A stretch of 33,244 nucleotides of DNA, from the NCBI GenBank assembly GCA_023150915.1, contig JAKLKA010000075.1, positions 1-33,244 of the forward strand. Reading direction: 5' to 3'. The DNA comes from Polyangiaceae bacterium. GTDB taxonomy: Bacteria; Myxococcota_A; Polyangia; Polyangiales; Polyangiaceae. This document shows, one piece after another, positions 1-33,244 of this stretch (positions are counted from its first letter, which is position 1; each line of letters starts with the position of its first letter). The translations under genes were made by a program, and so were the position numbers. The notes under the pieces are model-generated. The model was given only the letters and a program-made list of their open reading frames with translations, was not told the origin of the DNA and made no database searches.

Positions 1-72
1 CTGGAAGCCACCGAGGTGCGCCGGGTGCCGGGCACGCCCGCTCTGATGCTGGCCGGGTCCAAGCCGCTCTGA
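1..72 (+). CDS. 3' end of an unidentified gene (partial)
   Basis: The window opens inside a reading frame that ends at TGA 70-72. The 23 visible residues finish with LMLAGSKPL. The codons are GC-rich in the third position like the genes that follow, and the FmdB-like gene begins 38 nt downstream on the same strand. Too little is present to name a family. Confidence 0.5.
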   Translation: MEATEVRRVPGTPALMLAGSKPL

Positions 73-75
73 ACG

Positions 76-103
76 TTGCGCGGGGCCCCGGTTTTGGTAG
101 ATC
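76..103 (+). promoter_or_regulatory. Candidate promoter for the FmdB-like gene, start-proximal -10
   Basis: TTGCGC (76-81) and TAGATC (98-103) are separated by 16 nt. The -10-like box ends only 7 nt before the GTG at 111, so a transcript would start at or very near the start codon. No Shine-Dalgarno sequence is visible. Inferred from position and weak consensus only. Confidence 0.3.
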
Positions 104-110
104 CGGGCTC

Positions 111-380
111 GTGCCCGTCTACGAATACGAAATCTTGGGGCCCGATGGGGCCGTCCATGGGGTCTACGAAGTCGAGCAGAAGATGAGCGATCCGCCGCTC
201 ACTGCCCACCCGGTCACGGGCGCTCCGCTCCGCCGGATCCTCTCCAGCACCTTCGCCAGTGCGGGCTCGGGGTCCGATCTGGGCTGCGCCAGCGGTGGCT
301 GCGGCATCCCCAGCAGCAACTGCGAGATCGCCGGCGGCCCCTGCGGCGGCGGCGGCTGTGGCGGCGGCGGCTGGAACTGA
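111..380 (+). CDS. FmdB-like small protein lacking the zinc-ribbon cysteines, with Cys/Gly-rich tail
   Basis: This 89-residue protein starts at GTG 111. Residues 1-45 follow the FmdB/CxxC_CxxC_SSSS regulatory-protein pattern: MPVYEYE at the start, then QKMSDPPLT, then GAPLRRILS. The two CxxC knuckles that normally bind zinc are replaced by ILGPDG and AHPVTG, so the usual zinc ribbon cannot form. The last 33 residues are Gly-rich with five cysteines (CASGGC, SNC, GPCGGGGC), which could bind metal or form disulfides. It sits 54 nt upstream of the AOR gene on the same strand, so a role linked to that metalloenzyme is possible but unproven. Cysteine-poor FmdB relatives exist in other bacteria, so the loss is probably not a sequencing error. 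Function unknown. Confidence 0.7.
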   Translation: MPVYEYEILGPDGAVHGVYEVEQKMSDPPLTAHPVTGAPLRRILSSTFASAGSGSDLGCASGGCGIPSSNCEIAGGPCGGGGCGGGGWN

Positions 381-394
381 TCGCCCCCGGCACC

Positions 395-426
395 TTGCCG
401 GTGGTGGGCCCGCCTCCTTATAGAGT
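395..426 (+). promoter_or_regulatory. Candidate promoter for the AOR gene, start-proximal -10
   Basis: TTGCCG (395-400) is followed by an overlapping -10-like stretch read either as TATAGA (419-424, spacer 18) or TAGAGT (421-426). The ATG at 435 lies 8-10 nt downstream and no convincing Shine-Dalgarno is present, suggesting a leaderless or near-leaderless mRNA. Inference from sequence only. Confidence 0.35.
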
Positions 427-434
427 GGGGTCCG

Positions 435-2461
<2,027 letters not shown>

Positions 2462-2465
<4 letters not shown>

Positions 2466-2776
2466 GCCTGCTCGGGCGGCTGTTCGGCGACCGAGTGCCG
2501 AAGGTGCGCGTGCACCTGCTGGTGAAGGGGCGCATCGGCCCCCACTGGTTCGACGTCGATCGCAGCATCGACCTGCCCGAGGGCAGCACCCTGAGCGCGC
2601 TCTTGGACCAGGCCGAGCAGGGCGGCCTCGATCTGCGAGCGGCCATCGCCCAGAGCCCGCATCTTGCACAGACGCTGATGATCAACGGCGAGCGCTGTCC
2701 GCTGGCTGCGAACGTGGATCGACTGCTCAGCGACGGCGATCAGATCTACTTGCTGTCGCCGATGGCCGGCGGGTAG
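2462..2776 (+). CDS. MoaD/ThiS-family ubiquitin-like sulfur carrier
   Basis: This 104-residue protein starts at GTG 2462, overlapping the AOR stop in the form GTGA. It has a beta-grasp pattern ([52 protein letters not shown]) and ends exactly in Gly-Gly, the tail that is adenylated and thiocarboxylated in MoaD and ThiS. MoaD supplies sulfur for the dithiolene of molybdopterin, so a coupled copy beside an AOR probably serves pterin-cofactor assembly or insertion for that enzyme. Association of ThiS/MoaD-like genes with AOR genes is known from comparative genomics. No MoaE, MoeB or other cofactor gene is visible here, so the activating enzyme must be encoded elsewhere. Confidence 0.85.
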
Positions 2777-2789
2777 CGCACCCGGCGGG

Positions 2790-2808
2790 CGCCAACCCAG
2801 GGTTGGCG
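2790..2808. promoter_or_regulatory. Perfect 19-nt palindrome, operator/enhancer or weak terminator
   Basis: CGCCAACCC and GGGTTGGCG flank a single A. It lies 14 nt after the MoaD-like stop and is not followed by a T-run, so it is a poor intrinsic terminator. Its centre is about 90 nt upstream of the candidate sigma-54 promoter at 2890, a usual distance for an enhancer-binding-protein site. Either role is inference. Confidence 0.35.
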
Positions 2809-2850
2809 GTTGCCCCGCGCCGCCGGCGATTCGCCAGGGGTGGCCGTGTA

Positions 2851-2863
2851 TTTCCCTGGGAAA
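2851..2863. promoter_or_regulatory. Short palindrome TTTCCCTGGGAAA
   Basis: A perfect 13-nt inverted repeat, AT-richer than its surroundings, between the MoaD-like gene and the MYXO-CTERM protein gene. It may be an operator for the gene at 2932. No known regulator motif recognised. Confidence 0.25.
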
Positions 2864-2889
2864 CGCTAGTGTAACCATCAGACCTACAT

Positions 2890-2905
2890 CGGCATACAGA
2901 TTGCT
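2890..2905 (+). promoter_or_regulatory. Candidate sigma-54 promoter (-24/-12)
   Basis: CGGCAT-ACAGA-TTGCT gives GG at 2891-2892 and GC at 2903-2904 with the strict 10-nt spacing of sigma-54 promoters. The -12 half matches TTGCT fully; the -24 half differs at the first and last bases of TGGCAC. It lies 27 nt before the ATG at 2932, which has a GGAGGAG ribosome site. Sigma-54 promoters are frequent in myxobacteria and need an enhancer-binding activator. Confidence 0.5.
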
Positions 2906-2931
2906 ACACGGCCGGGCGGAGGAGTCTTCCC

Positions 2932-5106
2932 ATGCCCCGCACGCCCGTCATCTCTTTGCTTGCCACCCTGGTCGCTCTACCGGCCGCCGCGGCCACGCCC
3001 GAGCACCCGCCCAAGCTGCGCCACCAGGCCGATCTGCAAGGCGACGCGGTGGTCATCGGATCGACCCTGGCGTTCGACTGTGCCGCGGGCATGCCCGCCG
3101 CGCCCGCCGGCTCGAAGGTGACGTGCGCCGGGGTCACCAACACCTCCGACACCGCTCCCGACATTTACTGGCGGGACAACGTCGCCTCGAACGCCATCGT
3201 GCCGAACAAGGCGCGCTCGAGCGCGACCTTGTCGCTGCCTGCCGGGGCGAAGGTCCAGTATGCGCGGCTCTACTGGGGGGCGCTCCACGCCGGGACCACC
3301 GCGGACAAGAGCGTGACCGTCGACAGCCTGAGCGGCGTCCCGACGGTGGTCACCGCCGACGATTCGTGGAGCACGTTCTACGGCTTCAGCCAGCACCCCG
3401 ACTGGCACTATTACCAAGCCACGGCGGACGTCACGGCGCTGGTCTCCAAGTGGACCGCCGCGGACTTCCGCGTCACCGACGTGGACGCCGTCGAGATGGC
3501 CAACGCCGACGCGCACCTCGCCTTTTCGGCCTGGACCCTGGTCGTGTTCTACCAGCGCACGGGCGATGAGCTTCGCAACCTGGCACTGTTCGACGGCTTC
3601 ACCCACGTGGCCCCCGAGTTCGGTCTCGGTGCTGCCGCGGTCACGCTCTCGGGCTTCCTGATCCCGCCTGGGTACACCGCCAAGATGACGGCGTTCACCT
3701 ACGAAGGGGACACCGTCTATTCCGGCGACAAGCTGCTGTTCAACGGACAGCACCTGACCTCGACCGGGAACCCGAAGGACAACTTCTTCAACGGCTCGCG
3801 CACCTTCCTGGGCGCGCCGGTCAGCGGCGCGAGCGACGTTCCGAAGCTGGGCGGCCAGGCCGGAACCATGGGCGGCTACGACCTGGACACCGTGGACGTG
3901 ACCAGCCTGGTCAAGGCCGGCGACAAGAGCGCGAAGCTGTCGGCCGAGTCCGCCGAAGACAAGTTCTTGCTCGGCGGGTTCGTGACCTCGGTCGAGAACC
4001 TCTCCCCCGACTTCCCCGACTACGACAAGCTGGCCACCGACGTGAACGGCGGCGTGCTGCTCGACGGCGACGTGGTCGAGTACGTGCTCACCTCGAAGAA
4101 CACCGGCAACGATCCGGCCGTGAGCACGGTCTGGGAAGACGTGCTCGACCCGCGACTCGAGCCGGTGCCCGGCAGCCTGATCAGCGTCGAGAGCGGCGTG
4201 AACGTTCCGATGACCGATGCCGCCGGCGACGATCGCGGCGAGTGGGAGCCCAGCACGCGCACGTTGCGCGTGCGACTGGGCGCCGGCGCGAACGCCAGCC
4301 AAGGCGGCAAGCTGGCCGTCGGGGCGGGCTTCGAGATCCGCTTCCGCGCCAAGGTGAAGGCCGGCATCGGGCAGTCGGTTCCGAACCAGGGCAGCGTGAC
4401 GGCGTCGGGCCTCTCGGGCGGCGCCAAGAAGACCTGGCTCTCGGACGGCGACCCCGTGACGCCCGGCGCTCAGCCCACGATCGTGACCGTGGACGAGTGC
4501 GACGACAGCTCGCACTGCCCCGCGCAGAAACCCTTCTGCGACGTGACGACGCACACCTGCCAGCCCTGCTCGGACGACTCGGAGTGCACCGACCCCAACC
4601 TGCCCGCGTGCCAGCCCGACGGCACCTGCGGTCAGTGCTCGAGCACCAACGCCAGCAAATGCCCGGCGAGCGCGCCGGTGTGCGTGGGCGGCAAGTGCGC
4701 GGCCTGCACCCCCGGTCCGAACGCTCCCGAGTGCGTGAACGATCCCCATGGCCCCGTCTGCCTCTCGAAGGCCGATCCGGTGTGCGGCTGCGACACCGAC
4801 GACGACTGCGGCGGGCCGAACAGCGGAAAGATCTGCGAGAACGACCAGTGCACCGACGGCTGCCGCGGGGAAGGCGGCAACGGCTGCCCGACCGATCAGC
4901 AGTGCTCGAGCCAGAGCTCGGCGCCGGGCGTGTGCAGCAAGACGCCGCCGCCACCGGCCCCGTCGGGAACGGGCGCCGAGGACGCCGACGACGACGGTGG
5001 CTGTGGCTGCGCGCTGCCGGGTCGGTCGCGAGCGTCGGGCGCGCTGGCGGCGCTAGGGGCTCTGGCGCTCGGCCTGACCGTGCGCCGGCGTCGCCGCACG
5101 CGCTAG
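2932..5106 (+). CDS. Secreted surface protein with DUF11-like domain, Cys-rich region and MYXO-CTERM tail
   Basis: The 724-residue protein has a signal peptide at about residues 1-21 (LLATLVALPAAAA). Residues 30-360 form a beta-rich region of unrecognised fold (ARLYWGALHAG, TADVTALV, FLLGGFVTSVENL). Residues about 375-510 look like a DUF11/isopeptide-type repeat (DGDVVEYVLTSKNTGND). Residues about 518-680 are rich in cysteine with DxxC spacing. From about 685 come GCGCALPG, a hydrophobic stretch and RRRRRTR, the layout of the myxobacterial MYXO-CTERM surface-sorting signal. GGAGGAG lies 6 nt before the ATG, behind a sigma-54-like promoter. The last 54 nt overlap the convergent histidine kinase gene. 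It is probably displayed on the outer surface; a structural or motility role is only a guess. Confidence 0.8.
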   Translation: MPRTPVISLLATLVALPAAAATPEHPPKLRHQADLQGDAVVIGSTLAFDCAAGMPAAPAGSKVTCAGVTNTSDTAPDIYWRDNVASNAIVPNKARSSATLSLPAGAKVQYARLYWGALHAGTTADKSVTVDSLSGVPTVVTADDSWSTFYGFSQHPDWHYYQATADVTALVSKWTAADFRVTDVDAVEMANADAHLAFSAWTLVVFYQRTGDELRNLALFDGFTHVAPEFGLGAAAVTLSGFLIPPGYTAKMTAFTYEGDTVYSGDKLLFNGQHLTSTGNPKDNFFNGSRTFLGAPVSGASDVPKLGGQAGTMGGYDLDTVDVTSLVKAGDKSAKLSAESAEDKFLLGGFVTSVENLSPDFPDYDKLATDVNGGVLLDGDVVEYVLTSKNTGNDPAVSTVWEDVLDPRLEPVPGSLISVESGVNVPMTDAAGDDRGEWEPSTRTLRVRLGAGANASQGGKLAVGAGFEIRFRAKVKAGIGQSVPNQGSVTASGLSGGAKKTWLSDGDPVTPGAQPTIVTVDECDDSSHCPAQKPFCDVTTHTCQPCSDDSECTDPNLPACQPDGTCGQCSSTNASKCPASAPVCVGGKCAACTPGPNAPECVNDPHGPVCLSKADPVCGCDTDDDCGGPNSGKICENDQCTDGCRGEGGNGCPTDQQCSSQSSAPGVCSKTPPPPAPSGTGAEDADDDGGCGCALPGRSRASGALAALGALALGLTVRRRRRTR

Positions 5107-7296
5107 GGTCGCGCGCACTGCCGCGAGCAAGGTCTCCGGGGCGTAGGGCTTGGCGATCAGGTCGTACGCCCCGCTGGCGAAGAAGCCCTCGGGGAAGACG
5201 TTGCGGCTGTAGCCGCTGGTGAAGAGCACGCGCATGCCCCTCTCGCGCGCGGCGATCTCGGCGAAGGCCTGGTGACCGCTCTTCTTGGGCATCACGGCGT
5301 CGAGCACCACCAGATCGATCTGCCCCAGGTGTCGCGCATGGATCTGGACGGCGGCTTCGCCGTCTTGCGCTTCGAGCACGCGATAGCCCGCCTCGGACAG
5401 CACGTTCGCGACGGTTCGCCGCACCATCTCGTCGTCTTCTGCCAAGAGCACGGTCTCGAGGCCGCCCGGCACGGCCTCGGGGGCGCTGGGCGCCAGGGCC
5501 TCGTCGGCGCCCGTGGCCTCGGGCAGGTAGATGAAGAACACGCTGCCCCGACCCAGCTCGCTCTCGACGCGCACCACACCGCCATGGCCCTTGACGATGT
5601 TCCACACCGCCGACAGCCCGAGCCCGGTGCCCTTGTCGGGCGCCTTGGTGGTGAAGAACGGATCGAACACGCGCTGGCGGACCTCCGGACTCATGCCGTG
5701 GCCGCTGTCTCGCACCGCGAGCAACACGTGGGGCCCTGGGTTCGCCCAGGGGGGCAGCCCCGACTCGGGCCGCAGCACCACGCGATGGGTGGTGAGCGCG
5801 ATCGTGCCGCCGTCGGGCATGGCATCCCGTGCGTTCACGCACAGGTTCAGCAGGCAGAGCTCGATCTCGGTGGCGTCGGCGTTGACCCGCAGCACGTCGG
5901 GCGACGGCACGAAGCTCATGCTGACCGACTCGGGGAGCACTCGACGAACCAGCGAGAGCACCTCGTCCACCGTGGCGTTGAGATCGAGCACGCCGGCGCT
6001 GGCCAGGGATTGCCGGCTGAGCGTGAGCAGCTGCTTGGTCAGCTTGGTCGCGCGCGCGGTCGCCTTCTGAATCTCGCCCAGGGCCTGCTCGGTCTGCGAC
6101 GGGTTCTTGTCGAGCGACTTGCGGGCGGCGTGCAGCGAGAGCGTGATGACCACCAGCAGGTTGTTGAAGTCGTGCGCCACGCCCCCGGCCAGCTGTCCCA
6201 CGGCGTCCATCTTCTGGGTCTGCAAGAGCTGGGCGGCCAGCTCGCTCTCGGCGCGGTCGGCGTCGGCCCGGCCGATGCCGCCGGCCAGCGTCTGCGCAGC
6301 CAGCTCGAGCAGCTGGACCTCGTCGGGATCGAAGTGGCGGGGCCCGCGCGCCGTGGCAAAGCCCACGAAGCCCCACACCCGGCCACCGATGCGGATCGGC
6401 AGGTCGATCACGGCCGCGATGCCGTGCGCCGCCAGCACCCCACGGATGTCGCCCTGATCGGCGGGGATCTGATCCAGGCTCGAGAGGGCAATCGGGCGCC
6501 CCACGCGCATGCGGTCACGCCACCAGCGGAAGCGCTCGGGATCGGGCTGGCTGAGCACGTCGGTGTCCGGAGTGGTCAGCGGCGGCGTGCGCCAGATGTA
6601 TTCCGGCGTGACCCGCCCGTCGTCCTTGAACCGGAACAAGTACGCCCCCTCGAAGTCGGCGTACTGGGCGATGTCGGTGATGGCCTCGTGCACCGCGACG
6701 CGGATGGCCTCGCCGCGCAGGTTGATGAACTCGGTCGAGACGCGCAAGACCAACGCTTCGAAGCCGCTCTTGTATTCGAGCCGCTGCAGCGCTCGGCGGC
6801 GCGTCACTGCCGTGGCCACCAGCTGGGTGGTGAGCCGGATCAGCTCTTGCGTCGAGTCGTCCAGCGGGTCTTCGCCGCGGACCCAGTCGCAGCCCAAGAA
6901 CCCAGCGATTCGATCGTGAGTCCGAAGGGGCGTGCAGAACAGGGACTGGATGCCCTCGCGCTCCCACTCGTCGCGGTCCGAGCCGGGCGGGGTGTCGCCC
7001 ACGCGGGGCACGACCAGGTCACGCCCGCCGAGCAGCGCGTGGAAGGCGATGGGGAAGGCGTCCAGCGGCAGGCGCTGCAGCTGATCGCGGGCCGGTACGA
7101 TGCCCGGTGCGCACCACTCGTGCGTGTTGCTGATGTGGGTGCCCGACTCCGAGAGCAAGAACACATACGTGCGGTCGGCCCCGGTCAGCGCAGCGCTCTG
7201 GCGCAACGCCTGCTCGATCGACGCGTCCACGTCGCGCTCTTCGACGCTGGTCAGCGCCGCCGAGACCGACAAGACCAACCGAGTTGCGTCCTTCAT
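5053..7296 (-). CDS. Cytoplasmic hybrid sensor histidine kinase (GAF-GAF-HisKA-HATPase-REC)
   Basis: I start the gene at ATG 7296 (MKDATRLVLSV), giving 747 residues. The frame stays open up to a GTG at 7491, but that extension is a Thr/Val/Ala tandem repeat and not credible. There is no membrane segment. GAF-like domains lie at about 15-170 and 180-345. The H box is GGVAHDFNNL with phosphorylated H375; the ATPase domain has LCVNARDAM, RDSGHGMS and DKGTGLGLS. The C-terminal receiver (about 615-735) has acidic E620/D621/D622, acceptor D666 (VVLDAVMP), T693 and K717. It therefore phosphorylates its own receiver, with GAF domains sensing a cytoplasmic ligand. No partner output regulator is adjacent. 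The 3' end runs 54 nt into the convergent MYXO-CTERM gene. Confidence 0.92.
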   Translation of the reverse strand: MKDATRLVLSVSAALTSVEERDVDASIEQALRQSAALTGADRTYVFLLSESGTHISNTHEWCAPGIVPARDQLQRLPLDAFPIAFHALLGGRDLVVPRVGDTPPGSDRDEWEREGIQSLFCTPLRTHDRIAGFLGCDWVRGEDPLDDSTQELIRLTTQLVATAVTRRRALQRLEYKSGFEALVLRVSTEFINLRGEAIRVAVHEAITDIAQYADFEGAYLFRFKDDGRVTPEYIWRTPPLTTPDTDVLSQPDPERFRWWRDRMRVGRPIALSSLDQIPADQGDIRGVLAAHGIAAVIDLPIRIGGRVWGFVGFATARGPRHFDPDEVQLLELAAQTLAGGIGRADADRAESELAAQLLQTQKMDAVGQLAGGVAHDFNNLLVVITLSLHAARKSLDKNPSQTEQALGEIQKATARATKLTKQLLTLSRQSLASAGVLDLNATVDEVLSLVRRVLPESVSMSFVPSPDVLRVNADATEIELCLLNLCVNARDAMPDGGTIALTTHRVVLRPESGLPPWANPGPHVLLAVRDSGHGMSPEVRQRVFDPFFTTKAPDKGTGLGLSAVWNIVKGHGGVVRVESELGRGSVFFIYLPEATGADEALAPSAPEAVPGGLETVLLAEDDEMVRRTVANVLSEAGYRVLEAQDGEAAVQIHARHLGQIDLVVLDAVMPKKSGHQAFAEIAARERGMRVLFTSGYSRNVFPEGFFASGAYDLIAKPYAPETLLAAVRATLARAATPAHGQAERQSP

Positions 7297-7370
7297 GCGC
7301 CCAGCGCCCCGCGGATCACCGCTCCCATAGTCCCCGGGGCGGGCGCCGAAGTCTACGGGTGGGGTGGGGG

Positions 7371-7472
7371 CGGGTTCGGTGGCGGGTTCGGTGGCGGTGG
7401 CGGTGACGGTGGCGGTGACGGTGGCGGTGACGGTGGCGGTGACGGTGCCTGCGGCGGTGACGGTGCCTGCGG
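7371..7472. repeat. 12-nt minisatellite upstream of the histidine kinase gene
   Basis: Two copies of CGGGTTCGGTGG (7371-7394) are followed by four exact copies of CGGTGGCGGTGA (7395-7442), then CGGTGCCTGCGG, a half unit, and CGGTGCCTGCGG again (7443-7472). The period is a multiple of three, so copy-number change would not shift a frame but would change promoter spacing. The array lies 75-176 nt upstream of the kinase ATG. Confidence 0.85.
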
Positions 7473-7553
7473 CGCCGGTCGCGGTGCTCACACCCTGAGA
7501 CGCTTCGAGCCCACCCCCACACCAAGGGGCCCTCGGGGGCGGTGACCGGGGTG

Positions 7554-7575
7554 GCGTGACCGGGGAAGGTCACGC
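7554..7575. promoter_or_regulatory. Inverted repeat, candidate operator
   Basis: GCGTGACC and GGTCACGC form an exact 8-nt inverted repeat with a 6-nt centre. GTGACCGGGG also occurs as a direct repeat at 7542-7551 and 7556-7565. It lies in the divergent intergenic region, so a regulator site for either flanking gene is plausible. No T-run follows, so a terminator is less likely. Confidence 0.35.
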
Positions 7576-7764
7576 TGCGCCACAGCGAGAGCAGCGCGCA
7601 CGCGCCGCGGCGTGATGCGCCCATGGCGGCAAGAGACGGGCCTCGCGCCTCGGCCCCGGTCCGGTCGCCTCGCTCCTGAGCCGGACGCTGCAGGTCGCCC
7701 CGACGAGAACCGATCGGGAGTGCCCCGCTTTCACGCCAGCGGGATCCGTGGCATGGGCGCGTGC

Positions 7765-8568
7765 ATGTCGGCTGATCTGAAGGGCAAGCGCGTGCTGATC
7801 ACCGGGGCCTCGCGCGGGCTGGGCGTGCACATCGCCGAGCGGCTGGCGCGCGAGGGCGCGGTGCTGGTGCTGGCGGCGCGTGACCGAGGCAAGCTCGAGC
7901 GGGTGGCCGAGCGCTGCCGGCAGCTCGGTGCGCGGGTCGACTCGATCGTTGCCGACGTGGCCCGTGCAGACGACCGCGCCCGGCTGCTGAGCGAGGCCGG
8001 CACCCTCGACGTGCTGGTCAACAACGCGGGCGTCGAGTTCACGCAGCGCCTGGTCGACCAGAGCGAGGAGCAGGTGCGCGCCCAGATCGAGATCAACCTG
8101 GTGGCGCCCATCGAGCTGACGCGCGTGGCGCTGGCTGCGATGGTCGCCCGGGGCTCGGGCGTGGTGGTCAACGTCTCGTCGATGTCCGGCAAGGCCGCGA
8201 CGCCCTTCAACTCGGTCTACGCCGCCACCAAGCACGGCCTGGTCGGGCTCAGCTCGTCGCTGGACATCGAGCTCCACGGTACGGGCGTGCACGTCGGGGT
8301 GGTCTGCCCCGGGTTCGTCTCCGAGGCGGGCATGTGGGCCGACACCGGTCTGCACGCGCCGGCCGCGATGCGCGAGGTGTCGCCCGCCGCCGTGGCGCAG
8401 GCGGTGGTCGACGTGATCTCGGGCAAGGGCGAGGTGCTGGTCACGCCGCGGCCGATGCGCCCGCTGCTGGCGCTGCGCCAGCTGGTGCCGAGCCTGGAAG
8501 GGCCCATGCTGCGCGCGATGGGCGTGGCCAAGGCGCTGGCCGCGCGGGCCCAGCCGCGGCGGGGGTGA
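7765..8568 (+). CDS. Short-chain dehydrogenase/reductase (classical SDR)
   Basis: The 267-residue enzyme starts at ATG 7765 (MSADLKGKRVLITGAS); a second ATG at 7753 would add four residues. It shows the classical SDR landmarks: cofactor-binding T13-G-A-S-R-G-L-G20, NNAG at 87-90, N111, a catalytic serine at 139-140 and Y153-x3-K157. A basic residue in the glycine motif (R17) and AARDRGK after the second strand are common in NADP(H)-preferring enzymes. It reduces or oxidises a carbonyl/alcohol substrate that cannot be named. The radical SAM gene follows after 77 nt on the same strand with its own strong ribosome site, so the two may or may not be co-transcribed. Confidence 0.88.
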   Translation: MSADLKGKRVLITGASRGLGVHIAERLAREGAVLVLAARDRGKLERVAERCRQLGARVDSIVADVARADDRARLLSEAGTLDVLVNNAGVEFTQRLVDQSEEQVRAQIEINLVAPIELTRVALAAMVARGSGVVVNVSSMSGKAATPFNSVYAATKHGLVGLSSSLDIELHGTGVHVGVVCPGFVSEAGMWADTGLHAPAAMREVSPAAVAQAVVDVISGKGEVLVTPRPMRPLLALRQLVPSLEGPMLRAMGVAKALAARAQPRRG

Positions 8569-8645
8569 TTCGTTCGCCCACATGATGCCGGTCAGCCCGT
8601 AAGTCGGGGCGGCCGGCTAGCGTTGACGCCCGAGGAGGTGTCGAC

Positions 8646-9995
8646 ATGAGAGAAATCGTGGACGGCCTGGGGTACGTGCCGAAGAGCTGCACCTGGGAGC
8701 TGACCTTGGCCTGCAACCTGCGCTGCGGCCACTGCGGCTCACGCGCGGGCACACCGCGCCCGAGCGAGCTCGAGCGACCACGCTTGCTCGAGATTGCACA
8801 CGAGCTGGCCGATCTCGGCTGTCGCACCCTGACCTTGTCGGGCGGCGAGCCGACCCTGTCGAAACACTGGGAGGCGGTGGGCGCTGCGGCCTCGGGGCGC
8901 GGCATTGCCGTGAACATGATCACCAACGCCGCGCGCGCCGACCGCGAGCTGGTGCGCCGCGCGAAAGACGCGGGCCTGGTCAGCATTGCCGCCAGCCTGG
9001 ACGGGCTGGAAGACACCCACGACCGGCATCGCGGGCTGCCCGGCTCGTTCAAGCGGGTGATGGCGCTGATCGACGACTGTCAGGCCGTCGGCCTGCCGGT
9101 GGGTGTGATCACCACGCTGCAGAAGCGCAACGTGCGCGAGCTGGACCAGCTGGAAGCGCTGCTGGCGGGCAAGATCTATGTCTGGCAGCTGCAGCTGGGC
9201 GCGGCCATGGGCAACCTGCTCGACCACCGCGACGAACAGCTCGAGCCCAAGGACTTGCTTCACGTGGTCCCCGCGCTGGCCGCCCTGGTCACGCGCTCGG
9301 CGATCAACGTTCGTATCGCCAACAACGTCGGCTATTACGGCCCCCACGAGGCCACCTTGCGCCGGCATCGCTCGACGCCGGTCGAGTGCTGGGTGGGCTG
9401 CTATGCCGGCTGCCGGCACATCGGCATTCAATCCGATGGCAGCGTGAAGGGGTGCCTGTCGCTGCAAGCCACGCAGAAGACCGAGGGCAGCCTGGCAGAG
9501 CAGGGGCTGGCGGACATCTGGCACCGGGAGGGCGCGTTCGCATACAACCGCAACTTCTCGACGGACGACCTCTCGGGGTTCTGCCGCACCTGCGAGCACG
9601 CCAGCATCTGTCGCGGCGGCTGCTTCAGCATGCGCACCTGCGAGGGCGGCAGCGAGAACCCGTTCTGCTATCACCGCGTCGCCACCCTCGACGCGCGTGC
9701 GCTGGTGCGCAGCAAGCGCCGCTACGCGCCGCTGGCGCTGGCACCCGCCGCGCTGCTCGCGGCGTTCAACCTGGGCTGCGCCAACGACAAGCCCCAGGGG
9801 CCGCCCCCCGCTGCACCCACCGCGGATCCGTTCCCGGGCGAGCCGCCGGTGGTGGCCGAGTACGCCGCGCCAGCGCCCGAGCCCGGCCCCGCGCCCACGC
9901 AGGGCCCCGAGCCGCCAGTGGTCGCCGAATACGCCGTCGAAGCGCCGCCCGATCCGCCGGTGGCGCCCAAGTACGGCGTGCCGCCGCCGAAGTAG
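8646..9995 (+). CDS. Radical SAM/SPASM enzyme fused to a lipoprotein-like proline-rich PPVxxxY-repeat tail
   Basis: The protein has 449 residues; AGGAGG at 8633-8638 sits 7 nt before the ATG. Residues 15-230 are a radical SAM domain with the cluster motif C23-x3-C27-x2-C30 and the SAM-binding LSGGEPTL. A SPASM domain follows, with auxiliary-cluster cysteines in CWVGCYAGC, then GCLSL, then C313, C316, C322, C326, C332 and C341. SPASM enzymes commonly modify ribosomal peptides. Thirteen residues after C341 the frame enters what looks like a complete lipoprotein: a possible GTG start (V354, nt 9705), basic RSKRR, a hydrophobic stretch and a lipobox ending NLGC378. Its Pro/Ala tail carries PPVVAEY (400-406), PPVVAEY (423-429) and PPVAPKY (437-443) and ends YGVPPPK. 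The tail could be the enzyme's own substrate, a membrane anchor, or an independently started lipoprotein. The radical SAM assignment is firm; the tail's role is inferred. Confidence 0.9.
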   Translation: MREIVDGLGYVPKSCTWELTLACNLRCGHCGSRAGTPRPSELERPRLLEIAHELADLGCRTLTLSGGEPTLSKHWEAVGAAASGRGIAVNMITNAARADRELVRRAKDAGLVSIAASLDGLEDTHDRHRGLPGSFKRVMALIDDCQAVGLPVGVITTLQKRNVRELDQLEALLAGKIYVWQLQLGAAMGNLLDHRDEQLEPKDLLHVVPALAALVTRSAINVRIANNVGYYGPHEATLRRHRSTPVECWVGCYAGCRHIGIQSDGSVKGCLSLQATQKTEGSLAEQGLADIWHREGAFAYNRNFSTDDLSGFCRTCEHASICRGGCFSMRTCEGGSENPFCYHRVATLDARALVRSKRRYAPLALAPAALLAAFNLGCANDKPQGPPPAAPTADPFPGEPPVVAEYAAPAPEPGPAPTQGPEPPVVAEYAVEAPPDPPVAPKYGVPPPK

Positions 9996-10063
9996 GGCCG
10001 GGGCCCACGCCAGCCGCGAGAAATGGCACAACTGGGCAGCCGGGGTGACCGACAGAGGGCGAG

Positions 10064-10891
10064 ATGGACCAAGACTTCGTCGACACGCCCACGGGCGAGC
10101 TCAGAGCCCTGACGCGCGCGCCCCTCGACGTCGGCCTGTGGGACGGCAACCCGCCGCGGGTGGCGATCGCGCACCCCGACGCCGGCGCCGCGGCCGAGGT
10201 GGCGGGGGTCTTCGAACGAACGGGTTGCAGCGCCCGGGTGTGCTCGGCCCTGGACCCGTTGCTCGCTGTTCTGGCCGAGCAGGGCGCCGACATCGTGGTG
10301 CTGCACGCGCGCCTCGAGGGCGGACCACCCGAGCGCGCGTGCGAGCGCTTGCGCGAGAGCGACTTCGGCGGCGGCATCATCGTGCTCGCCGACGGCGCCG
10401 ACGCGAGGGCGGGGCGCTTGGCACGCCTCGGCGGCGCGGACGACGTCGTCGACCCCGCCGCGCTGGCGGACGTCGTGACCAGCGCCGTGCCGCTGGCACG
10501 GCGGATCCGCGGTCGCGTCACGCGCCCACCGGCGGCGGCCAGCGGCGCTCCACCGCCCGGGCAACCGCCGTCGTCCCCACCGGCTACACCGGCTACGCTG
10601 GCCTGGGCGGAAATCAGCGCCACCCTGGCTGAGCACGCGGGGGAGATCGAGACCGGGCTCACCTCGGCCCAATGCGCAATGTTCGATCTGCTGCGCGCTG
10701 AGCAGGGACGGATCGTGGGCTACGCGCCGCTGGGCTTTGCCGGGTTCGGCAACCACAAGACGGCGATCAGCACACTCTCGTCGAGCATGCGCGCGATTCG
10801 AACGGCACTCGAGCCGCACGGCGTCACGGTCCGGAACCGAAGGCGCCGCGGCTACTGCCTGGCGCTGCTTTCGCCCGCGCCGGCCGCCTGA
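10064..10891 (+). CDS. Atypical response-regulator-like protein: degenerate receiver plus OmpR-type winged helix
   Basis: In this 275-residue protein, residues 30-150 follow receiver topology (VAIAHPDA, ADIVVLHARLEGG, GGIIVLADG, GGADDVVDP). The phosphoacceptor aspartate is replaced by H81, the acidic pair is lost, and the conserved lysine is absent, so normal phosphorylation is not expected. After a Pro/Ala linker (152-178), residues 195-268 fit the OmpR/PhoB winged helix: LTSAQCAMFDLL, ISTLSSSMRAIRTAL for the recognition region, and VTVRNRRRRGYCL for the wing. It is probably a DNA-binding regulator controlled by ligand, partner or abundance. It lies 68 nt after the radical SAM gene and 84 nt before the lipoprotein array, whose leader carries direct repeats that could be its target. 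Confidence 0.78.
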   Translation: MDQDFVDTPTGELRALTRAPLDVGLWDGNPPRVAIAHPDAGAAAEVAGVFERTGCSARVCSALDPLLAVLAEQGADIVVLHARLEGGPPERACERLRESDFGGGIIVLADGADARAGRLARLGGADDVVDPAALADVVTSAVPLARRIRGRVTRPPAAASGAPPPGQPPSSPPATPATLAWAEISATLAEHAGEIETGLTSAQCAMFDLLRAEQGRIVGYAPLGFAGFGNHKTAISTLSSSMRAIRTALEPHGVTVRNRRRRGYCLALLSPAPAA

Positions 10892-10908
10892 CCGGCTGCA
10901 CGATCAAC

Positions 10909-10934
10909 AAACCTAAATGGAAACCTACATCGGC
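10909..10934 (+). promoter_or_regulatory. Direct repeat upstream of the lipoprotein array, candidate regulator site
   Basis: AAACCTAAATGG (10909-10920) is followed immediately by AAACCTACATCGG (10921-10933), a 12-nt-spaced direct repeat of the sort bound by OmpR-type winged helices. The 12-mer ACCTACATCGGC (10923-10934) recurs at 2882-2893, at a similar distance (53 and 50 nt) from the start codon of another secreted-protein gene. The site lies between the OmpR-like regulator and the first lipoprotein gene. Confidence 0.35.
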
Positions 10935-10975
10935 CGCGTGACACCATCGCGGCGCGCGGGACACGGAGGACGTCG

Positions 10976-11788
10976 ATGCCAGTGCGCTTCAAGCCCCATT
11001 TGCTAGTGATTTCCCTCGCGGCTGCGGCCGCGTTGATTGCCAGCGCCTGCGGCTCGGACGAGGGTGGCGGCGCGGACGGGAAGTGCAGCCCCGGCGCGAC
11101 CCGCACCTGCGTCGGCCCCGCCGCGTGCCAGGGCGGGCAGGCGTGCACCGCCGACGGCACATGGAGCGCGTGCGACTGCGGTGGCAGTGGGGGCGCGGGT
11201 GGATCGGGCGGCAGCGGTGGCAGCGGCACCGGCGGCGCGGCAGGTGGGGACGGCAGCGCGGGCACCGGCGGCAGCGCGGGTGACGCCAGCGCCGATGGCG
11301 CGGGTGGCGGCACGCAGTGGAAGGACGATCCGTGTCCGACCAAGAAGCCGATCATCGATTGCTCCACCGGCTGCGGCGGGCCGAGCGCGAGTTGTGCGCA
11401 GGCGATGTGTCCCATCATCAGCGGCGCAGGCGTCATCATGAGCGCGGGCGCCTATCCATACGTGCTCCGCACCCCGTCCAAGCCGGGCGCCTACCCGTGC
11501 GACGGGCTGTGCGGCAACGCAAGCATGGCCTTCTACGGCATGACGCTTAGCTTCCCGAACATGACCCTCAAGCCGATGTTCGGGCTGAGGATCACCGTGC
11601 CAAAACCCTGGTTCGCCGCGATACCCAGCTGGGCCGTCGGCGATCCCCACTGTGTCTCCGTGCCTGAGTCGCAATGCGTGGTCAGCGCAGTGGCCACATC
11701 CGGAGTCACCATTCTCACCAACGACCCCAACGCCCCCGCCGTCAACGCCCTCGTGGAGGAAGTGCCATGGCCAGCCACCTGTCCCTGA
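10976..11788 (+). CDS. Gly/Cys-rich lipoprotein, first unit of a tandem array
   Basis: This 270-residue lipoprotein has GGAGGA 5 nt before its ATG and a lipoprotein signal peptide with lipobox IASAC25. A Cys-containing motif (CVGPAACQGGQACTADGTWSACDC) follows, then a Gly/Ser/Ala linker at about 68-118, then a C-terminal domain of about 145 residues with several cysteines (STGCGGPSASC). The C-terminus PNAPAVNALVEEVPWPATCP is shared with the next protein. Such linker lipoproteins are characteristic of Polyangia and probably sit in the outer membrane. The last 22 nt overlap the start of the next gene in another frame. No function recognised. Confidence 0.8.
   Translation: MPVRFKPHLLVISLAAAAALIASACGSDEGGGADGKCSPGATRTCVGPAACQGGQACTADGTWSACDCGGSGGAGGSGGSGGSGTGGAAGGDGSAGTGGSAGDASADGAGGGTQWKDDPCPTKKPIIDCSTGCGGPSASCAQAMCPIISGAGVIMSAGAYPYVLRTPSKPGAYPCDGLCGNASMAFYGMTLSFPNMTLKPMFGLRITVPKPWFAAIPSWAVGDPHCVSVPESQCVVSAVATSGVTILTNDPNAPAVNALVEEVPWPATCP
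11231..11337 (+). repeat. 107-bp near-identical repeat, copy 1 (copy 2 at 12040-12146)
   Basis: The segment encoding the second half of the Gly/Ser linker and the sequence up to GGGTQWKDDPCP matches 12040-12146 with only two differences, both silent third-position changes in aspartate codons. The flanking coding sequence is much more diverged, which suggests gene conversion or recent exchange between the two paralogues. Confidence 0.9.
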
Positions 11789-12591
11789 AATCGAAGCTCG
11801 TGTGCGCGCCAGCCTGGCGCTGCATCGCGGCGGCGGCGCTCATCGCCAGCGCCTGCGGGTCGGACAGCGGCGGCGACGACGCTTCGGGAAAGTGCGCGCA
11901 GGGCGACACCCGCGCTTGCCTCGGCCCCGGCCAGTGCAACGGCGCGCAGAGCTGCAACGCCGACGGCAGCTGGGGCGCGTGCGATTGCGGCGGCAGTGGT
12001 GGCGCGGGCGGCTCGGGTGGTGGCGGCGCAGGCGGCAGCGGCGGCGCGGCAGGTGGGGACGGCAGCGCGGGCACCGGCGGCAGCGCGGGTGATGCCAGCG
12101 CCGACGGCGCGGGTGGCGGCACGCAGTGGAAGGACGATCCGTGTCCCGGCGTCACGCCCATCGTCAACTGCTCGAACACCTGCGGCGGGCCCAGCGCGAG
12201 CTGCGAAACGGCGACGTGTGGGTTCTATGAGTATTTCCCCTATCCCCCGTGGGTGATCCGCACTCCGTCCAAGCCGGGGGCCAACGCCAAGTGCGCCGCG
12301 CTGTGTCCTGGCGCTGGCGTCGTCTACGGGATCGGGGTGCGCAAGGCCGACGTACCCACGGACCCCACCAAGGGGCTCGTGGTCAAGGTGCCAAAGCCCT
12401 GGGCGGTTCTCCGCGAGTCCTACAAGAAGGCCAACTCCGCGACGTTCTGCAGCGCGCTTTCGCTGGCTACACACTGTCTCGAGGTCCAGCACACGAGTCC
12501 CGACCTCCTGTTCGTAACCGCCGATCCCAATGCCCCCGCCGTCAACATCACCCTGGAGGAAGTGCCATGGCCTGGAATCTACTGTCCTTGA
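11767..12591 (+). CDS. Gly/Cys-rich lipoprotein, second unit of the tandem array
   Basis: The frame is open further upstream, but ATG 11767 is chosen because it gives a proper lipoprotein signal (lipobox IASAC30) and is preceded by GAGGAAG inside the end of the first gene. The 274-residue product is a paralogue of the first: CLGPGQCNGAQSCNADGSWGACDC, a Gly/Ser linker, GGTQWKDDPCP, TCGGPSASC, VIRTPSKPGA, VPKPW, and the ending PNAPAVNITLEEVPWP. The C-terminal domain has diverged clearly while the linker DNA is almost identical. The gene overlaps the first by 22 nt and the third by 25 nt, so the array is probably translationally coupled. Confidence 0.8.
   Translation: MASHLSLKSKLVCAPAWRCIAAAALIASACGSDSGGDDASGKCAQGDTRACLGPGQCNGAQSCNADGSWGACDCGGSGGAGGSGGGGAGGSGGAAGGDGSAGTGGSAGDASADGAGGGTQWKDDPCPGVTPIVNCSNTCGGPSASCETATCGFYEYFPYPPWVIRTPSKPGANAKCAALCPGAGVVYGIGVRKADVPTDPTKGLVVKVPKPWAVLRESYKKANSATFCSALSLATHCLEVQHTSPDLLFVTADPNAPAVNITLEEVPWPGIYCP
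12040..12146 (+). repeat. 107-bp near-identical repeat, copy 2
   Basis: Partner of 11231-11337, offset by 809 nt, with two synonymous differences. See copy 1. Confidence 0.9.
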
Positions 12592-13238
12592 AAGCGACGC
12601 TGGCGCGCCCCGCAGCGTGGCGCGGCCTCCTCGCGGCGCTCGTGGCGCTCGCGCTCACCGCGTCATGCTCGGGCGACGACGACGGGCGCTCCCCCAAGAA
12701 GCCGGCGCTGCCCAACCCAGACACCGAGTGGGCGGTGCACGTATACGTCGGCGAGCCCGGCGCGTGGAAGCGCTTCGACTTCGGGCCGGTGCCGGAGGTG
12801 AGCTTCCCGGCGGGGCCGTTCGATGGCGCCGGGGCGCTTCCGGGGTCCCCGGCGGATCTGTGGAACGGCCCGCCCAACCCGAGTGAAACAAGCAGCAAGG
12901 GCGGAAAGGCGCCCGGGTCCAAGGCCCAGGCGGTGGTCGACGCCAAGGACGGTGGAGTGCAGATCGACCAGACGCTGTCGACCGAGTCGAAGAGCTGGGC
13001 CCTGGTCGCCGGGGCGGCGGCGCAGTGCCAGCCCGATGTGCGCCTTGGTCCAGCGACGGCAGCCCTGGTGCCGCCCTGGAGGGCGTCGCGGAGCGCTGAG
13101 CACGGCTGCGGCGAGGAACGACACGGCCCGCGTGGGACCCCCCACGCGGGCCTCGGTGTCGGCGCGGGGCGGTGCTATCTTTGGCCGTATGAACGCCCTG
13201 AAGGCTCACGTGGTGAACGGCCGCATCGTCGTCGATGA
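12567..13238 (+). CDS. Third lipoprotein of the array; 3' end doubtful, possibly frameshifted
   Basis: The start ATG 12567 lies in the same conserved GAGGAAGTGCCATGG context as the second gene. The signal peptide (LSLK, AAWR, lipobox LTASC34) resembles the second gene's, but the mature part (EWAVHVYVGEPGAWKRFDFG) is unrelated and lacks the Gly/Ser linker. The frame runs 223 residues; after about residue 155 it becomes Arg/Pro-rich, passes through a strong hairpin (13119-13161) and ends 50 nt inside the antitoxin gene, which is not how an intact gene ends. In another frame a stop at 13097-13099 falls just before the hairpin. I suspect a frameshift between about 13000 and 13060, or a degraded end. 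The N-terminal 150 residues are credible. Confidence 0.55.
   Translation: MAWNLLSLKATLARPAAWRGLLAALVALALTASCSGDDDGRSPKKPALPNPDTEWAVHVYVGEPGAWKRFDFGPVPEVSFPAGPFDGAGALPGSPADLWNGPPNPSETSSKGGKAPGSKAQAVVDAKDGGVQIDQTLSTESKSWALVAGAAAQCQPDVRLGPATAALVPPWRASRSAEHGCGEERHGPRGTPHAGLGVGAGRCYLWPYERPEGSRGERPHRRR
13119..13161 (+). terminator. Strong hairpin, probable terminator of the lipoprotein array
   Basis: GGCCCGCGTGGG (13125-13136) pairs perfectly with CCCACGCGGGCC (13141-13152) around ACCC. An outer CGACAC/GTGTCG stem pairs after a 3-nt bulge. No T-run follows. It lies just after the stop expected if the third lipoprotein gene is frameshifted, and just before the toxin-antitoxin promoter. Confidence 0.6.
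13176..13181 (+). promoter_or_regulatory. Start-proximal -10 box of the antitoxin gene
   Basis: TATCTT ends 7 nt before the ATG at 13189. No Shine-Dalgarno is visible and the -35 region is weak. This predicts a leaderless toxin-antitoxin transcript. Confidence 0.35.
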
Positions 13239-13419
13239 ACCCACCGACCTGCCGGACGGCACCGAGTTGTACCTGGTGCGGGCGCATTCTGATGACGAGA
13301 TGGCCGAAGACGAGCGCGCAGAGCTCGAAGCCGCGATTGACGAAGGACTTGACGACTTCGAGGCGGGGCGCATCGTCGACGAAGAGACCATTCGAGCGAA
13401 GTTGCGAGCCTACCGTTGA
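13189..13419 (+). CDS. Antitoxin of a type II toxin-antitoxin pair
   Basis: The 76-residue protein starts MNALKAHVVNGRIVVDEPTDLPDGTELYLV, a short beta-rich N-terminus of the kind seen in AbrB-like or AF2212-like antitoxins. It continues as an acidic helical tail (DDEMAEDERAELEAAI and beyond) that would wrap the toxin. Its stop overlaps the toxin start as TTGA, the usual tight coupling of such operons. It should neutralise the downstream ParE/RelE-type toxin and repress the shared promoter. The exact antitoxin family is not certain. Confidence 0.78.
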   Translation: MNALKAHVVNGRIVVDEPTDLPDGTELYLVRAHSDDEMAEDERAELEAAIDEGLDDFEAGRIVDEETIRAKLRAYR

Positions 13420-13712
13420 AGCTCGAGCTTGCTGCGCGTGCCGACCGCGAGATCGAACGCACCCTGAAGTGGTGGATGGAGCATCGCCAAGACGCGCCCG
13501 CGTTGCTCAGCGATGAGATCGGGGAGTACTTCGACAAGCTGAAGAAGTCGCCGAATTTGGGCGAGCCCTGGGGCACGCGCCGCGGAAAAGAGATCCGCCG
13601 GGTGCTCTTGCCCCGCACGAAGAAGAAGCTCTACGTGATGCGGCCAGACCCGAACACCGTACGGGTCATCTGCTTCTGGGGCGGCCAGCGCGGCCGCGAG
13701 CCCAAGCTCTAG
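13416..13712 (+). CDS. ParE/RelE-superfamily toxin
   Basis: The 98-residue protein begins at TTG 13416, overlapping the antitoxin stop by 4 nt; no better start is nearby. It has the superfamily layout: an N-terminal strand and helix (LELAARADREIERTLKWW), a helical hairpin (LLSDEIGEYFDKLKKSP), then basic beta strands (IRRVLLPRTKKKLYVMR, VRVICFWGGQRGREPKL). It resembles the plasmid-stabilisation/ParE branch common in myxobacteria more than mRNA-cleaving RelE, but sequence alone does not separate gyrase from ribosome targeting. Confidence 0.82.
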   Translation: MKLELAARADREIERTLKWWMEHRQDAPALLSDEIGEYFDKLKKSPNLGEPWGTRRGKEIRRVLLPRTKKKLYVMRPDPNTVRVICFWGGQRGREPKL

Positions 13713-13922
13713 CGCGCGCCCCTCTTAGCCGCCGAAAACACGCGTCCCCGCGCGCGTGCGCGTCGGCGCTCGCGTCTCGGCGAGCACGAAGCTAGGCTGA
13801 AACTCGCGTCAGGGATTTTCGTCGCTGCACGAGGATCTCGCGTCTGGTCTCTGAATTTCTAAGCTGCGAATCGCGCCCGGGAAACCCGAGATGCGCGCTG
13901 CGCGCTCGCGTCGGAGTCGAGC

Positions 13923-14876
13923 TTCACAGGTAAGGAAGAGGACGTCGAGGTCGGGCTCCAGTACTTCGGGAAGAGGTACTACGCGCCGCTCTTGAACCGG
14001 TGGGTGAGTGCGGATCCGGCGGCGGTGCACCTCCCAGGAGAGGCCGACTTCAACCTGTAAGCGTACGTCATCGGGGCGCCGCTCAAGAACATCGATCCAC
14101 TCGGACTCCAGAGCTGCACGGCCAGTGGTGCGGGAGGTTGCGGGGGCGGCGCGAACGAGGGCGGCTCGCAGGGCGCTCCTGCCTCGGACACGCAGAAAGC
14201 GAACCCCGCGCGTACGCAGGCGTACGAGGCTGGTGCACACAACTGGAGAGTTGACCAAGCGGCCGATGCGTTTCGACAGCAGGCGGTCCTCCAGCGCGTC
14301 ACAGAAGCCCGCGCCGAGAACCGAGCGGTCGATGAATCGGCCCTGAAGGCGGACCTGGACGCGATCGCGGCATGGCAACGGCTGAATCGGCGGGAGGGCC
14401 CCAGCGATGGCGCGAACCGGCGCGCCTACGAGGAGGGGTATAGGAGTGAGCCGGTGTGGCAGGCCGGCGCGCAAGTGGCGATCGCCTTCATGGGCAGCCG
14501 CGGGGGCAGGGCGACTCCACGTCCACCTGGGATGCCGGCAGCTCACACGCCAGTCGACCGTCTGCCAGTGGGGAGCGAGATGAAAGCACCCGCACAGGCC
14601 GGTGCCTACCAGAGGCCATCAGGGGCGACCACACCGGCGCAGCGCGGGGCTGTCCAGGGAAAACCGTGCGTGATGTGCGGAAATGTGAAACCCAGGATGA
14701 ACGCGGATCACAAGGACCCGCTGGTGATGGAGCACTACCGAAACAACGGCCAGATCGACAAACAGAAAATGCGGGATGTAGAGTCTGTTCAATCGCAATG
14801 CCCATCGTGCTCAAATCAGCAGGGGGGCTTCTTGGCGAGCTTCGGACGAGCCATGCGAAAACTCTTCGGACTATGA
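13923..14876 (+). pseudogene. RHS remnant with nonsense codon, carrying an intact HNH-type toxin tip
   Basis: The frame begins inside the RHS repeat-associated core signature: FTGKEEDVEVGLQYFG, RYYAPLLNRWVSADP, EADFNL-stop-AYV, LKNIDPLGL. TAA at 14058-14060 replaces the tyrosine codon expected in NLYAYV, and the rest of the RHS barrel is missing upstream. After PLGL the same frame stays open to 14876 with a variable C-terminal region. From an internal ATG at 14454 this gives 140 residues with C72-x2-C75, D85-H86-x2-P-L, N97/N98 and C116-x2-C119-x-N121, an HNH/treble-clef nuclease pattern. The frame overlaps the immunity gene by ATGA. Base composition drops in GC toward the 3' end, suggesting transfer. 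Whether the tip is still expressed is unknown. Confidence 0.78.
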
Positions 14877-15220
14877 ACGCAATCGAGGAGGAACAGCGGC
14901 GACTGTGCACCAGGTACGGAGTGCCATGGGTGCCGTCGCCGGATAGTCTCAAGGTCGGCATCGCGCTGAATGTAAGAGACGGTCTGCAGCCGCTCAATGG
15001 ACTGCGTCACCCGCCGGAAGCGGATACGACGGGTTGGTACATCTGGGCCGGAGACAAGCTCAGCACTGACCCTGACTTCTTCGCGCCGCTGCACGTGGTC
15101 CATCTCCGCGAGTGGTGCCCTGGCGTGTTGAGGCTGCTGGGACTGCCGCCTGGTTGGCGTTTCTTGCTTGCAGACGAGCACCTTGACGTGTGGGAGGACC
15201 GTCGCCTTCTGGAAGTGTGA
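14873..15220 (+). CDS. Immunity protein, Imm33/DUF2185-like
   Basis: This 115-residue cytoplasmic protein starts at ATG 14873, overlapping the toxin stop by 4 nt. Its C-terminal half matches my recollection of the Imm33/DUF2185 immunity family: [48 protein letters not shown]. Polymorphic-toxin immunity genes lie directly after their toxin and neutralise it by binding. The family assignment rests on remembered pattern, not a search. The gene shows no damage, in contrast to the RHS core upstream, so protection may still be selected. Confidence 0.75.
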
Positions 15221-15247
15221 CCGTGTCCGAAGCAACTCGAACACGGT
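15220..15247 (+). terminator. Hairpin after the immunity gene
   Basis: ACCGTGTCCGA (15220-15230) can pair with TCGAACACGGT (15237-15247), apart from one mismatch, around a 6-nt loop. It starts at the last base of the immunity stop codon and is followed by a short pyrimidine-rich stretch (GCTTCTTG). Probable terminator. Confidence 0.5.
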
Positions 15248-15780
15248 GCTTCTTGCGCTCGTTGATGCGGCTCGGGCGGGTCCGTCCAACGTCGGCGTTG
15301 AGCTGCGGCGGCGCGTTTCAGTGACGGACCTCGGTGACGAGAGCCGTGCTCGCCGCCGTCAGCTCCAACGCTCTGCTGGACGGGTTGTCCGCTACGAGTG
15401 CTAGATGCGGCGCGGTGAAGGCGCACGCGGGGAGGCGGGGCGCCGGCTCAGCGTGACCGTGTTTTCGGTGGTCTTGATCTCGTACAGATCGTTGACCACG
15501 GGCTGGAGATTGCGACCGGAAGGCGGATTTCAACACCGAGCTCTGAGCTGAAACCCGCGAGGCGTTGCCGGCGACGAGCGGGCCGGGCAGCGGGGCGCCG
15601 GGGGCCGGGCGGGCTCGGCGCCCGCGCAGCCGGCTCGTGCTCCCCGCCGGCACCCGGCGAGCCAATGTCGGCGTTGCCCCCGGGACTTCCGCTCGCCGCT
15701 GGGCCGGGGCCCGAAGTCGGCGACCTCGACCGGCGCCCAGCGTATAGTCGCCCCTCCCCGGGGAACTTCGGAGCCACAAC
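15248..15780. other. Gene-free stretch between the RHS remnant and the FecR-VIT-vWA operon
   Basis: I see no gene here. Short frames on both strands are Arg/Ala/Pro-rich and carry no recognisable motif. On the minus strand a 40-residue frame (about 15401-15522) contains PVVNDLYEIKTTENTVTLSR, more protein-like than its surroundings, perhaps the decayed end of a lost gene. The last 40 nt hold the promoter and ribosome site of the gene at 15781. Confidence 0.45.
15743..15748 (+). promoter_or_regulatory. Candidate -10 box for the FecR-VIT-vWA operon
   Basis: TATAGT matches the -10 consensus at five of six positions and would start transcription about 25-30 nt before the ATG at 15781. The -35 region is unconvincing. 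GGAG near 15770 is a reasonable ribosome site. Confidence 0.35.
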
Positions 15781-18700
15781 ATGGTCTGGCAACGCTGCAT
15801 GCGTCCACAAGTCACCCAGCGCCTCGGCGCCTGGGTCGGGTTTCTGCTGCTGGTGGTCTCCACCTTCGCTTGCGGGGGGCGCGAGCGACCCTTGGCCCCC
15901 CGCAGCCAGACCTGGGCCGAGCTGCGCACCGTGCGGCGCGCGGTGCGCGTCACGCCGCCCGACGAGAAAGAGCGCGACCCGTATCCGCGCGAGCGCCTGG
16001 TCGACGGCGCGCGGGTCAAGGTCGAGGCCGGGGGCCTGGCCTGGCTGCGCCGCGACGCGGGGGCAACCCTGCTGGTGCGCGGCCCCGCGCAGGTGGTGGT
16101 CTATGCCGACGGCCTCAAGCTCGAGTCGGGGCGCATCTTCGTCGACTCACCGGTGAGCCGCGCCACCGAGATCGAGGTGCCGAGCGGCAAGCTGCAGCTC
16201 GCCCAGGTGCGGGCCAGCCTGGACGTGGCCGCGAACGGAACCACCGAGGCCTACGTGCTCGACGGCGAGGTGCGCCTGGGCGACAGCGTGCGGGCTAGGG
16301 CCGGCGAGCGCCTGGTCGCGGCCAAAGAGGGGGCGCCGAAGCTCGAGGCGGTGAAGGTCTGGGAAGACTGGACCGGCGGGCTCGCGACCACCGATCCGGT
16401 GGCGACCCCGGCCCCGTTCGGCGTGGGCACCGTGGGGGCCAGGCCGCCGGGCAACATCGGCTCTCCGCGCTTCCCGCTGGCAATTCAACGCCTGGACGTG
16501 CGCGTGAGCGTGGACGGCGACTTCGCTGTGACCGAGGTCGATCAGCGCTTCTTCAACCCCAGCTCGGCAACGGTCGAGGGGATCTACCGTTTCCGATCGC
16601 CGGCCGGCGCATCGATCCATCGCTTCGGCGTCGATCGCGGGGGTGATCTGGTGTGGGGCCGCGTGAAAGAGAGCGCCGCGGCCGCCGCGCAGTATCAGGC
16701 CAACGTCTATCAAGGCTCGACCGAAGATCCGGCGCTGCTCGAGTGGGAGGGCCCCGGCGCCTACCGCGCGCGGCTCTACCCCATCGGCCCCGGCGAGTCG
16801 CGCCGCGTGGTGGTGCGCTATACAGAGTGGCTGCCGCGCAACGGCGCCAAGGGTGAGCGCCGCCACTATGTGTATCCGATGGCGGCCGAGGGCTCCGAGG
16901 CCTCGCTGCCCGTGATCGAAGAGCTGACCATCAAGGTGGAGCTGGCCAAGGCGCGCGCCAACGAGGTGCGGGTCGGCATGGCCGGCATGCGCCAGGGCAC
17001 GGAGGTGATCGTCCGCGCGCAGGACTACGTGCCGCGTGCGGATCTGTCGGTAGAGCTCTTCGACGACGGGGTGAAAGCGCTGGGCGCGTATCACGCCAAG
17101 CACTCCCCCGACCTGACCGTGCTGGCCCCCGACGCGCGGGTCGAGGCCAACAAGGCGGCTCTGGGCGAGGTGGGCTACGTGCTGGTGCCGCTGCGCGCCA
17201 GCGACATCCCGATCCAGCCGGGCGGGCTCGATCTGGCCATCGTGGTCGATGCCTCGGCCGCGAACGACGCCTCGAGCATGGCGCTGGCTCGCGCCGCGGC
17301 CATGGGGCTCTTGAGTCACCTGGGCGAGGACGACCGCGCCATGGTCTGGGCCGGCGCAGAAGCGCTGCGCCCCCTCTTGCCCGACGTGACGGGCCTGGCG
17401 AAGATCGACAGCGCGGTGCGCCAGCGTTATTCGGCGGCGCTGGCCAGCCTTCAGCGCGGTGGTGCCACCGACCTCGGCGGCATGCTGAGCCTGGCCGCGA
17501 GCCAGCTCGATCCGGCGCGGCGCGGGGTGGTGGTGTACATCGGCGACGGCCTGCCGACCGTGGGCGAGCTGTCACTGAAAGAGCTGGAGCAGAAGCTGGG
17601 CAAGCTGCCGCGTCCGCCCCGGGTGTTCTCGCTGGGGGTGGGCCGCGACGTGGACATGGCCTTGCTCGCGGGGCTCGCCACCGGCGGCTTTGCCACGCGC
17701 CTGGACGACGCGTTCTCGGCGGCGCGCGCCGGGCTGTCGGTCCTCGAGCGCGCCGAGCGCCCGGCGTGGCTGGGCACCGAGGTCAGCCTGGGCGACAACG
17801 TCGAGCGCATCTATCCGCGCGGCTCGGCGGCGCTGGTGGCCGACGAGACGGTGGTGGTGGTCGGGCGCACGGCCAGCGCCACGCCCCGCAAGCTGACGAT
17901 CGCGACGCGCGACGGCAAGAAAGAGCTGCCCCTCGACCCCCGAGCCCTCGACGACCAAGGCGATCTGCGACGGCGCTGGGCCGAGGCGCGGCTCGACGAG
18001 CTGCTGCGCGAGCGCGCGGGGCGGGCCGCCATGGTCGACGTCGGCTCGCGCTTCGGGATCATCACCCCCGTCACGTCGTTCTACGTGCCCACTGCCCGCG
18101 AGCTGGCGGAAGAGCGTCGGCGCTTTCAGCCGGAAGAGGAGCAGCGCGAAGCGGAAGAAGCACAGGCGAACGCGGACAACAAAGAGGGTGGCACCGGCAC
18201 GCGCGCCAAGGGCGAAGAGGGCTCGATGGGCAACCCGTCGAGCGCCACCAGCAAGCGCTATGCCGTGGCCGGGCCGCGCGACAACGCCGTGGCGCGCCAA
18301 GAGGCGCTGAAAGAGTCCGCCGAGTTCGGCATGATCGGCCTGCTGAACACCGGCGCGGGTGGCGACCCCAGCGCGCCGGCCGCGCCGTGGGGCAAGGACC
18401 AACCCGCCCCGGCCGCGCCACCGCCCGCGGCGGCAGCCGCGGCCAGCGGGCCCACGGCCGGCGAGAAGGCGCCCGAGGCCGAAGCAAAGCCGACCGACGC
18501 TTCAAAGCGCAAAGCGCCGGATGGCAACACCTGGGGCGACGAGATCGGCGACGTGCTGGGTGCCGGCGGGGTCGGCCTGTCGGGCGTGGGCGAGGGCGGC
18601 GGTGGCAAGGGCGAGGGCATCGGGCTCGGCACCATCGGCACGCTCGGCCACGGTGCCGGCACCGGTACTGGGCAGGGCTTCGGCTCGGGACACGGTCGGC

Positions 18701-20490
18701 TGGGCGGCGCGCACGCCAACAAGGCGCCGACCGTGCGCATGGGCGCGACGCAGATCACCGGCAAGCTGCCGCCCGAGGTGGTGCAGCGCATCGTGCGGCA
18801 GAACTTCGGGCGGTTCCGCCTGTGCTACGAGCAAGGCCTCACGCGCAACCCGAACCTCGAGGGGCGGGTGGGCGTGCGCTTCGTGATCGACGAGCAAGGC
18901 TCGGTGGCCAACGCCAACAACGCCGGCTCCGACTTGCCGGACGCCGGCGTCGTGGGCTGTGTGGTTGCCTCGTTCAACGGCCTGAGCTTCCCCCAGCCCG
19001 AGGCCGGCAAGGTCACGGTGGTCTATCCCATCATGTTCGCACCGGGTGACGGCAAGCCGGCCAAGCCCGAGAAGGTCGAAGAGCCCATCGTGCTGGTCGG
19101 GCTCGATCTGATCCCACGCTTCATCATCCGCTGCAGCGTTGCCGCCGACTTGCCCCTGGCCGACCGGGTCACGCTGTGGCGCGAGCGCCTCTCGAAGATG
19201 TCGGGCAGCCCCGGCGGCGTGCTCGGCGTCTATCAGAAGGCGCTGTCCGGCTGCGAGGCGCCCAGCTGGACCGAGCGGCGGCGCCTCTTGTCGTTGATGC
19301 TCGATGCCCTGGGCAGCGTGCAGCTGCGCGTGGGCTTGTGGAAGCTGATGAAGAACGACGCGACCGCGGCCGACTCGCTCTACCGAGGCATCGTGGCCCG
19401 CATCAAGACGGCGCAGCAGATGCGGGAGCTGCACGCCGCGCTCGGCCTGAAGACCATGGACCCGGGCATGCTCGAGAAGCTCTTGGCCGAGACCAAAGAT
19501 CCAGCCGAGCGCGCCGCCAAGCTGCGCGTGCTCACCCGCGAGTGGCCGGACGACTTCCAGCTGGGCCTGCGCCTGCTCGATGCGTTGGAAGACGCCGGCG
19601 ACTTCGCCGGTGCTGCCGACTTTGCCGAGCGCCTGCGCTCGCGCCCCGACGCCGACGCGCACGTGCGCACGCTGGTGGGCGAGCTCTACCTGCGGATCGC
19701 GGGGGCCCAGAAGGAACCGAAGAACCAGGCCGAATACGAGGCGCTGGCCCGGCGCGCGTTCGGCGAGATCGTGGAGTTCTCGCCCGACGACCCGGTGGCG
19801 CGCCGGCGCCTGGGCGACCTGCTGCGCGCGCACGGCTGGTTCGCGGACGCGCGCCGGCAATACGAGACCCTGGCCAGCATCACGCCCGACGACGCGAGCG
19901 TGGCGCTGTTGCTGGCCGCTGCGGCCGAGGGCGAGGGGCAGGTCGAGGCTGCCGTGCGCTGGACCGAGAAGGGTCACGGCGCGGGCGCGCCCGACGTGGA
20001 CTCGGGGCCGGCGGCGACCTCACGGGCGTTTGCGGCCACGTTCCTGGCCTGGGGCCGGCTTGCCGCGCGCGAGGGCAAGCGCGAGCAAGAGGCCACCGAT
20101 CTGGCCACGCGGGCCGAGCAGGTCTTGGCCGCCGACCGCGCCAAGACCGGCAGCGGTGCGCGGGTGACCCTGAGCTGGTCGCACCCGGAGCTGCACCCGG
20201 TGCTCTATACCAATGCCCTGGGCGCACCCATGCCGGCCGCCGAAGGTGACGTGACGCTCGGCATTGCCCAGGCGCGAATGCCCTCGAAGGGCGAGCGCTG
20301 GGTCGAAATCCGCATCGAGAAGGGCGACGTCGAGGCGGCAGCGCGGCTCGGCGCCGAGCTGATGCTGACGGTGGTGTTCGACGAGCTCGGCAAGAACGAG
20401 AAGATCATCAAGCTGCCCGTGCGATTCGAGCGCGGCGGGCCACCCATCTTGCGCTTCAACCTGGGCACGGGGGAGGTGACCCGTGGCTAA
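15781..20490 (+). CDS. Giant lipoprotein: FecR-like, VIT, degenerate vWA, AgmX/PglI-type TonB-like domain, helical repeats
   Basis: The 1569-residue protein has a lipoprotein signal (hydrophobic 16-29, STFAC31). Residues 70-200 form a FecR-like domain (DGARVKVEAGG, LKLESGRIFVDS). A VIT domain lies at about 225-355 (VTEVDQRFFNPSSATVEGIYRF, QANVYQG, YRARLYPI). A vWA domain lies at about 483-660, with metal-site motif D490-A-S492-A-A494, where the last serine of DxSxS is lost. A long acidic/Ala/Gly-rich linker follows to about 985. An AgmX/PglI C-terminal domain (about 993-1083: FGRFRLCYEQGL, NLEGRVGVRFVI, VVGCVVASF, VTVVYPIMF) comes next, then TPR-like helices to about 1460 and a final beta domain. 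It is probably a periplasmic or outer-membrane scaffold. The next gene starts 8 nt before its stop. Confidence 0.85.
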   Translation: MVWQRCMRPQVTQRLGAWVGFLLLVVSTFACGGRERPLAPRSQTWAELRTVRRAVRVTPPDEKERDPYPRERLVDGARVKVEAGGLAWLRRDAGATLLVRGPAQVVVYADGLKLESGRIFVDSPVSRATEIEVPSGKLQLAQVRASLDVAANGTTEAYVLDGEVRLGDSVRARAGERLVAAKEGAPKLEAVKVWEDWTGGLATTDPVATPAPFGVGTVGARPPGNIGSPRFPLAIQRLDVRVSVDGDFAVTEVDQRFFNPSSATVEGIYRFRSPAGASIHRFGVDRGGDLVWGRVKESAAAAAQYQANVYQGSTEDPALLEWEGPGAYRARLYPIGPGESRRVVVRYTEWLPRNGAKGERRHYVYPMAAEGSEASLPVIEELTIKVELAKARANEVRVGMAGMRQGTEVIVRAQDYVPRADLSVELFDDGVKALGAYHAKHSPDLTVLAPDARVEANKAALGEVGYVLVPLRASDIPIQPGGLDLAIVVDASAANDASSMALARAAAMGLLSHLGEDDRAMVWAGAEALRPLLPDVTGLAKIDSAVRQRYSAALASLQRGGATDLGGMLSLAASQLDPARRGVVVYIGDGLPTVGELSLKELEQKLGKLPRPPRVFSLGVGRDVDMALLAGLATGGFATRLDDAFSAARAGLSVLERAERPAWLGTEVSLGDNVERIYPRGSAALVADETVVVVGRTASATPRKLTIATRDGKKELPLDPRALDDQGDLRRRWAEARLDELLRERAGRAAMVDVGSRFGIITPVTSFYVPTARELAEERRRFQPEEEQREAEEAQANADNKEGGTGTRAKGEEGSMGNPSSATSKRYAVAGPRDNAVARQEALKESAEFGMIGLLNTGAGGDPSAPAAPWGKDQPAPAAPPPAAAAAASGPTAGEKAPEAEAKPTDASKRKAPDGNTWGDEIGDVLGAGGVGLSGVGEGGGGKGEGIGLGTIGTLGHGAGTGTGQGFGSGHGRLGGAHANKAPTVRMGATQITGKLPPEVVQRIVRQNFGRFRLCYEQGLTRNPNLEGRVGVRFVIDEQGSVANANNAGSDLPDAGVVGCVVASFNGLSFPQPEAGKVTVVYPIMFAPGDGKPAKPEKVEEPIVLVGLDLIPRFIIRCSVAADLPLADRVTLWRERLSKMSGSPGGVLGVYQKALSGCEAPSWTERRRLLSLMLDALGSVQLRVGLWKLMKNDATAADSLYRGIVARIKTAQQMRELHAALGLKTMDPGMLEKLLAETKDPAERAAKLRVLTREWPDDFQLGLRLLDALEDAGDFAGAADFAERLRSRPDADAHVRTLVGELYLRIAGAQKEPKNQAEYEALARRAFGEIVEFSPDDPVARRRLGDLLRAHGWFADARRQYETLASITPDDASVALLLAAAAEGEGQVEAAVRWTEKGHGAGAPDVDSGPAATSRAFAATFLAWGRLAAREGKREQEATDLATRAEQVLAADRAKTGSGARVTLSWSHPELHPVLYTNALGAPMPAAEGDVTLGIAQARMPSKGERWVEIRIEKGDVEAAARLGAELMLTVVFDELGKNEKIIKLPVRFERGGPPILRFNLGTGEVTRG

Positions 20491-23400
20491 GAAGATCTTG
20501 CGCCTGGTGGCCATCGTCGGCGTCCTTCTGGCCGTGGTGGTCGGCGTCGTGTTCGCGGTTCGCCCGCGGGTGGTTCAGCGCGGCGCCTCGGTGGCCGACC
20601 TCTCGGTGGTGCACCCCGGGGTGCGCGTGAACGGTGCCGAGCGCCGGGGTCTGGCGCGCCTTGCCCCGGGCCAGCGCGTCGAGACCGACGCTCAAGGGCG
20701 CGCACGCGTCCGGCTCGACGACGGCACGCTAGTGCTGATCGATCGCGCCACCCAGCTGACCGTGGACGACGCCAAGGTGAGTCTTACCAGCGGGCGGCTG
20801 TTCGTCGAGGGCGTGCTCGGCGCTCGCGCCGAGATCTCGATCGGCGACGTGAAGGTGCGGCCCGGCCCGGCGCGCGTCGGCTTCGACCGGAGAGAGGGTC
20901 CGGCCCGCGTGTATGCCGCCAACGACGAGATCGTGGTGGCGGCGCCGGGCGGCGAGCACAAGGTTCGCTCGGGCGAGTCCGCGGTGATCGACGGCGCGAC
21001 CGTGACCGTGCGCCCCGAGAAGGCCTTCGACGACTGGACCGGTGGTCTGGCTGCGCCTTGGGGCGCCGCCGGCCCGCCGCGGCGCGCAGTGGGTGAGGTC
21101 TGGGGCGCCGATCTGGGCGCAAAACCCGGCGATCCGGGCTCGCCGCTGACCATTCGCTCGCTGGACGTGACCGCCAAGCTCGAGCCCGAGATCGCCCACA
21201 CCCGCGTCACCACCACCTACTTCAATGGCGGCAGCCAGACCGTCCGGGGCGACTTCCGCATGGCGCTGCCACAGAACGCCATCGTGTCGCGCTTCGCCTG
21301 GGGTCGTGACGACGCGCTGGAAGAGGGCAAGGTCGTCCTGGCCGCGCGGGACGCGGTGTCGCTCACCCCCGAGGGCACCGCGCTGCTCGAGTGGGCGGGC
21401 GAAGGCTGGGTGCGCGGGCACCTGCCCGCCATTGCGAGCGGCGCCGCGACCACGGTGGCGATCGAGTACATCGAGTGGCTGCCGGTGCGCCGCGAGTCCG
21501 GCAAGCTGCTGGCGCAGTACCGCTTCCCGATGGCCGCTGCCGGCGAGCCGCCGCTGATCGGCGAGTTCTCGGCGCACGTGGACGCGGCCCTGGCCAAGCC
21601 GCGGTCGCTGTCGGCCAGCTCGGGCACGAACGTCGACGGCACCAGCGTGCGCACCCGGCGCCCCGACTTCCGTCCGACCGCCGATCTCGTGGTCGACGTC
21701 GAGCAGGCGCCCTGGGACTCGAACGCGCGCCTGTACGTTGCTCCGAAAGAGGGCGACGAGGACGCGAGCACCGTGCTGGTGCGGGCGGACTTGCCCGACG
21801 TGGGGCCCGAGGTCGGCGCGACGCTGGCGCTGGTGGTGGACACCTCGGGCAGCGCCGAGCCGGCCGAGCTGGACGTCTCCAAGGCGTTCGTGCGCGCCGT
21901 GCTCGACGCCCTGGGCGATCGCGATCGCGTGGTGGTGCTGAGCGCCGATCAGAACGTGCGCCCGGTGGGCCCGGCCGCGGTCGGACCGCTGGACGCCGCG
22001 CGCAAAGCGGCCATTGTCGAGGCCCTGGGCAAGCTCGCCCCCGGCGGCGCCACCGATCTGGGGCGCGCGCTGGAAGCCGGCGCCGACGCGTTGCCGGCCG
22101 ACGCCCCGGCGGGCGTGGTGGTGTACGTGGGCGACGGCTGGGCCACGCTGGGCGACCCCGACGTGAAGAGCATCGAGGCGCGGCTCGCGCGGCGCGCCGG
22201 CGGCAAGCCTCGCGTGGGCGCGGTGGCCGTTGGAGCCATGGCCCACGTGCGCGCGCTGCGCGCGCTCACCCAGGGCTCGGGACCGCTGCTCTTCGTCTCG
22301 GACTCGTCGGACGCCACCGCGGCCGCCACCGAGCTGGTGGCCGACGCGCTGCGCCCGGCGTTCGCCGGCGTCGAGCTCTCGCTGGGGCCCGAGATCGAGC
22401 AGGTCTACCCGCGCACCGCCCGCGCCGCCTTTGCGGGCAGCACCATCGAAGCGGTGGGCCGCGTGCGCGGCCGACCGCCGAGCGTGGTCACCCTCAAGTG
22501 GCGGGACAAAGACGGTGCCCACGAAGACCGCCGCATGATCGCGCTGCGCGTTGCACCGTTTCCCGACGACCTGCGCCGGCGCTGGGCCAAGGCGCGCATC
22601 GACGAGCTCTTGCTGGCGCGTCGCGGCCGCGAATCGGTGACCGACGTCGCGCTGCGCACGGGGCTGATGACGCCGTGGACCGGCTTCTCGCTGGCGACCA
22701 GCTATACCGGTACCGCGCTCGAAGCGCGTCAGCTCGACGTGGCGCTCTCGGACGTGATCACGCCCTGGGACGAGATCCCGGTCACCCAGGGCGCGTCGGA
22801 CTTTGCCTCGGGCGCGCTGGTCAGCGTGCCCCACCCGGGCCGGGTCGACGACGCTGCGAGCGACAAAGAGCTCGAGAGCGCCGTGGCCGCAGCGGCGGGC
22901 TTCACCATCGACAGCGCCATGCCGTCGGTGCGAGCCTGCCGCGACTCGCGCGCCGCGCTGCGCCCCGACTTGACCGGCACCCTGGTCGTTTCTCTGGCGG
23001 TCGACGGCGACGGGCGCGCAAGCGACGTGAAGGTGCGTGGCAACACCGCCGCTGCTCACGACGACGCGCTCAATCGCTGTGTCGAGGTGGCGCTTCAGGG
23101 CATGTCGTATCCCGAGAGCGGGCTGGGCGCGAAGGTGAAGGTCGAGCGCGAAATCCTCTTGCCGCCGCCGCGCGCGGCGTTGCGCGGCACCAAGTGCTCG
23201 GCGCTGTCGCAGCTGCCCATGCCGCTTCGACGTGGCGTGTGGCGCGTACGCCTGGCCACCGAGAAGCCGTTCGACGTGTTCATCTCGGCCAAGCGGCAGT
23301 GTGAGCTGACCAGCTGGGCCGACCGGCGCGCGCTGCTCGAGCTCTCGCTCGTGGTCGAGAAAGACGGCGTGCGCAGGGTCGAGCTGGGCCGCGCGCTGGA

Positions 23401-24496
23401 CGTGGCGGGCGAGGTCGAGGCCTCGGCCTTCGTGCGCCGCGAGGCCGTGCGCCGCGCGCACAACGCCAGCGAGCTGTCACGGGTGAAGCAGGCCCTGGTG
23501 GGCAGCGAGGCCTACCCGATGTCGGTGCTCCAGAAGCGCTATCGCGCCGCCACCAGCGACGAGGGTCGCCTGGCCGTGGTGCGCCGCTTCTTGACCATTG
23601 CGCCCCACGACAGCTTCTTGAAGGGGCGCCTGATCGCGCTGCTCGAAGTGCTGGGCAAGAAAGAGCAGCTGAGCGAAGAGGCGCGCAAGGTCCGCCTCGA
23701 TCCCTTCGCCTCGGCAGAGGTGCTGGCCGACGTGGCCAGCGTGCTCTTGCGCCTGGGCGACCAAGACGAAGCGCGGCGCACCTTCGGCGAGCTTGGCGAG
23801 CGCGCCCCCGCCGACCCCTGGGCCCGGGCATTCTTGGGCGATCGTCTGCGCAACGAGGGGCTGTTCGACGACGCCAGCCAGGCCTATGCCGCGCTCTCGG
23901 AGCTGGCGGCCGACGAGCCCGCCGGGATCCTGCGCAGCGCGCTGGCCCACGCGGGCGCCGGCCGCCTGGATCTTGCACGTCGTCTGCTCACGCGTGTGGT
24001 CGAGACCGGTGGGCGGTCCGGTCAGGCGGCGGCATCCACCTTGGCCGGGCACGTGGCGGCAGCGCTGCTGGCAGAGGCCCGCGCGGATGCCGGGGCCAAG
24101 GACCAGTCCGACGCGCTGACCTTCGCCTCGCTGGAGGTGCCGCGCACCGAGAAGCGTCACGTGCTCTTGCTGCGCACCCCCGCCGCGTTGCCCGGGGTCG
24201 ACGTGAAGCTCACGCGGCGCTTCGGCAAAGAGAAGGAAGAGATTGCCGCCGACATCGCCGCCGCGGCCATGGGCCTGTATGCCATCGCGTTCGACCCCGC
24301 CGGAGCAGAGCTCGAGCTGTCGCTCACGCGGCCCGAAGAGCTTGCGCCCGCACGCCCCTACAAGCTGCGCGTGGACACGCTCTTGCCGTCGGACTCGGTC
24401 AGCACCCCGCCGAAGCTGGCCAAGGCCGAGCTCGAGCTGCCGGCCACCGGAAAGGCCGTGACGCTGCGCTGGGCGAATGGCGCGTGGGTGAAGTGA
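20483..24496 (+). CDS. Membrane-anchored paralogue: FecR-like, VIT, vWA with intact metal site, TonB-like domain, TPR
   Basis: The 1337-residue product starts at GTG 20483 with GGAGGTGA 3 nt upstream, inside the previous gene. Instead of a lipobox it has an uncleaved N-terminal membrane anchor (about 7-28, LVAIVGVLLAVVVGVVFAV). The domain order matches its neighbour: FecR-like (50-180), VIT (about 210-335), vWA (about 447-620) with complete metal-site D453-T-S455-G-S457, a shorter AgmX/PglI-like domain (about 811-890, two cysteines, GTLVVSLAVDGDGRASDV), TPR-like helices (about 1040-1230) and a beta C-terminus. The 8-nt overlap means the two are made together, so they probably assemble as one envelope complex. 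Its stop is 7 nt from the convergent TPR-PEGA gene. Confidence 0.85.
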   Translation: MAKKILRLVAIVGVLLAVVVGVVFAVRPRVVQRGASVADLSVVHPGVRVNGAERRGLARLAPGQRVETDAQGRARVRLDDGTLVLIDRATQLTVDDAKVSLTSGRLFVEGVLGARAEISIGDVKVRPGPARVGFDRREGPARVYAANDEIVVAAPGGEHKVRSGESAVIDGATVTVRPEKAFDDWTGGLAAPWGAAGPPRRAVGEVWGADLGAKPGDPGSPLTIRSLDVTAKLEPEIAHTRVTTTYFNGGSQTVRGDFRMALPQNAIVSRFAWGRDDALEEGKVVLAARDAVSLTPEGTALLEWAGEGWVRGHLPAIASGAATTVAIEYIEWLPVRRESGKLLAQYRFPMAAAGEPPLIGEFSAHVDAALAKPRSLSASSGTNVDGTSVRTRRPDFRPTADLVVDVEQAPWDSNARLYVAPKEGDEDASTVLVRADLPDVGPEVGATLALVVDTSGSAEPAELDVSKAFVRAVLDALGDRDRVVVLSADQNVRPVGPAAVGPLDAARKAAIVEALGKLAPGGATDLGRALEAGADALPADAPAGVVVYVGDGWATLGDPDVKSIEARLARRAGGKPRVGAVAVGAMAHVRALRALTQGSGPLLFVSDSSDATAAATELVADALRPAFAGVELSLGPEIEQVYPRTARAAFAGSTIEAVGRVRGRPPSVVTLKWRDKDGAHEDRRMIALRVAPFPDDLRRRWAKARIDELLLARRGRESVTDVALRTGLMTPWTGFSLATSYTGTALEARQLDVALSDVITPWDEIPVTQGASDFASGALVSVPHPGRVDDAASDKELESAVAAAAGFTIDSAMPSVRACRDSRAALRPDLTGTLVVSLAVDGDGRASDVKVRGNTAAAHDDALNRCVEVALQGMSYPESGLGAKVKVEREILLPPPRAALRGTKCSALSQLPMPLRRGVWRVRLATEKPFDVFISAKRQCELTSWADRRALLELSLVVEKDGVRRVELGRALDVAGEVEASAFVRREAVRRAHNASELSRVKQALVGSEAYPMSVLQKRYRAATSDEGRLAVVRRFLTIAPHDSFLKGRLIALLEVLGKKEQLSEEARKVRLDPFASAEVLADVASVLLRLGDQDEARRTFGELGERAPADPWARAFLGDRLRNEGLFDDASQAYAALSELAADEPAGILRSALAHAGAGRLDLARRLLTRVVETGGRSGQAAASTLAGHVAAALLAEARADAGAKDQSDALTFASLEVPRTEKRHVLLLRTPAALPGVDVKLTRRFGKEKEEIAADIAAAAMGLYAIAFDPAGAELELSLTRPEELAPARPYKLRVDTLLPSDSVSTPPKLAKAELELPATGKAVTLRWANGAWVK

Positions 24497-24503
24497 GGCA
24501 ATG

Positions 24504-25433
24504 CTAGAACCGCACCAGCGGCCCGGCCACCTGGCCCGGGGGCATGTCGCCCTTGTCGGCGTCGCGCTCGGTGAGCAGCGCATAGACCAAGACGCCGCCG
24601 CCCACCGCGGCCACGCCCACGCCGGTCCAGAACCACCAGCGCGAGGTGAGCGCGGGCGGTCGGTCGAGCGGAACGTTGATCTCGTTGCGACCGCCGGCGA
24701 CCATCTCGACTCGGGTGTCGGCGTCGTCGTACTCGGCGTGGCGCACGACCACGCGGTGCTTGCCGGGCGGCAGCACCGTCTGCACGGGCACTGCCCCCAA
24801 GCGCTTGCCATCGACGAACACCGTGGCCCCGGCCACCGGCGAGCCGACAATCAAGAGGCCCCCCGAGGCCTTGGTGACCAGCTTCACCTCGAGCTTTTGC
24901 TTGGCGCCACCCGCCAGCGTGAGCGTACGTCGGAACGGGTGATAGCCGTCGGCGCTGACCTCGACCACCGCCTTGCCGGCGTTCACGCGCAGCGGCTTGT
25001 CGAGCGGTGTGGTGCCTGCCACCTTGGCGCGCAAGAGCACCCGCGCTCCGGGCACGTTGCAGGCGATCTCGAGCTGGCTCACCTTGGCGCGCACGCGGCC
25101 CAAGAGCTCGTCGAGCCGCCGGACCTTGGCCTTGAGCTCGTCGGGCGCCGTGCGCTCGAACTCTTCGAGCTGGTCGAGCGCTTCGGGATAGCGCGCCAGG
25201 GCCTCGTAGGCCCGGCCGCGGTTGTAGAGCAGTGCCGGCGACGGATCGAGCGCATAGGCCTTGTCGTACAGATCCAGCGCGCGCTCGTACTCGATGCGCT
25301 GCATGGCCTCGTCGGCCTGGGTCTTCAGCGCACTGGCCTGTGCCTGAGCGTCGGGCGATTGCGCCCGGGCCGAATGCGAGAAGCAGAGCGTGGCGGCGAG
25401 CGCGAGCGTGCAGAAGGCGACGGCGCGGTTCAT
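24504..25433 (-). CDS. TPR and PEGA-domain membrane protein
   Basis: The start ATG 25433 overlaps the kinase stop by 4 nt (ATGA). The 309-residue protein has a signal peptide (1-24, ending SARA). TPR-type helices lie at about 30-110 (ALDLYDKAYALDPSPALLYNRG), followed by two PEGA-like surface domains at about 120-187 (GTTPLDKPLRVNAGK, GYHPFRR) and 190-256 (GATVFVDGKRLG, LPPGKHRVVVRH). A membrane segment at about 266-287 precedes a short charged tail. The combination TPR-PEGA directly after a Ser/Thr kinase is common in myxobacteria and suggests an envelope-sensing or scaffold partner of the kinase. Confidence 0.85.
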   Translation of the reverse strand: MNRAVAFCTLALAATLCFSHSARAQSPDAQAQASALKTQADEAMQRIEYERALDLYDKAYALDPSPALLYNRGRAYEALARYPEALDQLEEFERTAPDELKAKVRRLDELLGRVRAKVSQLEIACNVPGARVLLRAKVAGTTPLDKPLRVNAGKAVVEVSADGYHPFRRTLTLAGGAKQKLEVKLVTKASGGLLIVGSPVAGATVFVDGKRLGAVPVQTVLPPGKHRVVVRHAEYDDADTRVEMVAGGRNEINVPLDRPPALTSRWWFWTGVGVAAVGGGVLVYALLTERDADKGDMPPGQVAGPLVRF

Positions 25434-26812
25434 AGCGTGAGGGGAATGCCCGGGTCCTTGGGCTCGGGTTTCTTGGGCTCGGGTTTCTTGGGCTCGGGGG
25501 GCTGGGGCTTGGCCTCGGCCGACGCGGCCAGAGGCGACGGAGCGGGCTTGCCCGCCCTGGCCGCGGGCGGCTTCGGTGCCGCGCTTGCGGGCGCCGCTAC
25601 CTCGACCTTGGGCTCCACGGCGGGCTCGACGGTGGGCTTCGGGGGCGGCGTGGGGCTCGGGGCCGGCGCGATCACGGTGGTCGGCGGGGGCTCGGCTGCC
25701 GGATCCTTGCGGCTCGCCCAGAAGATGGCGGCTGCGGCCAGCGGCACCAGCGCGAGCGCGGCGATGGCCAGTCGTGCGCCGGACCTGCGCGGTGCCCGGG
25801 GCTCGTCGACGACGGTCAGCGCCGGTTGTGGGGCGTTCGGTGCCGGTGGGGGCGGCGCCGCAGTGGCCGGCGCGGGCAGCGTGGGTGCGTCGGTCAGCAC
25901 CCGGATCACCTGAGGGCTGCTGTCGAGCACCGGCTCGGGGACCCACCGGCCCTGGGAGCCGAACGGTGCGAGCGCGGCCGCCATGTCGCTCACCGTCTGG
26001 AAGCGCCGATCGGGGTCCTTCTCGAGCGCGCGCAGCATCACCTGCACCAGCGCGTCGCGCAGCTCGCTGCGGTGCTCGCGCGGGCTCTTGACCGGATCGG
26101 CGGTGATCGCGGCCACCACCGAGGTGGGGCTCTCACCGGTGAAGGGCGTGGTGCCTGTCAGGACCTCGTACAAGATCACGCCCAAAGACCAGATGTCCGA
26201 GCGGGCGTCGGCGCGGCGCGACGATCGGATCTGCTCGGGCGACATGTAGAGCGGCGTGCCCAGCGCCGAGCGGGTGGCCGTGACCGACGAGTCCGCCTCG
26301 GTCAGCTTCGAGATGCCGAAGTCGAGCAACTTGATGCGGCGCCCGCGACCCTCGCCGCACAGGAACAGGTTGTGGGGCTTGAGGTCGCGGTGAATGATGC
26401 CCCGCTCGTGGGCCTCTTGCACCGCCGAGCAGGCCTGCAGCACATAGTCCACGCCCTCGACGATGGGCAACGGCCCGCGCCGCGCGAGCTCCATGTCGAG
26501 GTCGCGACCCTCGAGGAACTCCATCACGATGAAGGGGGTGCCATCGGGCATGGTGTCCACGTCGTGGATGCGGGCGACGTTGGCGCTCTTGAGCTTCGCC
26601 GCCATGCGCGCCTCGCGCTCGAAGCGCGCGACCACCTCGGTGCTCTGCCGGTCTTGCTCGCGGAGCAGCTTGATGGCCACCCGCTCGCCCAGGCGCTGGT
26701 GCAAGGCCTCGTACACCACGCCCATGCCGCCCTCGCCCACCCGCCGCAGGATCTCGTACTTGCCCGCCAGCAGGCTGCCTTTCAGATCCGGGGCGTGGAC
26801 GGGATCGGCCAT
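25430..26812 (-). CDS. Membrane-anchored Ser/Thr protein kinase (Hanks type)
   Basis: The 460-residue kinase has a full catalytic domain at about 18-285: glycine loop GEGGMGVV, K48, E67, H141-R-D-L-K-P-H-N, D164-F-G, GTPLYMSPEQ, and SDIWSLGVILYE. A Pro-rich juxtamembrane segment precedes a single membrane helix (about 347-366). The outer part is Pro/Ala/Lys-rich and ends in PEPKK repeats, perhaps reaching through the cell wall. It follows the LamG lipoprotein gene after 3 nt and overlaps the TPR-PEGA gene by 4 nt, so these three form one operon. Substrates are unknown. Confidence 0.93.
   Translation of the reverse strand: MADPVHAPDLKGSLLAGKYEILRRVGEGGMGVVYEALHQRLGERVAIKLLREQDRQSTEVVARFEREARMAAKLKSANVARIHDVDTMPDGTPFIVMEFLEGRDLDMELARRGPLPIVEGVDYVLQACSAVQEAHERGIIHRDLKPHNLFLCGEGRGRRIKLLDFGISKLTEADSSVTATRSALGTPLYMSPEQIRSSRRADARSDIWSLGVILYEVLTGTTPFTGESPTSVVAAITADPVKSPREHRSELRDALVQVMLRALEKDPDRRFQTVSDMAAALAPFGSQGRWVPEPVLDSSPQVIRVLTDAPTLPAPATAAPPPPAPNAPQPALTVVDEPRAPRRSGARLAIAALALVPLAAAAIFWASRKDPAAEPPPTTVIAPAPSPTPPPKPTVEPAVEPKVEVAAPASAAPKPPAARAGKPAPSPLAASAEAKPQPPEPKKPEPKKPEPKDPGIPLTL
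25457..25498 (-). repeat. 15-nt tandem repeat encoding PEPKK in the kinase tail
   Basis: CTTGGGCTCGGGTTT is repeated 2.8 times exactly (25457-25471, 25472-25486, 25487-25498). It lies in frame near the kinase C-terminus, so copy-number change would lengthen or shorten the tail by five residues per unit. Confidence 0.85.
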
Positions 26813-26815
26813 CGC

Positions 26816-28057
26816 TCACTTCGCCAGGGCGGCGATCTCCGTCGGAGTGAGCACACGCTTGTAGATGCGGACGTCGTCGAGCACGCCGTCGAACTCCCAG
26901 CCGAAGTAGATCGTCTTGGTCAACGCGAACTTGGAAGGGAGCACCTGCGCCTTGGTCGGCGTCCCGTTGAAGTACACTTGCATCATCGTGGCGTCGGCCA
27001 CCATGGTGAAGTGGGCCCAGGTGCTCAGGCTCAGCATCTTCAAGAAGCACAACGGGTTGTGGCCGGGGACCGCGTCGATGCAGACCTTGAGATCGGGCTC
27101 GACCCACGCCTCGAGGTCGTCAATGCCAAAGGGGTCGTGATCGAACACGAACCCCATGGTCGGCGGCGCCGTGTTCACCTTGACCCATGCGGCGACCGTC
27201 ACGCCCGTGGTCTGGTTGATCGCCCCCAGGCTCGGACTGGGCCCGACGGCGAAGGTGCCGGACGACGCGTTGATCACCAGGCCGCCCCCGCTGTGCCCCA
27301 CACCGGGCTTCACGCTGGCGCCCTGCAGCAGCCCGTGGTTGCCAAATGCAGAGAGGTCCTGCACGGACGTGGTCGGGGCGCCTTCGAAAGTGAACCACGC
27401 CAACAGATCGCCGTCGGCCGCGTCGCCCGGTGTCGCTTCGATGGTCGCGTCCGTCGCGGCATCGGGGCCCGCGTCCGGGCTGGCGTCCGCGTCTTGACCC
27501 CCGTCGTTCGGCGGCGGGTTCTGACCACAGCCCCCCGGGGTGGTGCAGTCTTCCGGGTTGGGCAGCTTCGCGCTCACGCACAGGCCCTGGAAGCAGGTCT
27601 GGTCGTCGGGGCAGAGCTTGCCCAGGCAGCTCGAGCTCAGGTCGATGGGCAGATCGAGGGGCGTGTGCGGCACGAAGCGCAGGGCCCGGCGCGCCACCAC
27701 GCACGAGCTGGACGGCTTCTTGGGGTCGCACGCGCTTGCCGGCTGCCCGCCGACCGTGGTGATGGCCTGAATGGCGACCTCGTCGCTGTCGTCTCCGCTG
27801 GGTACCACGACCAGCGAGCCGATGCGGCCGTTCGCGTCTTTGCAGCCCTTGCGGCTCGAGACCGGGGGCTTGTCGTTGATGTTGGTGAGCGTGCCCACGC
27901 TCAGCGTGGTCTCGGAAACCTGGGGGCAGGCGACGTCGGTGCGCAGGGTGACCGTGATCTGGGTCGGCTCGCGGCAACCCCCGGCCATCAGAGGGGAGAG
28001 CGCGGCGAGCAGCACGGCCGGACGAGCCCAGCCCAACCCACGCCGCCTTCCGAACAT
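26816..28057 (-). CDS. LamG/concanavalin-like domain lipoprotein
   Basis: I start at ATG 28057 (MFGRRRGLGWARPAVLLAAL), giving 413 residues with lipobox MAGGC28. Residues 30-170 form a Cys-containing region unknown to me (TQITVTLRTDVAC, SSSCLGKLCPDDQTCFQGLC). An Asp/Ala/Pro linker lies at about 175-210. The C-terminal 200 residues are a LamG-like beta-sandwich: LLAWFTFEG, DLSAFGNHGLLQGA, VTVAAWVKV, WAHFTMVADATMMQVYFNG, GVLDDVRIYKRVLTPTEI. Such domains usually bind glycans or proteins at the cell surface. It is followed by the kinase after 3 nt and preceded by the protease gene (41-nt gap). Confidence 0.85.
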   Translation of the reverse strand: MFGRRRGLGWARPAVLLAALSPLMAGGCREPTQITVTLRTDVACPQVSETTLSVGTLTNINDKPPVSSRKGCKDANGRIGSLVVVPSGDDSDEVAIQAITTVGGQPASACDPKKPSSSCVVARRALRFVPHTPLDLPIDLSSSCLGKLCPDDQTCFQGLCVSAKLPNPEDCTTPGGCGQNPPPNDGGQDADASPDAGPDAATDATIEATPGDAADGDLLAWFTFEGAPTTSVQDLSAFGNHGLLQGASVKPGVGHSGGGLVINASSGTFAVGPSPSLGAINQTTGVTVAAWVKVNTAPPTMGFVFDHDPFGIDDLEAWVEPDLKVCIDAVPGHNPLCFLKMLSLSTWAHFTMVADATMMQVYFNGTPTKAQVLPSKFALTKTIYFGWEFDGVLDDVRIYKRVLTPTEIAALAK

Positions 28058-28065
28058 TACCAACG

Positions 28066-28071
28066 AGCATA
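28066..28071 (-). promoter_or_regulatory. Start-proximal -10 box of the LamG lipoprotein gene
   Basis: On the minus strand TATGCT ends 8 nt before the ATG at 28057. It would let the lipoprotein-kinase-PEGA genes be transcribed separately from the protease gene upstream. The -35 region is poor. Confidence 0.3.
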
Positions 28072-28098
28072 GCGCGCCTTCCTGGGCCGCGCGATGGC

Positions 28099-29781
28099 TC
28101 ACTCTCGCCAGGCGCCCCGCTCGGCCGACCAAAACAGCTGCCCGCGCTCGAAGCGCATCGATTGCGGCGCACGCGGATCGTCGGGGACGGTCGCGTCGCT
28201 GACCGGAAGGCCGAGATCCCGAGCGTGGGACTGCCAGAACGGGAAGAGCGATCCGAACAGCGAAAACACGCCCTGCTCGCCGCGGTCGAACACCACGCCG
28301 CGGGTGCACCAGAGCATCCGAGTGGAACCGTCGGGGCCGAGCCCCACCGGCCCGATGGGCCAGCCCAGCATCGACTGCCCCGCACCCAGGTCGACCCAGC
28401 GCGTGAACGCTGGCTCCGTCGAAAGCACCACGAACGGGCGTGCAGGGACCGAGTCTCTGGGCGGATCCCAGGCGAAGACGGCCCCCTGCTCGAAGCGCAC
28501 CCCGCGGCCGGCCCAGCCGCTGTCGTGCATGTCGAAGGGCGCAGACACCGGTGCGCCGAGCGCGCCCGCCCGTCCGCCGTGATCACGCCAGACCTCGGCG
28601 ATTCGGTTCGGCAAGAGCGCCGAGAAGTCGGCAGCCGAGCGCGGAGTCGCTGCCGGCGAGACGGGCGCCGCCGGGGGCGCGCCGGCGCCACCCAAGGCTG
28701 CCAGGATCTCGTCGCTGCGATCCCGATCGACGTATGCGCCGCGATCGCGGCCGCGCACGACGCGCGCGACGCCCGGCGTCAGCCCGGCAATCAACCCGCC
28801 GGCCAGCCCGCCGATCAGCCGACTGCCGGTCAGCGCGCCGATGGCGACCTGCGCTCCGACGTTGGCCACCGTCGCGACGGCGCGCTCGGCCCCCGCGCCT
28901 TCGGGCGGAGCGCGCGGCACCCTCGCCAGCTCGGCCACCGGGGGCTCTGCCGGGTCGAACGAATCCCGGGTGGTCAGGCGCACGGCCCAGCCGCTCTGCG
29001 TCCAGTTGCGATTCAAGACGTAGTCGTAGGGCATGTAGACGTACCCGCGATCACCCCAGTCGTCGCCCCACGAGTTCTTCGCGATGAACACTCGCTGCGC
29101 GTCGTCGTACCCCACCAGCAAGAGCGCGTGACGACCGTGTCGGCGGTCGTCGGCGCCCGTGGGCATGCCGCAGAGCCCGGTCCGCGGCGCCTTCACGAAC
29201 GACTCGGTCACACGCGTGCCGAACGCCACCGGAAAGCCTGCGCCCAGACACCCACGCAGGGCTTCGCCGTCGATCGGCACGCTCCACCAGTCCACCGCGC
29301 GATGCTCCGACGCCTCGCGGAAGACCGCTTCGACGGGTTGGACCGCAAACAGCTCTCGCTGGTACGGCCAGCTGGCCTCGCGAGGGACGCCGACTCGAGA
29401 CAGCACTCGAATCCCGCTCACCAGCGAAGCCCCCGTGTCTTCTCGCACGCGGTCGTCCCAGAGTCGCTGGTTGAAGTACACGAACAGCCGCGACAGATCG
29501 ATGTGCTGGGCGCGCTCGCGGAAGATCAGATACTCGAGCGCCGCGACCAGAGCGTTGGCGGTGCAACTGCCGATCGCCCCCTGCTCCTCTACCGGAGTCA
29601 TCCAAGGGCGAAGATCCACCCGGGGCGGGAGCGCGCCGGGGGCCACCACCGGGCGAAATGGGCGGGGGTCGATGTCGGCGTCGTCGTTGTCGTCGCGGCA
29701 CGCCCCCAGCAGGATCTGACGGCCCAGGTACTCGCCGAAGCGAAGGCCGACCATCTGACCGAGCGCGCTCGAGCCGAACAC
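28099..29781 (-). CDS. Papain-like (C1A) cysteine protease with glycine-zipper segment and LGFP repeats
   Basis: The 560-residue protein starts at GTG 29781. Residues 54-270 are a C1 peptidase domain: mature-type start LPPRVDLRPWMTPVEEQG, oxyanion Q67, nucleophile C73 (QGAIGSCTAN), H218 (HGRHALLLVGYDD) and N236 (KNSWGDDWGDRGY). All four catalytic residues are present. There is no propeptide of normal size and no signal peptide. A Gly/Ala-rich hydrophobic stretch (about 308-340, GGLAGGLIAG) resembles a glycine zipper. From about 400 to the end, LGFP-type repeats (GALGAPVS, MLGWPIGP, LGLPVSD, each followed by a FxxGxxFxW-like strand) suggest envelope or glycan binding. It could be an exported effector. 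It leads the minus-strand gene run. Confidence 0.87.
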   Translation of the reverse strand: MFGSSALGQMVGLRFGEYLGRQILLGACRDDNDDADIDPRPFRPVVAPGALPPRVDLRPWMTPVEEQGAIGSCTANALVAALEYLIFRERAQHIDLSRLFVYFNQRLWDDRVREDTGASLVSGIRVLSRVGVPREASWPYQRELFAVQPVEAVFREASEHRAVDWWSVPIDGEALRGCLGAGFPVAFGTRVTESFVKAPRTGLCGMPTGADDRRHGRHALLLVGYDDAQRVFIAKNSWGDDWGDRGYVYMPYDYVLNRNWTQSGWAVRLTTRDSFDPAEPPVAELARVPRAPPEGAGAERAVATVANVGAQVAIGALTGSRLIGGLAGGLIAGLTPGVARVVRGRDRGAYVDRDRSDEILAALGGAGAPPAAPVSPAATPRSAADFSALLPNRIAEVWRDHGGRAGALGAPVSAPFDMHDSGWAGRGVRFEQGAVFAWDPPRDSVPARPFVVLSTEPAFTRWVDLGAGQSMLGWPIGPVGLGPDGSTRMLWCTRGVVFDRGEQGVFSLFGSLFPFWQSHARDLGLPVSDATVPDDPRAPQSMRFERGQLFWSAERGAWRE

Positions 29782-29788
29782 GAGGGCG

Positions 29789-29794
29789 ATGCTA
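29789..29794 (-). promoter_or_regulatory. Start-proximal -10 box of the protease gene
   Basis: Minus-strand TAGCAT ends 7 nt before the GTG at 29781. It lies 28 nt from the plus-strand box TATCCT of the divergent kinase gene, so the two promoters must overlap and may exclude each other. Confidence 0.3.
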
Positions 29795-29822
29795 GCGCGC
29801 TGCCATCCCGCCGCCAGCGCTG

Positions 29823-29828
29823 TATCCT
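29823..29828 (+). promoter_or_regulatory. Start-proximal -10 box of the zinc-ribbon kinase gene
   Basis: TATCCT ends 6 nt before the GTG at 29835 with no Shine-Dalgarno between, predicting a leaderless transcript. Confidence 0.35.
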
Positions 29829-29834
29829 TCCGCC

Positions 29835-31493
29835 GTGGCCTTCGTCTGTCCCGAGTGCGCGCGCGCGTTCCCCGCGCCGGGGTTCTGCACCGAAGACGGC
29901 GGCGCGCTGAACGACAATGCCTTCTGCCCGCTGCTCGGCTCGAGCGTCGGCAGTTATCGGGTAGCCACCCTGATCGGGCAGGGCGGCATGGGCGAGGTGT
30001 ACCGCGGCGTCCACCCCGAGATCGGCAGCCGCGTCGCCATCAAGGTGCTGTCCACCGACGCGGCGCGGGCGCCGAGCGTGGTCGAGCGCTTCTTCGCCGA
30101 GGCGCGCGCCGTCAACGTGGTGCGCCACGAGGGCATCGTGAGCGTGCTCGATCTGAGCCGCCTGTCGGACGGCCGCCCGTACATCGTGATGGAGTACCTC
30201 GAGGGCGCGCCGCTGAGCCGCGTGCTCGAGCTCTACCGCCCGGTGCCCATGGGGGCCATGCTCCAGATCTTGTTGAACGTGCTCGATGCGCTGAGCGCGG
30301 CCCACGCCCAGGGCATCACCCACCGGGACATGAAGCCCGACAACATCTTCGTGACCAGCACCGGTCGCACCAAGGTGCTCGACTTCGGCATCGCGAAGCT
30401 GCGCCCCGACATCGCGGGCGTGAGTGGTGCGACCAAGACTGGCGCGCTGCTCGGAACCCCGTATTACATGTCGCCCGAGCAGGCCCGCGGGCAGGCCGTG
30501 GATCACCGCTCGGACATCTATTCGCTGGGCGTGATCGCCTTCGAGGGCTTCACCGGGCGGCGCCCGTTCGACGCCGAGAACCTGTTCGACCTCTTGCGCC
30601 AGCACATCGAGGTTCCGCCGCCGAGCCTGCGCGAGCTGCGGCCCGAGATCCCGCCGGCGCTCGAGACCGTGGTGCTGCGCGCGCTCGAGAAGGACCCTGC
30701 CAATCGGCACCAGACCGTCGACCTCTTGGCCGACGCGCTCCGCAAGACCGCGCCGTTCCTGGCGCCCGCCAGCTTCGTCACCTTGACCGGCGTGCCCAGC
30801 AGCTTGCCCCGGCCCGTCTTGGCGGCTGGCGCCCACGCAGCCCCCACCGCGCCGACCGCGCCGGGCTACGCCGCCACGCTGCCCGAGCAGACCGCGCCGC
30901 CGAAGCGCGGCCTGGGCGGCCTGGCATGGGCCGGCCTGGGCGCGGTGTTGCTGGTCGTCGCGATGGTCGTCTCGGCAGCGGTCGCCCTGGTGGTGTTCGG
31001 CGACCGCGACACCGTGACCATCGTCGAGACCCGGCCCGGTGCGGTCGGCTCGACCAGCGGTGCCCCGCCGGGGGCGCCGCCGGCCAAGGGCGTGACCAGC
31101 TTGAAGCGGGTCGACGCCGTGCAGTTCTATCCCAAAGCGCTCGAGCTCGCGCGTCAGAAGTTGCCCGGCGCCGAGCTGTCCACGCTGTCCATCGACGAGC
31201 CCGAAGCGGACGGCAGCGTGGACTTCAAGAAGAGCGGCGGCACCATCTCGTATTCGTTCGTGGCCAAGGGCGAGCTGGTGTCCGTGACGCTCGACGGGGA
31301 GGCGCCGGTCGTCGCGAAGCTGCCGATGGCGGTCAACATGATGGGAACGGTCCGCGCGCCGCGGTGCAACGTCGGCAAGGTGCTGAAAGCCTCGGGCCTG
31401 AGTGGGCCCGACATGGTGGTGGTGTACGGCCCGGTCACCAGCTGGACCGTTACCAGCGACGACGACGCGAAGATGGTGCCCGACGACTGCTGA
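29835..31493 (+). CDS. Ser/Thr protein kinase with N-terminal zinc-ribbon-like motif and membrane anchor
   Basis: The 552-residue protein starts at GTG 29835. A short Cys motif precedes the kinase domain (C5-x2-C8, C18, C31), resembling the zinc-ribbon leader of many myxobacterial kinases. The catalytic domain (about 41-305) is complete: GQGGMGEV, K70, H163-R-D-M-K-P-D-N, D183-F-G, GTPYYMSPEQ, SDIYSLGVIAFE. A linker rich in Pro/Ala leads to one membrane helix (about 362-388). The external domain of about 150 residues has no recognised fold (LELARQKLPGAELSTLSIDEP) and two cysteines. The gene is divergent from the protease and its stop directly abuts the end of the convergent Cys-repeat lipoprotein gene. 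Confidence 0.93.
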   Translation: MAFVCPECARAFPAPGFCTEDGGALNDNAFCPLLGSSVGSYRVATLIGQGGMGEVYRGVHPEIGSRVAIKVLSTDAARAPSVVERFFAEARAVNVVRHEGIVSVLDLSRLSDGRPYIVMEYLEGAPLSRVLELYRPVPMGAMLQILLNVLDALSAAHAQGITHRDMKPDNIFVTSTGRTKVLDFGIAKLRPDIAGVSGATKTGALLGTPYYMSPEQARGQAVDHRSDIYSLGVIAFEGFTGRRPFDAENLFDLLRQHIEVPPPSLRELRPEIPPALETVVLRALEKDPANRHQTVDLLADALRKTAPFLAPASFVTLTGVPSSLPRPVLAAGAHAAPTAPTAPGYAATLPEQTAPPKRGLGGLAWAGLGAVLLVVAMVVSAAVALVVFGDRDTVTIVETRPGAVGSTSGAPPGAPPAKGVTSLKRVDAVQFYPKALELARQKLPGAELSTLSIDEPEADGSVDFKKSGGTISYSFVAKGELVSVTLDGEAPVVAKLPMAVNMMGTVRAPRCNVGKVLKASGLSGPDMVVVYGPVTSWTVTSDDDAKMVPDDC

Positions 31494-32708
31494 CTAGAGC
31501 GGCTCCAGGTGCACTTCGAGCAGGTCCAGGTCGGCGTACTCGGACGGGCTGAGCAGCCCGTAGCGGATCCGCAGCCACTTGGTGTTGGCCGGGGACGTGC
31601 CGCTGAGGGGGGCATCGGCGTTCCACGACCAGCTGTCGTTCGCCCAAGCGCCGAACTCGGCCCCGATCTGCTGGTCCGCCGCGTCGTAGAAGATCAGCGC
31701 GGTCTGTCCCGAGTTGTTGCCGTTGCGGCTCCAGCTCATCACCCGATACACCCGCCCCGGCAGCGCGCTGATGGGCGGCGATTGGCTGTACACGCCGGGG
31801 TACTGACACCCGCTCACGAAGCCGGTGGTGTGCAGTCGAAGCCCCCAGCTGCCACCCCCGGGCGCCGGGTAGAGCTCGCGTGTGGCGCTCCAGGTCGGGT
31901 CCGTGGGGCAGTTCTGCCACGATTGCCACCCGCCCGCGGGGAAGTCGGCGGTGGTCTCGAAGCTGTTGGTGTAGATCGGCGGGCAGTCGGTCGGGGCGCA
32001 GCCGCAGACATTGGCCGTCCCGAGCCCGCCGCAGGTCTTGGGGGCCTTGCACGTTCCGCATTGCAGACTGCCGCCGCAGCCGTCGGGAATGCTGCCGCAG
32101 GTCTTGCCCTGTGCCGCGCACGTCGTGGGCTCGCACGCGCACACGTTGGCCGTGCCGCCAGCGCCGCACTTCTTGCCCGTCGGGCACGTTCCGCATTGCA
32201 GGCTGCCGCCGCAGCCGTCGGGAACGCTGCCGCAGTCCTTGCCCAACGCTGCGCAGGTGGTGGGCACGCAGCCGCACTGGTTGACCTGGCCGCCGGCGCC
32301 GCAGGTCTTCGGGGCGGTGCAGGTGCCGCAGTCCAGAGACTTCCCGCAGCCGTCGCCGATCAGACCGCACTCGGCGCTGGCCGCGGCGCAGGTCGTGGGC
32401 GTGCAAGCCCCCACGCCACACACGTTGGGCCCCGCCGCGCCGCAGGTCTCGCCGCTCGCGCAGCTGCCGCACTCGATCACCGCGTCGCAGCCGTTGCTGG
32501 TGGCCCCGCAGTTGGCCCCCAGGTCCTTGCACGACTTGGGTGAACAGGCCCACGCGCCGTCGGCCAGCCCCGCCGCGTCGGCCTCGGCCCCCGAGTCTTT
32601 CTTGGCGCCTGGTCCGGCTTCGGTGGGCTCCACGCCCATGCAGCTCGGGGCAAGCGCCGCGGACGCCCCCGCAAGCGAGACTGCGACAGCCCAGCGCAAG
32701 CGTGACAT
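31494..32708 (-). CDS. Lipoprotein with 45-residue Cys-rich tandem repeats and C-terminal beta domain
   Basis: The 404-residue protein has a lipoprotein signal with lipobox APSC23 and an acidic linker. Four Cys-rich repeats follow, starting at C55, C102, C147 and C192, with a partial fifth at C237. The last three full units have an exact period of 45 residues (pattern CxPTTC, then CG, DGCG, LxCGTC, KxCG, N-x-C). This repeat type is frequent in Polyangia surface proteins and is sometimes misannotated as an enzyme. Residues about 245-404 look like a carbohydrate-binding-module-type beta-sandwich (NSFETTADFPAGGWQSW, YRVMSWSRNGNNSG, WLRIRYGLL, DLLEVHLEPL). It is probably outer-membrane anchored and facing outward. 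Function unknown. Confidence 0.83.
   Translation of the reverse strand: MSRLRWAVAVSLAGASAALAPSCMGVEPTEAGPGAKKDSGAEADAAGLADGAWACSPKSCKDLGANCGATSNGCDAVIECGSCASGETCGAAGPNVCGVGACTPTTCAAASAECGLIGDGCGKSLDCGTCTAPKTCGAGGQVNQCGCVPTTCAALGKDCGSVPDGCGGSLQCGTCPTGKKCGAGGTANVCACEPTTCAAQGKTCGSIPDGCGGSLQCGTCKAPKTCGGLGTANVCGCAPTDCPPIYTNSFETTADFPAGGWQSWQNCPTDPTWSATRELYPAPGGGSWGLRLHTTGFVSGCQYPGVYSQSPPISALPGRVYRVMSWSRNGNNSGQTALIFYDAADQQIGAEFGAWANDSWSWNADAPLSGTSPANTKWLRIRYGLLSPSEYADLDLLEVHLEPL
32001..32546 (-). repeat. 135-bp coding tandem repeat in the Cys-rich lipoprotein
   Basis: About four units of roughly 135 bp. For example ACGTTCCGCATTGCA recurs at 32051 and 32186, exactly 135 bp apart. The two gene-3'-proximal units are the most alike, indicating the most recent duplication there. 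Confidence 0.85.
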
Positions 32709-32717
32709 CGACTGCGA

Positions 32718-32723
32718 ATCTTA
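32718..32723 (-). promoter_or_regulatory. Start-proximal -10 box of the Cys-repeat lipoprotein gene
   Basis: Minus-strand TAAGAT ends 9 nt before the ATG at 32708, with no Shine-Dalgarno between them. Candidate leaderless promoter. Confidence 0.3.
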
Positions 32724-33104
32724 GCACGGCTCGGCGCCGCCCCATCCCCGCCCGGAAGTCGGGCCGGACGGTTGCGAAAAGGGACGCGTCTTCGACCACG
32801 CCGCCTCGCGAGCCGGCGAGCCCATGACGCTGCCGCTGCCACAGACCACGGACGGCAATCCGGCGCGCCCCTTCCGTCGGGGGCGCGCCAGCAGCGTCTC
32901 TACGAAAAAGAGCATCGACGCAAAGGATCTTGTTGACGCGTTTCAGAGCGACTCGCGCGCACACTGCGTCGATCGCCGAACAGTTGGCCTGCGCGCGCAT
33001 GACGTCGAGCGCTCACTCGGTTTCGCGCGCGCGACGACTTTCGACGCGTCCGGGTGCTCGAAACGCGCTCCATGTGTCAGCGGTGAGGACAAAAAATCAC
33101 GTGC
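32724..33104. other. Divergent intergenic region before the HNH endonuclease gene
   Basis: No credible gene is seen. A perfect 10-nt inverted repeat, GGCGCGCCCC (32862-32871) and GGGGCGCGCC (32880-32889), forms a stable hairpin that could insulate the divergent units. AT-richer patches near 32915-32940 and 33088-33100 stand out from the GC-rich background and may hold promoter elements for the gene at 33118. Confidence 0.4.
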
Positions 33105-33110
33105 TATGCG
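33105..33110 (+). promoter_or_regulatory. Possible start-proximal -10 box of the HNH gene
   Basis: TATGCG lies 7 nt before the ATG at 33118, in the context GTGCTATGCG, similar to GTGCTATCTT before the antitoxin. The last base does not fit TANNNT, so this is the weakest member of the group. Confidence 0.2.
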
Positions 33111-33117
33111 AAGAGTC

Positions 33118-33244
33118 ATGCAAGCGCTCTCCTCGGTCTCCGATCGTGATCTCCGCCAGCGCCTCTCTGCTGCTGTCAGCAGCGAGCGCCTCGCCTCTGC
33201 AGACGTCATCTTCCACCTGGCCGAGCTCGACCGCCGCAAGCTCT
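33118..33244 (+). CDS. HNH endonuclease family protein, 5' end (partial)
   Basis: The frame is open from ATG 33118 to the end of the window (42 residues). It reads LSSVSDRDLRQRLSAAV, SSERLASADVIFHLAELDRRKL, which resembles the N-terminal helical region of the many HNH endonuclease-domain proteins in Polyangia (LSD..L...L..LV..ER......L.HLAE.D.R.L). The HNH motif itself would lie beyond the window, so the assignment depends on the N-terminus alone. An in-frame ATG at 33106 would add four residues. Confidence 0.6.
   Translation, partial: MQALSSVSDRDLRQRLSAAVSSERLASADVIFHLAELDRRKL

Follow-up and report, generated by a model that had tools for sequence, protein, structure and literature searches.

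Paired genes for giant predicted VIT-vWA envelope proteins of Polyangiaceae, one with an arm related to GltG

Results

Two overlapping paralogous genes

Polyangiaceae are soil bacteria. The stretch of DNA analyzed here (the window; 33,244 nucleotides from a Polyangiaceae bacterium) contains, on the forward strand, two giant genes, denoted A (P0001; 15781-20490, ATG start, 1569 amino acids) and B (P0002; 20483-24496, GTG start, 1337 amino acids). The reading frames share 8 nucleotides: gene A ends with a TAA stop codon at 20488-20490, and a ribosome-binding-site-like GGGGAGG (20470-20476) lies inside its end on the same strand, 6 nucleotides ahead of the GTG start of B (20483-20485). The two proteins are paralogs, with 33% identity over 724 columns (BLASTP, 1e-71) and a second segment of 30% identity over 392 columns (2e-26), so that the open reading frames and the BLASTP alignments bear out the description, in an earlier note on this DNA, of two paralogous giant genes overlapping by 8 nucleotides. 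A scan of 15400-24700 yielded no promoter-like sites and 5 terminator-like sites, with 2.7 expected. Genes for a Ser/Thr kinase and a PEGA/TPR protein adjoin the pair on the opposite strand.

Gene A encodes, in order, a predicted lipoprotein N-terminus, a FecR-like beta region, VIT, vWA, a glycine-rich linker, an AgmX/PglI TonB-like tail and TPR-type helices; gene B encodes an N-terminal anchor, FecR, VIT, vWA, a TonB-like domain, TPR-type helices and a C-terminal beta region.

The pair is regular and old

Of 60 Polyangiaceae genomes, 30 contain A and 31 contain B. The only genome with B but no A found, G029, is a 1280-contig assembly in which B begins at base 1 of a contig. In all 33 distinct B loci that were read closely (B above 700 bits in the fetched stretches), A lies directly upstream, and in 32 of these, a possible B start overlaps A by 4 or 8 nucleotides; an SD-like site precedes the overlapping start in 27 of 33 relatives. 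This count leaves aside the partial B of G017, G018, G029 and G037 and the B of G039; pieces of A are present in all of these except G029, and in G018, G037 and G039 genes of the pair are divided between contigs. The earlier note had proposed surveying the co-occurrence of the two genes and had stated that relatives keeping only one of them as a rule would refute its proposal of a trans-envelope machine; because A directly precedes B at every one of the 33 loci, this did not occur, and the pair is the rule.

Nine pairs of the A-B type are present in other families of Polyangia (hereafter, class-level pairs). In a tree built after leaving out ten near-duplicates (five A, five B), a branch with support of 95 parts A, the nine upstream class-level partners and a further type of protein (type C) from B and the nine downstream partners. 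The distances among A proteins correlate with those among B proteins (20 genomes, with G010, G042 and G059 left out; r = 0.91, partial r = 0.87 given GltG, 0 of 2000 permutations). The pairing is real and old, and A and B appear to derive from an old gene duplication with a fixed order.

All-against-all comparison of 45 loci, with the window and 12 pair loci printed, detected no third gene common to most loci besides A and B. The kinase-type genes of the window have matches at 9 and 10 other loci; for the OmpA-domain protein encoded upstream of A in locus L063, there are 8.

FecR-like and helical repeat regions

The earlier note assigned a FecR domain to both proteins. For B (residues 65-126, 20675-20860, forward strand), the domain is probable: PF04773 gives 20.6 bits in the protein itself, short of its cut-off of 24, and 5 of 9 relatives score above that cut-off (8 of 9 match at E <= 0.001 and all 9 at 0.05). 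For A, Pfam detects FecR in 1 of 33 proteins at E <= 0.001, and the label rests on homology to the corresponding region of B. Helical repeats follow downstream on the same strand: a TPR-like repeat of A (TPR_19, residues 1323-1380, 19747-19920; PF14559, 23.3 bits, cut-off 25, E 8e-5) and, in B, a TPR-type region delineated from DSSP of the structural model (23201-24136), where the TPR matches are under their cut-offs.

The FecR domain of B, along with the neighboring kinase and PEGA/TPR genes, would fit an alternative in which A and B act as a sensor of envelope stress or signals and have no mechanical role. We consider this very unlikely: the ten proteins scanned (eight of them from the window) gave no match to a sigma-factor or anti-sigma domain, no other gene accompanies the pair at most of the printed loci, and B of this genome has only 6 residues ahead of its anchor.

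Inter-alpha-inhibitor-like heads and a split MIDAS

VIT precedes vWA in both proteins (all coordinates on the forward strand). In A, VIT spans residues 235-347 (16483-16821; PF08487, 72.8 bits, cut-off 26.5) and vWA residues 484-634 (17230-17682; VWA_3, PF13768, 26.7 bits, 0.3 under the cut-off of 27); in B, VIT spans residues 224-286 (21152-21343; PF08487, 27.4 bits, cut-off 26.5) and vWA residues 449-552 (21827-22138; VWA_2, PF13519, 36.6 bits, cut-off 27). VIT thus exceeds its cut-off in both proteins and vWA in B only. Structural models of A (mea7dba8f81d8, residues 40-1239, mean pLDDT 77.2) and B (m346feaf9c7cd, residues 138-1337, mean pLDDT 84.3) both have inter-alpha-inhibitor heavy chain 1 as the top Foldseek match (E 1.2e-25 and 3.1e-20, respectively). 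The comparison with VIA gave Z 19.7 for A (490 aligned residues, rmsd 6.2) and Z 20.5 for B (504 aligned, rmsd 5.8) against the same protein, the first row for B being a different vWA protein (4fx5, Z 23.3); the VIA lists are occupied by the VIT/vWA part, so that they barely cover the TonB-like, helical and C-terminal regions. The models suggest that A and B each contain an inter-alpha-inhibitor-like VIT-vWA head with a hybrid-type beta domain.

The two heads differ in the metal ion-dependent adhesion site (MIDAS). The motif is degenerate in A (DASAA, residues 490-494, 17248-17262) and complete in B (DTSGS, residues 453-457, 21839-21853). Within Polyangiaceae, DxSxS is present in all 33 B relatives and in none of the 35 A relatives (the truncated A of L064 was excluded from these and the N-terminal counts). 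None of the 18 members of the class-level pairs, and hence none of the downstream partners outside the family, has a complete MIDAS. Judging by the motif, only B of the Polyangiaceae pair appears to possess a metal-competent vWA.

N-terminal anchors and membrane placement

Translation confirms the two anchors originally proposed for these proteins, a lipobox at C31 of A and an uncleaved hydrophobic segment in B. In A, a hydrophobic stretch ends in the lipobox-like STFAC31 (Cys31 codon at 15871-15873, forward strand); in B, the stretch at about residues 7-28 (20501-20566, same strand) has no Cys at its end. A Cys closes the hydrophobic stretch in all 35 intact A relatives of the family and in the upstream partners of all nine class-level pairs, and a strict PROSITE-like lipobox pattern matches 31 of 36 A rows. 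Of the B relatives, 29 of 33 have a transmembrane-type stretch lacking a terminal Cys, and the other 4 are lipoprotein-like. In the class-level pairs, however, all nine downstream partners also have a lipobox-like N-terminus, so that both partners are lipoprotein-like in every pair (the Cys of U_L132 and of D_L139 was assigned by eye). Because of these nine pairs and the four lipoprotein-like B proteins, we reject a strict lipid/transmembrane split as a general rule; as far as can be read from the N-termini, the contrast in anchors is specific to Polyangiaceae.

The same observations are what would be expected if both partners resided in one membrane, inner or outer, forming a heteromeric platform for adhesion or assembly without spanning the envelope, with the transmembrane segment of B merely replacing a lipid anchor. 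We regard this arrangement as rather unlikely on account of two features of the B side. Lys occupies position +2 or +3 after the lipobox Cys in 9 of 13 downstream lipoproteins versus 3 of 44 upstream partners, a window that was chosen post hoc across related, non-independent rows (p = 0.041 for +2 alone and 0.00018 for +2 to +4); Lys at +2 is described as frequent among inner-membrane lipoproteins of Myxococcus xanthus (PMC3222651), and the Lys of the B-side lipoproteins is possibly such an inner-membrane mark. Furthermore, at six loci, four of them from Polyangium, the transmembrane segment of B starts about 140 codons past the overlapping start, and in L057 this stretch is hydrophilic, as expected for an inner-membrane protein with a cytoplasmic start. 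For A, the invariant terminal Cys of the intact relatives and the rarity of Lys at +2/+3 on the upstream side are consistent with an outer-membrane lipoprotein. Placement of one partner in each membrane, as the earlier note envisaged, thus receives indirect support from the N-terminal sequences.

The arm of A is related to GltG

GltG is a motor-coupled transducer of the Agl/Glt system and part of the GltC-D-E-G core. Behind the head, A carries a GltG-type module (18130-19056, forward strand) consisting of a conserved linker, a glycine-rich stretch and a TonB-like tail; the GltG-like protein P0003, encoded in the same genome, shares 73% identity with residues 784-874 and 77% with residues 913-1092. 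The AgmX/PglI TonB-like tail proper (residues 998-1086, 18772-19038) matches NF033768 with 82.1 bits (88.2 in the genome search; cut-off 40). The TonB-like domain of B (residues 808-888, 22904-23146, forward strand) scores 35.9 bits with the same profile, under the cut-off, and 41.2 in the genome search. TonB_C matches A with 14.9 bits (cut-off 24.6), and no match is listed for B. None of the 7 MotA_ExbB matches in the genome is located on the contig that includes the window (C13), in agreement with the earlier remark that there is no ExbB-like motor gene nearby.

At E <= 0.001, NF033768 detects 30 of the 31 B members and 20 of the 33 A members. Of the 36 A rows in the tail tree set, 16 have no tail, and by NCBIfam it is lacking in 13 of 33; where present, it keeps a CYE.GL...P.L.G-like motif, and a simple pattern finds it in 20 of 33 A rows. 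In the tail tree (five B rows were left out), the 20 A tails fall inside a clade of 47 rows (93/93) that includes all 24 GltG tails, and the B tails fall in a separate clade (96/96). The TonB-like domains of A and B thus occupy the same position in the protein and have different closest relatives: the shared architecture noted originally stands as a matter of position, not of common descent, and a single TonB-like domain duplicated along with the genes is not supported, given this tree and the 16 tail-less A rows.

A single clade of A modules was rejected (AU p 0.0051) in a module tree that has long branches and mostly open forks and omits seven of 23 A rows, which lack the tail, and the divergent GltG of G010. 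The same-genome GltG is the closest of 23 to the A module in 12 of 23 genomes (ties counted as first; 9 of 23 after centering). For G042, this ranking and the module tree use a second GltG copy, since the best copy is truncated where its contig ends. The residual same-genome excess between A and GltG is 2.46 points (null sd 0.43; 0 of 20000 permutations). A control with the A and B heads, from which five near-duplicate loci were left out, gave a slightly positive excess of 0.43 points (sd 0.16, p 0.0034), so part of the effect may reflect genome-wide composition. At fourfold-degenerate sites, there is no clear same-genome excess of A-GltG similarity and, for this reason, recent gene conversion at the DNA level is not supported. 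At the level of protein sequence, the linker and tail of A are related to Polyangiaceae GltG and apparently track the GltG of the same genome.

The module is not confined to A. It follows the head in all seven other Polyangiaceae proteins that were fetched because they matched in the GltG search (L155-L161), and one type C protein also bears the tail. At E <= 0.01, all seven contain VIT, five vWA and six TPR, with the module lodged between head and repeats as in A; they have no close similarity to B, which only two of the seven match, and weakly. A DUF2135 label given by eye to the C-terminal beta domain of four of these proteins was dropped because Pfam did not match.

This distribution, together with the many tail-less A rows, could be explained by a low-complexity cassette that is mobile: because repeats rich in glycine recombine readily, GltG-type linkers and tails could have been copied into the VIT-vWA hinge without any common partner. 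This scenario appears rather improbable to us, considering that the globular tail keeps its motif wherever it is present and that the same-genome similarity is seen in the protein and not at fourfold sites, which fits selection better than fresh copying. In G003 and G030, the tail is borne by an additional copy of A in whose stretch no B was found (L045 and L046), and the paired A is tail-less (L059 and L060). With the tail missing from so many A proteins, coupling to the partners of GltG cannot be the core task of the pair.

Discussion

The reading that we tentatively favor, while placing it somewhat short of an even bet, is that A and B are a co-translated periplasmic pair, with the outer membrane as the probable site of A and the inner membrane as that of B, and with A able to engage the partners of GltG. 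Under this scheme, a regularly paired, periplasm-facing assembly would have arisen from the old duplication, each partner comprising a VIT-vWA-hybrid head that is preceded by a FecR-like beta region at the N-terminus and followed by a TonB-like slot and a helical repeat arm. A would be held by its lipid anchor, probably in the outer membrane; B would be fixed in the inner membrane through its uncleaved N-terminus, a task that falls in other lineages to a lipid anchor, frequently next to Lys. Heavy chain 1 dimerizes via its MIDAS, and D298A is reported to abolish dimerization (PMC7170535). Because B alone appears metal-competent in Polyangiaceae, its metal site might similarly grip an acidic residue in A, or in a third partner, and thereby span the envelope.

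Roughly half of the A rows have a glycine-rich linker and TonB-like tail of the GltG kind, and since the nearest match of the A arm is the resident GltG in more genomes than expected by chance, A would most likely engage a partner of GltG or GltG itself, tying the pair to the Agl/Glt machinery. GltG has a reported two-hybrid interaction with the motor protein AglR (PMC3169522, PMC3858216). The shared arm hints at a possible physical link between the pair and the GltG machinery. A bolder version, which we think unlikely, is that GltG's periplasmic arm serves as a portable coupling cassette, placed in the hinge of several VIT-vWA proteins and kept in step with the resident GltG, that lets an Agl/Glt-type motor pull or position them; A-B would then be an envelope clutch in which inner-membrane B grips A by the metal site and A is moved via the GltG contacts.

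Our searches of open PMC papers recognized no description of the A-B pair or of a GltG arm in VIT-vWA proteins and found no context for myxobacterial VIT-vWA proteins, unlike for GltG. The tie between these uncharacterized giant proteins of the envelope and an already known motor-coupled system provides a testable entry point. If the arm does bind the same partner in A and in GltG, one motor may serve more than gliding and spore coat assembly. The MIDAS split between co-translated partners likewise offers a simple mutational test of bacterial VIT-vWA binding.

Among known systems, inter-alpha-inhibitor heavy chain 1 (PDB 6fpy, 6fpz) shares with the A and B models the VIT, vWA and hybrid-type domains in the same order and fold and, with B, a complete MIDAS motif. 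In contrast to heavy chain 1, A lacks one MIDAS serine, and both proteins, which are bacterial, predicted to be membrane-anchored and only 15-18% identical to it, add FecR-like, TonB-like and repeat regions. The marine proteobacterial sortase target protein TIGR03788 has a similar VIT-vWA core (75.8 and 59.1 bits), but both scores are far under the cut-off of 551.65. GltG/PglI (NF033760), of the Agl/Glt and Nfs machineries, resembles A in the linker and TonB-like tail, at 73-77% identity to P0003. However, A matches positions 477-647 only of this profile (128.9 bits, cut-off 650; B, 14.5 bits) and, unlike GltG, is predicted to be a lipoprotein, has a VIT-vWA head and lacks an FHA domain.

Layout and surroundings of the gene pair

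Gene A (positions 15781-20490, + strand) encodes a predicted lipoprotein and overlaps by 8 nt the downstream gene B (20483-24496, + strand), which starts with a GTG within the last codons of A, preceded by GGGGAGG. This placement of the GTG and GGGGAGG of B within the end of A is, judging from the sequence, the arrangement of translational coupling. The predicted proteins are paralogs, aligning over 724 columns at 33% identity and over a further 392 at 30%. The window genome (8.0 Mb, 295 contigs, completeness 98.8%) contains four VIT domain matches, namely, A, B, one on contig C6 and one on contig C124, and 28 matches to the AgmX/PglI tail, 21 of which are over the cut-off. The third group of VIT-vWA proteins, type C (L028 on C6 and others), is an unpaired clade with relatives in other families and occurs in genomes with and without the A-B pair.

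A PEGA/TPR protein and a Ser/Thr protein kinase (24507-26812, - strand) are convergent with gene B. Elsewhere in the window, 2932-5106 encodes a 724-aa protein with a hydrophobic, Arg-rich, Cys-containing C-terminal tail, which we take to be typical of MYXO-CTERM sorting signals, and 28102-29781 (- strand) encodes a papain-family cysteine protease domain followed C-terminally by an LGFP repeat. As judged by eye, the region 13189-13712 consists of the end of a small antitoxin-like ORF (13189-13419) immediately followed by a RelE/ParE-like ORF, a possible toxin-antitoxin pair, and the region 13900-14880 contains a remnant similar to the terminal part of an RHS/YD-repeat gene (YFGKRYYAPLLNRWVSADP, interrupted in frame by a stop near 14060), behind which comes a stretch that resembles an HNH-type domain.

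Conservation and descent of the pair

We searched 60 genomes of the family with B and, separately, with the head of A (the VIT-vWA part), and found A in 30 and B in at least 31; in one genome (G029), B reaches back to base 1 of its contig, and the search with the head of A found no A. The B-carrying named records include Minicystis rosea, four Polyangium, a Byssovorax MAG and other Polyangiaceae or Myxococcales MAGs (18 loci). Among the sequence-distinct relatives gathered (36 A, 33 B and 11 type C), the co-occurrence anticipated in the earlier note is borne out: A lies directly upstream of B in all 33 B loci, and one gene alone is not the rule. A possible B start is located 4 or 8 nt before the end of A in 32 of these loci, the overlap in the remaining one (L074) being 1 nt, and 27 of the 33 have a Shine-Dalgarno-like site ahead of the overlapping start. 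Two genomes, G003 and G030, carry an extra A (L045 and L046, respectively) without B in the fetched stretch, and G045 contains one further partial A. In the class survey, 47 of 114 genomes yielded a match at E <= 1e-40, and nine pairs from these were examined. A draw of 141 genomes from the phylum gave 7 with a match at E <= 1e-60, every one of them in the same order.

In a tree of 100 heads, built with a quick method and with unsure placement of two long branches (D_L139, a downstream class-level partner, and S_L144, a single protein), A (31 rows) and B (29 rows) each form a clade with support of 100. A branch with support of 95 places A, type C, the nine upstream class-level partners and 9 of the 11 single proteins on one side and B, the nine downstream partners and the other two single proteins on the other. 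Because this branch sorts upstream versus downstream partners, the head sequences indicate that the A/B duplication predates the family and that the gene order has been kept. The distances of A and B are correlated across 20 genomes (0.91; 0.87 with GltG partialled out), which may be explicable by shared inheritance alone.

Predicted folds and the putative metal site

Structural models cover residues 40-1239 of A (mean pLDDT 77.2) and 138-1337 of B (mean pLDDT 84.3), with pLDDT below 50 across the A linker (about residues 801-979). The top Foldseek hit for both is inter-alpha-inhibitor heavy chain 1, with VIA Z of 19.7 over 490 residues for A and 20.5 over 504 residues for B; the VIA rank 1 for B is the vWA protein 4fx5 (Z 23.3, 320 residues). 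In the second half of the B model, a TonB-like alpha/beta unit is followed by a long helical repeat and then by a C-terminal beta region.

The metal-site (MIDAS) motif DxSxS of the vWA domain is present in 33 of 33 B relatives; the fifth MIDAS position is Ala or Gly in 35 of 35 A relatives and 9 of 11 type C proteins, and none of the 18 members of the class-level pairs has Ser there. Passages of PMC7170535 describe a heavy chain 1 dimer that forms via the MIDAS in Mg2+ or Mn2+ and is abolished by D298A. By extension, the pair might make a metal-dependent contact across the periplasm, either head-to-head or head-to-partner.

Membrane placement

The signal of A ends in STFAC31, and the hydrophobic anchor of B spans about residues 7-28. 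A Cys closes the hydrophobic stretch in all 35 intact A relatives (31 of 36 by a strict pattern); 29 of 33 B relatives have a hydrophobic anchor without a terminal Cys, and the other four (L039, L065, L068 and L070) have a lipobox-like end. The automatic pattern also marked the B of L071, where the Cys sits within the hydrophobic stretch. In six loci, four of them from named Polyangium, about 140 codons separate the overlapping B start from the TM segment; in one of these (L057, 8263-8682, + strand), this extension of about 140 residues is acidic, low-complexity and hydrophilic, lies N-terminal to the TM segment and gave zero matches in a Pfam scan. Lys occurs at +2 or +3 in 3 of 44 upstream versus 9 of 13 downstream lipoproteins (Fisher p 1.4e-5), and at +2 alone in 3 of 44 versus 4 of 13 (p 0.041). 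For Myxococcus xanthus, passages of PMC3222651 report Lys at +2 in 8 of 12 putative inner-membrane lipoproteins and no confinement of FibA to the inner membrane upon addition of Lys at +2.

Given the anchor types, the Lys +2/+3 contrast and the hydrophilic stretch before the TM segment of the L057 B, we favour placement of B in the inner and A in the outer membrane. The proposal of one partner per membrane thus gains indirect support from the Lys pattern and the TM anchors of B, but all nine class-level pairs have lipobox-like ends on both partners.

The arm of A and its relation to GltG

P0003, the GltG-like protein of the window genome, matches parts of the A linker and tail at 73-77% identity. 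In a tree of 94 tails over only 103 columns, the 47-row clade (93/93) that contains 24 GltG tails also takes in 20 A tails, the B tails form a clade of their own (96/96), 8 of the 9 downstream class-level tails form another (82/89), and four upstream class-level tails belong to a further clade (97/79; 100/96 with one single protein added). The proposal of a single TonB-like architecture common to both proteins is not upheld.

In a tree of the longer GltG-type module (16 A and 23 GltG rows; long branches, most forks open), a single clade of A modules is disfavoured (AU p 0.0051, with a log-likelihood difference of 50). The resident GltG is the closest of 23 to the A module in 12 of 23 genomes, a tie counting as first place, and in 9 of 23 after removal of row and column means. 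With means removed, the same-genome excess is 2.46 points (null sd 0.43; 0 of 20000 permutations), and thinning of close relatives to 20 genomes gives 2.57. The control comparison of A and B heads is slightly positive at 0.43 points (sd 0.16, p 0.0034), with 3 of 28 at raw rank 1, so a small genome-wide effect exists, much weaker than the A-GltG excess. At fourfold sites, self-preference of the A module for GltG was not clear.

Tails occur in 20 of 36 A rows and 34 of 34 B rows; among class-level proteins, 4 of the 9 upstream and all 9 downstream partners have one, as does 1 of 11 type C proteins. In G003 and G030, the A beside B (L059 and L060) lacks the TonB-like tail, and the extra A has it. 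Since 16 of 36 A rows are without the tail and two genomes bear it on a B-less extra A, the arm is, on this distribution, an add-on and not central to the pair. A GltG-type module also follows the head in seven further proteins, selected as hits of the GltG search, with VIT in seven, a vWA match in five and a TPR match in six (E <= 0.01). We put most weight on four claims, namely, conservation of the pairing, the folds predicted for both proteins, the MIDAS split and the relation of the A arm to GltG.

All 24 pair-carrying genomes that were searched, and all 22 searched without the pair, have a GltG-like protein matched over more than its arm; by this gene content, therefore, GltG is independent of the pair. 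The A arm might compete or cooperate with GltG. In passages of PMC5349195, GltG and GltJ are thought to contact outer-membrane TonB-box proteins in a motor-driven manner, and two-hybrid tests described in PMC3858216 have AglR bound by both GltG and NfsG. P0003 (685 aa) is a nearly full-length GltG match (338.6 bits versus a cut-off of 650). Its cluster also contains a homolog of GltC (304.6 bits versus a cut-off of 450), a TPR protein similar to GltE (67.2 bits versus 225) and further proteins of the TPR type, and resembles the GltC-D-E-G core as outlined in passages of PMC3169522.
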